Position numbers and translations under genes: made by a program. The notes beneath the pieces are model-generated. The model saw only the letters and a program-made list of their open reading frames with translations, did not search any database and had not been told where the DNA came from. Positions 1-64,000 of a stretch of DNA of 64,000 bases are shown here, piece after piece. The DNA is from an uncultured Acidimicrobiales bacterium (GTDB taxonomy: Bacteria > Actinomycetota > Acidimicrobiia > Acidimicrobiales > UBA10347), in contig CALKPY010000001.1 of the NCBI GenBank assembly GCA_937991435.1, positions 1 through 64,000 on the forward strand, in the 5' to 3' direction. How positions within the stretch are numbered: the first letter of the stretch is position 1; the number at the start of each line of letters is the position of its first letter.

Positions 1-1871
<1,871 letters not shown>

Positions 1872-1874
1872 GGC

Positions 1875-3500
1875 TCAGCCCTCCTGAGGACGAGCGATGT
1901 CAGTCTCAGGAAGCGTGACATCGCTATCGACCATGCCGGTCGACGCTGCAGCCTGGGCGGCAGCGTCGGGTGCGTCGCCAACAACTGGCTCGCTCGATTC
2001 GAACTGCGAGGCGAAGCCCGCAACGATCGACTCAAGCTCATCGGTGTCGATCTTGCCGGTGCTCTTGATGCTGTCGTACAAACCGCCATGGCGGGTGCCG
2101 ACATAATCGAGCAGCTCGTTTTCGAAGCGGCTGACATCGGTAACCGGAATGGCATCGAGGTGGCCATTGGTGCCGGCATAGAGCGACACAACTTGGCGCT
2201 CGACAGGCATTGGTGAGTTCACGCCCTGCTTAAGGAGCTCAGTCAGGCGGTACCCGCGATCGAGCTGTGCCTGTGACACTGCGTCGAGATCGGAACCGAA
2301 CGACGCAAACGCTTCGAGCTCACGGAACTGCTGCAAGTCAGACTTGAGCGTGCCTACGGCAGTCTTCATGGCTTTGATCTGCGCTGCAGAACCCACTCGC
2401 GACACCGAAACACCTACGTCTACAGCCGGGCGAAGACCCGACTTGAACATGTCGTCTTGCAGGAAGATCTGACCGTCAGTGATCGAAATCACGTTGGTGG
2501 GAATAAACGCAGACACGTCGCCCGCCTTGGTCTCAATGACAGGAAGCGCGGTGAGCGAACCTGCGCCGAGCTCATCGCTGAGCTTTGCGGCACGTTCCAG
2601 CAGACGGCTGTGCAGGTAGAAGACGTCTCCGGGGTATGCCTCGCGGCCGGGCGGACGGCGAAGCAGCAATGACATTTGGCGGTAAGCCTCGGCCTGCTTA
2701 GAAAGATCGTCGTACACAACAAGTGCGTGGTCGCCGTCTTCCATCCACTGCTGGCCAATAGCGGAACCAGCGTAAGGAGCGAGATACTTGAAGGGCGCCG
2801 GATCTGAAGCCGGAGCCACAACGACCACGGTGTATTCCATGGCGCCGATCTCTTCGAGTACCGCCACGTTCTGGGCAACGGTCGAAGCCTTTTGCCCGAT
2901 CGCTACGTAGATGCACTTCACGCCCAGGCCGCGCTGGTTGATGATCGTGTCGAGCGCAATCGTGGTCTTGCCAGTTTTGCGGTCGCCGATAATCAGCTCT
3001 CGTTGGCCACGGCCAATCGGAATGAGCGAGTCGATGGCCTTGATGCCGGTCTGCATCGGCTCGTGCACAGGCTTGCGGCCCATGATGCCTGGTGCTTGGA
3101 CTTCCATCTGACGAGTTCGAGCGCCGACAAGCGGGCCTTTTCCGTCGATTGGAGTTCCAAGAGCGTTGACGACTCGGCCTAAAAGGGCATCACCAACAGG
3201 CATCGACAAGATATTGCCGGTTGACCGAACGGTTTGTCCTTCTTGGATCTCGTCGACCTCGCCGAGAACAACGGCACCAATGGTGTCTTCGTCGAGGTTG
3301 AGAGCAAGGCCGATTGAGCCGTTCTCAAATTCGAGCATCTCGTTGACCGCCGCGTTGGGCAGCCCCGAGACACGGGCAATACCATCGCCGACCTCAACGA
3401 TGTGGCCGACCTGGCTTGCTTCGAGACTCGGCTCGAAACCTGCAAGATTCTTGCCAATCGCGGCCGTTATGGCGCTGGTGTCAATTGTGAGTTCCGACAT
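1875..3500 (-). CDS. atpA: ATP synthase F1 alpha subunit
   Basis: 541 aa; [14 protein letters not shown]-loop and full-length alpha architecture. Confidence 0.97.
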
Positions 3501-3515
3501 GTGCGTCTCCTCGGG

Positions 3516-4040
3516 CTACAGCGACTCACGCAGCCGGCTGAGCCGGGTGCGCACGCTTCCATCGATAACGGTGTCGCCGATCGTGGTGACGAGGCCACCA
3601 ACGACTGACGAATCCTGAATGACCTTGACATCAACCTCGGTGCCGACCTTTTTGGCGAGAGCGGCGGCAAGCCGATCGCGCTGATCGTCAGACAACGGGA
3701 CGGCAGAACGCACAGTTGCGACCTGCTTTGACTGCGAAGTTGCAGCCTTTTCGGCGAGCGCCGCGGCAATTTTTCCGAGATCAGCTCCGCGGCCTGCACC
3801 GACAACCATCGACACGAGACCTTTGGTGGCCGGTCGGGTCTTGCCGTCAAGCAGGTCGTCCATGATCTGCATGCGGCGTTCTGCCGGAATGCGAGCATCG
3901 CTGAGCGTGTTGCGAAGCTCGTCGTTTGTATCGACGGCACGACCAACGGCGAACAGTTCGTCGCTAATAGCGCTCACATCGCCTTCGGCTTCGGCGACAG
4001 CAAGCATGGCTGTGGCATATCCCTGAACACGGTCGCTCAT
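3516..4040 (-). CDS. atpH: ATP synthase F1 delta subunit
   Basis: 174 aa; position between b and alpha; C-terminal IGDTVIDGSVRTRLSRLRESL typical of delta. Confidence 0.93.
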   Translation of the reverse strand: MSDRVQGYATAMLAVAEAEGDVSAISDELFAVGRAVDTNDELRNTLSDARIPAERRMQIMDDLLDGKTRPATKGLVSMVVGAGRGADLGKIAAALAEKAATSQSKQVATVRSAVPLSDDQRDRLAAALAKKVGTEVDVKVIQDSSVVGGLVTTIGDTVIDGSVRTRLSRLRESL

Positions 4041-4570
4041 GATGATGCTCCCAGCTGGCTGATGTAGCTCTCGATGAGATCGCCGTGGCCACCAGCATCG
4101 AGACTTGACCGAACCACTTGTTCAGCCGCTCCCACTGCCTGAGCCGCGACTTCGGCCTGCATGTCGGCGTTGGCTTGCACCTTCATTGCAGAAACATCGC
4201 TTTGCGCCTTGGTCCACGCGTCGTTGACCATCTGTTGGGTGCGGGCGTTTGAATCGACACGAAGTTGCTGTGCAGACTCGCGAGCTTCGGCGATGATGCG
4301 CTCTGATTCTGCGGCTGGGTCACCGAGTTCGGCTCGCGTTGCAGCGATCTTGGCCTGTGCTTCTGCCGTTGCGTCTTCGGCGGCAGTTGCATCAGCGACT
4401 GCGTCGGCTTGCCCTTGATCGAGCGCCTTTTTGACGAGCGGGAAGACCTTCCAGGCGAGTAGTCCGAACACCACGAGGAACGCAAGTAGCCCCCACCAGA
4501 ATTCTAAAACGTCACCTGGCAGGAATCGGCCGTTGGGACCTTCTGCCGCGAGTAGTTGGAGTGTGCTCAT
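4037..4570 (-). CDS. atpF: ATP synthase Fo b subunit
   Basis: 177 aa; one N-terminal TM then long helical charged region; 4-nt overlap with atpH. Confidence 0.9.
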   Translation of the reverse strand: MSTLQLLAAEGPNGRFLPGDVLEFWWGLLAFLVVFGLLAWKVFPLVKKALDQGQADAVADATAAEDATAEAQAKIAATRAELGDPAAESERIIAEARESAQQLRVDSNARTQQMVNDAWTKAQSDVSAMKVQANADMQAEVAAQAVGAAEQVVRSSLDAGGHGDLIESYISQLGASS

Positions 4571-4572
4571 GC

Positions 4573-5133
4573 TCAGCCTTTGACCCGGTTGAGGAACGAA
4601 TCGATTACCGACTGGTTCGAGGCGACGTCGACGTTGGTACCGAGCACCTTGCCCGCCGCGCCAGCTGCTAGCTCAGAAACCGGACCTCGTGCGCCAGCCA
4701 TCGCTGTCACCCGTGCGGAGTCGATTTCGCGTTGAGCATTGGAGCGCAGCTTGCCGATTTGTTCTTCGACTGCGGCCATGGCCTGGGCGCGCTCTTCGTC
4801 AGCTTCGGCTCGTGCTGCATCGACGATGCTTGCGGCCTCGGCTTTGGCGACATTGAGGTGGTCATTGTGGGCAGCTCTGATCTGGGCCAGCTCGGACTCG
4901 GAATCGGAGACAGAGTCCAGTCCGGCAGCGACCTTTGCGCGCCGTTCATCGCGGCCAGCCATGATCGGCGGCAGAAGAACGAACTTCATCAATGCCCATA
5001 GGCCGAAGAACGCCAATCCCGACCAGATCATCTCTGGAACGGCAGGAAGAATCGGATTGAAAGTTCCTTCATCTTCGGCCGCTTCTTCAGCGAAAAGCAG
5101 CAGACCCAGCATGGGGTCAATAGGTAACGTCAC
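4573..5133 (-). CDS. ATP synthase Fo second b-type subunit (b/b')
   Basis: 186 aa; N-terminal TM followed by long A/E/R-rich helix; adjacent to atpF and atpE. Confidence 0.85.
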   Translation of the reverse strand: MTLPIDPMLGLLLFAEEAAEDEGTFNPILPAVPEMIWSGLAFFGLWALMKFVLLPPIMAGRDERRAKVAAGLDSVSDSESELAQIRAAHNDHLNVAKAEAASIVDAARAEADEERAQAMAAVEEQIGKLRSNAQREIDSARVTAMAGARGPVSELAAGAAGKVLGTNVDVASNQSVIDSFLNRVKG

Positions 5134-5182
5134 GTAACACCTCCTCGATGCGGTATGTCGTCAGATGTCCCGGTGGGACGAA

Positions 5183-6352
<1,170 letters not shown>

Positions 6353-6356
<4 letters not shown>

Positions 6357-6841
6357 GATGCCACGGACTCCTTGTGAGGTTTAGACGCGAGGCCGGCTCC
6401 GGGCTTGAGACCCGGATACGCCAGACTTGCAGAGATGTATCGCAGCTCCCAGAACAGAAGCCCGAGGTGGGTGACGATGATGGTGACGCCGAGCGCAACC
6501 AGATCGACCCAGGTTTCATTGCGAACGAGAATCACGACGGCGCTGATAATGCCTAGTCGGATCAGGAAGCCGAACATTGCGCCGCCAGCCATCGCCGCGA
6601 ACGAGATCTTGGCGCAGGTGGCGATGATCCAGGCCGAAACAAAGACATTGACCAATACGAGACCAAGCCCGAGCGCAACCGAAGCGGCGCCATCGGTGCC
6701 CCAAATCAACGCGCCGATCAGAATCAACGGGGGTGCGATCACCGCGCCGCGTTTGATCATGTCAAGACCAACCTGCATGGCAGGCGACGGGCCTTCGAAT
6801 CGGCTGAGCAGCGGATTCGCTTCGTTGACGTGCACGTTCAT
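6353..6841 (-). CDS. Small membrane protein, ATP synthase subunit I-like
   Basis: Start reassigned to MNVHVNEANPLLSR; ~4 TM; overlaps atpB. Confidence 0.6.
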
Positions 6842-7110
6842 TTTCGGCGCTCGTTCCGCCGTGCGGTGCGCTCGGTTTCGGCAACCTGCATTTGGGTGCG
6901 ATAGGTCAACCAGATGCTGTACGACGCACCAATGAAACCGGCGAGAGCGAAGACGAGAAGAAAGATCGGAGTTGTGCCAACCACCGCGTCGACAGCCCAA
7001 CCGACAGCAGCCGCGGCAAGTGCGGCCACGACGAGTTCATACGCACCGGTACTGCGGTGCATCGCACCGACCATCTCGCGTGTGATCTCGCGCTCTGGCG
7101 AAGCTGTCAC
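6838..7110 (-). CDS. AtpZ/AtpI-like two-TM protein
   Basis: GTG start (VTASPEREITREM); two TM helices; 4-nt overlap with next gene of atp operon. Confidence 0.6.
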   Translation of the reverse strand: MTASPEREITREMVGAMHRSTGAYELVVAALAAAAVGWAVDAVVGTTPIFLLVFALAGFIGASYSIWLTYRTQMQVAETERTARRNERRK

Positions 7111-7284
7111 TGGGACCTCATGGGGGAAGTTGCAACTACGTGTACAGGCACCAAGTGAAAGGGGTCTACGAGAGCCCCTACACGCTCGCCTGTGACTATG
7201 TGAATCTATACACAAAGTCTCATTGCCGCCACATTTGACGGGGATTTCAGCCAGTTTTCTTTTTTGCGTGAGCTTGATTCGTTG

Positions 7285-7911
7285 TCATCTGGTCGTCTTG
7301 GCCGACGCCGCCTGGAGCATCGCTACCGTCACCGGGCCATCACGAAACACGACCCACTCCCCACTCTCGGTCATTCGTGCGACGGTCGATGCCATCGCTG
7401 TGCAGGCTCCCCCGTCGACAATCAGCCCGACGGGCCCGGTCAGGCTCGCCGCCGCATCGAGAGCAAACGACGCTGTCTCGCTTCCAGTTCTATTCGCACT
7501 CGTCACCGCAAGCGGACCAACGCGAGCCGCGAGTGACCGGAGCCATTCATGAGCCGGACACCTGATGCCGATCGTGCCATCTTCGCGGCCTAGCCAATCG
7601 CCGAGACCGAAGCGACGTTGAACCACCATGGTGAGCGGACCGGGCCAAAGCTGTTCCGCTACCTGCTGCGAGACGGCATCAACAGCGCCAAGCAACTTCG
7701 CCTGCTCGAGGTCAGCCACGATCAAAGCAATCGACCGCTGCACTGGGCGGTCCTTCAACGCGAACAGATGATCCACGGCTTGCTCGTTGCTTGCGAGAGC
7801 GGCAAGGCCGTAGACGGTGTCAGTCGGCACCACCACTGACTCGCCACGGCCAAGCGCTGCAGAGGCGGCATCGACCGCCGACTCCGACACGGCAATGACT
7901 TCTACCGACAT
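7285..7911 (-). CDS. tsaC: Threonylcarbamoyl-AMP synthase (Sua5/YciO/YrdC family)
   Basis: 208 aa; VVPTDTVYGLAALASN and KDRPVQRSIALIV motifs. Confidence 0.88.
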   Translation of the reverse strand: MSVEVIAVSESAVDAASAALGRGESVVVPTDTVYGLAALASNEQAVDHLFALKDRPVQRSIALIVADLEQAKLLGAVDAVSQQVAEQLWPGPLTMVVQRRFGLGDWLGREDGTIGIRCPAHEWLRSLAARVGPLAVTSANRTGSETASFALDAAASLTGPVGLIVDGGACTAMASTVARMTESGEWVVFRDGPVTVAMLQAASAKTTR

Positions 7912-7942
7912 AGTTTTGCTCTCGTTTCTCGCGCGTTGTTTC

Positions 7943-8860
7943 TTACCGGCGACGAGCGATCAACGCCCGGTCTCTGCCCGCCAGGTCTCGATGGACTTCG
8001 ATCGACGCATAGCCGGCACGTTCGGCCATCTGTTTGGCCGCTTCGAGCTGCGTTTCACCGAGTTCCAGCACCAGCACCCCGTCGCTTCGTAACCATGCAA
8101 CGGCCCCAGCGATCAGAATCTCGGCAGCTTCCAGCCCGGTAGGGCCCGAGCGCAGCGCTTGGCGTGGTTCCCAATCGTTGACGACGGCCGGAAGTTGTTC
8201 GTGATCGCCGATGTAGGGCGGGTTCGAAATGATCAGATCGAACTCGCCGAGGCGTTCGACAGGCAACGCTTCGAACCAGCTTCCTTCGCGCAGCTCGACT
8301 CGGGCGGCAGGGCGCCCCAGGCCGGCGGTGTTCGCACGAGCCGCGGCGAGAGCATCGGCGGATATGTCGGTACAAATCATCTGCAGCCTGAGGTGTTCGC
8401 TCACCAGCGACAGGCCAATACAGCCGCTGCCGGTGCCCAGGTCAGCCGCGAGCAGGCTCCGGTCGCCGGCACGATGTTGCAGCCGGGTCAACTCGTCAAG
8501 CGCCAAGCCGGCCACGGTCTCTGTTTCTGGTCGCGGAATCAGCACCCGCGCGTCGACAGCAAGGTCCAGTGAACGAAACGCCCAGCGTCCAAGCACATAT
8601 TGCAGCGGCTCACCCTGCAGACGCCGTTCCAGCATCGAATCAAAGTGAGCGACTGCGCGTACGGTGGCGAAGTCGTCGAGCGTCAACGCAAACTCGCCCG
8701 GCTCGCAACCTGATGCCTCTTCGACAATGCGCCGGGCTTCGATCTCGGCAAAGTCTTCACCTGCCGAAGCCAACCGAGTCACAGCCTCGGAATAGAAGGA
8801 TCGCCAAGGCACGCCGTCAGACGTGTCGGCGACCGGTTCGGGGGTTGGTTTGTCAGTCAT
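7943..8860 (-). CDS. prmC: Peptide chain release factor N(5)-glutamine methyltransferase
   Basis: NPPYIGDHEQL motif, SAM-binding DLGTGSGCIGL; overlaps prfA. Confidence 0.92.
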   Translation of the reverse strand: MTDKPTPEPVADTSDGVPWRSFYSEAVTRLASAGEDFAEIEARRIVEEASGCEPGEFALTLDDFATVRAVAHFDSMLERRLQGEPLQYVLGRWAFRSLDLAVDARVLIPRPETETVAGLALDELTRLQHRAGDRSLLAADLGTGSGCIGLSLVSEHLRLQMICTDISADALAAARANTAGLGRPAARVELREGSWFEALPVERLGEFDLIISNPPYIGDHEQLPAVVNDWEPRQALRSGPTGLEAAEILIAGAVAWLRSDGVLVLELGETQLEAAKQMAERAGYASIEVHRDLAGRDRALIARRR

Positions 8861-9917
8861 CGCCCGAAAGCTGTTCGGCCCGTTCATGCTGCATCAACGG
8901 GTCGATCACATCTGCCATTGCACCGGCCAGCACCTTGTCGAGCTTGTAGACAGTGAGCCCTATGCGATGATCCGTGACGCGGTTCTCTTTGTAGTTGTAG
9001 GTGCGAATCTTCTCACTGCGTCCACCGCCGCCAATCTGGCCCTTGCGCATGTCACTGGCTTCGTCAGCCGCCCGTTGCTGTTCTGCTTGCAGAATGCGAG
9101 CGCGCAACACCTGCATTGCTTTGGCCTTGTTCTGAAGCTGGCTCTTCTCGTCTTGCATCGACACGACCACGCCGGTCGGTTTGTGGGTGATCCGAACCGC
9201 AGAGTCGGTGGTGTTCACCGATTGTCCTCCCGGTCCCGATGCTCGGAATACGTCTACTTGCAGGTCATTGTCGTCGATGTTGACCTCGACCTCTTTTGCT
9301 TCGGGAAGCACAGAAACCGTGGCCGACGAAGTGTGCACTCGGCCCTGTGATTCAGTGACGGGCACACGTTGCACCCGGTGCACACCGCCTTCGAACTTCA
9401 TGTGCGACCACACCGACGCGCCTCGCAAGACGAAAATGATGGTTGAGAACCCGCCCATGTCGCTTTCGTTGGCCTCGAGCGTGTCGAACTTCCACTTCTG
9501 CACCGTCGAGTAGCTGCGATACATCTCGAACAGGTCACGGGCGAACAGGTTCGCTTCCTCGCCGCCTTCGGCACCGCGAATTTCGACGATGACATTGCGC
9601 CCGTCGTTGGGGTCTTTGGGGATCAACAGCTCGTCGAGCCGCTCCGACGCATCGGCGGAAGCCTTTTCTGCTTCGGTGATCTCTTCGGCGAGCATGGCGC
9701 GTTCGTCGCCACTACTTTCGGCGTGCATTTCACGGGCGACGAGCACGTCTTCGTCGGCAGATCGCATCTCATTGATGCAGGCAACAATGTCAGACAGTTC
9801 CTTGTACCGGCGAGTCGTCTCCGCGTAGTTCGTGCGGTCCTTGACAAGTTCGGGGTCTGCGAGTTGTTGCTCGACGTTGTGGAACTCGCGCAGGAGTTCG
9901 TCGTGCAGTTCGCTCAC
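8853..9917 (-). CDS. prfA: Peptide chain release factor 1
   Basis: 354 aa; GPGGQSVNTTDSAVRITH (GGQ) motif. Confidence 0.96.
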   Translation of the reverse strand: MSELHDELLREFHNVEQQLADPELVKDRTNYAETTRRYKELSDIVACINEMRSADEDVLVAREMHAESSGDERAMLAEEITEAEKASADASERLDELLIPKDPNDGRNVIVEIRGAEGGEEANLFARDLFEMYRSYSTVQKWKFDTLEANESDMGGFSTIIFVLRGASVWSHMKFEGGVHRVQRVPVTESQGRVHTSSATVSVLPEAKEVEVNIDDNDLQVDVFRASGPGGQSVNTTDSAVRITHKPTGVVVSMQDEKSQLQNKAKAMQVLRARILQAEQQRAADEASDMRKGQIGGGGRSEKIRTYNYKENRVTDHRIGLTVYKLDKVLAGAMADVIDPLMQHERAEQLSGDD

Positions 9918-10951
9918 TGTTGCACGCTACCGGCGACCGTCTCTGCCTCGCCGCCAGACCACGGTTCATCGCTCGCGATCACGACAGTCGAAAGGCGCAT
10001 ACGATCGATCAGCCCCATAGTGGCGGGATGCCGGTCGCGTGCAGGAAGCACGAACACCACCCGCGCCACATTTTCGCGAGCTGCCACATCAGCCGCATGC
10101 GGTGCCAGGCCGGGATCGATTCCGACACTAAAGGCGACGAGAGCAGTCTGACCATCTGAGTCGATCGCTGTCGCAAACGCCGGAGCAGTGTCGTAGAGAC
10201 CGGTGCGCGCGACCGCCGGCTCGACCGGCATGATCTGCGAAAGGCCAAGCTCGCGCAGCGGCCCCTCGTCGGTGCGTCCATCGAGCAACTCGGCTCTGAG
10301 CCAGCGCTCGCGCACGATGCGACTCAGGGGGTGCGGCGGGGCGCCGCGTTGTCGATGTTGAGCAACCTGGTCGACGACTTGTTGGAGCGCGTCGTTGGGC
10401 GTGAGGCCAGGGTTCATCACGGCGAACGCACCCTGGTCATAGGCGCCAACCCCAACATCGAGGCGTTGTTCGTCACCTGCGCCGGTCACCCGTGCCACCT
10501 CGACCCCTTGGCACTCTGCGGTGATGACGCCGTGCTCGACGATGACCCGCACGCCAGCGGCTGCGAACGCGTCGGCGATGTCTTGTCGTAATGCCGATGG
10601 AGCGATGTAGACGTGCGGTTCTGCCTCGCACACAACAAGTTCGGTCCCTGTTGCCACCATGACGATGGGGCACGGTTCGAACTGAGCGGCTCGACGAGCG
10701 ACGGTTGCCCCATCAGAGTTGACGATGAGCGTCAGATCGCTGGCCTGGTGACGTGCTGCGTGCAAAAGCGCCTGCCCAAAAGCTGCAACCGGATCACCCT
10801 CAACAAGGGTGACCGCAGCGTGGCCGTCGACGAGCGACGCGCCCCACGGCAGCGGGTAGAGCTCGCCAGCTTCTCGGCCGAGCGACTCGCGGGCAAGAGA
10901 GCGCAGTTTTGCCGACCAGATCGATGCCTTCTGGTCGGCGGAGAGTGCCAG
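9914..10951 (-). CDS. Conserved hypothetical protein between rpmE and prfA; probable CTG start
   Basis: Tracked ORF (TTG at 10765) extends upstream in frame with protein-like sequence; CTG at 10949-10951 preceded 8 nt by GAGGAG; no ATG/GTG/TTG between the upstream in-frame TGA and 10765. Confidence 0.6.
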   Translation of the reverse strand: MALSADQKASIWSAKLRSLARESLGREAGELYPLPWGASLVDGHAAVTLVEGDPVAAFGQALLHAARHQASDLTLIVNSDGATVARRAAQFEPCPIVMVATGTELVVCEAEPHVYIAPSALRQDIADAFAAAGVRVIVEHGVITAECQGVEVARVTGAGDEQRLDVGVGAYDQGAFAVMNPGLTPNDALQQVVDQVAQHRQRGAPPHPLSRIVRERWLRAELLDGRTDEGPLRELGLSQIMPVEPAVARTGLYDTAPAFATAIDSDGQTALVAFSVGIDPGLAPHAADVAARENVARVVFVLPARDRHPATMGLIDRMRLSTVVIASDEPWSGGEAETVAGSVQQ

Positions 10952-10956
10952 AGTGG

Positions 10957-11331
10957 CTACTCCTCTTCGGTGGCGTCGCCACCGTCAGCATCTTCGACAG
11001 GTGCATCAGCAACGGGTGCTTGTGCAACCGGTGCTTGTGCGGTTTCGCTTGCTTCTTCGCCAGCAGGAGCTTCTTCGCCCGGCTTTTGCTTGCGACGGCC
11101 GTAGCGCTTCTCGAAACGCTCGACGCGACCAGCGGTATCGATGATCGTCATCGTACCCGTGTAGAAGGGGTGGCTTGCTGCCGAGATCTCGACCTTGGCC
11201 AGCGGGTATTCGACACCGTCAACTTCGGTGGTTTCGTCGGTTTTGATCGTCGACCGGGTGACGAAACTGGTGCCGTTCTGGGTGTCGAGGAAGACCACGT
11301 CACGGTACTCAGGATGAATGTCGGGCTTCAT
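10957..11331 (-). CDS. rpmE2: 50S ribosomal protein L31 (type B, Cys-less) with acidic C-terminal extension
   Basis: [20 protein letters not shown]...[26 protein letters not shown]; no zinc cysteines; extra ~40 aa tail. Confidence 0.88.
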
Positions 11332-11440
11332 GTCGGCTCGCAGTCTTTCGGGGCGGAGGCAATTCGAATGATGGTTCCTGGATACCCCAGGTGGGAGCTC
11401 CGTTGACAATAGTGAATGGAGATGTGTCAATGGAGATGTC

Positions 11441-11472
11441 CGGGGAAACCGCCGCCTCTGGCGGTTTCCCCG
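11441..11472. terminator. Perfect 13-bp inverted repeat with 6-nt loop between rplL and rpmE
   Basis: cggggaaaccgcc-gcctct-ggcggtttccccg; no obvious U-tract on either strand. Confidence 0.5.
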
Positions 11473-11506
11473 ATCGATCAGCAGCGGCACTCAACGTGCC
11501 GCTAGA

Positions 11507-11878
11507 TCACTTGAGGTCGACCTGAGCGCCGGCCTCTTCGAGAGAGGCCTTGGCCTTCTCTGCGTCTTCCTTCTTGGCGCCTTCGAGCACTGGCTTTGGC
11601 AGTGACTCGACGAGCTCTTTGGCTTCTTTGAGGCCCAGACCCGTGATGGATCGAACTTCCTTGATAACTGCAATCTTTTTGGCGCCTTCGGCGATGAGAA
11701 CAACGTCATATGCGTCTTTCTCCTCTTCGGCAGCTCCGCCAGCAGCAGGAGCTGCTGCCATTGCAACGGGAGCAGCAGCGGTGACATCGAACTTCTCTTC
11801 GAATGCCGTGAGCAGTTCACTCAATTCGAGGACTGTCATGCCCTCGATCGTGGAGAGTACGTCTTCAACCTTGGACAT
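11507..11878 (-). CDS. rplL: 50S ribosomal protein L7/L12
   Basis: 123 aa; [30 protein letters not shown]. Confidence 0.97.
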
Positions 11879-11880
11879 GA

Positions 11881-12657
11881 TCAGTCCTCCTTGTCTTCGG
11901 GGTCGTCAGAATCAGCGTCGGCTGACTCATCGGTCTTGTCAGCTGCCGCGTCTTCCGCGGCGGCCTCCGGTGCGTCATCTGACGCGTCGGTCTCTTCAGC
12001 TACCTGCGCTTGCGCTTCAGCGGCGTCGGCAGATTCTGCGGCCTCTTCGGCGACAGGGGCTGCATCGTCAGCAGCTGCCTCGTCGGCGGCTTCGGCAGCG
12101 GGGGCAGGTGCCTCAGGTTCGCCAGCGCCACCCTTGTCGATGAGTGCCTTGACGAGTCCGGCAAAGTTGGTAGGCATGGCCTGCAACAACGCAGCGAACT
12201 TCGACATTGGGGCTTGCAACAGGCCAGCGAACTGGGCGAGCATTTCTTCGCGAGGCGGGACCTTTGAAAGTGCCGTGACTTCATCGAGGCCGATAGGGGC
12301 GCCGTCCATGATGCCGCCGCGAACCACAAGGCCCGGATTGGTCTTGGCGAATTCGGTCAGTGCCTTTGACAGGCCGACAGGATCGGCCGGTGAATCGTCG
12401 GTGCCATAGGCAAACGCCAACGCGGTCGGCCCGCCAAGATGTTCACCAATGTCAACACCGCTGCGTTCGGCCGCCAGGCGCGTCAGCGTGTTCTTGTAAA
12501 TCTTGAACTCGCCACCCGATGCGGTGACTGCAGCGCGCAGTTCAGCCTGAGCTGGAACATCGAGGTGGCGATACTCGGCAACGAGCACGGTGCCTGCCGC
12601 ATCGAGCTTCTCTGCGATCTCGTCGACTTTTGCGACTTTGTCGGGACGGGGAGCCAT
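11881..12657 (-). CDS. rplJ: 50S ribosomal protein L10 with long acidic C-terminal extension
   Basis: [34 protein letters not shown]..; adjacent to rplL. Confidence 0.95.
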
Positions 12658-12744
12658 CCGGGACTTCTTTCGGTTACGGGAGTGGGGCCAAAACAGCGAT
12701 TGAGCATGTGCAAACACCGAAGATCAGGGCGTGACACATGCTCA

Positions 12745-12880
12745 GCGAGCGTGTTGTCTCCTCGTCAGGCGGCACTGCCAGCAGTGCGCTTATGCTCAAT
12801 TGAGCACCGGATATCTTTGGGACGAATGCAGTTGTGCGACGTACGGTAGCGTCGCTTACAGGCGGCGCAACCCGGTCAGC
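12745..12880 (-). promoter_or_regulatory. Putative ribosomal protein L10 leader (rplJL autoregulatory RNA)
   Basis: Transcript-strand CCCAAAGATATCCGGTGCTC...GCACTGCTGGCAGTGC...GCCTGACGAGGAGACAAC upstream of rplJ; helices and position resemble L10 leaders. Confidence 0.6.
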
Positions 12881-12917
12881 GGGATTGCCCGCGACCGAGT
12901 CGGCCAGTGAATGAGAT

Positions 12918-13604
12918 TTACAGGCTCAAGGGATCGACCTGCACGCCAGGTCCCATGGTCGAAGCCAAGGTGACCTTGCGCATGTAGCGACCCTTGGCCG
13001 ACGCAGGCTTGACACGCTCGAGCTCATCAACGATGGCCTTGAGGTTGACGGCAATCGCGTCGCTTTCGAAGCTCACTTTGCCGATCGGAACAGCGACATT
13101 GCCGTTGCGGTCGGCGCGGTACTCAACGCGACCGCCCTTGAACTCGCCGACTGCTTTGGCCACGTCGGGAGTCACGGTGCCAGTTTTGGGGTTCGGCATG
13201 AGACCACGCGGACCGAGCGAACGGCCGAGTTTACCTACGGTCGGCATCATGTCTGGTGTAGCGATTACCACGTCGAAGTCGAGCATGCCGCCTTCGATCT
13301 GCTCGGCCAAGTCGTCGGCGCCGACAATGTCTGCGCCGGCGTCGCGGGCCTGCATTGCGGCTTCGCCCTGGGCGAACACGGCGATGCGAACGTCGCGACC
13401 GGTTCCCGACGGCAGTGCAACGGTGCCGCGAACTGCCTCTTCGGTCTTGCGAGGGTCGATTCCCAGGCGAACTACGAACTCGATCGATTCGTCGAATTTC
13501 GCAGCGGCCAAACTCTTCACGAGCTCGACTGCCTCGTCGGGATTATGCAGACGGTTACGGTCATACCGTTTCGCCGCGTCGCTGTAGCGCTTGCCACGTG
13601 CCAT
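12918..13604 (-). CDS. rplA: 50S ribosomal protein L1
   Basis: 228 aa; GPRGLMPNPKTGTVTPDVAKAV. Confidence 0.97.
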   Translation of the reverse strand: MARGKRYSDAAKRYDRNRLHNPDEAVELVKSLAAAKFDESIEFVVRLGIDPRKTEEAVRGTVALPSGTGRDVRIAVFAQGEAAMQARDAGADIVGADDLAEQIEGGMLDFDVVIATPDMMPTVGKLGRSLGPRGLMPNPKTGTVTPDVAKAVGEFKGGRVEYRADRNGNVAVPIGKVSFESDAIAVNLKAIVDELERVKPASAKGRYMRKVTLASTMGPGVQVDPLSL

Positions 13605-13706
13605 GTTCGCTTCCTTTCAAGCTCCCTCATTTGTAGTGGAAGCCGTATCCGGGGCGAGGTCTTCCCCGGTAGGCCAATTGCGTGCGACAAGCGCACGCAG
13701 ACTGTG

Positions 13707-14132
13707 TCAGACGACTCGAAGGCCCATGCTGCGGGCAGTGCCTGCAACCTGGAGTTTCGCCTGGTCGATATCTGCGGTGTTGAGGTCAGGCAACTTGATC
13801 TCGGCGATCTCAGTGACCTGAGCATCGGTGACGGTGCCGGCGTCGATGCGCCCGGGTTCGGTCGATGCTTTGTCAAGGCCAGCGGCCTTGCGCAACAGGA
13901 ACGCCGTTGGGGGCGTCTTGGTGATGAACGTGAACGAGCGATCTTCGAAGATCGAGATCTCGACCGGAATGATCTGGCCGCGTTGGCCTTCGGTCTTCGC
14001 GTTATATGCCTTGCAGAAATCCATGATCTGCACACCGTGGGGACCAAGTGCGGTACCCACCGGTGGCGCAGGCGTTGCTTCGCCTGCGGGGATCTGGATC
14101 TTGACGATTGCAGCTACCTGCTTCTTTGCCAT
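13707..14132 (-). CDS. rplK: 50S ribosomal protein L11
   Basis: [44 protein letters not shown]. Confidence 0.97.
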
Positions 14133-14280
14133 GACGTCTCTCTTGGAGTTTCTCGAGCCAATTGCTGGTGGTGTAGCCAGGACGGCCACATGCGATTCAC
14201 CGTCGGCACAGCCGACACAACCGAGCAAGTGTGCCGCCGCGAAACGGGACGGACAACCTCATTCGATTTGGTAAACGAAT

Positions 14281-15006
14281 TCAGAGTTTTGCGACCTGCG
14301 CGAACTCAAGTTCAACGGGCGTTTCACGACCGAAGATATTGACGAGCACCTTGACACGAAGTTGGTCTTCGTTGATCTCGATGACCTCGCCGCTGAAGTC
14401 CGCAAAAGGACCCTCTTTAACGCGGACGGTCTCGCCCATTTCGTACAACTTGCGCACTCGTTTGTTCGCCGGGCCAGCAGCTGCGGCTTCGCCCTCGGTC
14501 TTGACCTGCAAGAACGTTTCGACCTCGCGACGAGGCAGCGGGGACGGCTTGCTTCCTTGACCAACGAAACCAGTAACACCCGGCGTGTTGCGAATAACGA
14601 ACCACGAGTCGTCGTCGAGCCGACACCTGACGAGCAGATAGCCAGGGAACATTTTCTTTTGTACAACGACCTTTTTGCCCTGGCGAAATTCGACGACGTC
14701 TTCCATGGGAATGACGACTTCGTGGATGCGGCCATCCATGTTCATCGAAGCGGTACGAGCCTCGAGGTTTTGTTTGACCTTTTTTTCGTAGCCCGACTGC
14801 GTGTGCACGACATACCAGCGACCTGGGCGGTCGTACGGGCTAATCGGCTTAGGTCCGTCGTCGGTCGCGGTCTCCGCGTCTTCGACTTTTTCGTAAATCA
14901 GCGCTTGCTCATCGACAACCTCAACGGCCTCGGCCGCGCCAGGTTGCGTGATCTCGTGGCTGACTTCGGTGTCTTGCGCTTCGGATTCTTGCGCTTCGCT
15001 GCTCAT
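14281..15006 (-). CDS. nusG: Transcription termination/antitermination protein NusG with acidic N-terminal extension
   Basis: RWYVVHTQSGYEKKVKQNLEAR; KOW region VKEGPFADFSGEV. Confidence 0.95.
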   Translation of the reverse strand: MSSEAQESEAQDTEVSHEITQPGAAEAVEVVDEQALIYEKVEDAETATDDGPKPISPYDRPGRWYVVHTQSGYEKKVKQNLEARTASMNMDGRIHEVVIPMEDVVEFRQGKKVVVQKKMFPGYLLVRCRLDDDSWFVIRNTPGVTGFVGQGSKPSPLPRREVETFLQVKTEGEAAAAGPANKRVRKLYEMGETVRVKEGPFADFSGEVIEINEDQLRVKVLVNIFGRETPVELEFAQVAKL

Positions 15007-15308
15007 CGCTCGAAGAGTTTGACGATCGCCTCGCCAAGGCCGTAGTCGAGCGCAGCAACGAGGCCGGTAAAGACGACCAGCAAAGCGAACACGACCAAGG
15101 AGTAGTTGATGACCTCTTCACGCGACGGCCACGAGACGAGCTTGAGTTCCTTGCGGACTTCCTTGATGAACTCACCCGGCGGCGTGCGCGGCTCTTTCGA
15201 CTGATTTCGGTCGCGCTGCTGGCGCACGGGCTCGCCCTTGTCATCGAGCAGACCCTGCTTCTTGGCGAAGCGGCGGGTTTGTCTGTTGAGACTCGTCGTA
15301 TCGGACAT
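15003..15308 (-). CDS. secE: Preprotein translocase SecE
   Basis: FIKEVRKELKLVSWPSREEVINYSLVVFALLVVFTGLVAALDYG; adjacent to nusG. Confidence 0.93.
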   Translation of the reverse strand: MSDTTSLNRQTRRFAKKQGLLDDKGEPVRQQRDRNQSKEPRTPPGEFIKEVRKELKLVSWPSREEVINYSLVVFALLVVFTGLVAALDYGLGEAIVKLFER

Positions 15309-15359
15309 TGCCGTTGCGTACCTTGTTTCGAGAGATGGGATTTTTGGGGTTTCAGAAAT

Positions 15360-15435
15360 TGGCAGGGCAGGCGGGGCTCGAACCCACAACCGCCGGTTTT
15401 GGAGACCGGTGCGCTACCAGTTGCGCCACTGCCCT
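15360..15435 (-). tRNA. tRNA-Trp (CCA anticodon), encoded 3' CCA
   Basis: AGGGCAGTGGCGCAACTGGTAGCGCACCGGTCTCCAAAACCGGCGGTTGTGGGTTCGAGCCCCGCCTGCCCTGCCA folds as a cloverleaf. Confidence 0.95.
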
Positions 15436-15531
15436 ACAGACATCGTCGCTCACTGGTCGTGAGCTGTCCGTTGCGTTGGTCAGGGTAGCCCGTTTGTTCG
15501 CCAGCCCGACCGCAGCGGGTCGACGTCGGAT

Positions 15532-16194
15532 CTAGCTGGCGTTGCGCCGAACATTGAGTTCGATGACATCTGCTTGTGAATCACCGGTCGTGTCGGCCGT
15601 GTTCTCACGGTCAGGCTCGGTTGAGACAGACTCGTTGGCTTGGTTCGGTCGCCACGCAGTAAGGCCGTCGCGCAGTCGCGCACGGGCGCGATGCAGTCGA
15701 ACTTTTGCCGCAGCCTCGGTGATTCCGAGCTCCGACGCGATCTCGCGATGGCTCATGCCGTGCACGTCTCGAAGAACAACGACGCTTCTCAATCGGTCCG
15801 GAAGGCTGTCGAGTGCGCGGCGCAAACGAGAACGCACCGCCTCGTTTTGGGCTTGGAACTCAGGGTCGATGTCTGCTCGATGGTCAGCGAGATTGATGAC
15901 CGAGTCGAGATCGGTGTGACGGTGCCGTTGCGACCGACCCATCAGGGTAGACGCTGAGTTTGCGGTGATTCGATGCAACCAGGTTGAGAACCGTGCGTCG
16001 CCTCGAAACTTGCGCAACCCTCGATAGGCGCGCACATAGGTGTCTTGAACAACATCATCGGCGTCGTGTTCGTTGCCCGTCAGCCGAAGGGCCAGGCCGT
16101 GCACTCGTGCGTAGGTTGCTTTGACCAGCTCATCAAAGGCTTCGCGATCACCGGCCTTGGCCCTGATGATCAGCTCCTTGAGCTCGTCTTCCAC
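15532..16194 (-). CDS. ECF-family RNA polymerase sigma factor
   Basis: 220 aa; ADDVVQDTYVRAYRGLRKFRGDARFSTWLHRITAN and HREIASELGITEAAAKVRLHRARARLR. Confidence 0.92.
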   Translation of the reverse strand: MEDELKELIIRAKAGDREAFDELVKATYARVHGLALRLTGNEHDADDVVQDTYVRAYRGLRKFRGDARFSTWLHRITANSASTLMGRSQRHRHTDLDSVINLADHRADIDPEFQAQNEAVRSRLRRALDSLPDRLRSVVVLRDVHGMSHREIASELGITEAAAKVRLHRARARLRDGLTAWRPNQANESVSTEPDRENTADTTGDSQADVIELNVRRNAS

Positions 16195-16288
16195 AGCAGC
16201 ATCTTACGCAGACGGCCGAAGCATGTCCCCCTCAGGCGCTCTGAACCGCTCACCACGCTGTGAACGGTTGAGACCAGAGGTGGTCGCG

Positions 16289-17530
16289 TCAACTCGCAGC
16301 GGCCATGTCTTTGGGCCGGCCTGCAATGATTCCGGCAGCGCCTTGATCGATCATCTCGGTGTAGAACTCGCGGTTCTCTTGTGTCGATGCATCGCTTGGC
16401 CAGATCCACACGTCGACGCCACTGTCGGCGGCCAGCTTCCAGAACGCGTCGCTTACGACTGGCACGCCGTTGAATTCGGGAGGAACCTGCACGATCCGCC
16501 GGCCGTCCAGCGGTGCACCGGCGAGAACCCACGCAGTCAGTTCATCGAGGCCTGGGCTTACCTCAACTGCCGGCACGAGTTCTTCAAATGCATCGATCAG
16601 CGCGTCGTCGAACGAAACTACGACGGTCGACTCGACACGATCGAGCTCGACCAGCTCACCAGCGAGGGCTTCGACGGCAGGAAGCGATTCAGGGTGGCTG
16701 CCCTTGATCTCGATGATCAGCGGCATTGTGGGGAAGCGCTCTGCAAGCTGCCGCAACGAGGGCACCGCAAAGTCGGCCGGCTCGAAGCCGTCGGGCGGCG
16801 GTTGATCGCCGGTGCGAACTCCGCGCCACACATATTCGTCTATCGGTCGGTCCTGGCACGGCCAACATTCGGGCGAGAACCAGTATGCGTTGTCGAGTGC
16901 ATGCAACTCATCGAAAGTCAGCGCCGCGACTGGTCCGGTACTACCCGTGGTTTTGTCGACGGTGTCATCGTGTTGCACGACGAGCACGCCGTCGCCCGTG
17001 AGCTGCACGTCGATCTCCAAAGCATCGGCTCCTTGCTCGACGGCTTGAGCCATCGCGTAGAGCGTCGAGTGCGGGTAGTCCTGATCGCCGCCAGCGTGCG
17101 CAATGTTGAGCACGTCGTCTCGCTCTAACAAGTCGTCAATGGTCGGTGGCCGCTGCGGTGCGACTTCTACTTGTTGACCAGAACTCTCAGGGACTGCCAC
17201 GTCTTCGTCTTCGAGTGAACCCTCTTGCGGTTCGACTACCGCAACATCAGTTTCGGATGACCCGCTGGTGGCCGTGTCCTCGTCGCCATCGCCAACTTCG
17301 TCGCTGCCATCGTTTTGGGTAGTCGTCACCGACGCGGATTGTTCCAACGCGACAGCCGTCTCAACACTGTTCTGTGCAGCGTCGTCGTTGCCGCCATCTT
17401 CGCTTGCGCACGACACGGCAAGCATCACGGCGCTGAGCATCACCGCGCGGGCGATCAGAATTTTAAATGACGTTCGCTTCACCGGTATCGACACAACCCG
17501 ACAGTAGGGCATGTGACACAGCCCTCGCAT
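16289..17530 (-). CDS. Glycerophosphodiester phosphodiesterase family lipoprotein (start uncertain)
   Basis: NIAHAGGDQDYPHSTLYAMAQAVEQGADALEIDVQLTGDGVLVVQHDDTVDKTT; lipobox-like LAVSCAS. Confidence 0.88.
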   Translation of the reverse strand: MRGLCHMPYCRVVSIPVKRTSFKILIARAVMLSAVMLAVSCASEDGGNDDAAQNSVETAVALEQSASVTTTQNDGSDEVGDGDEDTATSGSSETDVAVVEPQEGSLEDEDVAVPESSGQQVEVAPQRPPTIDDLLERDDVLNIAHAGGDQDYPHSTLYAMAQAVEQGADALEIDVQLTGDGVLVVQHDDTVDKTTGSTGPVAALTFDELHALDNAYWFSPECWPCQDRPIDEYVWRGVRTGDQPPPDGFEPADFAVPSLRQLAERFPTMPLIIEIKGSHPESLPAVEALAGELVELDRVESTVVVSFDDALIDAFEELVPAVEVSPGLDELTAWVLAGAPLDGRRIVQVPPEFNGVPVVSDAFWKLAADSGVDVWIWPSDASTQENREFYTEMIDQGAAGIIAGRPKDMAAAS

Positions 17531-17586
17531 GGTTGATCGGGTCGAAATCTGACCAGCGACCGATCAACGAAGTTCGGAAGAATTTG

Positions 17587-17660
17587 TAGCGCCGGACAGA
17601 TTTGAACTGTCGACCTCTCGATTATGAGTCGAGCGCTCTCACCAACTGAGCTACGGCGCC
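17587..17660 (-). tRNA. tRNA-Met (CAT anticodon)
   Basis: GGCGCCGTAGCTCAGTTGGTGAGAGCGCTCGACTCATAATCGAGAGGTCGACAGTTCAAATCTGTCCGGCGCTA; an Ile2 (lysidine) identity is not fully excluded. Confidence 0.88.
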
Positions 17661-17742
17661 CCGGAACATGCACAACACCAGCGGCGAACCGCTGATGTTG
17701 AGTAACCAATCGATGACCTCGTGACATCGACTTTCCGGCTGG

Positions 17743-17815
17743 AGCTCCCTAAGAGAGTTGAACTCTTGACCTCTTCCTTACCATGGAAGCGCTCTACCGA
17801 CTGAGCTAAGGGAGC
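17743..17815 (-). tRNA. tRNA-Thr (GGT anticodon)
   Basis: GCTCCCTTAGCTCAGTCGGTAGAGCGCTTCCATGGTAAGGAAGAGGTCAAGAGTTCAACTCTCTTAGGGAGCT. Confidence 0.93.
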
Positions 17816-17877
17816 AGGGGCAACAGGATGCCACGATTCGGGCTCGTGCCCAACCTTGCGGAAGGATCTGCGACGAC

Positions 17878-18369
17878 ATGTTGATTCGAGACGCAACGAT
17901 TGACGACGCTGAAGCCATCCTCGCCATCTACAACCGTGAGGTTCTCGAAGGCGTCGCTACCTTCGACGTCGAGCCGCGAACCCTCCTACAGCAGCAATCA
18001 TGGCTTCGAGAACGAAGCGGCGGACATGTAGTACTCGTCGTTGAAATCGACACGACCGTCGCCGGTTTCGGTTCGCTATCGGCGTTCAAGGACCGCGCCG
18101 CGTATCGCACCACTGTCGAGAACTCCGTCTACATAGACCCCGCGTTTCAACGACTTGGCGCAGGCCGGGCGCTGCTCGCCGAACTCGTGTCACGAGCGCG
18201 CTTGCACGGCTTCCATTCGGTAATTGCCCGCGTGGCCGGGTCGAATGCCGGTTCGGTTGCGTTGCACAGCTCTCTCGGGTTCGAGATTGTTGGCGTCGAA
18301 CGCGAGGTCGGCCGCAAATTTGGTCGATGGCTCGATCTCACCGAAATGCAGCTCATACTCGATAGCTGA
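17878..18369 (+). CDS. GNAT N-acetyltransferase (phosphinothricin acetyltransferase-like)
   Basis: 163 aa; LIRDATIDDAEAILAIYNREV; QRLGAGRALLAELVSRARLHGFHSVIARVAGSNAGSVALHSSLGFE. Confidence 0.88.
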   Translation: MLIRDATIDDAEAILAIYNREVLEGVATFDVEPRTLLQQQSWLRERSGGHVVLVVEIDTTVAGFGSLSAFKDRAAYRTTVENSVYIDPAFQRLGAGRALLAELVSRARLHGFHSVIARVAGSNAGSVALHSSLGFEIVGVEREVGRKFGRWLDLTEMQLILDS

Positions 18370-18465
18370 CCGCTGTCGGTCGAGCACGACTAGGGAAGTT
18401 CGTCGACCGCTGCAATGCCGAGCTGCGGACCGCTGCGAACCCGCCGAGCGAGCTAGCGTTTCGCC

Positions 18466-19014
18466 ATGGCCACGCTTGCAGACCGCCCAAACTCGGCGTT
18501 GATTGTTATCGACATGCAGAACGATGTGGTGGCCAAAGCCCACAACCGATCGGCAGTCATCTCCGCGATTCGGGGTCTAGTCGACCAGGCCCGCTCCCAC
18601 AACGTCGGCGTCATCTGGGTGCAACACCACGACGAAGACCTGCACCGTGACACCCCGGGCTGGCAAATCGTGCCCGAACTCGTGCCGTCACCGGTAGAAC
18701 CGGTCGTCTTTAAAAGCCTTCGCGATTCGTTCGAAGGAACCGACCTCGAACGCCGACTGGCCGATCGCCAAGTCGGCCATCTGATCGTGACCGGAGCCCA
18801 GACCGACTATTGCGTGCGGTGGACCTTGCACGGCGCACTCGCTCGCGGCTACGACACCACGCTCATCGCCGACGCCCACACCACTGACAAACAATTCGGA
18901 GTTGGCCTGCCATTGGGCGCCGAAATCATTGCCCATACCAACGCCGTGTGGCAATCCCAAGGCGTTCCAGGTTGCGCCACCAACGTCATCAGCTCCGAAT
19001 CCGTGACCTTCTGA
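18466..19014 (+). CDS. Isochorismatase-family cysteine hydrolase
   Basis: 182 aa; ALIVIDMQNDVV; LIVTGAQTDYCVRWTLHGALARGYDTTLIADAHTT. Confidence 0.9.
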   Translation: MATLADRPNSALIVIDMQNDVVAKAHNRSAVISAIRGLVDQARSHNVGVIWVQHHDEDLHRDTPGWQIVPELVPSPVEPVVFKSLRDSFEGTDLERRLADRQVGHLIVTGAQTDYCVRWTLHGALARGYDTTLIADAHTTDKQFGVGLPLGAEIIAHTNAVWQSQGVPGCATNVISSESVTF

Positions 19015-19059
19015 ATCAGGCCCCGATGCCGCCACCGAGAGCGTGTGGCAAGATCAGGT

Positions 19060-20244
19060 ATGACCTCAGCTTTGGGACCCGACCTGTTCACCGCTGCTAA
19101 CGGGCTGCAGACGCAGACCGTCGAACTTCGGCGTGCGATTCACAAAGAGCCCGAACTCGGCCTGCATCTGCCCGACACCCAGGCGAAGATTCTTGAGTCG
19201 CTCACTGGCTTGGGTCTCGATATCACCTTGGGCGAGACGTCAACCTCAGTTGTCGCGGATCTCGATACCGGACGTCCAGGGCCGACGGTGTTACTTCGCG
19301 GCGATATGGATGCACTTCCGCTTCAGGAGGACCTCGATGTGGCGTGGAAGTCCACCCGCGACCAACAAATGCACGCATGCGGTCACGATGCTCACGTTTC
19401 GATGCTCGTCTCCGCTGCCCAACTACTTAGCGACAATACGAGCGAGCTGTCCGGCCGGGTTCGATTCATGTTCCAGCCCGGCGAAGAAGGCTTCGCTGGC
19501 GCCAAACACATGATCGACGAGGGCGTGCTCAACGGTGTTGATCGAGCATTTGCGATCCACGTTTTCACTGCGATCCCGTCTGGCCTTTTCTTTGCCAAAG
19601 GCGGGCCGCTTATGGCCAGCGCCGATGAATTCGACATCACCATCACCGGTCGCGGTGGCCATGCGTCGATGCCCGCTGGTTGCGTCGACCCCATTCCAGC
19701 GGCGGCGGCAACAGTTCTCTCGCTTAACACCATGGTCGGGCGAGTGACCAACGCCACCGATCCGGCCGTACTGACCGTTGCCAACCTTCATGCCGGAACC
19801 ACAACCAACATCATTCCCGAGACGGCCCACATGCAGGGCACGATTCGCACCCTCGACGAACGCACCCGCGAGCTGCTCATCGAGCGTGTCGATCAAGTGG
19901 CTGTGAACACCGCCGCAGCCCACGGCTGTTCCTGCACGACCAAGATCTCTCGCGGTTACCCGGTGACCGTCAACGACCATGGCGAAGTCGAGCGGGCTTC
20001 TACCGCCGCGACTCAGGTGTTTGGCGACGGCAGCTTCCACGACATGCCCGATGCGGTCATGGGAGCCGAAGACTTCAGTTATGTGCTCAACGAAGTACCT
20101 GGCTCGATGGTGTTCCTCGGAGTCGCGCCACCCGACATTCCCCTCGAAGACGTGGCGCCCAATCATTCGAACTACATGACGATCGACGAAGACGCTATGG
20201 CTCGTGGCGTCGCGATGTACGCCGCGATAGCGATGGCGCACTAG
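19060..20244 (+). CDS. M20-family amidohydrolase/peptidase
   Basis: RRAIHKEPELGLHLPDTQ; HACGHDAHVSMLV; MGAEDFSYVL. Confidence 0.92.
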   Translation: MTSALGPDLFTAANGLQTQTVELRRAIHKEPELGLHLPDTQAKILESLTGLGLDITLGETSTSVVADLDTGRPGPTVLLRGDMDALPLQEDLDVAWKSTRDQQMHACGHDAHVSMLVSAAQLLSDNTSELSGRVRFMFQPGEEGFAGAKHMIDEGVLNGVDRAFAIHVFTAIPSGLFFAKGGPLMASADEFDITITGRGGHASMPAGCVDPIPAAAATVLSLNTMVGRVTNATDPAVLTVANLHAGTTTNIIPETAHMQGTIRTLDERTRELLIERVDQVAVNTAAAHGCSCTTKISRGYPVTVNDHGEVERASTAATQVFGDGSFHDMPDAVMGAEDFSYVLNEVPGSMVFLGVAPPDIPLEDVAPNHSNYMTIDEDAMARGVAMYAAIAMAH

Positions 20245-20281
20245 GCCCCCGCTATCCCCGTTCACCGCTCGCAAAAATGAA

Positions 20282-20311
20282 GTTGCCCGGCGGATAAACC
20301 GCCGGGCAACT
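20282..20311 (-). terminator. Strong hairpin terminator downstream of tRNA-Tyr and convergent amidohydrolase
   Basis: gttgcccggcgg-ataaa-ccgccgggcaac (12-bp perfect stem); minus-strand read-out followed by TTCATTTTT. Confidence 0.75.
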
Positions 20312-20317
20312 CACCTG

Positions 20318-20399
20318 TGGGCCGAGGAGGATTTGAACCTCCGAAGGCAATGCCGACGGGTTTACAGCCCGTTCCCTTTGGCCACTCGGGCACCGACCC
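20318..20399 (-). tRNA. tRNA-Tyr (GTA anticodon)
   Basis: Class II tRNA with long variable arm; ACGGGCTGTAAACCCGT anticodon arm. Confidence 0.93.
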
Positions 20400-20495
20400 T
20401 TGGTGAGCCACAACCCTATCTGTCGGGTTGGCGTGACCCCACCCAGATTGAGCGGTTGCGGACTAGGTTTGACGGTCACACGAACGGAGGTCGCC

Positions 20496-20984
20496 ATGCC
20501 CACATTTGACATAACCTCAGAAGTCGATATGCAGGAAGTCCGCAACGCGGTCGATCAGGCCAGTCGCGAGATCGTCAATCGATTTGATTTCAAAGGAACC
20601 GACTCCTCGATCGAGCTCGGCGAAGACGCCATCGCGATGGAATCTGCGAGCGAAGATCGCCTCGCGGCATTGCGCCAGGTGCTCGAAGAAAAGATGGTTC
20701 GCCGAAACGTCTCGCTCAAAGCGCTGGATTATGGCGATGTCACAGAGGCATCCGGCGGGCGCGCTCGACAATCAGCAGCGCTGTCGGTCGGTATTTCGAG
20801 CGACAAGTCCAAGGAACTCAACAAGTTCATCAAAGCGCTCGGCATCAAAGGTGTCTCTAGCTCTACCCAGGGCGAACAGCTGCGGGTTCAGGGCAAAAAG
20901 CGCGACACCCTGCAAGAGGTCATCGCTGCTCTCAAAGGCGAAGACTTCGAGATCCCTCTGCAGTTCGGCAACTTCAGAGACTAG
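20496..20984 (+). CDS. YajQ family nucleotide-binding protein
   Basis: PTFDITSEVDMQEVRNAVDQASREIVNRFDFKGTDSSIEL; RVQGKKRDTLQEVIAALK. Confidence 0.93.
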   Translation: MPTFDITSEVDMQEVRNAVDQASREIVNRFDFKGTDSSIELGEDAIAMESASEDRLAALRQVLEEKMVRRNVSLKALDYGDVTEASGGRARQSAALSVGISSDKSKELNKFIKALGIKGVSSSTQGEQLRVQGKKRDTLQEVIAALKGEDFEIPLQFGNFRD

Positions 20985-20996
20985 GTATTGCGCAAC

Positions 20997-21884
20997 TCAG
21001 TTGTTCCAGTTGCCTTCACGCAACAGCCGCACGCGATCTTCGAGCGGCGGGTGCGTCGTGAACATGCGACCGAGATTGCCGAATGCGCCCATACCGCCCA
21101 TGCCGCGACCAAAGTTTGACTGGGTCGCGCCGGCAAGCGGATTCACGATGTAGTGCGATGCCTGCTCCGGCACAACACCTTCGGCAGGAATTCGGCCGGA
21201 AGCCATTCCCAGCTTCTCCAGTGCCCGTGCAAGCGGTTCAGCATCGCCCATCATGCGAGCGGCGCTGGCGTCGGCTTTGTATTCGCGAGTGCGGCTGATT
21301 GCTGACTTAATGAATGACGCTGCAATCGGCGCAAGGATCACGGTGGCCAACATGACCAGCATGTTTCCGTTGCGGTTACGGCCGCGCATGCCGCCCCACA
21401 TCGCCATGCGGGCTGCCCAAGTAACCGCCATGGCGATCGCTGCCGCAACTGAACCGATCAAGATGTCGCGGTTTTCGATATGTGCGAGCTCGTGCGCCAG
21501 CACGCCCCGAATTTCGTCCCAGCTCATGATGTCCATCAGGCCCACGGTCACGGCGACTGCAGCATGATTCGGGTTGCGGCCGGTGGCAAACGCGTTGGGT
21601 TGGCGGTTGGGGGTTACATACAGCTTGGGCATTGGTAGGTCAGCCCGCGTCGTGAGCTCTTGCATAATCTCGAAGTACTCGGGATACTGACCAGGATCTG
21701 CGGGAACGGCCTTGGCGGACTTGATGGCCAGCTTGTCGCTGAACCAATACGAGCCGGCAGCCATGGCGAGACCGATCATGAGCCCGAAACTCATACCAGA
21801 ACGGCCACCCATGGCGCCGCCTAGAGCAATCGCGAGCCCGCCGAGACCAGCGAGCAGAAGAAATGTTTTGATGGAATTGGCCAT
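20997..21884 (-). CDS. htpX: HtpX-like M48 membrane zinc metalloprotease
   Basis: [15 protein letters not shown] HExxH motif; P-rich N-terminal [15 protein letters not shown]. Confidence 0.93.
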
Positions 21885-22002
21885 TACGTGGAAACCTCCG
21901 TCGGGTGTCAACAGTAACGGACCGCCGCTTGTTCCCAAGCTCGCAGCCCTAAGCAAATGTGCCGGCGCCGCCTGACCTCAGACGTAACAGTTTGCACAGG
22001 CT

Positions 22003-22542
22003 TTAGGCCTCGTAGTACCCCGAATGCAGGTAGAGCGTCTCGATACCTTCGTTGCGAAACATCTCGACATTGCGCATGTCATCGTCGACTGCAAACTGAG
22101 GTTCGTAGCCCAAGGCTCGCAGCTCCTGCACGGATCGCTTTTTGAACTCGGGTGACCGCAGCCCGCCGTCGCTTCGATGGCGCATGATCAGCAGGTCCCA
22201 GCGGTGCCCCGACGATGCGAGCCAGTCGAGAGTCACCTGGTGCAAGGTGTGCGGTCGTGCGGTCAGCAGCACCACCGTCGTTTCTGAACCGATGAGCGCG
22301 AGAAATGCAGCAGACCCCGCGATCGGCGCGTCGCCGTCGGCTTCTTGAAAGAATGATTTCCAGTCAGGGCGCTGTTTGCGCAGGTGCCGCTGTCGGTGGG
22401 AACCATCGGAAATCACGCCGTCTACATCGATGATCGCTATGGGCCCGGGGGCACGCGGTGCGCTACGCCAGGTCCAGTTCTCGGGATTGGCGAGCCCGGC
22501 CACCGCACGACCGTTGCCATGGTCATTGTTGGCGGAAGTCAA
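22003..22542 (-). CDS. HAD-like phosphatase domain protein
   Basis: IAIIDVDGVISDGSHR; VVLLTARP; FAVDDDMRNVEMFRNEGI. Confidence 0.75.
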   Translation of the reverse strand: MTSANNDHGNGRAVAGLANPENWTWRSAPRAPGPIAIIDVDGVISDGSHRQRHLRKQRPDWKSFFQEADGDAPIAGSAAFLALIGSETTVVLLTARPHTLHQVTLDWLASSGHRWDLLIMRHRSDGGLRSPEFKKRSVQELRALGYEPQFAVDDDMRNVEMFRNEGIETLYLHSGYYEA

Positions 22543-24533
22543 TTTTCGTCACCGGCCGCTGCTCCGGCCCGTATGGCCTCGACTACTGACTCGTCGGCCA
22601 ACGTCGTGGTGTCGCCGAGCCCGCGGCCTTCGGCGACATCGCGCAACAGACGACGCATGATCTTGCCGCTTCTGGTCTTGGGCAGGTCAGGCACGATGAA
22701 CACCGAGCGCGGCCGGGCGATGGGTCCTAGCTTTGTCGCGACGTGTTGGCGTATCTCTTCACCCAGTTCTGCACTTGCATCGTTGCCGCCTCGCAAAATC
22801 ACATAGCCGACAATGGCCTGACCAGTCGTGTCATCGCTCGCTCCCACAACAGCCGCCTCGGCGACAGCTGGGTGATCGACGAGACCAGATTCGATCTCGG
22901 CGGTCGAAATACGATGGCCGCTTACATTCATCACGTCGTCGACTCGGCCAAGTAGCCACAGATATCCGTCGTCGTCGAGTCGAGCGCCGTCGCCTGCGAA
23001 GTAGCGCCCAGGGAATCGCGACCAATACGTTTCTTGGAACCGCTGCGGGTCGCCCCAGATTCCGCGCAACATCGATGGCCACGGCTGCGAGATGGTGAGG
23101 TATCCCCCGCCATTGGTGACGACCTTGCCGTCATCGTCGACCAACTCGGCGGTCACGCCGGGAATGGTGTGGCAGGCGGAACCAGGTTTGGTGGTCGTGA
23201 CCCCGGGCATTGGGGTGATCATGTGCCCACCCGTTTCCGTCTGCCACCACGTGTCGACAATCGGCGTTTGGCCAGCACCTATATGTTCGTGATACCACAT
23301 CCATGCTTCGGGGTTGATTGGCTCGCCCACTGTGCCGAGCACCCGCAGGGTGGAGAGGTCATGGCGTTGAACTTCGGCTGTGCCCCACTTCATGAAGGTG
23401 CGGATCGCCGTGGGTGCCGTATAGAGCTGGGTTACGCCGTAGCGCTCAATGATGTCCCAAAGCCGGTCTTTGCTCCACTGCGACCGATCGTCGCCAACGC
23501 GGTCGCTCTCGCGCGGTGTATCGGGGGTTCCCTCATACATAACCGACGTGCAGCCGTTAACGAGCGGCCCATAGACGATGTAGCTGTGCCCGGTCACCCA
23601 ACCGATATCAGCAGCACACCAGTAGACGTCGGTCTCGGGCTTGAGGTCAAACACATACTTGTGGGTGAAGGCCACCTGCGTGAGGTAGCCCCCAGTCGTG
23701 TGCATGATGCCCTTGGGTTTCGCCGTTGTGCCCGAGGTATACAGCAAGTACAAGAGATGCTCACTGTCAAGAGGCGCTGGCGGGCAGTCGGGGCTGGCAG
23801 CAGCAACGACTTCGTGCCACCAATGGTCTCGCCCGTCGGTCATTTCAACCGGTGTGTCGCAACGATTCACGACGATCACGTTCTCGACCGTCGCAGCACC
23901 CGCATCGAGTGCAGCGTCGACGTTGACCTTGAGTGCCGACGGCGCACCTCGACGAAAGCCAGCATCGGCGGTAATGATCATGCGAGCGCTGGCATCATCG
24001 CACCGATCCACGATGGCGTCGGGCGAGAATCCGCCAAAGATCACCGAATGGGCAACGCCAATACGGGTGCAGGCCAGCATGGCAATTGCCAGCTCTGGGA
24101 TCATCGGCATGTAGATCGCGATGCGGTCGCCCTGTTCGAGCCCCATGCCCTTGAGCACATTCGCAAAGCGACTTACCTCGTCTAGCAGGTCCGCATAGGT
24201 GATGGTTCGCGTATCTCCTGGTTCGCCTTCCCAGTGATAGGCGACCTTGTCACCGCGCCCCGCTTCGACGTGGCGGTCGAGGCAGTTGTAGCTCACATTG
24301 AGCTTGCCGCCAATAAACCACTTGGCGAATGGCAGTTGCCAATCGAGAACCTGACCGAAATCTTGATCCCATGTGAGAAGCTCCCGCGCCTGCCGGGCCC
24401 AGAACGTCTCCAGATCAGCGTCGGCTTCGTCATAGAGGCTTCGGTCGTTTGCCAACGAGGCCTCGGCGAATTCAGGGAGCGGCGGGAACCGTCTGCCTTC
24501 GGTCTCGTACACCTCAATCGTCGCATCGCTCAT
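22539..24533 (-). CDS. acs: Acetate--CoA ligase / acyl-CoA synthetase
   Basis: 664 aa; LYTSGTTAKPKGIMHTTGGYL; WWQTETGGHMITP; PKTRSGKIMRRLLR. Confidence 0.93.
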   Translation of the reverse strand: MSDATIEVYETEGRRFPPLPEFAEASLANDRSLYDEADADLETFWARQARELLTWDQDFGQVLDWQLPFAKWFIGGKLNVSYNCLDRHVEAGRGDKVAYHWEGEPGDTRTITYADLLDEVSRFANVLKGMGLEQGDRIAIYMPMIPELAIAMLACTRIGVAHSVIFGGFSPDAIVDRCDDASARMIITADAGFRRGAPSALKVNVDAALDAGAATVENVIVVNRCDTPVEMTDGRDHWWHEVVAAASPDCPPAPLDSEHLLYLLYTSGTTAKPKGIMHTTGGYLTQVAFTHKYVFDLKPETDVYWCAADIGWVTGHSYIVYGPLVNGCTSVMYEGTPDTPRESDRVGDDRSQWSKDRLWDIIERYGVTQLYTAPTAIRTFMKWGTAEVQRHDLSTLRVLGTVGEPINPEAWMWYHEHIGAGQTPIVDTWWQTETGGHMITPMPGVTTTKPGSACHTIPGVTAELVDDDGKVVTNGGGYLTISQPWPSMLRGIWGDPQRFQETYWSRFPGRYFAGDGARLDDDGYLWLLGRVDDVMNVSGHRISTAEIESGLVDHPAVAEAAVVGASDDTTGQAIVGYVILRGGNDASAELGEEIRQHVATKLGPIARPRSVFIVPDLPKTRSGKIMRRLLRDVAEGRGLGDTTTLADESVVEAIRAGAAAGDEN

Positions 24534-24821
24534 CGCTGCTCCCCCAGTTCGTGTTCATCTGCTTGCTCGTGCGACCCTACTTTGCAGCTGACGTCTCGGT
24601 CACCTCGTCATTGCAGGGAGCGCTTTACGAGCCGCGCATCTCGCGTTGGCCCGTTGGGCGGATCGCAGCGGAAACCCTCAAACCGCCACGCAAGGAAGCA
24701 CCGCCGCCACTCGCTGTGTACGGCGTTTGCGCACGTCAGATACGGCGCGACAAAGCGTGGGGATTGTCCGTCAGACGATTCGGAGAACCGACCCAGGTTC
24801 CAAGAAAGAAGGCTTGAAAAA

Positions 24822-25166
24822 ATGCTGACTGAGTTCAGAGAATTCCTCGAGAAGTTCAATGTCATCCCCGTTGCTGTTGGCCTCGTGCTGGCACTGGCGT
24901 TCCAACCTCTGATCGATTCGGTTGTCAATGTGATTCTGTCGCTGATCGGAAAGGCGGGCGGCCTCGACGTCAACTTCGACGAGTGGACTCCCGGCGATAT
25001 CCCGTTTGGCGCGTTCCTCACCGCACTCATCAGCTTTTTGATTCTTGCGTTCTGCGTGTTCATGATCGTCAAGGCCCTCGCTCGCGCCGGCGCTCGCACG
25101 ACACCGGCCGCGACTCCCGACCAGACGCTCTTGACCGAGATCCGGGACCTTCTCAAGCAGCGCTGA
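24822..25166 (+). CDS. mscL: Large-conductance mechanosensitive channel
   Basis: MLTEFREFLEKFNVIPVAVGLVLALAFQPLIDSVV..FGAFLTALISFLILAFCVFMIVKAL..LLTEIRDLLKQR. Confidence 0.88.
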   Translation: MLTEFREFLEKFNVIPVAVGLVLALAFQPLIDSVVNVILSLIGKAGGLDVNFDEWTPGDIPFGAFLTALISFLILAFCVFMIVKALARAGARTTPAATPDQTLLTEIRDLLKQR

Positions 25167-25442
25167 CCCTCAGGTACTGGTTTCACGAGATCGGCACAGC
25201 CGCCGGGAGACCATGTGGCGTTGGCTGCTCACGGGTGATCCACCACACACCCGTGGGTGCCAGCGTCACGAACCCACACCCCGCATGCCGTGCTCGTCAC
25301 GCAGATTGACCTCCGGGATCAACTGCCAGACGGGTGCGGCATGTTCGTTTTATGCCGAACCGGTCAGCGCCCAGACCGTCCGGTAGGTCAGCTCAGTGGT
25401 CCTGTGGTCCGATGAGCTTGTTGTGCGCAGCGAGGGCCGAAG

Positions 25443-27041
25443 CTACGGAACTAGAGCGGCAGCCGCAGCTGGCACGTCGATGTCGCTGAAGTGTGTGACA
25501 GCCGCTGGGTAGACGCCGAAGGCGATCGTGGCCACTGCCGTGATTGCTATCGCTGCTTGCAGAGCAAACGGAACTCTGAGCGACGTCGTATCAAGCGAAT
25601 CGGGTGCTTTTTCGAACCACATGCGTGACGCCAAGCGCCCGTAATAGCCAAAGGCAATCACCGTGTTGATAGCCGCGAGACCGGCGAGCACGTAGGCCCA
25701 CCAGACATTTGCTTCGAGCAGTGCGGTGAACACCGAGAACTTCGCGTACCAGCCGCCGAGAGGCGGGATGCCAGCGAGCGACACGAGGAATACGGTCATC
25801 AGTACCGCCAGGGCTGGAGCCCATTGGAACAGGCCGTCAAAGGCAGCCACCTCAGCTGAGGCTGTGCGGCGGGTCACCGCCAAAATGATGGCGAATGCGC
25901 CCAGGTTCATCGCCGCGTAGATGATCAGATAGGTGACGACCGCGGAAGCCGACGTTTGTGCGATTTCTGCGCTTTCACCAGCGACGGTGAGTGCCGCAAG
26001 CATGAAACCTGCCTGGGCCACACCGGAATATGCCATCAGGCGAATCAGGTTGTTTTGTCGAAGCGCCGTGAGGTTGCCGATAGTCATAGTGAGCGCAGCA
26101 AGAATCCAAAGAGCTGGGCTGTACACGTCGCTACGGCTCCAGAAACCGACGAAGATCAGGTTCATAAGCGCCACAAAGCCGGCAGCTTTGGCGCCCACCG
26201 CAAGAAACGCGGTGATCGGCGTGGGCGAGCCTTCGTAGGTGTCAGGAGCCCACAGGTGAAACGGCACGGCCGAAACCTTAAATGCGAAGCCGACGATCAC
26301 AAGAACGATGCCGAGGCTGATGATTGCGGTCGACGCAGCGGCTTCGCCAATTGCCGCGTTGATTTCGACGAGAATCGTGCTTCCGGAAACACCGAACAAC
26401 AGCGACATGCCATAGAGCATGAGTGCGCTGGCGAAGACACCGTTTAGGTAGTACTTCAGGCCGGCTTCGTTGCTTTTAAGATCTCGCTTGCGCCACGTGG
26501 CGAGCAGGTACGCAGGAATCGAAAGCAGTTCGAGGGCGACGAACACGGTGATCAGATCGCGAGCCGATGCCATAACGAGCATGCCGAGCACCGACGACAA
26601 CAACATGCCGTAGTACTCACTCTCCCAATAGTCACCTTCGGCGATGTAGTTCGTCGACATCAGCACCACGAGGTAGGCAATGATGATGAACAGTGCTTTG
26701 AGCACAAGCGAGTAGCCGTCAACGACGTAGACCTCGCTGCCACCGAATGCCATGCGGGGGTTCGACGCCACACCATCAACGGCCAATGTCACGATCGGAA
26801 CAAGCACAGCCAAAAGGCCAAGCCCCGCGATCGCGGGTGTGATCGCTCGGCCTTTTTCAAGCAGGACGACATCGAGAAGCGTTACGAGAGCGCCCACCAC
26901 GAGCAGCGTGATCTCAGGCGCGAGAGCATGCCAATCGATAGGCGGGCGATTAAACGCCTCGGCAAACAAGCCGACGAACGAGACGAGCGAGATCACGGTC
27001 AGTTGCCAGATCCAAGGGCGCTGCGCAGATCGGCGAAGCAC
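25443..27041 (-). CDS. nuoN: NADH-quinone oxidoreductase subunit N (copy 1)
   Basis: 532 aa, polytopic; KVSAVPFHLWAPDTYEGSPTPITAFLAV. Confidence 0.92.
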   Translation of the reverse strand: MLRRSAQRPWIWQLTVISLVSFVGLFAEAFNRPPIDWHALAPEITLLVVGALVTLLDVVLLEKGRAITPAIAGLGLLAVLVPIVTLAVDGVASNPRMAFGGSEVYVVDGYSLVLKALFIIIAYLVVLMSTNYIAEGDYWESEYYGMLLSSVLGMLVMASARDLITVFVALELLSIPAYLLATWRKRDLKSNEAGLKYYLNGVFASALMLYGMSLLFGVSGSTILVEINAAIGEAAASTAIISLGIVLVIVGFAFKVSAVPFHLWAPDTYEGSPTPITAFLAVGAKAAGFVALMNLIFVGFWSRSDVYSPALWILAALTMTIGNLTALRQNNLIRLMAYSGVAQAGFMLAALTVAGESAEIAQTSASAVVTYLIIYAAMNLGAFAIILAVTRRTASAEVAAFDGLFQWAPALAVLMTVFLVSLAGIPPLGGWYAKFSVFTALLEANVWWAYVLAGLAAINTVIAFGYYGRLASRMWFEKAPDSLDTTSLRVPFALQAAIAITAVATIAFGVYPAAVTHFSDIDVPAAAAALVP

Positions 27042-28648
27042 GCCTCGCCAGCAGATTTCGCCATTTCAAGGCAATCGGCGGCGGTGCCGTTTAGGCCTTC
27101 GACTTTGAGTGACTTGATGACGGCCGGATCGGTCAGATCGAAGATGAGGTTCGGATAGAAGCCGAACACGACGATGAGAATCAAGAACGGCGTCCAAGCG
27201 ATCCACTCAAAGGCGGTTACATCGTGGATGTGCGGGTCGTTCTCAAACTCTTCAGTCGGTGTGCCAAAGGCCGTCTTCTGCACCATCCAAAGCAGGTAGC
27301 CGGCGGCGAGCACTGTGCCGAGCGCAGCCACGACCATATAGCCACGCCACAGGCCAGCAGAGAGAATTTCGGCGGGGTTGTAGGCGGCAAGGATTGCAGG
27401 GAACTCACCCCAGAATCCGGCGAGGCCCGGCAGGCCGAGCGATGCCATCGCTGCGAACGCGAGGATCCAACCCATCTTCGGACCCTGTAGCAACAGACCG
27501 CCAAGGCGGTTCATGTCGAGGGTGTGGTAGCGGTCCTTCATCGAACCGGCGACAAAGAACAACATGCCGGTGATCAGACCGTGCGCAACCATGCCGAACA
27601 CCGCAGCGTTGATACCGAAGTCAGTCAAGGTCGAGATGCCAAGCATGACGAAGCCCATATGGGCAACGGAGCTAAAGGCAATCAAGCGCTTCATGTCTTG
27701 TTGCGCCAGACAGCCGAGAGCGCCATAGATGATGCCGATCACAGCGAGCAGGCCAATGATTGGTGCCCAGGCCGCTGCTGCTTCGGGCAGGAACGGAATA
27801 GCGATGCGCACAAAGCCGTAGGTGCCGAGTTTGAGCAATACGGCGGCCAGGATCACTGAACCAACCGTTGGAGCCTGGGTGTGAGCGTCGGGTAGCCACG
27901 TGTGGAATGGGAACATTGGCACCTTGACGCCAAAGCCAATGAACATGCCGCCGAAAATCCACAGCTGAGCGGAACGGCCGATGACCGACGTTGCGCCCGT
28001 TGACAACGCCCGCATGTCAAAGGTGTTGACGGTGGCCGCGGCTGATTCGGCCACGGTTCCGTCGGCCAGAAAGAACAGCGCCAAGAAGCTGATCAACATC
28101 AGCGCTGATCCGAACAGCGTGTACAAGAAGAACTTGAGCGAGGCATAGCGGCGGTCGTCGCCACCCCAGACACCGATGAGGAAGAACATCGGCAACAGCA
28201 CAACTTCGAAGAAGACGAAGAACAAGATGAGGTCCTGGGCGATGAACGAACCGAGCATGCCGGTTTCGAGCACCAAGATCAGCGTCAAGAAGGTCTTGGG
28301 GTTGTGCGGCTCGGGGAAGTGCGCAAACGAATAGATAATGCACAGCGGCACTACACCGAGTGTCAGCAGTAGCAGCGGCAGAGACATGCCGTCGAGCCCG
28401 ACGATGTAGCGACTGTTGATGACATCGATCCACGACTTGTCGACGACGAACTGCAGATCACCTGCCGCCCCGTAGTCGAAGTTCGCGAGCAGGAGCACGC
28501 CGAGTACAGCGGCAACAAGAGTCGTGCCCAGGGCGACGGCTTTGTGCATTGATTCGTTGACGCGCGGAATGGCCATCATGACCAACGCGCCCACGAGTGG
28601 GATGAATGTGACGAGGGTCAGGCCCCAGTCGTCAATAAATGCTTCCAT
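26999..28648 (-). CDS. nuoM: NADH-quinone oxidoreductase subunit M (copy 1)
   Basis: 549 aa; KVPMFPFHTWLPDAHTQAPTVGSVILAAVLLKLGTYG. Confidence 0.95.
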   Translation of the reverse strand: MEAFIDDWGLTLVTFIPLVGALVMMAIPRVNESMHKAVALGTTLVAAVLGVLLLANFDYGAAGDLQFVVDKSWIDVINSRYIVGLDGMSLPLLLLTLGVVPLCIIYSFAHFPEPHNPKTFLTLILVLETGMLGSFIAQDLILFFVFFEVVLLPMFFLIGVWGGDDRRYASLKFFLYTLFGSALMLISFLALFFLADGTVAESAAATVNTFDMRALSTGATSVIGRSAQLWIFGGMFIGFGVKVPMFPFHTWLPDAHTQAPTVGSVILAAVLLKLGTYGFVRIAIPFLPEAAAAWAPIIGLLAVIGIIYGALGCLAQQDMKRLIAFSSVAHMGFVMLGISTLTDFGINAAVFGMVAHGLITGMLFFVAGSMKDRYHTLDMNRLGGLLLQGPKMGWILAFAAMASLGLPGLAGFWGEFPAILAAYNPAEILSAGLWRGYMVVAALGTVLAAGYLLWMVQKTAFGTPTEEFENDPHIHDVTAFEWIAWTPFLILIVVFGFYPNLIFDLTDPAVIKSLKVEGLNGTAADCLEMAKSAGEACFADLRSALGSGN

Positions 28649-28662
28649 GCTCCAAAGACCCC

Positions 28663-31167
28663 TCAGATGATGATGATCATGAGGCCCGCAAGCAGGGTCG
28701 CGCCTGCGAACATGATCGTTCCGTATTGCTGGACTTTGCCGGATGCCAGACGGCGCAGCTCGCCGCCCGCGCCTGACGAACCGGCGCCAGCCGAGTTGAC
28801 TGCGGTGTCGATGACGCCCTGATCGATGTGCTTATAGACGGCCTCTGCCGCCTGCACCGATCGCACACCGACTTGATCGACAGTTGCGTCGAGCAGATTT
28901 TCATGGGTCCAGTTAGTGGCCCATGCAAGTGGTTTCTTGACAAACGATGCAACGCCGACGCCGGTGCTCAGTGCAAGTCCGACAATGCCGAACACCACGG
29001 TGCCGAGCGACAAGCCCCAGGTGAGCGACGGTAGGAATGCTTGGTTCAGCCCGTTGTCGAGCGTGAAACCGAGAGCACTACCCGCCGCGAGACCGAACAA
29101 GCTCGCCACGATGCCGGCACCGACTGCGGGCACGGGTTTGCCGCTGTCGTAGATGTGATCGAGGTAGTAGCGATTCTTGAGCAGCGTGTGGCCGGCCTTG
29201 AGCACACTCGAGCGCGAGGTCGGGCCGTTGACCAGTTCAGTGGCCGCCGGGCTCTGGCGGTTGACCTTGACGAAGTAGTACCAATAGGCCGCTGCGACGG
29301 CCGAGAGCACCACGATCGTGGAGAAGATCGCCAAGGACCAGCTGGGATCTGCGTGGTTGATCTTGGGGAAGTATTTCGCGGCTGATGACGGTTCGACATA
29401 GTGGCCAAAGCGTTCGGTGAGCCCCTTTGGCAAGCCAAGGAAGCCAGGCGGCAGGTTCAAGAAACCAACGGTGACGGCCAAGAAGGCAAGAATGCGCAGC
29501 GGCCACAAGATGCGGGGCCCCGACTCGTGAGGGTCCCCGTGGTGCGCGTCGTGCGCATCGGCGTGACCGTGATCGTCATCGTGGTGTCCGCCACGGAACT
29601 CGCCGTAGAAGGTCAGGTAGATCACGCGGGTCATGTAGGCGGCTGTCATGGCAGCCGTGATCATGCCCATGATGAGCATGACGGTGTAGGCGCCGTTCGA
29701 GTGTGGTTTGCCCTCAAAGAAGCCCCAGCCACCGGTACCAACGAGAATCTCATCTTTCGACCAGAAACCTGCCAGCGGCGGCAGGCCAGCCAGCGCAATC
29801 GAACCGATGAGGAACGTTTTATAGGTCGTCGGCATGAACTTGCGCATGCCACCCATGTCGGTCTTCATGTTGAAGCTGTGCACCGCGTGGCTAACCGAAC
29901 CCGCACCCAGGAACAACAACGCCTTGAAGAAGGCGTGGGTGAAGAGGTGGAAGATCGCTGCGGTCCACGCACCGACGCCAAGGGCCAGGGCCATGTAGCC
30001 AAGCTGGCTGATCGTCGAATAGGCAAGGACTTTCTTGATGTCGTCTTGCACAAACGCCAGAGATGCGCCAACGAGGGTCGTGATGCCGCCGATTAGGGCG
30101 AGGGCGTTGATGGAGCTTCCGGCGATCGACAGGCCTTCGAAGAACACGCCATAGAGACGCGCCACGAGATAGATGCCGGCGACAACCATCGTTGCCGCGT
30201 GAATCAGCGCCGAAACAGGTGTGGGGCCAGCCATGGCGTCGGGCAACCAGGTGTGCAAGAAGAACTGGCCAGACTTCGACATCACCGCGGTGAGCAGGCA
30301 CAGCGCTGAGATCAACAGCAACGTGTGGCTAGTCGTGTGATCGATTGCCAGCTTATTGATGTCGATGATCGACCAGGTTTCACCGCTGGCGAAGAACAGC
30401 ACGATCATGCCAATGAGCAGGCCCATGTCGCCGACGCGGTTAGTCAAGAACGCCTTGAGCGCGGCATCGCTGTTGGCCTGGTCTTCCCACCAATGGCCAA
30501 TCAACGCAAAGGAGCAGACGCCCACCAGCTCCCAACCAACAATCATCTGGAGCGTGTTGGCGCTTGTTACGAAGAACAACATGGCAGCGGTGAACAGCGA
30601 CAAGAACGCGAAGTAGTGCGTGAATCGACGATCGCCTGCGACGTAATCGGTGCTGTAGATATGCACCAGCGACGAAACAAGGGTGACGACCGCGAGGAGG
30701 GTGACCGTGAGCCCGTCGGCCATCGTGCCAATCGTGAAGTTCACTCCTCCGTTCGACCACCAGGTGCGCTCCGATACAACCGCTTTGAGCCCGGCACCGT
30801 AAGCGCCTTCGCTTTCTTCTTCAGCGGCACCGAGAACTTCGCCAAAGGCCGAGGCCTGTTCGCCTGCCCCTTCGTGCGATTCGCATTCGTATTTACCTTC
30901 GGAGATCTCGACAGCCACGCAGTTGTCTGCCCGGTTGACTTCGCTGATCCACTGGGCCCCCGTGAGCAGCGACAGCACGAAGCATGCGAGCACGGCGGCG
31001 ATGCCGATCTCGCTTCCGCCTTTGGGCATGCGCTTGCCGAAGAACAAAATGATGGCGAAAGAACACGCCATGATCGCCGGAATGATCCACACGTTTTCGA
31101 GGAACCAGCCACCAGCTTGGATTGCGGCCGAGGGGCCTTCTGCTGCGAGGAATGCGTGCATGATCAA
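28663..31167 (-). CDS. nuoL: NADH-quinone oxidoreductase subunit L (copy 1), enlarged, with His/Asp-rich loop
   Basis: 834 aa; [27 protein letters not shown]; insertion between first TM helices; [21 protein letters not shown]. Confidence 0.94.
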
Positions 31168-31475
31168 CCCTTGAGGAGATCGACCTGGTGAAGGTCGATG
31201 CTCTTGCGGTTGCGGTAGATGGTCAGAACCATGGCCAAGCCAACGCCGACTTCAGCGGCGGCTACGGCAATAATGAACAAGGCGAACACTTCGCCAGGGA
31301 TTGCAGCGCCGACGTCTCGGTTGAATGCGCCGAAGGCCACAAGGTTGATGTTGACGGCGTTGAGAATGAGCTCGATCGACATGAGCACGAGCACCGCGTT
31401 GCGGCGAACAAGTACGCCGTAGACGCCAATGCAAAAGAGCACCGCGGACAGAAGCAGGAACTGAACGAGATACAC
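31164..31475 (-). CDS. nuoK: NADH-quinone oxidoreductase subunit K (copy 1)
   Basis: GTG start [39 protein letters not shown]. Confidence 0.93.
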
Positions 31476-31479
31476 AGCC

Positions 31480-32001
31480 CTACTCCTTTCGCGCCACGAC
31501 AATGGCGCCGATTAGTGCGGCGAGAAGCAGAACCGAGATGGCTTCGAAGGCCACAATGTACGTGCTGAAGATGGCGTCACTCACCTGTTGAACGGTCGTT
31601 TCTGACTGATCGAGAACCGCGATCTCTGAATCACCAGCGAAATCGATCACCGCATAGGCCATGACCAGCACCAACATGACGGCGGTCAAGATTGCTGGCC
31701 AGCGGTTGTCATGGTCGAGATTGTCTTCGCTGCCGACCTTGGCGCGGGTCAACATGATTCCGAATAGGAACAGCACGACCACAGCGCCGATGTAGACGAG
31801 CACCTGGGTGATGCCGACAAATTCGGCGCCGAGCAGCAGGAACTGTGCGGCAACTCCGGCGAGCACGACCACGAGATACAGGGCGGCGTGCACGATATTG
31901 CTCGACGTCACCACGCGTAAAGCCGCGTAGACCATGATCGAAGCGATCAGGTAAAAGAAGACGTTCTGGGCAACAACGGCCGCAAGTACAGCAGGCATCA
32001 T
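31480..32001 (-). CDS. nuoJ: NADH-quinone oxidoreductase subunit J (copy 1)
   Basis: 173 aa; [45 protein letters not shown]. Confidence 0.93.
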
Positions 32002-32534
32002 GTAGCAGGCACCTTGCGAACCTTCTGGTCTGCACCAGATTCGTATGCAGGGAACTCAGGAACAGTTTCCATCCAGTCACCAAGGCGCGACTTGTCGTGC
32101 AACAGATCTGCGATACGCATTTCGCTGAACTCGAATTCGGGGCTCCAAAAAAGCGCATCGAACGGACAAACATCAACGCAGATGCCGCAGAACATGCACA
32201 GTGCAAAGTCGATGTCGAAACGATCGAGCTTGTTCTTCTGGCGGGGTTTTCCGCCGGCGCGGCGAGGCGGGGCGAGTTCTTTGTGGCCCTCGATGTAGAT
32301 GCACCAGTCTGGGCACTCGCGTGCACACAGCATGCACGCCGTGCAGTTGTCGTCGTGCAGCGCAATAACGCCCCGGGCTCGTGTTGGTGGGGCCTCTTTG
32401 ACGTGCGGGTACTGGACCGTGTGTGCACCTTTTGAAGGAGCGGGCGGCGAGAACGGGCCACCGGGGAACACGGTCTTAAAGAATGTCTTGGCAGTGACCC
32501 TGAGGCCAACGAGCATGCCGGGCATCTTGGGCAT
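31998..32534 (-). CDS. nuoI: NADH-quinone oxidoreductase subunit I (copy 1)
   Basis: Two 4Fe-4S motifs CTACMLCARECP and CMFCGICVDVCP. Confidence 0.93.
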   Translation of the reverse strand: MPKMPGMLVGLRVTAKTFFKTVFPGGPFSPPAPSKGAHTVQYPHVKEAPPTRARGVIALHDDNCTACMLCARECPDWCIYIEGHKELAPPRRAGGKPRQKNKLDRFDIDFALCMFCGICVDVCPFDALFWSPEFEFSEMRIADLLHDKSRLGDWMETVPEFPAYESGADQKVRKVPAT

Positions 32535-33544
32535 CAGAGAGCCACCTTGAGGATTGCGGTGATCACGATATTGGCGAGCGCCAAGGGGATCATGAACTTC
32601 CAAGCGAGTCGTTGCAGCTGATCTTCGCGGAACCGTGGATACGTGATGCGGAACCAGAAGATGAGGAACGCAATCAGGATCATCTTGGCGGCGAGCACAA
32701 GCGGTCCGATGTAGTTCATGAATTCGGCGTTGGCATCGACAAAGGGAATTGTCCAACCCCCGAGAAACAGCGTGGCGCCGATTGCCGAGAAGATTGCTGC
32801 GGTGGCGAACTCGGCAATGAAGAACAACAAGAAGCGAATACCGGAGTACTCGGTGAGGAAGCCGGTGACGAGTTCAGACTCAGCCTGCGGCATATCGAAC
32901 GGCGGTTGGGTCAACTCAGCTTGTACCGAGACAAGGAACAAGAAGAACCCGATGAACTGCGGAAGAATGAACCACATGCCGAATTCGTTCTGCTTGTGCA
33001 CGATGTCGCTCAGATTCAGCGATTCGGCCATGATGACCACGCCGACGACCGAGAGCACGAGCGGAAGCTCATAGGCGATGAGCTGGCCGGCAGCGCGCAA
33101 GCCGCCGAGCAATGAGTACTTCGATGCCGAGCCCCAGCCCGCCATCAAGATGCCGATCACCGACACTGACGAGACAGCTAGCGCGAAGTAAATGCCGGTG
33201 TTGATGTCAATGAACGTGGCATCTGGGCCGCCGGGAAGCACCAGCACAAGCATGAACGTCGATACCAACACGACGAACGGCGCCGCAGCAAACACAAACC
33301 GGTCAGCTTTTGCCGGAAAGATGTCTTCTTTTTGCAGGAACTTGCCGAACTCAGCGAGCAGCTGAAGCTGGCCATACGGGCCGGTCTCCATGGGGCCGAG
33401 ACGGCTCTGCATAAAGCTCATCATCTTGAACAAGAACAGGTAGACGAGCGCGCCCGTTGGCAACAGCACAGCCACCAGGCCAATGACACCCTTGATGATC
33501 GTCTCTTGCCAATAGGCAAGTTCTATGGCGAGCGGGGTGAGCAT
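32534..33544 (-). CDS. nuoH: NADH-quinone oxidoreductase subunit H (copy 1)
   Basis: 336 aa; SVQAELTQPPFDMPQAESELVTGFLTEYSGIRF. Confidence 0.95.
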   Translation of the reverse strand: MLTPLAIELAYWQETIIKGVIGLVAVLLPTGALVYLFLFKMMSFMQSRLGPMETGPYGQLQLLAEFGKFLQKEDIFPAKADRFVFAAAPFVVLVSTFMLVLVLPGGPDATFIDINTGIYFALAVSSVSVIGILMAGWGSASKYSLLGGLRAAGQLIAYELPLVLSVVGVVIMAESLNLSDIVHKQNEFGMWFILPQFIGFFLFLVSVQAELTQPPFDMPQAESELVTGFLTEYSGIRFLLFFIAEFATAAIFSAIGATLFLGGWTIPFVDANAEFMNYIGPLVLAAKMILIAFLIFWFRITYPRFREDQLQRLAWKFMIPLALANIVITAILKVAL

Positions 33545-34740
33545 CAGCGGTCGATATCTCCGAGGATGAAATACAGCGAGGCCAAAATGGTCGCGATATC
33601 AGGAACGTAGACGCCTTCGAGTAGCCATGGAGCGATCGACATGTTCGAGAACGACGCGGTGCGGATCTTGACCCGGAACGGCGTGAGTTCGCCCTTGCTG
33701 ATCACGTAGTAGCCCATGACGCCGAGCGGGTTTTCGGTCTGTACGTAGGACTCGCCCGCGGGCACCTTGATGATGCGCGGCACCTTGGCCATGATCGGAC
33801 CGGTCGGCAAACCGTCGAGAATCTGTTCGACCATGTAGGTCGCTTCGCGCGTTTCTTGTAGCCGCACCCAGTACCGAGCGAACGAGTCACCGTCGGGATG
33901 GGTCCAGACTTTCCAGTCGAGGTCTTTCCAAGCGAGACGCGAGTCGCCATCGCGACGCAGATCCCAGTCGACGCCGCTAGCCCTAAGGTTGGCGCCACTT
34001 AGACCATAGGCCTTGCCCACCTCGGCAGGGATCACGCCAACGCCGCGGCAGCGCAGCTGAAAGATCTCGTTGCCGACGACGAGGTCTTCCATTTCGTCGC
34101 AGAAGTCACGCACTTTTTGCATGACTGACTTGGTCTCGGCAATCCAGCCCGCAGGCAGGTCGTCTTTGATGCCGCCGATGCGGTTGAAGTTCGGGTGGAA
34201 TCGACCGCCAGTAACGCTTTCGATCTGGTTAAGAACAAACTCGCGATCGCGAAAGGCGTAGAACACCGCCGTTACACCACCGAGTTGCACGGCCATATCG
34301 CCGAGGAACAACATGATGTTCGCAATACGACCCATCTCAAAGAGCGCCGTGCGAATCCATTGTGCCCGAGGTGGCGCTTCGACCTCCATGAGGTCTTCAG
34401 CGGCCAGAATGAACGGGACTTCGTTGGCGAAGCTGCCAACCCAGTCGATGCGGTTGACCAGTGTGGTCACCTGCGGGTACGTGCGAACCTCAGTCAGCTT
34501 TTCGTAACCGCGGTGCATGTAGCCCATGATCGGCTCGGCCTTGATGACCTGTTCGCCGTCGAGCTTGGCGACGATGCGCAAGGTGCCGTGTGTTGCTGGG
34601 TGCTGCGGTCCGATGTTGAGGGTCATGCCCTCGGTTTCGAGCTCGACGTTGACTCGAGCGTCGACGGCCTGAGCGGCGATATAGCGGAGTTGTTCGTTGT
34701 CGTTGATGTCGAGTTCGGCGGTGATGTGGTCAGTGGTCAT
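33544..34740 (-). CDS. nuoD: NADH-quinone oxidoreductase subunit D (copy 1)
   Basis: 398 aa; LNIGPQHPATHGTLR; EAPPRAQWIRT. Confidence 0.96.
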   Translation of the reverse strand: MTTDHITAELDINDNEQLRYIAAQAVDARVNVELETEGMTLNIGPQHPATHGTLRIVAKLDGEQVIKAEPIMGYMHRGYEKLTEVRTYPQVTTLVNRIDWVGSFANEVPFILAAEDLMEVEAPPRAQWIRTALFEMGRIANIMLFLGDMAVQLGGVTAVFYAFRDREFVLNQIESVTGGRFHPNFNRIGGIKDDLPAGWIAETKSVMQKVRDFCDEMEDLVVGNEIFQLRCRGVGVIPAEVGKAYGLSGANLRASGVDWDLRRDGDSRLAWKDLDWKVWTHPDGDSFARYWVRLQETREATYMVEQILDGLPTGPIMAKVPRIIKVPAGESYVQTENPLGVMGYYVISKGELTPFRVKIRTASFSNMSIAPWLLEGVYVPDIATILASLYFILGDIDR

Positions 34741-35441
34741 GATTCGATCGCCTCTGATTCAGCGACTGGGGTCTTCTCGGCGTCGTCGGCGCCGTCATCT
34801 GGCATGCCTTCGACATCGACGATTCCGGGCCAAGGCTTCACGCGCCGGGCGACCAAGGGATAGTCCTTGCGCATCGGGTTGCCCTCGAAACCACTTGGCA
34901 GGTACAGCGCCCGCAGGTCGGGGTGCCCCACGATGTCGATACCGAACATTTCCCACACTTCACGCTCGTGCCAGTTCGCACCAACGAATATTTCGAGCAG
35001 CGAGGGGATTGACAAATCGTCGTCAGGCACGTCGGCCTTGATGGTGACGCCCTGGTGCTCGCCGATCGAATACACCCGCAGCATCATCTGGAAGCGGCTG
35101 TCGCCGCCAGCGGTACCCGTTTCTTGTTCGCCTACAGGCTTTTCGTCGCGACCATGCACGACCCAGTCTTGTTCGGCTTCCATATCGCGGCCGAACGGTG
35201 ACGGAAGCCAGTCGATGGCCGAGATGAAGTCGAGCCAGGTCATGCCGAGTCGATCGGCGGCGAAACGGGCCGCTTCGACCCATGCGCTTCGATCGACCCG
35301 AATCCAGAGATCACGGCCGGGGATTATTTCGGACTCGATAAAGCCTTCGCCCAGGTGATCGGCAAAGGCTTTAGCGATGGCTTCTCGAACCGGATCGGTC
35401 TCGACGGCTTCTTGAGTCTCTTCAGCGGTATCTGCGCTCAT
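34737..35441 (-). CDS. nuoC: NADH-quinone oxidoreductase subunit C (copy 1)
   Basis: 234 aa; [40 protein letters not shown]. Confidence 0.94.
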
Positions 35442-35953
35442 GAGATCTCACCGCCGCCGACGACAATCGGGTCGCCTTTCCAGCGCTCTGCTGGGTCTTC
35501 GTTGTGAATCATTTCTTGCAGCAAGACGATGCCTTCGAGCAAGGCTTCTGGGCGGGGCGGGCAACCCGGCACATAGACGTCGACAGGGATGACCTGATCG
35601 ATGCCCTTGGTAACCGAGTAGCTATCCCAATACGGGCCACCGCAGTTTGCGCAACTGCCCATCGAGATGACGTATTTGGGGTCAGGCATCTGCTCGTACA
35701 ACCGAAGAATGGCCGGAACCATCTTGTCTGTCACCGTGCCGGAGATGACGACGAGGTCAGCTTGGCGGGGACTAGCCGGAAACGGGATTACGCCGAGACG
35801 CATGACGTCGTAGCGCGGGCTTCCGAACGCGGCACCCATTTCGAGCGCGCAACATGCCAAACCCCACTGGTAGACCCAAAGGCTGTATTTGCGGCTGATA
35901 TTGAGCAGCTTGGTCAATGACTTTGGCATCTTGCCGCTGTCGACGAGTCCCAT
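35438..35953 (-). CDS. nuoB: NADH-quinone oxidoreductase subunit B (copy 1)
   Basis: 171 aa; [57 protein letters not shown]. Confidence 0.96.
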
Positions 35954-35983
35954 CAGGTGTGCCCCTGTTCGTGAATCATCGTG

Positions 35984-36349
35984 TCAGATCCACCGCAGGA
36001 CGCCCTTGCGCCACGCGTAGAGGAGACCGAGCAAGAGGATGAAGATGAAGATGGCCATTTCGACAAGGCCGAAGACGCCATATGCCTCGAGACGAGTGGC
36101 CCACGGAAAGATGAAAACCGCCTCGACGTCGAACATGACAAAGAGCAGAGCAAAGATGTAATAGCGGATGTTGCTCTGGCCCCAGCCGGTACCGACAGGG
36201 TCAACGCCTGACTCGTAGTTGATGTACTTTTGAGCTTGCGGACGCGTGGGCCGAAGCAGTGAGCTGATGCCAAGAAGTGCCGTTACGAGAGCCACCGCAA
36301 GCAGGCCAAAGATGGCGACCGTCAGATAGCTGCGCAGGAACTCGGACAC
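35984..36349 (-). CDS. nuoA: NADH-quinone oxidoreductase subunit A (copy 1)
   Basis: 121 aa; YESGVDPVGTGWGQSNIRYYIFALLFVMFDVEAVFIFPWA. Confidence 0.95.
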   Translation of the reverse strand: MSEFLRSYLTVAIFGLLAVALVTALLGISSLLRPTRPQAQKYINYESGVDPVGTGWGQSNIRYYIFALLFVMFDVEAVFIFPWATRLEAYGVFGLVEMAIFIFILLLGLLYAWRKGVLRWI

Positions 36350-36438
36350 GGTTCACGACTCTAACCCTGACCGTGGTCTCATCCAAGCTTCTCCGACCGA
36401 AAACGGGGGCAAGTTTCACCGAAATTGCGTGTGAACGA

Positions 36439-37437
36439 TCACCACTCGAGCACGAGAAAGCCGCCAAGACCCGCAGGGTCGGTCAGGGCCTGGGCTTCGT
36501 TAACCGCACTGCGGGCCGCTATAGCGGCCAAATCCCCGATGTGGGCACGGGTCCGCCAGACCTCGCGGGCGTGAGAAACCAGCTCTGCGATGCCATTGCG
36601 AGCCAACCATTCAGCCTGCGTTTCGACACGTACGGGGTGCGGCAGCTGGTCGACCGGCACATCGCACGTAATGTCGTGTGTTCCAAGACTGGCGAACGGG
36701 TCGCTACCGCGCTCGTGGTCTGCGTACGTGCGTAACCATGCGCCAATTCCACGATCTGCTAACTCCTGGGTCGTCGCCCCATAGTCAAAGGCGAGCACTC
36801 GACCCGACAGAGCGCGGGCGTGTTCGATCCACTGATGCGCCTGCACCGCTACTGGCACACGGGAGCCGACCACAGCTCGAATGTCGACCGCTGCCAACAA
36901 TTCGGGGGCCGGCAACCCGGTGGGAACAAGTCTTGGAGCATCGGTGCCGCCAGTTTCAACACCGAGAAGCCGCCAACCATCATCGAATCGTTCCGCGATA
37001 TCGAAGGCGAGATTGTCGAGCAACTCATTCGCCATGACGACATGGCACGGTTCATTGGGAAGCTCAGCCAGAGACGCAACAAACCCGGGCAGCTCGCCGT
37101 GAGTCGATCGCAACCGATCGGAGCGCTCAACCAAGGTGTAGTCCAAGGAATCGACACAGTCGGGCTTGGCTCGCAGCACGCTGCGGTACAGGGTGCCAAC
37201 GCCAGCACCGGCTTCGACCACACGAAACCGTGAAGGTCGGCCGACATCGCGCCATTCCTGATCAAGCCAACGTGCGATCACCGCGCCGAACAGCGGTCCG
37301 ACTTCAACGCTCGTGACGAAGTCACCCCGGCTTGTTCCCGCGTGCCCATGGGAGTGATAGAAGCCAGCGGGGCCGTACAGGGCGGCGTCCATGTAGTCAG
37401 CGAACAAGAGCGGTTGCTCGCGTTCGTGGTCAGGCAT
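36439..37437 (-). CDS. SAM-dependent methyltransferase, MidA/NDUFAF7 (COG1565, DUF185) family
   Basis: LLFADYMDAALYGPAGFYHSHGHAGTSRGDFVTSVEVGPLFGAVIARWL; VVEAGAGVGTLYRSVL; ANELLDNLAFDI. Confidence 0.85.
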   Translation of the reverse strand: MPDHEREQPLLFADYMDAALYGPAGFYHSHGHAGTSRGDFVTSVEVGPLFGAVIARWLDQEWRDVGRPSRFRVVEAGAGVGTLYRSVLRAKPDCVDSLDYTLVERSDRLRSTHGELPGFVASLAELPNEPCHVVMANELLDNLAFDIAERFDDGWRLLGVETGGTDAPRLVPTGLPAPELLAAVDIRAVVGSRVPVAVQAHQWIEHARALSGRVLAFDYGATTQELADRGIGAWLRTYADHERGSDPFASLGTHDITCDVPVDQLPHPVRVETQAEWLARNGIAELVSHAREVWRTRAHIGDLAAIAARSAVNEAQALTDPAGLGGFLVLEW

Positions 37438-37455
37438 TGGTGTGTTTCAGGCGCG

Positions 37456-38949
37456 TTATCGGCCGACGAGTACCGGGCTGGCGTCGCGCACAAGATCGAT
37501 TAGCGGGTCGGCGAAGATACCAAAGAACACCGTGAACACGACAGTGATGCCGACGACGATCGCAGCCGTAATCGGCACGTGTACGTCTTCGGTTTCGCCT
37601 TGGGCGTCGCCATACATGGCGAGCACAATCCGCAGGTACAAGAAGGCACCAACAACCGCCGAGACCATGGCGATCACACCGAGCACGTACGCCTCGGTTT
37701 CAATCGCGGCACCAATGACAAAGAACTTGGCCAGGAAGCCAGTAGTGAATGGAACACCGGCCTGAGCAAGTAACAAGATCGTGAATCCAAGTGCCAATGC
37801 AGGTTGGCTCTTGGCCAGCCCGCGGAAGTCTTCTAGGCCGGTAGCCGCGTCGCCGCGGCGAGCGACCACTGCTATGACCGCGAAGCTTCCGACAGCGATG
37901 AAGGTGTAGGCCGTCAAGTAGTACAACGCAGCCGACATGCCTTCAGTTGATGCCGCTTCGGCACCAACGAGGATGAAGCCAGCGTGACTGATTGATGAAT
38001 ACGCGAGCATGCGCTTGACGTTGTCTTGCACGATGCCGACAACCGCGCCGATGACCATTGACAGACATGCCAGCACGAAGAACATCGGTGTCCAGTCCTC
38101 GGCCAGACCGGCGAGAGACACGTTGAACACCCGAAGTAACCCAGCAAAACCAGCGACTTTGACGGCCGATGCCATGTACGAGACGACGGGGCTGGGTGCA
38201 CCGTGGTACACATCGGGGGTCCACGAGTGGAATGGCACCGCGGCAACCTTGAACCCAAGACCGACGAGCAACAAGGCCATTGCACCAAAGGCAAGACCGC
38301 GATCTTCGAGGGCGACCACTGAGTCACGAATGTGCGCGAGGTTCGTGCTGCCGGTTGCGCCATACATGAGGGCGATGCCGTACAAAAGAAACGCCGATGC
38401 GAACGCGCCGAGAATGAAGTACTTGAGCCCGGCTTCTTGAGACTCGACACGACGTAGGTGACTGGCGGCGAGAATGTACACCGCAATCGAGAGTGCCTCG
38501 AGACCAAGAAACAACACGATCAAATCGTTGGCGCCGGCCATGACAATGCCGCCGCTCGCCGACAACATGAGCAGCACGAAGAATTCTGCGCTGTTGATGT
38601 CTTCACGTTCAAGATAGTCGTGCGCGTAGAACGCGGTCAGCGCCACGGCCGAACCGATCAGACCTGTCAGAAGCAACGAAAAACCGTCGATTCCAAACGC
38701 TCCGGCAAGCGTGGAGAAACCCTGCGGATGGTCGTCATTGATCCGACCCCACTGAATTGCGGCGGCCACCATGGTGGCGACACCTATGAGTGAGGTGAAC
38801 ACCGATGGGGTGCGCGACGGAAGCCGATCGCTAAGCAGCGACCAGATGGTCAGAAAAATCAGCGATCCGCCACTCATAATGAGCAAGGGAGTCAGGCCAC
38901 CCCAGTCAACTGACGGGATCTCAACCGCGGTCTGCAAAAGCACGCCCAT
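37456..38949 (-). CDS. nuoN: NADH-quinone oxidoreductase subunit N (copy 2)
   Basis: 497 aa; KVAAVPFHSWTPDVYHGAPSPVVSYMASAVKVAGF. Confidence 0.94.
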   Translation of the reverse strand: MGVLLQTAVEIPSVDWGGLTPLLIMSGGSLIFLTIWSLLSDRLPSRTPSVFTSLIGVATMVAAAIQWGRINDDHPQGFSTLAGAFGIDGFSLLLTGLIGSAVALTAFYAHDYLEREDINSAEFFVLLMLSASGGIVMAGANDLIVLFLGLEALSIAVYILAASHLRRVESQEAGLKYFILGAFASAFLLYGIALMYGATGSTNLAHIRDSVVALEDRGLAFGAMALLLVGLGFKVAAVPFHSWTPDVYHGAPSPVVSYMASAVKVAGFAGLLRVFNVSLAGLAEDWTPMFFVLACLSMVIGAVVGIVQDNVKRMLAYSSISHAGFILVGAEAASTEGMSAALYYLTAYTFIAVGSFAVIAVVARRGDAATGLEDFRGLAKSQPALALGFTILLLAQAGVPFTTGFLAKFFVIGAAIETEAYVLGVIAMVSAVVGAFLYLRIVLAMYGDAQGETEDVHVPITAAIVVGITVVFTVFFGIFADPLIDLVRDASPVLVGR

Positions 38950-40607
38950 CAGTGATCGTCGCCTTCGTCTTTGGTTTCGCCATGGTCTTCGTCGCCATGG
39001 TCTTCGTCGCCATGTCCTTCAGAATCGCTGTGGTGGCCAATCGCATGCCAGCCGTGACCGGCCCGGCCCTGGTTGACCGGTTCTTCGAAGTCATCGACGT
39101 GGGTTTCGATGTGGGCGACGAGTGCGTCAACTGCTGGTTCCATGCGCTCGATCACCGGCTTCGGGTAGATGCCCATGAACACAATGGCGACGACGAACGG
39201 GACAAGAACTGCGATCTCTCGTGCCTTGAGGTCGGGCATCGTCGCGTTTTCGCCCTCGGCCGGACCGTGAAACACTCGCTGATAGGCCCACAGCAGATAC
39301 AGGGCGGCAAGAATCACGCCGGTTGTGGCGACGACTGCCCACCAGCGGTGAGCAACGAACGTGCCGGTGAGAATCAGAAATTCGCCAACGAAGCCGTTCA
39401 AACCGGGCAGGCCGATTGATGAAAGCATGACGACGGTGAAGAACGCTGCCATGATCGGCGCGGACTTTTGCAGTCCGCCAAGCTCAGAGATCATGCGGGT
39501 GTGGCGGCGGTCGTACATGAAGCCGACCAACAGGAACAATGCACCCGTTGACACACCGTGGTTGATCATCTGCAACAAGCCACCGGTGATGCCTTCGGTG
39601 TTCAGAGCAAAGGTGCCGAGCACGATGAATCCGAGGTGTGCCACCGACGAATAGGCGACAAGCCGTTTGAGGTCTTTTTGCATTGTGGCGACGATGGCGC
39701 CGTAGACGATGCCGATCACCCCGAGCGTCAGAAAGACCGGTGCCGCCCAGGTCGATGCTTCGGGAAACAGATACAAACCGAAACGCAAGAAGCCGTAGGT
39801 ACCCAGCTTGAGCATGACACCCGCAAGAATCACAGAACCTGCAGTTGGCGCTTCGGTGTGGGCGTCGGGCAGCCAGGTGTGTAGTGGCCAGATCGGGACC
39901 TTTACCGAGAACGCAAGAGCGAATGTCACAAAGACCCAGCGGGCCGCGTTGGTGCCCAGTGCCTGAGACTCGGCGATCTCGACGAGGTTGAACGTGAGCT
40001 CGCCGCCGGTAGCTGACCGGTGCAGGAACACCAGGCTCAGCATGCCGACGAGCATGAGCGCCGAACCGAGCATGGTGTAGAGGAAGAACTTCATCGCCGC
40101 GTATTGGCGGTTGCCGTGACCCCAACCAGCGATCAAAAAATACATCGGCACGAGAACGATCTCGAAGAACACAAAGAACATGAACAAGTCGAGAGCCATA
40201 AACACGCCAAGACAACCGGCCTCGAGCACCAGCAGCCATGCGAAATAGGGTTTGGCGTCGTGTTCGGGGTCGATGGCCAAGATGGCCAACGGAAACAGCA
40301 ACGCGGTGAAGACGACCAGCCATAGCGAGATGCCGTCGATGCCGGCGAGCCACTGAATGCCGACAGAATCAATCCAGGACTGTTGCGAGCCAAACTGGAA
40401 ACTCGCGGCAGCATCAGTGTCGAACTGCGTGACGAGCCACACACCGAGCGCTCCAACGAGCACAGAGGTGATCACCGCGAATGCCTTGGCGGTCTCTGCC
40501 CGTGAAGAAGGAACGAGCGCTATCAGCAATGCACCGATGACTGGCAAGGCGACCATGGCCGGAAGAAGCGGGAACCCGACGTCGGCCGCCAGGTATACGG
40601 CCGTCAT
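38949..40607 (-). CDS. nuoM: NADH-quinone oxidoreductase subunit M (copy 2) with His/acidic-rich C-tail
   Basis: Start [52 protein letters not shown]; tail GHHSDSEGHGDEDHGDEDHGETKDEGDDH. Confidence 0.95.
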   Translation of the reverse strand: MTAVYLAADVGFPLLPAMVALPVIGALLIALVPSSRAETAKAFAVITSVLVGALGVWLVTQFDTDAAASFQFGSQQSWIDSVGIQWLAGIDGISLWLVVFTALLFPLAILAIDPEHDAKPYFAWLLVLEAGCLGVFMALDLFMFFVFFEIVLVPMYFLIAGWGHGNRQYAAMKFFLYTMLGSALMLVGMLSLVFLHRSATGGELTFNLVEIAESQALGTNAARWVFVTFALAFSVKVPIWPLHTWLPDAHTEAPTAGSVILAGVMLKLGTYGFLRFGLYLFPEASTWAAPVFLTLGVIGIVYGAIVATMQKDLKRLVAYSSVAHLGFIVLGTFALNTEGITGGLLQMINHGVSTGALFLLVGFMYDRRHTRMISELGGLQKSAPIMAAFFTVVMLSSIGLPGLNGFVGEFLILTGTFVAHRWWAVVATTGVILAALYLLWAYQRVFHGPAEGENATMPDLKAREIAVLVPFVVAIVFMGIYPKPVIERMEPAVDALVAHIETHVDDFEEPVNQGRAGHGWHAIGHHSDSEGHGDEDHGDEDHGETKDEGDDH

Positions 40608-42550
40608 GCCTGAACTCCGAACCAGATCATGAGTGCAATGGCACCCAGAGCAATAAACACCGCATAGCTGCGCACCAGACCGTTCTGCAGCCGGCGAAGG
40701 AACTGACCGTCCCACCGAACTGCCGCGCCGATCTTGTTGACCGCTCCGTCAACGACGGAGCCATCAAATTTACTCAACAGAGCAAAGCCGGCACGACCGG
40801 GGCCGCCCATAAAGGCACTCACTGCCCGGTCATATCCCCAGCCATCGGCGACGATGGCTGGCGGTTCGGGCGCAGTAACCGTGTCGCTACCGCGGCGACC
40901 AAGGTAGGTCACCACCGCAGCGACGATTCCGACCAACGCGCACAGTGTGGCAACGATCGCGAGAATCCACTTGGTGCCACCTGAGGTGCTTCCGTGAAAC
41001 TCATTGCCGAGTAGCGACGGCTCGAGCCAGTGTTCGAAGAACTTGAGGTCCTTGCTGAATGGCAGATTGATGAACCCAGCCACAGCGGCGAGCCCAGCGA
41101 GCACCACCAGCGGAAGCGTCATCATCCACGGCGATTCGTGCGGATGGCGAGGTTCGAGTGGTTCATCACTGCTCACCCAGGCTTCGCCTGTGACTTCGTC
41201 GCGCCAGCGAGGCTTGCCGAAGAAGGTCAGCACCACAAGACGGGTCATGTAGAACGCCGTCAGCAGGGCGGCGACGAGCAGCAACACGAAGAGAACCTTG
41301 TTGGCGAAGATGTCGTCGTTTGCCCAGGTGGCAACAACAATCTCGTCTTTAGACCAGAAGCCGGAGAACGGTGGAATACCGGCAATCGCTAACCAACCCA
41401 CGATGAAGGTCATGGCTGTGACGGGCATGAATTTGGCCAGGCCGCCGTAGCGCTTCATGTTCTGGTCGTTGTTCATGCCGTGAATGACTGAGCCTGAACC
41501 GAGGAACAATAAGGCCTTGAAGAACGCGTGCGTCACCATGTGGAACAAGGCTGCGACATACACACCAGAGCCGACGGCGACGATCATAAAACCGAGTTGG
41601 CTCACCGTTGAATAGGCGAGCACCTTTTTGATGTCGTCTTGAGCAACAGCAATCGTCGCCGCGAACAGAGCGGTGAATAGGCCGACCCATGCAATCAGAC
41701 TTGGCGCCCAGTCGTGAGCCGCGGCCAGAATTGGGTTGATGCGAGCCAGCAGGTACACGCCGGAGGTGACCATGGTGGCGGCGTGGATGAGTGCCGATAC
41801 GGGCGTTGGGCCGGCCATTGCGTCGGGCAGCCACAGGTAAAGCGGGAACTGTGCAGATTTGCCACACGCACCGACAAACACGAGAAGTGCAATTGCGGTC
41901 GCTGTGCCGGCGGCGATTTCGCCACTGAACATGTCGCCGTACTCGATGCTTCCGAACGTAAAGAAGGCCAGGAACGTGGCGAGCATGAAGCCGAAGTCAC
42001 CAACGCGGTTCGTGACAAAAGCTTTCTTGCCTGCGCTGGCATTGGCTTCTTCGGTGAACCAGAACGAGATGAGGAAATACGAACATGCGCCCACGCCTTC
42101 CCACCCGAGGAACGTCAACAGCAAGTTGTCGCCGAGCACGAGCATGAGCATGGAGAACGCGAACAGGTTGAGGTAGACGAAGAACTTCGAGAAGTTCGGG
42201 TCGCCGTGCATGTAGGCGATCGAATACAGATGAATCAACGTGGCGATGCCCGTGATGAAGAGAATCATCGTTACTGATAACGGGTCGGCAAGCAGGCCGA
42301 AGCCGACATTGAAGTCGCCCGCGACTACCCAATCGAACAGGCCGACCTCGACAATGCGCTCAGACTCGTCGAGGCCGATGAGCCCGACGAACACAACAAC
42401 CGAAGCCACGAACGACGCGGCCATCGCGGCAGTAGCAAGCCAACCAGCGAGCGGTTCGCCCAAGCGGCGACCGGTCGTCAATAGGGCCACAAACCCCAGC
42501 AGTGGAAAGAGTGGAACGAGCCATACGAGCTCAGCAAGTGTCTGCATCAA
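40604..42550 (-). CDS. nuoL: NADH-quinone oxidoreductase subunit L (copy 2)
   Basis: 648 aa; [33 protein letters not shown]. Confidence 0.96.
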   Translation of the reverse strand: MMQTLAELVWLVPLFPLLGFVALLTTGRRLGEPLAGWLATAAMAASFVASVVVFVGLIGLDESERIVEVGLFDWVVAGDFNVGFGLLADPLSVTMILFITGIATLIHLYSIAYMHGDPNFSKFFVYLNLFAFSMLMLVLGDNLLLTFLGWEGVGACSYFLISFWFTEEANASAGKKAFVTNRVGDFGFMLATFLAFFTFGSIEYGDMFSGEIAAGTATAIALLVFVGACGKSAQFPLYLWLPDAMAGPTPVSALIHAATMVTSGVYLLARINPILAAAHDWAPSLIAWVGLFTALFAATIAVAQDDIKKVLAYSTVSQLGFMIVAVGSGVYVAALFHMVTHAFFKALLFLGSGSVIHGMNNDQNMKRYGGLAKFMPVTAMTFIVGWLAIAGIPPFSGFWSKDEIVVATWANDDIFANKVLFVLLLVAALLTAFYMTRLVVLTFFGKPRWRDEVTGEAWVSSDEPLEPRHPHESPWMMTLPLVVLAGLAAVAGFINLPFSKDLKFFEHWLEPSLLGNEFHGSTSGGTKWILAIVATLCALVGIVAAVVTYLGRRGSDTVTAPEPPAIVADGWGYDRAVSAFMGGPGRAGFALLSKFDGSVVDGAVNKIGAAVRWDGQFLRRLQNGLVRSYAVFIALGAIALMIWFGVQA

Positions 42551-42856
42551 CTAGCCCCTCAACACCGAGATGTCGTCGGCGTTCACGCCAGTACGACGTC
42601 GCATGATGGCCACAATGATCGCGAGTCCAACCACAACCTCGGCTGCAGCCACGACAAGCACGAAGAACACCGAGATCTCGCCGCCAAGGTCATTTAGCTC
42701 GGCGCCAAAGGCAACAAATGTCAGGTTGACAGCGTTGAGCATGAGTTCGACGCACATGAACATGACCAAAGGATTGCGACGAACCAGCAGGCCGACTGCG
42801 CCGATGGCGAAGAGAATGGCGGCAAGCACGAGGTACCAGGTACTGGTGAGTTCCAT
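42551..42856 (-). CDS. nuoK: NADH-quinone oxidoreductase subunit K (copy 2)
   Basis: 101 aa; [32 protein letters not shown]. Confidence 0.95.
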
Positions 42857-43575
42857 CAGCTATCCCCTGCGGTTTCTTCGGCAGCGGGATCGGCATCGTC
42901 TGTGGCGTCGGCGGCGACGGCCGACTTCGTTCGTCGGCCGGGAATGACGAGCGGGTCGAGTTCGGTTCGCACCGGCATCGCAGCAAGCTCGCCTTTAGGG
43001 CGGCGGCTCAACATGACAGCGCCGACGACAGCGATGGTGAGTAGCAACCCAGTGATCTCAAAGGCAAAGACGTAGTCGGTGAACAGCACCCGGCCGAGCT
43101 GGTCGATGTTCGGAACGATCTCACCGCCGAACTCTTGGTCATCAGTCAACAACGATGTCGCCGACTGTTCGACAGCGGTTATGGAATCGACTTTGGGTGC
43201 GGTGACCGATTCAGCACCAGTCGCTCCCCCGTCGACACTTACGGCGACAAAGATGACGCTCAGGGCCAACACGCCGAGTCCAACGACCGCAGCGACCGGT
43301 CGTTGACCGGCGATCGGTTCGATCTTGAGATCGTCAGACTGGTCAACACCGAGCAACATGATCACGAACAGGAACAACACGACAATCGCGCCGGCGTAGA
43401 CCACGACCTGCACGGCGGCGAGGAACTGAGCATCTTGGTTCAGGAACAGCACCGCGATCGAGAACAGCGCCATGACCAACATGAGCGCCGAGTGCACCGG
43501 ATTGCGGGCGAGCACCAGGCCGAGTGCACCGACGATTGAAAACGCACCGGCGATAAGGAAGACAAAGAGATCCAT
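42856..43575 (-). CDS. nuoJ: NADH-quinone oxidoreductase subunit J (copy 2)
   Basis: 239 aa; [35 protein letters not shown]. Confidence 0.94.
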
Positions 43576-44252
43576 CAGTGATGACCCCCGCCTTGGTCGT
43601 TTGTGGCGTCGAACTCTACGTCGCGGTGCGTAGCTGCGATGTCAGCGGTTTGGCCGAGCTCGGGCTTGCGCACTCCGTGACCGAGTTCGCCCGACCAGGC
43701 AACCTTGCCTACATATTCAGCGGCGCCGCTTGGCGAGGTCGCGCGCATCCACGCTGAGGTGTGTTCTTCTTCGCCGGGACGCCAGTCTTCCCAGGGGAGA
43801 TGCTGGGGCATGCCGTCATCGTCAACGACAAGTTCATCTTTGGTGTAGATGGCATCGAGCCGGTTCGTAAACGAGAACTCGAACATTTTCGATTCAGTGA
43901 TGGCCTGAGTCGGACAGGCTTCGACGCAGAGATCGCAGTGGATACAGCGCAGGTAGTTGATCTCGTAGACGAACCCGTAGCGCTCGCCTGGTGAAACCGG
44001 GTCATCGACTGGGTTGTCAGCGCCGCGCACATAGATGCATTTGGCTGGACAGACACCGGCGCACAACTCGCACCCGATGCATTTCTCCATGCCGTCTTCG
44101 TAACGGTTCAGCACATGACGGCCGTGCATACGCTCCGGCTTTTCGCGCTTCTCGTCATCCCAGCGGCCACCTTTGTAGTCGCCGGTGACCCGCTCGTCGA
44201 AGAGCTTGCCGAATGTCATCTTGAAGCCTTCGAGGCCCTCAAAGATTCCCAT
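43575..44252 (-). CDS. nuoI: NADH-quinone oxidoreductase subunit I (copy 2)
   Basis: 225 aa; [18 protein letters not shown] and [16 protein letters not shown]. Confidence 0.95.
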
Positions 44253-45496
44253 CAGTCGAATCCTTCTCCTGCGAGACGCTTGCGTTTGCCAGCGTTGATG
44301 GCAGCGTTGAGCAGTGCACCCATGGTGAGCAGAACAACAAAGCAGATCACCGCAACCAGTGCACGATTCCAGTCTTTGTCGCGTGCCACATCGAGTGCTG
44401 CGAGTGCGAGCAACCAGCCGAGAGACAGCGGGATCAGCAGCTTCCAGCCGAGATCCATGAGTTGGTCATAGCGGAACCGAGGAAGCGTGGCTCGGAACCA
44501 GACGAACGTGAAGCAAAAGGCCACGATCTTGACGAGGAACCACAAGATGCCCCAAAGCCAGCCGACGCTCTCGAAGAACGGAATTGGTCCGTCGGGGCCG
44601 CCGAAGAACAGCGTGACCATGACCGCCGACATGGTGATGACGTTCATGTACTCGCCGAGAAAAAACAGCGAGAAGCGAAGCGATGAGTACTCGGTGTGGA
44701 AACCACCAACGATTTCTTGTTCGGCCTCGACGAGGTCAAACGGCGGACGGTTCAGTTCCGCAGTCGTGGCGATCAGGAACACGATGAATGGAATGAAGCC
44801 GGTAATCCACAGATTCCAGTTCCAGCCGTCGGCTTGCCCAGCGACGATGTCGTGGGTCGAAAGGCTGCCAGATTTGATGAGCACAGCGACAAGCGACAGG
44901 CCAAGCGCTGCTTCGTAGCTGACCATTTGAGCGGTGGCGCGAACTGAACCAAACAGCGGGTACTTGGAGCCTGATGACCAACCGGCGAGCATGATTCCGT
45001 AGACGGCCATCGACGACATTGCGAGCACGAACAAGATGCCAATCGGCGGGTCAGCCAGTTGCAGGTTCGTGGTGTTACCGAACCATGTGACGGTGCCGTC
45101 CGCGTTGTCGAAGTCGCCGCCAATGGGCACGACGGTGAAGATCAAGAACGCAGGAATCAGGGTCAGGTACGGCGCAAGTCTGAACACGAATCGATCGCCG
45201 CGTTCGGGAATCAGATCTTCTTTGAAGGTCAGCTTGAGGCCGTCAGCCAGTGTTTGGAATAGCCCAAAGGGACCAGCGATGTTTGGGCCGACCCGGTTGG
45301 TCATATCGGCGTGCAGCTTGCGTTCGAACCAGATGATCAACATGACGCTGATCAGCAAGAGAACGAAAGCCACCGCGACCTTCACGAGCACGATTAGAAC
45401 TTCTTCGAGACCGACGCCACCGACGAACAGCGGGTCGACAGCCAACGGCAACAATGACGAGATCCCCGTGTTTTGAACAACTGCGTCTCGAATCAC
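44252..45496 (-). CDS. nuoH: NADH-quinone oxidoreductase subunit H (copy 2)
   Basis: 414 aa; [32 protein letters not shown]. Confidence 0.96.
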
Positions 45497-48084
45497 AGTG
45501 TCTCGATCCTGATGTCAGTAACCGGGGCATCGAGTTCGATAAGGGCACGAGCGTCGAGCCCCGCATGGTTGTGAGCAATCGCAGCGACGCCACGAGCAAC
45601 GCGTGCGTCGACAACAACCGGTCCCTCGACCGACGCTCGTTTGCTGCTCAGACGAACAGCAGAGCCGTCGACCACGCCAAGCGCATTGGCATCGCTGGGG
45701 TGCAGACGAACCGAACCCGGTGCGGCCAGCGGGGCAAGTGACGGCGCCGACAGCGTCAGTGTGCCGTGGTCATACATCGTGCGATCGATACAAAGCCGGA
45801 ACGAGTAGCGGTCGAGAGGCGTAGCTGGCGACGGCGCTCCAAGGTCTTGCCACACGAAGCGAGCCGGGCCACCGGTGGAAGCATTACCAAGCAACACTCC
45901 GTCGGCGGCATCTTCGATTGCCGCAGCGGTCGCGTGCGCATGCAATGGCGAAACTGCGGCGATCTCATCGGTCACTTCAGTCGAAGACTCGAAACCAAGG
46001 TCTTCGCCGAGGTGCATGGCAACCTCGGCAGCGATCATCCAGTCGGCGCGGGCCGTTCCCGGCGGTGTGACCTTTTGACGTACTGCGCTGACGCGACCTT
46101 CGAGGTTGGTGTGCGAGCCAGACTTTTCGCCGCACGCTGCGGCAGGCAGCACCACGTCGGCAAACGCATACACCGAATCGTTGGCAAACAGATCAACAGC
46201 GACGACCATTCGGGCGCCAGCGAGACCGGCACGGGCCAGTTCTGGATCTGGGAAATCGATCAGCGGGTCAGCGCCCAACAATACGAGAACGTCGATCTTG
46301 CCAGTTGCAGCGGCAGCGAGCATGGCAGCAGTGTCGTGCCCGGTTTCAGCCGGGGTTGTTGGCCACTTGTCGTTGAACCAGCTTCGCCCAGCTTCGAGCG
46401 AGGTGCGCCCCGGAAGCAGACCAGGCGCGAGACCAAGATCGATTGCACCATGCACGTTGCCACGCCGAAGCGCAGACAAAAACTTGACCTTGCTGCGAGA
46501 AGCGAACGCATTGATGGCTTCGACTGTCAGCGCCGTGTGTTCGGCCAGCGAACCGCTTCCGACGATGACCGTGACTTGGTCGGCGGCGTTAAGAGCGGCG
46601 TGGGCTGCGGCGATGTCTGCTGTTGAGGTCAGGCCGATCTCCGCGGTTTCATCGCCGCGCACAATTGCGTCGGCGACAACGCCGAGGTCGCCGGGGCGAA
46701 CCCGCAACGACATCGAAGCCTGGCGAGACAACCCGGTTTCAGTGGCCGTCAACTCGATGAGCTTGACGTCGTCGTGTATCGCCGCGTGACGAAGCCTGAG
46801 GTACAGGGTTCCGAGTTCTTCTTTGGGGTCGGTGCCAATGATGACGACCGTGCCACCGGGTGCACATGCTTCGGCGATTGTGGCTCGAGGCAGGGCGCAC
46901 AAAACATCAGCCGGAATTCCATCGCCGAGCTGAGCGTCGACGTTGTCGGTGCCGAGTACGCCCTTGGCCAGTTTGGCCCAGGCGTACTGGCCTTCGTTGG
47001 TTAGGCGTGCGCCGCCAATGACGCCGATTGACGACGGGTTGACCCGTGCAGCATCGAGCGCTGCGGCAACCTGTGCCAGCGCAGCTGACCAGGTTGAGCC
47101 AACCAGCTCTGCGCCGGCAGGGTCCGGGGCTCCGAGCCCCCCACCGCGAACAAGAGGCGCGGTGAGACGGGCTTCGTTCATGGTTGATTCGAAACTGAAA
47201 CGGTCGCGGTCTGCGAGCCAGCCCCAGTTGACGGCGTCGCTGTCGACGCCGAGGTAGCGCAGGACCTCGTTGCGTGACGACTGGATCGTGATGCGATCGC
47301 CCATGGCGTTGGGGTAGGTCGATTCGATTTCGGTCAGGTCCCACGGGCGGGCTTTGAACCGGTACGGCTTGGCTGTGAGAGCGCCTACGGGACAGATCTG
47401 CACGGTGTTGCCGCTGAAGTGCGAGGAGAACGGGTCGTCTGGAAAAGTGTTGACCTGAGTGTTATTGCCTCGGTCAATGAAGTGAATCAGCGGATCGCCA
47501 GCGACTTCTTGAGCGAAACGGGTGCAGCGGTCACACAAGATGCAACGTTCGCGATCAAGGAACACATTGTCATTGATCGGAATCGGCTTTTCAAAGTGAC
47601 GTTTCTCTTCGATAAAGCGGCTTTCGCCCGGGCCGTAGGACATTGTCTGGTCCTGCAGAGGGCATTCGCCGCCCTTGTCGCAGACAGGGCAGTCGAGCGG
47701 GTGGTTGATAAGCAACAACTCAAGCACACCATCTTGTGCTTTTTTGGTGGCTTCGCTTTCGGTGTCGACGATCATGCCGTCGCTCACGGTGAGCATGCAC
47801 GATGGTTGAAGGGCAGGACCGCGGCCGGTGTCGACTTCGACGAGACACATGCGACACATGCCGACGGGCGTCATGCGTGGGTGATAACAGAAGCGAGGTA
47901 CGTAGACACCGGCGTCTTCGCAGGCGTCGATCAGCATGCGCCCCGGGGTGGCGTGCACCGTTTCACCATTGACGGTGATCGGTACGCCAGGGGGCGGTGC
48001 CGGAACTTCTGGAGCTTCGATTTCGGTGACCTCAGCATCGGCCACGGTCACATCGGTGTCGTCTGTCTTTGGAGCGTCGCTCAT
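45493..48084 (-). CDS. nuoG: NADH-quinone oxidoreductase subunit G
   Basis: 863 aa; CYHPRMTPVGMCRMCLVEV; CPVCDKGGECPLQD; CILCDRCTRFAQEV. Confidence 0.95.
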   Translation of the reverse strand: MSDAPKTDDTDVTVADAEVTEIEAPEVPAPPPGVPITVNGETVHATPGRMLIDACEDAGVYVPRFCYHPRMTPVGMCRMCLVEVDTGRGPALQPSCMLTVSDGMIVDTESEATKKAQDGVLELLLINHPLDCPVCDKGGECPLQDQTMSYGPGESRFIEEKRHFEKPIPINDNVFLDRERCILCDRCTRFAQEVAGDPLIHFIDRGNNTQVNTFPDDPFSSHFSGNTVQICPVGALTAKPYRFKARPWDLTEIESTYPNAMGDRITIQSSRNEVLRYLGVDSDAVNWGWLADRDRFSFESTMNEARLTAPLVRGGGLGAPDPAGAELVGSTWSAALAQVAAALDAARVNPSSIGVIGGARLTNEGQYAWAKLAKGVLGTDNVDAQLGDGIPADVLCALPRATIAEACAPGGTVVIIGTDPKEELGTLYLRLRHAAIHDDVKLIELTATETGLSRQASMSLRVRPGDLGVVADAIVRGDETAEIGLTSTADIAAAHAALNAADQVTVIVGSGSLAEHTALTVEAINAFASRSKVKFLSALRRGNVHGAIDLGLAPGLLPGRTSLEAGRSWFNDKWPTTPAETGHDTAAMLAAAATGKIDVLVLLGADPLIDFPDPELARAGLAGARMVVAVDLFANDSVYAFADVVLPAAACGEKSGSHTNLEGRVSAVRQKVTPPGTARADWMIAAEVAMHLGEDLGFESSTEVTDEIAAVSPLHAHATAAAIEDAADGVLLGNASTGGPARFVWQDLGAPSPATPLDRYSFRLCIDRTMYDHGTLTLSAPSLAPLAAPGSVRLHPSDANALGVVDGSAVRLSSKRASVEGPVVVDARVARGVAAIAHNHAGLDARALIELDAPVTDIRIETL

Positions 48085-49403
48085 GCGCCACCCCCAGCGG
48101 CTGTTACTTCAATTAGAGACCGGTCAGACAAGGTGATGTATTCGTCGAACTCGTTGCGGAATCGTTCGATGACCGAGGCAATCGGCGACACGGCTGAAGG
48201 GCCCAGCGGGCAGATCGTTGTCATGCGCGGAGGCCAGGCCATTCCCGGGCTGATGTTGTCGCACACTTCGGTAAGAAGTGAAAGGTCGCTTGGGCGTCCG
48301 TGGCCGGCGATGATTCGGCTGAGTATGCGCTCGAGCCACGTTGTGCCTTCGCGACATGGCGTGCATTTGCCGCAGCTCTCACGTGCGAAGAACCGCACAA
48401 TGTTGTGCGCGGCCCGGACCATGTCGGTGTCTTCGTCCATCACAACAATGGCTCCTGAGCCGAGCATGCTTCCGGCCTGATCAATGGCAGCCTTTTCGAG
48501 CGGCAGATCTAGGTGTTCATCAAAGAACCAGATGGCGCTTGCGCCGCCAGGGATAAACGCTTTGAGCTTCTTGCCGTCGCGCACGCCGCCGGCATATTCA
48601 GGCTTTTCGATGATGTCTCGAAACGTCGTCACGCCAAATTCGACTTCGAAGACGCCTGGGTTATTCACGTGACCAGATACGGCGAAGACACGTGTGCCTT
48701 TAGAGTTCTCTGCGCCCATGGCGGCAAATGCATCGGCACCGTTGTCGATAATCCATGGCAGGTTCGCCAGGGTCTCGACATTGTTCACGATGGTCGGTTG
48801 GCCGTACAGGCCCACCGCTGCGGGGAAAAACGGTGGCTTGAGTCGCGGCATGCCACGGTTGCCTTCGAGGCTTTCGATGAGGGCAGTTTCTTCGCCAACG
48901 ATGTACGCGCCTGCGCCCCAGTGCAAGACAATGTCGACCGAGAAGTCGGTGCCGAGCACGTTTTTGCCCACGTAGCCGGCGGCATAGGCGTCGTTGAGTG
49001 CCTTGGCAACGCGTTCTTGTGCGTGAGCCATTTCGCCACGGATGTACAAGAAGCACTGGGTCAAGCCAACGGCGTAACAGGCCAGTAGGCAGCCTTCGAT
49101 GATCATGTGTGGGTCGCGCTCAAGAAGCTGGCGATCCTTGTACGTGCCGGGTTCAGATTCGTCGCCGTTGACCACCAGATACCGGGGCCACTTGTTGGGC
49201 GGACAAAATCCCCACTTGACGCCGGCAGGGAAGCCGGCGCCGCCACGACCGAGCAGGCTCGCGGCCTTAACCTCGTCGTGTACCTGCGTTGGCGTCATAT
49301 TCAGTGCTTTGCGCAACGCCTGGTAGCCACCGGTGGCTTCGTATTCAGCCAGCTCGTGCGCGTTGACGTTGTCGAACCGTTTCGTAACAATGCGCTCGAC
49401 CAT
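48081..49403 (-). CDS. nuoF: NADH-quinone oxidoreductase subunit F
   Basis: 440 aa; LLGRGGAGFPAGVKWGFCP; ESCGKCTPCREGTTWL. Confidence 0.97.
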   Translation of the reverse strand: MVERIVTKRFDNVNAHELAEYEATGGYQALRKALNMTPTQVHDEVKAASLLGRGGAGFPAGVKWGFCPPNKWPRYLVVNGDESEPGTYKDRQLLERDPHMIIEGCLLACYAVGLTQCFLYIRGEMAHAQERVAKALNDAYAAGYVGKNVLGTDFSVDIVLHWGAGAYIVGEETALIESLEGNRGMPRLKPPFFPAAVGLYGQPTIVNNVETLANLPWIIDNGADAFAAMGAENSKGTRVFAVSGHVNNPGVFEVEFGVTTFRDIIEKPEYAGGVRDGKKLKAFIPGGASAIWFFDEHLDLPLEKAAIDQAGSMLGSGAIVVMDEDTDMVRAAHNIVRFFARESCGKCTPCREGTTWLERILSRIIAGHGRPSDLSLLTEVCDNISPGMAWPPRMTTICPLGPSAVSPIASVIERFRNEFDEYITLSDRSLIEVTAAGGGA

Positions 49404-50008
49404 CAGGCTTCGCCTTCTTCAACTGGCCACCATGATGGCGCAGACGGATCATCGACCATGGCGTTGCCTGCGGCGCGATCTTCGGGAATTACTTGCCGAC
49501 TCAGCGCCAGCGTGCCGTGTGGTGGGATGTAGACCGAACCGTCACGCAGGCCGCTGACTAGCGCATCGAATCCGTCGGCGTCAACCTTGTTCATATAGCG
49601 GTAGTTCACCTGCAGGCACGGCGCCTCGGTGCATGCTGCGATGCATTCGACGCCTTCAAAACTGATTTGATCTTCGGTCACGCTGCCCGGACGCACGCCC
49701 AGCGTGTGTTCCGCGTGTTCGAGTAGCTCTTCGGCGCCGAGAAGGTGACACGAAATGCCGTGGCAGATGTTGATGCGGAACTTGCCGACTGGCGAGCGTT
49801 TGAACATCTCGTAGAACGAGCAGGTGCCAAGCACTTCAGCGGGCGTGACTTCGACAAGCTCTGCGATGTGGGTCATGGCGTCGTCGGTTACCCAGCCGTG
49901 TTGTTCTTGGGCGAGATGCAGCAGCGGTATCAGAGCGCTTTTCTTGCGCGGATACCGACCGAGAATTTCGTGCGCGATGCGCAAGCTGGCTTCGGAGAGT
50001 CGAGCCAT
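49403..50008 (-). CDS. nuoE: NADH-quinone oxidoreductase subunit E
   Basis: 201 aa thioredoxin-like 2Fe-2S protein; GTCSFYEMF; INICHGISCHLLG; CIAACTEAPCLQVN. Confidence 0.95.
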   Translation of the reverse strand: MARLSEASLRIAHEILGRYPRKKSALIPLLHLAQEQHGWVTDDAMTHIAELVEVTPAEVLGTCSFYEMFKRSPVGKFRINICHGISCHLLGAEELLEHAEHTLGVRPGSVTEDQISFEGVECIAACTEAPCLQVNYRYMNKVDADGFDALVSGLRDGSVYIPPHGTLALSRQVIPEDRAAGNAMVDDPSAPSWWPVEEGEA

Positions 50009-50029
50009 CAGAAACTCACCTCAGTTGCG

Positions 50030-50119
50030 GATTCAGGCGAATGCCGAAAGGGCGAGCAGGCTTGCGAGCCCGGAGATTCAGGCGAATGCCGAAAGGGCGA
50101 GCAGGCTTGCGAGCCCGGG
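50030..50119. repeat. 45-bp tandem duplication (2 copies, 44/45 identical) between nuoD and nuoE
   Basis: gattcaggcgaatgccgaaagggcgagcaggcttgcgagcccgg[a/g] repeated head to tail at 50030-50074 and 50075-50119. Confidence 0.95.
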
Positions 50120-50129
50120 AAAACTGCCA

Positions 50130-51428
50130 TCAGCGATCAACCTCACCAAGTACAGGGTCAACAGAAGAGATAATGGCCACCACATCAGCCACGAGCGCCT
50201 CGTTCATCATGTGCGGCATGGTCTGCAGGTTGACGAAACTCGGAGCACGAATATGCATGCGATATGGGTGTGCTCCCCCGTCACTCACCATGTAACAGCC
50301 GAGTTCACCACGAGGTGATTCGACGGCTACATAGACCTCGCCCTCAGGCACTTTGAAGCCCTCGGTGAAGATCTTGAAGTGGTGAATGAGGGCTTCCATC
50401 GATTCATCGATGCGGGCACGCGGTGGTGGCGTGACCTTCTTGTCTTGCAGGCGATAGTCGCCCGGGGGCATCTTGTCGATGCACTGACCGACGATACGTA
50501 TTGATTCACGCGCCTCGGCGAGCCGAACGGCATACCGGTCAAAGCAGTCACCGTAGGTGCCGACGATGACATCGAAGTCGAGTTCGTCGTACTTGAGGTA
50601 CGGCATATCGCGACGTAGGTCCCAGGCGTAGCCGGAACCTCGCAAGATGGGGCCGGTCACTCCAAGGGCGAGACATTCGGCACTATTGATCGCGCCAACA
50701 CCCTGCAGGCGTTCTTGAAAGATCGGCTGACCGGTCAGCAACTCGTCGAATTCGTCAATCAACGGCGGAAGCAGATCAAGAAGCCCGCCGATATCTTCTT
50801 GCCAGCCATCGTGCAAGTCGGCTGCGACTCCACCGGGACGGATGTAGTTGTGATTCATGCGCAGACCGGTGATTTTCTCGAGAATGCGCAGCGTTTCTTC
50901 GCGCAGCCGGTTGCCGTAGAGCATCATTGACACTGCGCCGACGTCCATGCCATTGGTGGCTTGAAACAGCATGTGCGATGAGATTCGATTCAGTTCGCAC
51001 ATCAAGGTGCGAATCCACTGGGCCCGGGGCGGCACTTCGATGCCGAGGAGTTCTTCGGTCGCCAGCGAGAATACGAGTTCGTTGAACAGCGGCGAGGCGT
51101 AGTCCATACGGGTCACGTTGGTTGGGCCCTGCATGAAGCTGAGTTGCTCGCCAGTTTTTTCCATGCCCGTGTGCAGATAGCCAATCACCGGCTTTGACCG
51201 CAGGACTTGTTCGCCTTGCATTTCGAGCACGAGACGGAGCACGCCATGCGTTGACGGGTGCACCGGTCCCATGTTCACGATCATTGGGGTGTCGGCGTTG
51301 GGGTCGATGTCGACGGTTTCGACCATGGCGACATTGGCCTCGTCGATACGAAGCACAGCGCTGTCGTCGCCGCGTCGGGTCACGCGCTCGTCGGTCGAGG
51401 CCGCGGTGGTGTCGTCAAGCAGAGTCAT
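50130..51428 (-). CDS. nuoD: NADH-quinone oxidoreductase subunit D (copy 2)
   Basis: 432 aa; VNMGPVHPSTHGVLRLV; EVPPRAQWIRTLMCELNRISSHML. Confidence 0.96.
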   Translation of the reverse strand: MTLLDDTTAASTDERVTRRGDDSAVLRIDEANVAMVETVDIDPNADTPMIVNMGPVHPSTHGVLRLVLEMQGEQVLRSKPVIGYLHTGMEKTGEQLSFMQGPTNVTRMDYASPLFNELVFSLATEELLGIEVPPRAQWIRTLMCELNRISSHMLFQATNGMDVGAVSMMLYGNRLREETLRILEKITGLRMNHNYIRPGGVAADLHDGWQEDIGGLLDLLPPLIDEFDELLTGQPIFQERLQGVGAINSAECLALGVTGPILRGSGYAWDLRRDMPYLKYDELDFDVIVGTYGDCFDRYAVRLAEARESIRIVGQCIDKMPPGDYRLQDKKVTPPPRARIDESMEALIHHFKIFTEGFKVPEGEVYVAVESPRGELGCYMVSDGGAHPYRMHIRAPSFVNLQTMPHMMNEALVADVVAIISSVDPVLGEVDR

Positions 51429-51443
51429 CGCAGAGGCTTTCGG

Positions 51444-51986
51444 TCACCGGGGCGCGGATGCGCCCTTGAATTGAACTGGCACGGTCCCGACCGCGAAATC
51501 TTTGCGAAGCGGGTGGCCTTGCCAGTCGGGAGGCATCAAGATCCGTGACGGGTCCGGGTGGTTCTCAAAGACAATGCCAAACATGTCCCAGGTTTCCCGT
51601 TCGAGGTTTTCGGTACCGGGGTACAGATCGAACAACGTTGCGATCGTGGGATCTGATTCAGGAACTTGCACCCGCACACGAGTGCGTCGCGGCGGTTCGT
51701 GAGCGAGCAGGCTGACAACAACTTCGAATCGTTCAGGCGCAACACCTGCGGGTAGCGATCGGTGCGCCCGGGTGAGGTTGTCGACGCCACAAAGATCTAC
51801 GGCGGATACAAAGCCATCGGCTTTGAGAGCCTCGATTGTGGCGATGTAGTTGTCACGATCGGGAAACAGAACTTGCTGATCGCGCTCGTTTGTTACGGGT
51901 ACGCCGTAGGCACTCGCAGGCGGATCGGCTTCGATGGCCCCCTCTGCGTCAAGTGCGTCGGACTGTGCCGTCGCCTCGTCGCTCAT
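51444..51986 (-). CDS. nuoC: NADH-quinone oxidoreductase subunit C (copy 2)
   Basis: 180 aa; [38 protein letters not shown]. Confidence 0.95.
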
Positions 51987-52582
51987 CGCGTGAGCACCAC
52001 CTTGCTAGCAGTTTGGCCGTCGCGTTGTTCAACGACGATGCCAGCGCCGCCACCGTTGATGCGGCGGCGATCGACCAACTCGTCGGTTTCGATCATCTTG
52101 TGCAGGGTGACTATGGCGTGTAGCAAGGTCTCGGGGCCCGGCGGGCAGCCCGGTGCATACACGTCGACAGGCACAATCTGATCGACACCTTGCACCAGTG
52201 CGTAATTGTTGAACATGCCGCCGGTTGAGGCGCACACACCCATGGAGATGACCCACTTGGGTTCCATCATCTGGTCATAGATCTGTCGCAATACGGGGGC
52301 CATCTTCTGGCTTACACGGCCAGCCACGATCATCACATCGGCTTGGCGGGGCGACGCCCGAAAGGCTTCCATGCCAAAGCGAGCAAGATCGTAGTGCGGG
52401 CCACCGGTAGCCATCATTTCGATAGCGCAACAGGCCAGACCAAAGGTCGCCGGCATGAGGCTGCGGGCACGGCTCCAGTTGACAAGCGTTTCGAGCTTGG
52501 CGGTGAGGAAATTGTGTTCGAGTCCGCCCAGGCCTTTTTCGGCGATCTCCGCAGTCTCGCCGACACCGGGTATTCGAGCCAT
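51983..52582 (-). CDS. nuoB: NADH-quinone oxidoreductase subunit B (copy 2)
   Basis: Start [68 protein letters not shown]. Confidence 0.95.
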
Positions 52583-53091
52583 CAGGCGACCTCGGCGATT
52601 TCTGGCTTGGCGTCGGGGCCATGCGGAACCACGTTGACAACCTCGCGCCCGCGATCGCCGACCCGACGAATCGTTGATGTAGATGTGCGGTTGACCTGCA
52701 TCTGGGCTGGCTGCTGCGAGACCTTCTTGATGGGACCCCATTCGAGCGCACCGTTACCAATGAGGTAGATGAACGACTCGAACACCGCAAACGAGAAGAT
52801 GCCGATTGCAACCAGTCCAAAGGTTCCGAGTTCACGAAATACCATGGCCCAGGGGTACAAGAAGATGACTTCGATATCAAAAACGATGAAGATCATGGCC
52901 ACCAAGAAGAACCGCACCGGGAAGCGTGCTGGCGTTGTGGTCTCTTCACCACTCACACCGCACTCGTAGGGCGCGAGTTTGATCGGCGTCGACCGGTTCG
53001 GGGCCAATATCTTCGACGCCGCGAGTCCCCCGACGGCGAAAACCACGCCGAGCACAAACAACGTGACGATAGGGAGGTATTGGCCGAGCAC
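52582..53091 (-). CDS. nuoA: NADH-quinone oxidoreductase subunit A (copy 2)
   Basis: 169 aa; [41 protein letters not shown]. Confidence 0.95.
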
Positions 53092-53093
53092 GA

Positions 53094-54380
53094 TCAGTCC
53101 TCGAGGCCTTTTTCACGCAACCCGAGATCACGCCAATGCAGGACGAGACAGGTCACGAGAAACAACGCCAACGACCCGAGGGTGAACAGCGCCGGAATCA
53201 ACCGCAAGTTGCCAAGATTTCGGACCAGCACGACCGAGTAGGTCGGTTCCGCGGGATCAGCTTCGGGGATCGGTGGAGGCTTCGACGGATCGAGTGGCTT
53301 ATCGAGAATGCCCTGCACGTTGATCACGGTGTAGTTCGTGGGGTGTGTCACCCGCAACGTGCTGGTGATCTTGTGGCTGATGCGATCCCACATGCCGGTG
53401 CCTGTGCGTTTCGGCTTGCCGCCTTGTTGATAGGCATCGAGCACGACGAACTCGCCCTCAGGGAACAAACCATCACGCAAATAGGCATCGGCGGTGGCTG
53501 CAGCTTCGCCTGACTGGCTGCTTGTTTGCAGGTTCCAGCCTGAAAGATCGAGCACGCCGGTGTTGGTTGCCCAGTCGATCATGGCCGACGAGTTCGACGC
53601 CAAGACGCTCAAGCTGATGTCATCAACTCGGAGATTTTGGTTCGCGATGGTCTCGCCGACAACAGCTTCGAGGTCACCACCTGCCAGGAAGCGAGGGTCG
53701 CCGCTGAGACGATCATTTGCCGCCATGACGCCGTCGGTGAGTTCACCATGTTTACGGGCCACAATCTCGTCGAATACCTGGTCTCGTTGACCTTCGGACA
53801 GGCTGCTGAGGACTGCCTCGACCGAGTCGCCGCTTGCACCGAACAGGTCCTGGGCGATTGCCGGAATCTTGCTGGTGTCGTCTTGCGGATTCAGCAGTTC
53901 CTGAATCACCATCTCGCGCTCAATACCGGGGTATGCCATGAGCACTTCAATCGCACGCGGCGAGCAGTCTTCGGCATTGCTCGCCGACAGGGAAACGCTG
54001 GCGACGCCACCTGCAGGAGGGAAGCTGTCGGTTCCAGCCTGGCAGTTCCCGTCGGGTAGGTCACCAACATTGCCGATAAAGGCATCGGCAATGCCTTCGG
54101 CTTCGTCGCCAGCTACATCGGCGAAGGTGTCCTGGACTTCCCACGTTGGACTGTTGCCAGTCCAGCCAATGCCATAGATCCACCAGAAGATGCCCATCAC
54201 GAACATCCAGCCCCAAAAGCCTGCGAGGGCGATGAGAGAGCCGAGTCGGGTGCCGGTGTTCGTAACCAGCAACAGCCACACGGAACCGCCGAGCACGGCC
54301 GATGCCAAGGCAACGGTGAGCAGGCCGCGAATTTCTGGGTCCCAACCGAGCCCAGCAATAATCTCAATAGCGCTGAGCAT
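53094..54380 (-). CDS. Membrane protein of unknown function in the Rieske/cytochrome b cluster
   Basis: 428 aa; two N-terminal TM helices, large extracytoplasmic-type domain, one C-terminal TM; 1-nt overlap with upstream cytochrome c gene. Confidence 0.75.
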   Translation of the reverse strand: MLSAIEIIAGLGWDPEIRGLLTVALASAVLGGSVWLLLVTNTGTRLGSLIALAGFWGWMFVMGIFWWIYGIGWTGNSPTWEVQDTFADVAGDEAEGIADAFIGNVGDLPDGNCQAGTDSFPPAGGVASVSLSASNAEDCSPRAIEVLMAYPGIEREMVIQELLNPQDDTSKIPAIAQDLFGASGDSVEAVLSSLSEGQRDQVFDEIVARKHGELTDGVMAANDRLSGDPRFLAGGDLEAVVGETIANQNLRVDDISLSVLASNSSAMIDWATNTGVLDLSGWNLQTSSQSGEAAATADAYLRDGLFPEGEFVVLDAYQQGGKPKRTGTGMWDRISHKITSTLRVTHPTNYTVINVQGILDKPLDPSKPPPIPEADPAEPTYSVVLVRNLGNLRLIPALFTLGSLALFLVTCLVLHWRDLGLREKGLED

Positions 54381-55726
54381 CAGTCGACCGACCTTTCGTA
54401 CGCAACGATCGCTTCGATTTGTTCGGTGGTCAAGATGCCTGACCGGCCGTCACAATGACCGGCGATTCGATCACTCTGTATACGAGGCAGAATGGCATTA
54501 TCTTCGGCCCAGCATGCGCCGAACCCTGGCATCTGCCCGCCGCCATCACCCTGGCCAAACGCACCATAGGCAATCCCGTTCTTGCTACCGCTCGTCACGA
54601 AGCTCGTCTGATCAGCGGCTGTCTCGAACTGGTCGGCGACCCCGCTCAGACTCGGGCCGAACCCACCCCCGCCATTAACGATCGGCGGAATAAGCGGATT
54701 GTCAGAATAGCTGTTGGCATCGATGCTCCAACCGGCGCTGTGGCAGCGAGCGCAGCCGTAGGCACCCGATGACGCGGGGTTGTTGAACAGCAGCTCGCCC
54801 ATGACAATCTGGTCGGTATCAGCAGCGGCCCGAACGGCCACCCCAGCTGCGGCCAACGCATCGTCAAGAGCGTCGTGTTCGGCCTGGAGCACTTCGATCT
54901 CGGCAGACAACGCCGCGGCTTCGGCACTGTCGGCAGCGAGACGACCAAGGTCTGCGTTCAGATGGGTGATCTCATTGCGCAATGAATACATGGCATTGGC
55001 TGTCGCCGGATCATCGGCTTCGGCTTTGGCGCGGGCGGCTCCATCGAGCCCATCGAGCACGCCCTTGGCGATGTCTTCGGAACTCTGTTGTTCATGAGCG
55101 AGATACGCAATCACCTTGTCGACCTGCTGATCGGTCATAGGGCCACCACCAGGAGCGCCCCACGCCGGCATCGGCGAGTTCGACCGGCCATAGTTCAAGA
55201 TGTACTTGACTTCGTCGTAGCTAAAGCGATCGAGAACTGCGGCCAACGATGGGGCTTTCCAGTCGACCTGCTCAACGAATACGCCGTTGCCGTCAACAAT
55301 TGCGTAGTCGGCCGCAATGCCTCCTTCACCGTTTGCTGAGCCGTGGCATTGTGCGCAGTTCTCGGCGAACAGCTCTTCGCCCTGTCGAACGAATTGGCCA
55401 TCGGTGAACTCAATGAGACCGTCATGACGTCCGGGTTCGCCGAGCCAGTACAGCGGCAACGCAATGGCGATGATCGTGAGAGTAACAAGGCCACCGGTCA
55501 GGCTGAGATCGAGACGCTTAGTCTCCATCTCTTCATCGGTCATGTTTGGTTTGCGGTTCGCGGCCAGCTCAATTTCGGAGCCGGTTTCGTTGCGGCCTGC
55601 GAGCCAGTTGAACAGCCAATAGATGACCATGGCTGTCAGCACGATGCCGACAATCACATAGCCAATCTGGCGTTGCGCGGAGGCCGCGATCAGGTGTGGA
55701 GAGATTTCCATGAGTGGTGCAGACAA
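54380..55726 (-). CDS. Membrane-anchored di-heme c-type cytochrome with central coiled-coil
   Basis: 448 aa; N-terminal TM; CAQCH and CARCH motifs; heptad-like segment between the two heme domains. Confidence 0.88.
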   Translation of the reverse strand: MSAPLMEISPHLIAASAQRQIGYVIVGIVLTAMVIYWLFNWLAGRNETGSEIELAANRKPNMTDEEMETKRLDLSLTGGLVTLTIIAIALPLYWLGEPGRHDGLIEFTDGQFVRQGEELFAENCAQCHGSANGEGGIAADYAIVDGNGVFVEQVDWKAPSLAAVLDRFSYDEVKYILNYGRSNSPMPAWGAPGGGPMTDQQVDKVIAYLAHEQQSSEDIAKGVLDGLDGAARAKAEADDPATANAMYSLRNEITHLNADLGRLAADSAEAAALSAEIEVLQAEHDALDDALAAAGVAVRAAADTDQIVMGELLFNNPASSGAYGCARCHSAGWSIDANSYSDNPLIPPIVNGGGGFGPSLSGVADQFETAADQTSFVTSGSKNGIAYGAFGQGDGGGQMPGFGACWAEDNAILPRIQSDRIAGHCDGRSGILTTEQIEAIVAYERSVD

Positions 55727-55739
55727 CTCTTCTAGTAAA

Positions 55740-56600
55740 TCAGTGGGTGGCTTCGCCGATGCAGTTTGGCCCTTCGGCCTCCTGCCCCGTCGTATTCGTG
55801 CCGATCGGTGGACCTTGGATCACTTGCCCGGTGTTCACGGTGAGGAAACCGTCGCTTGAGACAGTCATCGCGAAGCGGTCCATTCCGCGAGGCGCTGGGC
55901 CGCCGCGCTTCTCGCCGACTCGGTTGTACTTGGAGCCGTGGCAAGGGCACTCGAACCACTGCGACGTCAGGCACTCAGGCACGCGACATCCGAGGTGTGG
56001 GCACTTCTGGTACAAGGCAACAACGCCTGCTTCCATGCCTGAAAGTTCGGGGCCGGAGTACACGCTGCGGGCACGTTCGATCGCGCCTACTGGATATTCG
56101 GTGAGCCACATGCGGCCGTCTGGCCGATACCAGAAACCGCCATTGTCGCGAATGGTTTGCACGATGTCGGTGATTTTGCCGACTTGAATCGGTGCGCCGA
56201 AGCCGGTGATGAACGGTGGCCACAGAAACGCAAGCACACCGCCGCCGAAGCCGCCGAGGCCGAGAGCGAAGCTTCCGATGATTGACCGGTTCAGGAACTG
56301 GCGACGGGCCATGCCGGTCTGCTCAGCTTCTGGCGGAGTCCACGTAGTGAGCTCACTCGATTTGGCCGGAACAATCGATTGACCTTCGCGGCGAGCCACA
56401 ACGGCAGATCGTTCAACTTCGCGACCAGTCGGAAGCTCGACATCGGTTTCGGTCAAGGTGACCATGCCGCGGTCGCGTGACAACGTCTCGCGCGACAGGT
56501 GACCGGCCGCCGACGCAGTGTCACGCCGTCGAAGCGTTGCAACAAGTGTGACCGCCGCGAGTACGACAAGGGCGGCGATGACGATCAGAGCGATGGTCAT
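55740..56600 (-). CDS. Rieske 2Fe-2S protein of cytochrome bc/b6f-type complex
   Basis: CPHLGCRVPECLTSQWFECPCHGSKYN Rieske motifs; RRQFLNRSIIGSFALGLGGFGGGVLAFLWPP anchor. Confidence 0.94.
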   Translation of the reverse strand: MTIALIVIAALVVLAAVTLVATLRRRDTASAAGHLSRETLSRDRGMVTLTETDVELPTGREVERSAVVARREGQSIVPAKSSELTTWTPPEAEQTGMARRQFLNRSIIGSFALGLGGFGGGVLAFLWPPFITGFGAPIQVGKITDIVQTIRDNGGFWYRPDGRMWLTEYPVGAIERARSVYSGPELSGMEAGVVALYQKCPHLGCRVPECLTSQWFECPCHGSKYNRVGEKRGGPAPRGMDRFAMTVSSDGFLTVNTGQVIQGPPIGTNTTGQEAEGPNCIGEATH

Positions 56601-56624
56601 GAAATGCCTTTCGGGGAGTTCGGG

Positions 56625-57419
56625 CTAGAGCTCAAAGAACAGACCAGCTTCCCAGGGGAAGACAAAGTTGAAGCCGGGACCACGGAAGAACGAGCCGATC
56701 ATGACCAGCACGGTCCAGAACATGAGGTGCACCGTCATCAAGGAGATGGCGAACTTGCGCTTCTCTGGCTTGTTCGATGGGTTCTTGTCGATGTAGGGAG
56801 CCAGGATCAACAAGATCAAGGCGAAGCCTGGCAGGGTCACACCAGCGACCATGGGGTGGAACATTGTCAACAGTTCCTGCAGGCCGAGGAAGTACCAGGG
56901 TGCCTTTGACGGGTTTGGCGTGGCGTTGAAGTCTGCGAGCTCGAGCAACGGCGCATTGACGAAAATCGAGAAGATCAGGGTAAACGCGGTCACAGCGAGC
57001 GCGGCCACGAATTCAACAACGAGCAGGTGCGGCCACACATGGACTTTGTCAACCGGCATGGCCTTGACATCTTGAATCGAGCCAGACTTGACGACCGTCA
57101 GCAACCGTTGTGTGTGCCCACCCGGTCCAGTTGGAGGAGGAGCCGTTGCTGTAGCGACTGCACCGCCTGCGGTCGCCACGGCTGCCGCGGGAGCGGCAGA
57201 TTCGACCGCGGTACTCGCCGACTTGGCGCGCGCAGCTTTGGCACGCTCAAGCAGGTGAGGCGGAATTTTCGACGCGGCAGCAGCAGCTTCGGGCGAAACG
57301 TCTTCGGCTGGCGCTGCAGCTGCGGGCGCGTCGGCTGCAGCGGTCTCGGCGCCTTTTGCAGCGGCGCGATCTCGGGCTTCTTGTGCCCGTTTGAGCAGGT
57401 GCTCGGGGATTTCAGTCAT
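56625..57419 (-). CDS. Cytochrome b C-terminal half (subunit IV / PetD-like) with N-terminal duplicated PxHLL motif
   Basis: 264 aa; DFNATPNPSKAPWYFLGLQELLTMFHPMVAGVTLPGFALILLILAPYIDKNPS. Confidence 0.9.
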   Translation of the reverse strand: MTEIPEHLLKRAQEARDRAAAKGAETAAADAPAAAAPAEDVSPEAAAAASKIPPHLLERAKAARAKSASTAVESAAPAAAVATAGGAVATATAPPPTGPGGHTQRLLTVVKSGSIQDVKAMPVDKVHVWPHLLVVEFVAALAVTAFTLIFSIFVNAPLLELADFNATPNPSKAPWYFLGLQELLTMFHPMVAGVTLPGFALILLILAPYIDKNPSNKPEKRKFAISLMTVHLMFWTVLVMIGSFFRGPGFNFVFPWEAGLFFEL

Positions 57420-57434
57420 GGCTGTTCCTTGCTC

Positions 57435-58214
57435 CTACAGCGGCCCGGAGATTCCGCCGTCTTTGCGGACCCTCCAGAAGTGGATCGCCATCATGATGAC
57501 GGTCACAAAGGGCAACATCAGTACGTGAAGGACGTACCACCTCAACAATGTGTCGCTTCCGATCTCAACGCCGCCGAGCAAGACAAAGCGCACCTGATCG
57601 CCAAAGACCGGGGTGAAGCCCATCATGTTCGTTCCCACCGTTACCGCCCACAGGGCCAGCTGATCCCAAGGAAGCAGATAACCGGTGAACGACAGCAACA
57701 GCGTCAACGTAAGCAGGATCACGCCGATGACCCAGTTGAACTCGCGAGGCGACTTGTACGCACCGTGATAGAAGACACGTGCCATATGCAAGAACACCGA
57801 CAACACCATCAGGTGAGCGCCCCACCGGTGCATATTTCGCACCAGCAGGCCAAAGGTCACCGCTGATCGCAGGGTTTCCATGTCGGCATAGGCCGCAGAG
57901 GCAGTCGGCCGGTAAAAGAACATCAAGAAGATGCCGGTGACGGTCAACAAGATGAAGAGGAAGAAGCTCAGACCACCGAGGCACAGGGTGTAGCTGACCT
58001 TGACCGCATGGCGCTTCACTTTGACCGGGTGAAGGTGGTACAGCACCGAGTTCATGATCACGTAGCTGCGATTACGCGGACTGTCGGTGTATCCCTTACG
58101 GAAGATAGAGCCGGGCCGGAAGATTGAGCTCCATGCTTGGGAGCTCTGTGTGCGGTCCGCGAGGTCGCTGACGGCCTGCTTTACCTGATCAGCACTTGGG
58201 GGTGTTGGTGCCAC
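57435..58214 (-). CDS. Cytochrome b N-terminal half (PetB/cytochrome b6-like)
   Basis: 259 aa; VSYTLCLGGLSFF; HRWGAHLMVLSVFLHMARVFYHGAYKSPREFNWVIGV; GYLLPWDQLALWAV; IHFWRVRKDGGISGPL. Confidence 0.93.
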   Translation of the reverse strand: MAPTPPSADQVKQAVSDLADRTQSSQAWSSIFRPGSIFRKGYTDSPRNRSYVIMNSVLYHLHPVKVKRHAVKVSYTLCLGGLSFFLFILLTVTGIFLMFFYRPTASAAYADMETLRSAVTFGLLVRNMHRWGAHLMVLSVFLHMARVFYHGAYKSPREFNWVIGVILLTLTLLLSFTGYLLPWDQLALWAVTVGTNMMGFTPVFGDQVRFVLLGGVEIGSDTLLRWYVLHVLMLPFVTVIMMAIHFWRVRKDGGISGPL

Positions 58215-58287
58215 TTGCGTGGTCTCCTCTGTGTCAGCGGTGTCGGGTCGGGTTGGTGGGTCGAAAAATCAAGTGAGCGTGCGGCGA

Positions 58288-58704
58288 TCAGCCGAGACGC
58301 ATGCCGTAGCCGTAGCCATGGGTGTTTGTGCGCTGGTGAAGGTCGCCAACAGCGGCGGCATCGCCGAGCTTGCCAAGAATGATGACTCCGGTTGGGCAAC
58401 GATCGACGCAAAGCGCACAGCGGGTGCAAACATCGTCATCGATTGTGAAGATCACGTGGTCGTTGGGGTCTTCGCCAGGTTGCTCGGTGCCGATTGCGTC
58501 ATCGATGGCGTCGGTCGTGACCATGTGAATGCATTTCCACGGGCAGATGTCGACACAACCTTCGCAGGTGATGCACTCGCTTTGGTCAATGTGAATGAAT
58601 TGCTTGGGTTTGACCGCCTGGCTCAGCCAGGCAGCGTCGACCTCTTGCAGCACATAGTCGCTACGAAACTCGGGCAGTGGCGGGTTTGCATCGAGTACAC
58701 CCAT
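58288..58704 (-). CDS. Ferredoxin, two 4Fe-4S clusters
   Basis: 138 aa; CITCEGCVDICPWKC and CTRCALCVDRCP. Confidence 0.9.
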   Translation of the reverse strand: MGVLDANPPLPEFRSDYVLQEVDAAWLSQAVKPKQFIHIDQSECITCEGCVDICPWKCIHMVTTDAIDDAIGTEQPGEDPNDHVIFTIDDDVCTRCALCVDRCPTGVIILGKLGDAAAVGDLHQRTNTHGYGYGMRLG

Positions 58705-59300
58705 CAGACAGACACCTTTTCAGCAGCCCGCACGATTGGACGGCCATAGCGCGAGGTCGACTCAAGTTCAGGGGCTTTGACGGTTTCATCTCGCCGCTGC
58801 CACATAGAGAACACAGCGACGTTGGCGACGAGAGCGACGCCGTAGATCAGCACGGCGATGAGATCTTTGACGACGGTGTAGGTAAGCGTCAGCGGGAGCG
58901 CCCATTCCAAGATTCCCTGTGACGAGTCCCATGGAAGCCGCGGACCGATCAAGAAACGGTCACTTCGCCAGTTCAGTTCGCTCTCTGCAAACGTCAGCCA
59001 TTGGTGCGGCACGGTTCCGTAGATCCAGAACAGAACAAAGAAGGTGTAGGTGGCACCGATCATGTTTTCGCCCCAGGTGGCCGGCTTGCCGGCTGGGCGA
59101 GACTTCATGATCATGAGCACAGGAACAAGCGACAAGAGGGCGATGATCCACGACACCACAAAGGCGACGTTCAGATACGGGAACTGGCGCCCTGGAACGG
59201 TAAGGCCAACCCACAGAGCGATGATGAAGAACAGGCCCACGGTCGTCGCGGCAAGAAACCCAACGAACTTGACGATTGCGCCATCAATCCAACGGTTCAC
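58704..59300 (-). CDS. Four-TM membrane protein of unknown function in bc/b6f-like cluster
   Basis: 198 aa; four hydrophobic helices; 1-nt overlap with ferredoxin gene. Confidence 0.75.
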   Translation of the reverse strand: MNRWIDGAIVKFVGFLAATTVGLFFIIALWVGLTVPGRQFPYLNVAFVVSWIIALLSLVPVLMIMKSRPAGKPATWGENMIGATYTFFVLFWIYGTVPHQWLTFAESELNWRSDRFLIGPRLPWDSSQGILEWALPLTLTYTVVKDLIAVLIYGVALVANVAVFSMWQRRDETVKAPELESTSRYGRPIVRAAEKVSV

Positions 59301-59637
59301 TATGCCTGCCGTTTCACGTTGCTCTGTCGTTTCACGATGCTTCGAAACCTCGCTCGGAATCGCTCGTGAAAGTAATCACAAGCAGATTGTACCCAGCACA
59401 AGCGGCCGCGTGTGCACTCACCTCGCCTGTCTATCAGCGAGACCAGACCGAGGCCAAGTCTTTGGGCAACATTTCTCGGATGTTCTTTGGCGCCGACAGG
59501 ACCAATCGCGAACCTCTGACATTTTTCTGCCCTCATAGTTGTCTCGCTGACCGGCGGTGCGTCTACGATCATCGTCGGCGCGGTCTGCCCGTCATGTTGC
59601 GCTTTGAATGATCCTCCTCGACGCCTCGGAGTCTGCG

Positions 59638-60465
59638 TTGACCGAAGTCCCAGAGCATCTACTACAGCGGTCACGTGATCGTCGACGCGCCATGGGCTTG
59701 GTCGTCGATGACGGCGACGCCGCCGCATCTGCAGCTCCAGCCGCCGCCGCGGCCACGAGCGCCGTCGCAACGGCACCCGCCATCAAGGCACCGGTGCCAA
59801 TCCCCGCCGCTGCGCCGCCTGCCCCACCTGAGCCTGATAGTCCTTGGGTTTCTGCGGCGAAGAGTCGCAAAAAGATCCCCTACTGGGTCATGCCGGTCCT
59901 GTTGTTTCTCCCTATCTGGTTGATCATGTATGTGGGCACCCTCGAAGATGTCGCCCGCGAAGAGGGCGTGCTCTACGAAGGCAGCGTTGTCTACACCGAG
60001 TCGGGTTGTTCGAACTGCCACGGCGCAGCTGGCGCAGGCGGTACCGGCCCCGCATTTGCTGGCGGTGCGGTAATCGAGACGTTCGCCGATGCCGAAGCGC
60101 AAATGGCCTGGGTGGTTCACGGCTCGCAGGGCTATACCGACGCCGGCTTCGATTCCTACGGTGACAATGGCAAGGCAATCGGCGACTACAACGGTTCGGC
60201 GATGCCGGCCTTTGGCGCTGACCTGACGACCGAAGAGCTCATCGCCGTTGTGTTCTACGAGCGCATCGAACTCGGCGGGTACGAAGAAGATCTACCCCTA
60301 GCCGAAAAGGTCTGGGACATGCTCGAACACGGAGAGCTCGAAGATCTGCCTGAACACTTCGCCGAAGGTCCCGACGGTGATTTCACTGGCCAAGGTGAAA
60401 TCGCTGCGGCTCTTGCAGCCGCACGTGCGGAACTCGCCGAGGCTGAAGAAACCGCAGCCGAGTAG
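59638..60465 (+). CDS. Membrane-anchored mono-heme c-type cytochrome with N-terminal PEHLL motif (TTG start proposed)
   Basis: CSNCHGAAGAGGTGPAFAGG; TM YWVMPVLLFLPIWLIMYVG; TTG with GGAG 6 nt upstream gives MTEVPEHLLQRSRDRR. Track alternative start ATG 59608. Confidence 0.85.
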   Translation: MTEVPEHLLQRSRDRRRAMGLVVDDGDAAASAAPAAAAATSAVATAPAIKAPVPIPAAAPPAPPEPDSPWVSAAKSRKKIPYWVMPVLLFLPIWLIMYVGTLEDVAREEGVLYEGSVVYTESGCSNCHGAAGAGGTGPAFAGGAVIETFADAEAQMAWVVHGSQGYTDAGFDSYGDNGKAIGDYNGSAMPAFGADLTTEELIAVVFYERIELGGYEEDLPLAEKVWDMLEHGELEDLPEHFAEGPDGDFTGQGEIAAALAAARAELAEAEETAAE

Positions 60466-60477
60466 TAGATCGGCTCA

Positions 60478-61629
60478 ATGGCTGCCCGCGGACGCACGGA
60501 CGGCCTGATTCACTCGCCTATCGGCGCGGCTTTCGGGCTTCTCGCCGCGCACACTCCACGGCGGCCGCTGCTCAATTTGTCGCAGGCGGCCCCCAGCTTC
60601 CCTCCGCCCGCGATTGTGGCCGACCGAGTCGCCGAAGTCGCACGCGAACCCGATGGGGCTCGGTACGTACCCCAACAAGGCCTGCCTGCGCTGCGTGAAG
60701 CCCTCGCCGCAGAGCTCACAGCCGACCATCGAACAGGTGTCGGCGCACACGAAGTCCTCATCACCGCTGGCTGCAATCAGGCTTTTTGTGTAGTTTCCTC
60801 TGCGCTGACCCAGGTCGGCGACAACGTCATCGTGGCCGTGCCCTTCTATTTCAACCACGACATGTGGTTGAACGTCGAGGGTGTCGAGCGGCGATACCTC
60901 GAAACCGGCACCGACCTGCTGCCAAATATTGCCGATGCCGCAGAGCTCATCGACCCGCGTACACGAGCGATCGTTCTTGTGTCGCCTGGCAATCCGTCAG
61001 GAGCGACGTTGCCAGCCGAACTACTCGAAGACTTCTTCGATCTCTGCCAAGCGCACAACCTGCATCTCATACTCGATGAGACGTACCGGTCGTTTCGAGG
61101 AACCGACGCGCCGTCGCACGCGCTCTACGAACGGCCCAATTGGCAAAAACACCTGGTCACGCTGCACAGCTTTTCGAAAGATCTGGCGATTCCGGGCTAT
61201 CGGGTCGGCGCCGCAGTGGGCGGCCCAAGCCTGTTAATCGAAGCGATGAAAATTGTCGATTGCATTGCTATCTGCGCACCTCGGATTGGTCAAGAGGCCG
61301 CAGTTGCAGGGCTCAAATCAGCTGGTGAATGGCGCCGCACCCAGGCAAAGCGCATCGAGAATTTGCACGACCATTTCCGTGCTTCGATGCGTGCAAGACC
61401 CGGCGGCTACGAACTTGTTTCGTCGGGCGCGTACTTCGGCTGGGTCCGTCACCCCTACGCCGACACGCAAACCCTCGACGTGGTGGCCTCGCTTCTGCAC
61501 GACCGCGATGTGCTCGTCATTCCCGGCACGGCCTTTACACCTGACGATCGGGCGATGCTGCGATTCAGCTTCGCCAACCTGTCGAGCGATGAGATTGGCG
61601 AGCTCGTTTCCCGGCTCGCCCAAGACTGA
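60478..61629 (+). CDS. PLP-dependent class I/II aminotransferase
   Basis: 383 aa; VSPGNPSGATLP; LDETYRSFRG; SFSKDLAIPGYRVGAAVG. Confidence 0.92.
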   Translation: MAARGRTDGLIHSPIGAAFGLLAAHTPRRPLLNLSQAAPSFPPPAIVADRVAEVAREPDGARYVPQQGLPALREALAAELTADHRTGVGAHEVLITAGCNQAFCVVSSALTQVGDNVIVAVPFYFNHDMWLNVEGVERRYLETGTDLLPNIADAAELIDPRTRAIVLVSPGNPSGATLPAELLEDFFDLCQAHNLHLILDETYRSFRGTDAPSHALYERPNWQKHLVTLHSFSKDLAIPGYRVGAAVGGPSLLIEAMKIVDCIAICAPRIGQEAAVAGLKSAGEWRRTQAKRIENLHDHFRASMRARPGGYELVSSGAYFGWVRHPYADTQTLDVVASLLHDRDVLVIPGTAFTPDDRAMLRFSFANLSSDEIGELVSRLAQD

Positions 61630-61656
61630 TCAAACGGCCCAATGCACGGCTGGTTT

Positions 61657-62952
61657 TCAGCCAGCAGCCATTTCACCAGCGACTTCGGCCGCTGCAGCAA
61701 TGGTCATGTCAATCAGTTCATCGGTATGCACCGTGCTCACAAAGATCATTTCATAGGGGCCCGGAGCGAGTGCAATACCGCGCTCGAGCATGCCGTGGAA
61801 GAATGTCTTGTACCGGTCGCCTTCGACCGCGGCCTGTGCTTCGTCAAAGTTCGTCGGTGCAACATCGGTGAAGAAGATGCCGAGAAGCGACCCAACCCGA
61901 GGGCAGACGACATCGATACCCGCCGACCGAAATGCAGTTTCAAGACCGTCGCCGAGGCGCGTCGCGAGGTGCTCGAGCGTGCTGTAGGCGCTGGCGTCAA
62001 GCTGTTCGAGAGCCGCTAACCCCGCAGCGGTGGCCAAAGGATTCCCGCTCAACGTGCCGCCTTGATAGACGCCACCGAGCGGTGCCACGCTTCCCATGAT
62101 CTCGCGCGACGCACCGTAGGCGCCGACCGGAAGGCCACCGCCGATGACCTTGCCGAAACACCACACATCGGGCTGCACGCCGAAGTATTCGGTTGCGCCA
62201 CCACGTGCAAGACGAAATCCGGTTATGACTTCGTCGAACAGCAACATGGCGCCGACGTCATCACACGCCGCTCGAAGGTCGCGCAGGAAGCCTTCGCCCG
62301 GCGCCACAACGCCCATGTTCGCCGCAACCGGTTCGACCGCTACTGCAGCCACCGATGAATCCAGCTCGGGTACGACGTTGTACGGCGCCACGATGGTGTC
62401 AGCCACAGCTCCCGCTGGAACTCCGTCGCAGCCACTCAGGCCCTGGTTGGCAATGCCGCTTCCGCCGGCGGCCAAAAGGTTGTCGCTGTGTCCGTGATAA
62501 TTGCCTGCAAACTTGACGATCACATCACGCCCCGTCGCACCGCGGGCCAATCGAACGGCAGACATCGCTGCTTCGGTGCCGCTTGACACGAGACGCATCA
62601 TCTCCATGCCCGGCACCCGGGAGCACATCTCTTCGGCCATGAGCACTTCGCGCTCGGTGGGCGCTCCGTAGCTGGTTCCCTGCCCAGCGGCGACCGACAC
62701 TGCATCGACGATGTTGGGGTTGGCATGCCCGAGAATGCACGGCCCGTAGCTCATCACATAGTCGAGGTAGCGCTTGCCTTCGGTGTCCCACACCCACGGG
62801 CCCTCTGCGTTCGCAACGAAGTATGGAGTGCCGCCGACAGAACGGAAGGAACGCACCGGCGAGTTAACCCCACCCGGCATCACCTTTTGGGCTCGTTCGA
62901 ACAGTGCAGCGTTGGTGAGAGCGTTAGACACGGTCGAAGTGTATGGGCTCAT
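61657..62952 (-). CDS. hemL: Glutamate-1-semialdehyde 2,1-aminomutase
   Basis: 431 aa; MPGGVNSPVRSFRSVGGTPYF; LLFDEVITGFRLARGGATEYFGVQPDVWCFGKVIGGGLPVGAYG. Confidence 0.95.
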   Translation of the reverse strand: MSPYTSTVSNALTNAALFERAQKVMPGGVNSPVRSFRSVGGTPYFVANAEGPWVWDTEGKRYLDYVMSYGPCILGHANPNIVDAVSVAAGQGTSYGAPTEREVLMAEEMCSRVPGMEMMRLVSSGTEAAMSAVRLARGATGRDVIVKFAGNYHGHSDNLLAAGGSGIANQGLSGCDGVPAGAVADTIVAPYNVVPELDSSVAAVAVEPVAANMGVVAPGEGFLRDLRAACDDVGAMLLFDEVITGFRLARGGATEYFGVQPDVWCFGKVIGGGLPVGAYGASREIMGSVAPLGGVYQGGTLSGNPLATAAGLAALEQLDASAYSTLEHLATRLGDGLETAFRSAGIDVVCPRVGSLLGIFFTDVAPTNFDEAQAAVEGDRYKTFFHGMLERGIALAPGPYEMIFVSTVHTDELIDMTIAAAAEVAGEMAAG

Positions 62953-62976
62953 TCAGTTCCACACCGGGGCCAGTGA

Positions 62977-63747
62977 TCAACTTCGCACCGGGTGCTCGCC
63001 AGCCCACGCAACAACGGCGCTCACCAGGCCATCAAGGTTGTGAGGATCAGCTTCGACATCAACGACGATGTCGTGACTATGTGCTGTGGAACTCGTGATC
63101 GGACCGATTGTCACGACAGCTCCGGGCAGGTGCACCTTGCCGACCAGACGCACGAAACGGTCAACCGTCGATGACGACGTAAATGTGATGGCATCGACTG
63201 TGGCGAGCTGTTGTCGATCGCGTTCAGATACAGCGGCGTCAACCGTACGATACGCAACGACCGGGTCTACCTGCCAGCCCTTTGCGCGTAAGCCGTCGCT
63301 CAAAACTGAACGACTGACCTCTGCCTGCACCAGCAGGACTGACGAGCCCGTTCCAGGAGCGACCGGGAAGCTAGCCACGAGACCCTCGGCCACGCTGCGG
63401 CCCGGCACAAGCGCAACCTTGATGTCTGCCGCTGCCAGCACACTTGCAGTACCGCTGCCAACACAGGCGACCAGGGGCATCGGCGCACCCGATGCGGCCG
63501 ATGGATACAACGCCGCAAGCCGCCTCGCTCCGTTTGGCGATGCTACGACGATCCACGCGTAGCGGTCTGCGTCGCTCAGCGCAGCGACGAACGGCTCATC
63601 GCCACCGGGAGGAGCCACAATTTCTATAAGCGGCACCTCGACGACCTCGGCGCCAAGTACTTCAAGCCGACCAGTCAGCTCTGACGCTTGGTGCCGGCTG
63701 CGGGTGACAGCGACTCGGCGGCCTGCAAGCGGCCGAGTCATCGTCAT
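62977..63747 (-). CDS. hemD: Uroporphyrinogen-III synthase
   Basis: Start MTMTRPLAGRRVAVTRSRHQASELTGRLEVLGAEVVEVPLIEI; ITFTSSSTVDRFV. Confidence 0.85.
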   Translation of the reverse strand: MTMTRPLAGRRVAVTRSRHQASELTGRLEVLGAEVVEVPLIEIVAPPGGDEPFVAALSDADRYAWIVVASPNGARRLAALYPSAASGAPMPLVACVGSGTASVLAAADIKVALVPGRSVAEGLVASFPVAPGTGSSVLLVQAEVSRSVLSDGLRAKGWQVDPVVAYRTVDAAVSERDRQQLATVDAITFTSSSTVDRFVRLVGKVHLPGAVVTIGPITSSTAHSHDIVVDVEADPHNLDGLVSAVVAWAGEHPVRS

Positions 63748-63757
63748 CGATCCGTAT

Positions 63758-64000
63758 TCATGATTCGGCAAGCGCTGATCGCACCATGCGCGCCACCCCT
63801 GCACCGGCAAGACGCCCGTCTTCATCGGTGAGCGTGGCGCGGGTCGAGCGGTCAAGATCGGCTGACGCAAGGAAGCCCTCAACCTGCACAGCTCCCGAAT
63901 CGGTGAGAGTCGCATGGGCTCCTGCGGGCAGCGAGCAGTCGCCGCCAAGCTCACCAAGAAACGATCGTTCTGCGTGCACCAGGCGGCTCACGGCTGGGTC
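63758..64000 (-). CDS. hemC: Hydroxymethylbilane synthase, C-terminal part (truncated by window end)
   Basis: RLVHAERSFLGELGGDCSLPAGAHATL typical of HemC domain 3. Confidence 0.88.
   Translation of the reverse strand, partial: DPAVSRLVHAERSFLGELGGDCSLPAGAHATLTDSGAVQVEGFLASADLDRSTRATLTDEDGRLAGAGVARMVRSALAES

Follow-up and report, generated by a model that had tools for sequence, protein, structure and literature searches.

A MidA/NDUFAF7-family gene between two complex I operons of an uncultured Acidimicrobiales bacterium, and the arginine-type NuoD as its probable partner

Introduction

Human NDUFAF7 methylates the arginine of the HRGxE motif in the NuoD homologue of complex I (PMC3829151). 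The target residue corresponds to Arg85 of the bovine and Arg121 of the Yarrowia protein, and the HRGxE arginine is dimethylated in mammals, in two yeasts and in Nqo4 of Paracoccus (PMC3750175, PMC3829151, PMC8042128). The idea that the role is ancient in bacteria has thus been published before (PMC3750175). In E. coli the arginine is present and unmethylated (PMC3750175). Thermus has a threonine in Nqo4, and the same space is taken up there by an arginine of Nqo6, which is homologous to NuoB (PMC3829151, PMC3750175, PMC8042128). The effect of the methylation, apart from that of the arginine itself, has been described as unknown (PMC8042128).

A role of alpha-proteobacterial MidA was proposed earlier (Cell Rep 2018, as cited in PMC9006661), and the function of prokaryotic MidA has been described as inferred in silico only (PMC12455994). 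What is new here is not a bacterial role of MidA but a rule about which of two complex I paralogues it serves; a literature search that took in few subscription journals returned no paper linking bacterial COG1565 genes to nuo or stating this rule. The gene that we describe lies in a 64,000-nucleotide stretch of DNA from an uncultured Acidimicrobiales bacterium (the window), between a 14-subunit and an 11-subunit nuo operon, whose products are marked below as, for example, NuoD14 and NuoD11.

Results

A MidA homologue between two complex I operons

The coordinates of the locus are collected in Table 1. midA and all the nuo genes are encoded on the minus strand; read on the plus strand, 36439-37437 is interrupted by stops. 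midA is the single PF02636 gene found in the whole genome assembly. Its product matches PF02636 (Methyltransf_28/COG1565) with an E-value of 2e-29 and 103 bits, against a curated cut-off of 23.3 bits, over profile positions 1-238 of 249, and its sequence matches in the PDB are the COG1565/MidA structures 4f3n, 1zkd and 5ztz. An AlphaFold model (pLDDT 91) was built from the window protein aligned with 22 homologues, which share 26-47% identity with it. Its top Foldseek matches are the Dictyostelium MidA structures 5zu0 and 5ztz (E 3e-22 and 5e-22; TM 0.79-0.80 on the query). MidA/COG1565 structures occupy the range from 3e-22 to 2e-19, and other methyltransferases follow at about 4e-4. Every column that is invariant across the 23 homologues is retained in the window protein; in the SAM-binding motif E75 and G77 are invariant and G79 and G81 nearly so.

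Table 1. Features of the midA locus, with positions in the window
Feature	Position	Strand	Basis or remark
midA (COG1565/PF02636, NDUFAF7 homologue), 332 aa	36439..37437	minus	Pfam, PDB sequence matches, AlphaFold, Foldseek
SAM-binding motif EAGAGVGTL, MidA residues 75-83	37189..37215	minus	conservation in 23 homologues
NELLD motif, MidA residues 137-141	37015..37029	minus	N137, E138, D141 invariant in 23 homologues
14-subunit operon nuoA-N, complete, upstream of midA in transcription	37456..53091	minus	
nuoN of 14-subunit operon	37456..38949	minus	
nuoD of 14-subunit operon, Thr type, predicted non-substrate	50130..51428	minus	motif GYLHTGMEK
Thr instead of target Arg, NuoD14, codon ACG	51168..51170	minus	
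nuoB of 14-subunit operon	51983..52741	minus	ORF; true start probably near 52585
Arg codon at switch position, NuoB14	52316-52318	minus	
11-subunit operon nuoABCDHIJKLMN (no EFG), downstream of midA in transcription	25443..36349	minus	
nuoA of 11-subunit operon	35984..36349	minus	Pfam PF00507
nuoB of 11-subunit operon	35438..35953	minus	
Thr codon at switch position, NuoB11	35735-35737	minus	
nuoD of 11-subunit operon, Arg type, predicted substrate	33544..34740	minus	motif GYMHRGYEK
Arg77 of HRGxE, NuoD11, codon CGC, predicted methylation site	34510..34512	minus	site per PMC3750175, PMC8042128

The window protein thus shares with human and Dictyostelium NDUFAF7/MidA (5ztz, 5zu0) the PF02636 fold, the SAM motif and the NE..D motif, as well as the presence of a NuoD homologue with the HRGxE arginine, which in the window is also genetically linked. 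Unlike these proteins it is bacterial and shorter (332 aa, compared with about 400), and its identity to the Dictyostelium protein is about 22%; across the solved MidA/COG1565 proteins its identity is low, at 22-26%. COG1565 proteins from Rhodopseudomonas (1zkd) and from Burkholderia (4f3n, 4g67) belong to this family and have its fold, with E-values of about 1e-20. Sequence and fold together bear out the MidA/NDUFAF7 assignment that had been made from the DNA alone.

The gap between the nuoN14 stop and the midA start is 18 nt. The sequence-only reading, which gave no strand, had correctly placed midA after nuoN, at 19 nt, and upstream of nuoA of the 11-subunit operon; the latter position is confirmed by an 89-nt gap between the midA end and the GTG start of nuoA11. 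A promoter scan over 36250-37600 found nothing. Since midA lies 18 nt behind the 14-subunit operon, whose NuoD is of the threonine type, it may be expressed with a complex that it is not thought to modify. A candidate NuoN-MidA fusion elsewhere (a long open frame of 920 aa, G061) was rejected, its excess length being an out-of-frame reading over nuoN.

The downstream operon holds nuoABCDHIJKLMN without nuoEFG, the gene set of the actinobacterial 11-subunit complex I. Upstream of the 14-subunit operon, the genes at 53094-56600 resemble a cytochrome bc complex, with c-type haem motifs at 54380-55726 and a Rieske-like protein at 55740-56600.

A reciprocal arginine/threonine switch in NuoD and NuoB

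The sequence-only reading had named both NuoD paralogues as candidate substrates. The HRGxE arginine is found only in NuoD11; NuoD14 has a threonine, and a compensating arginine stands in NuoB14. Only NuoD11 could therefore be methylated at the known site, which leaves one candidate substrate, not two. The reciprocal residues of the Thermus type (Thr in Nqo4, Arg in Nqo6) are present in the 14-subunit operon only. Unlike the Thermus-type enzyme, this complex shares its cell with one of the Arg/Thr type; conversely, and unlike described NDUFAF7/MidA systems, the window MidA coexists with a second complex I that has no target residue.

The switch is reciprocal well beyond the window. Among 111 locus entries in which both residues were read, some genomes being included twice through overlapping loci, NuoD/NuoB pairs are Arg/Thr in 61, Thr/Arg in 48 and Arg/Trp in 2, and none is Arg/Arg or Thr/Thr.

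We consider it probable, with good confidence, that MidA is an assembly factor that most likely methylates Arg77 of NuoD11 and not the equivalent 14-subunit site. As a predicted SAM-dependent protein arginine methyltransferase, MidA would modify Arg77 next to the N2 iron-sulphur cluster, by analogy with symmetric dimethylation, and the modified NuoD11 could then dock on NuoB. The corresponding position in the 14-subunit enzyme would be spared, as NuoD14 has the threonine and NuoB14 supplies the arginine.

Co-occurrence of midA and arginine-type NuoD within the class

midA is present in 100 of the 119 genomes of the window's class. NuoD types were read with a DNA pattern that misses variants; once such misses had been resolved, arginine-type NuoD was read directly in 98 of the 100 genomes with midA. 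The other two are G039, which has the 11-subunit operon with the NuoD motif beyond the contig end, and the fragmented G091, where arginine-type NuoD was not detected. Seven genomes (G009, G017, G028, G032, G067, G071, G111) had appeared to carry midA without arginine-type NuoD; it is present in them, and AGR codons or pattern misses account for the appearance. Among the 19 genomes in which midA was not found, 16 have threonine-type NuoD only. Two with arginine-type NuoD have contigs that stop short of the expected midA position (G024, G038), and G092 has a complete arginine-type 11-subunit operon with no midA behind it.

The association has a Fisher p of 6e-16, a value that overstates the evidence, because the genomes are related and the pattern needs only about three changes, one of them forced by supported branches, on a NuoD14 tree of 30 genomes. 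Moreover, midA lies in the operon in this class, and its co-loss can therefore be a single deletion. One clean case of co-occurrence is a within-genus contrast (G035 versus G073).

These counts bear on whether MidA might act on both complexes, either by modifying Arg77 of NuoD11 together with some other residue or subunit in the 14-subunit enzyme, or by serving both as a chaperone without catalysis. The 18-nt gap behind nuoN14 speaks for such a double role, as does the conservation of the nuoN14-midA order across four species of the genus. Yet the genomes of the class with a threonine-type 14-subunit complex only are without midA (16 of 16 detected, the fragmented G091 apart), and in other families of the class midA accompanies the 11-subunit operon; we regard action on both complexes as quite improbable.

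Displacement of midA in the window's genus

Within the class, midA and arginine-type nuoD are on the same contig in 65 cases. In 64 of them midA shares the strand of nuoD and lies downstream of it, mostly directly behind nuoN11; the sole upstream case is the window. In its genus, unlike other actinobacterial 11-subunit operons, midA precedes rather than follows. The order of 14-subunit operon and midA is common to four species of the genus, and nuoA11 comes directly after midA in three of these four. The arrangement is no assembly accident, as it recurs in four species, and its presence in three species besides that of the window indicates that midA moved in this lineage. That the two operons had swapped their nuoHIJKLMN blocks was considered as the cause and rejected: the blocks of relatives match the window block of the same type best, and it was therefore midA that moved, not the blocks. 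In the fourth species (G316; L229, L230) about 8 kb of other genes lie between midA and nuoA11.

A placement peculiar to one genus, when relatives have midA behind nuoN11, could be a neutral leftover of local rearrangement that tells nothing of function beyond family membership. The survey described below weakens this explanation, which we hold to be highly improbable, since linkage recurs in differing positions in at least four phyla.

Linkage and co-occurrence outside the class

In six actinobacterial family groups (f40, f41, f52, f61, f64, f79), arginine-type nuoD lies near midA, with the remaining 11-subunit genes elsewhere. The relocated nuoD and midA are seen in either orientation, and in G267 they are about 8 kb apart. 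nuoC may accompany nuoD in f40, where G138 has it beside nuoD and midA. The remaining operon in the Streptomyces-like f52 and the five other groups is nuoABC-HIJKLMN, without nuoD (L136-L143, L154, L170, L206-L215). Elsewhere, midA precedes nuoA in Nitrospira and some Chloroflexota, lies 2.5-7 kb from arginine-type nuoD in eight Chloroflexota, and stands by ndhH or behind ndhC-K-J in two cyanobacterial genomes. Most of 80 named midA loci have no nuo gene nearby.

Explaining the linked state on a MidA tree with 122 rows takes 12 changes, five of them forced; the Chloroflexota rows were mostly chosen for being linked, and the tree therefore counts origins of linkage, not its frequency. A survey of COG1565-nuo linkage, proposed with the sequence-only reading, thus finds it recurring in at least four phyla, with nuoD alone or nearly so in the six actinobacterial groups. 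The role on NuoD that had been read from the bacterial linkage gains support from this recurrence, for one substrate rather than for two.

Co-occurrence was also read outside the class, where some of the arginine-type motifs counted may be hydrogenase relatives. In Chloroflexota, genomes with midA have arginine-type NuoD in 38 cases and the threonine type only in six, while those without it have 19 and 39, respectively. For other Actinomycetota, among the matches listed, the corresponding numbers are 32 and one with midA, and 12 and 17 without. No threonine-only motif was found among 44 genomes with midA from several phyla, 38 of which matched the pattern; these matches are nearly all of the arginine type, and G339, which is of neither type, looks like chance. 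Genomes with midA and without detected arginine-type NuoD, as read with a pattern that variants can escape, are G091, G201 and six Chloroflexota, in which only the threonine type was detected (G387, G419, G424, G443, G459, G467; L322-L326). The opposite combination, with arginine-type NuoD but no midA, is common: it occurs in 19 Chloroflexota, 12 Actinomycetota, G092 and E. coli, and the arginine therefore does not require MidA. midA nearly implies arginine-type NuoD; the converse fails, as in E. coli.

Might MidA instead methylate another protein or DNA, its linkage reflecting only shared regulation with respiration? A preliminary report describes DNA methylation by Wolbachia MidA (PMC12455994), and the genomes with midA in which arginine-type NuoD was not detected, like the many midA genes unlinked to nuo, would fit a different substrate. 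That the pairing of midA with nuoD persists after nuoD has left its operon argues against it, as does the arginine, present wherever the motif of a linked nuoD was read (the window's genus apart, where both types flank midA), and the activity of NDUFAF7 is established on this same site (PMC3829151). We therefore consider another substrate unlikely. At the level of gene content and position, the surveys support arginine-type NuoD as the probable partner of MidA, with exceptions and with phylogeny only partly controlled.

Implications and sequence variants

A cell with two complex I enzymes, only one of which carries the arginine, offers a built-in control, in which loss of midA should hit one complex only. 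More generally, bacterial complex I may fall into two classes by the arginine next to N2: where NuoD carries it, maturation would often depend on MidA; where NuoB carries it, MidA would be unnecessary; and in cells with both complexes, such as this one, MidA would be a paralogue-specific assembly factor, through which the level of the 11-subunit enzyme might be adjusted separately from that of the 14-subunit enzyme. We give this reading about an even chance. Linkage and co-occurrence also provide a simple criterion, read from sequence, for predicting which bacterial complex I enzymes should be methylated.

Variation around the switch was also seen. The nuoD beside midA in the f41 family (L154, L170) reads HRAAEK rather than HRGxEK, with the arginine kept. 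GYMHRGFEK, an arginine subtype with phenylalanine behind HRG (L216, L217), occurs mostly without midA (G128, G242, G260, G268, G277, G314), G156 being the exception; in this it is unlike GYMHRGYEK, HRGAEK and HRGHEK. In several Chloroflexota (L314-L317), the nuo operon contains nuoF and nuoG, which stand between nuoH/I and nuoJ.
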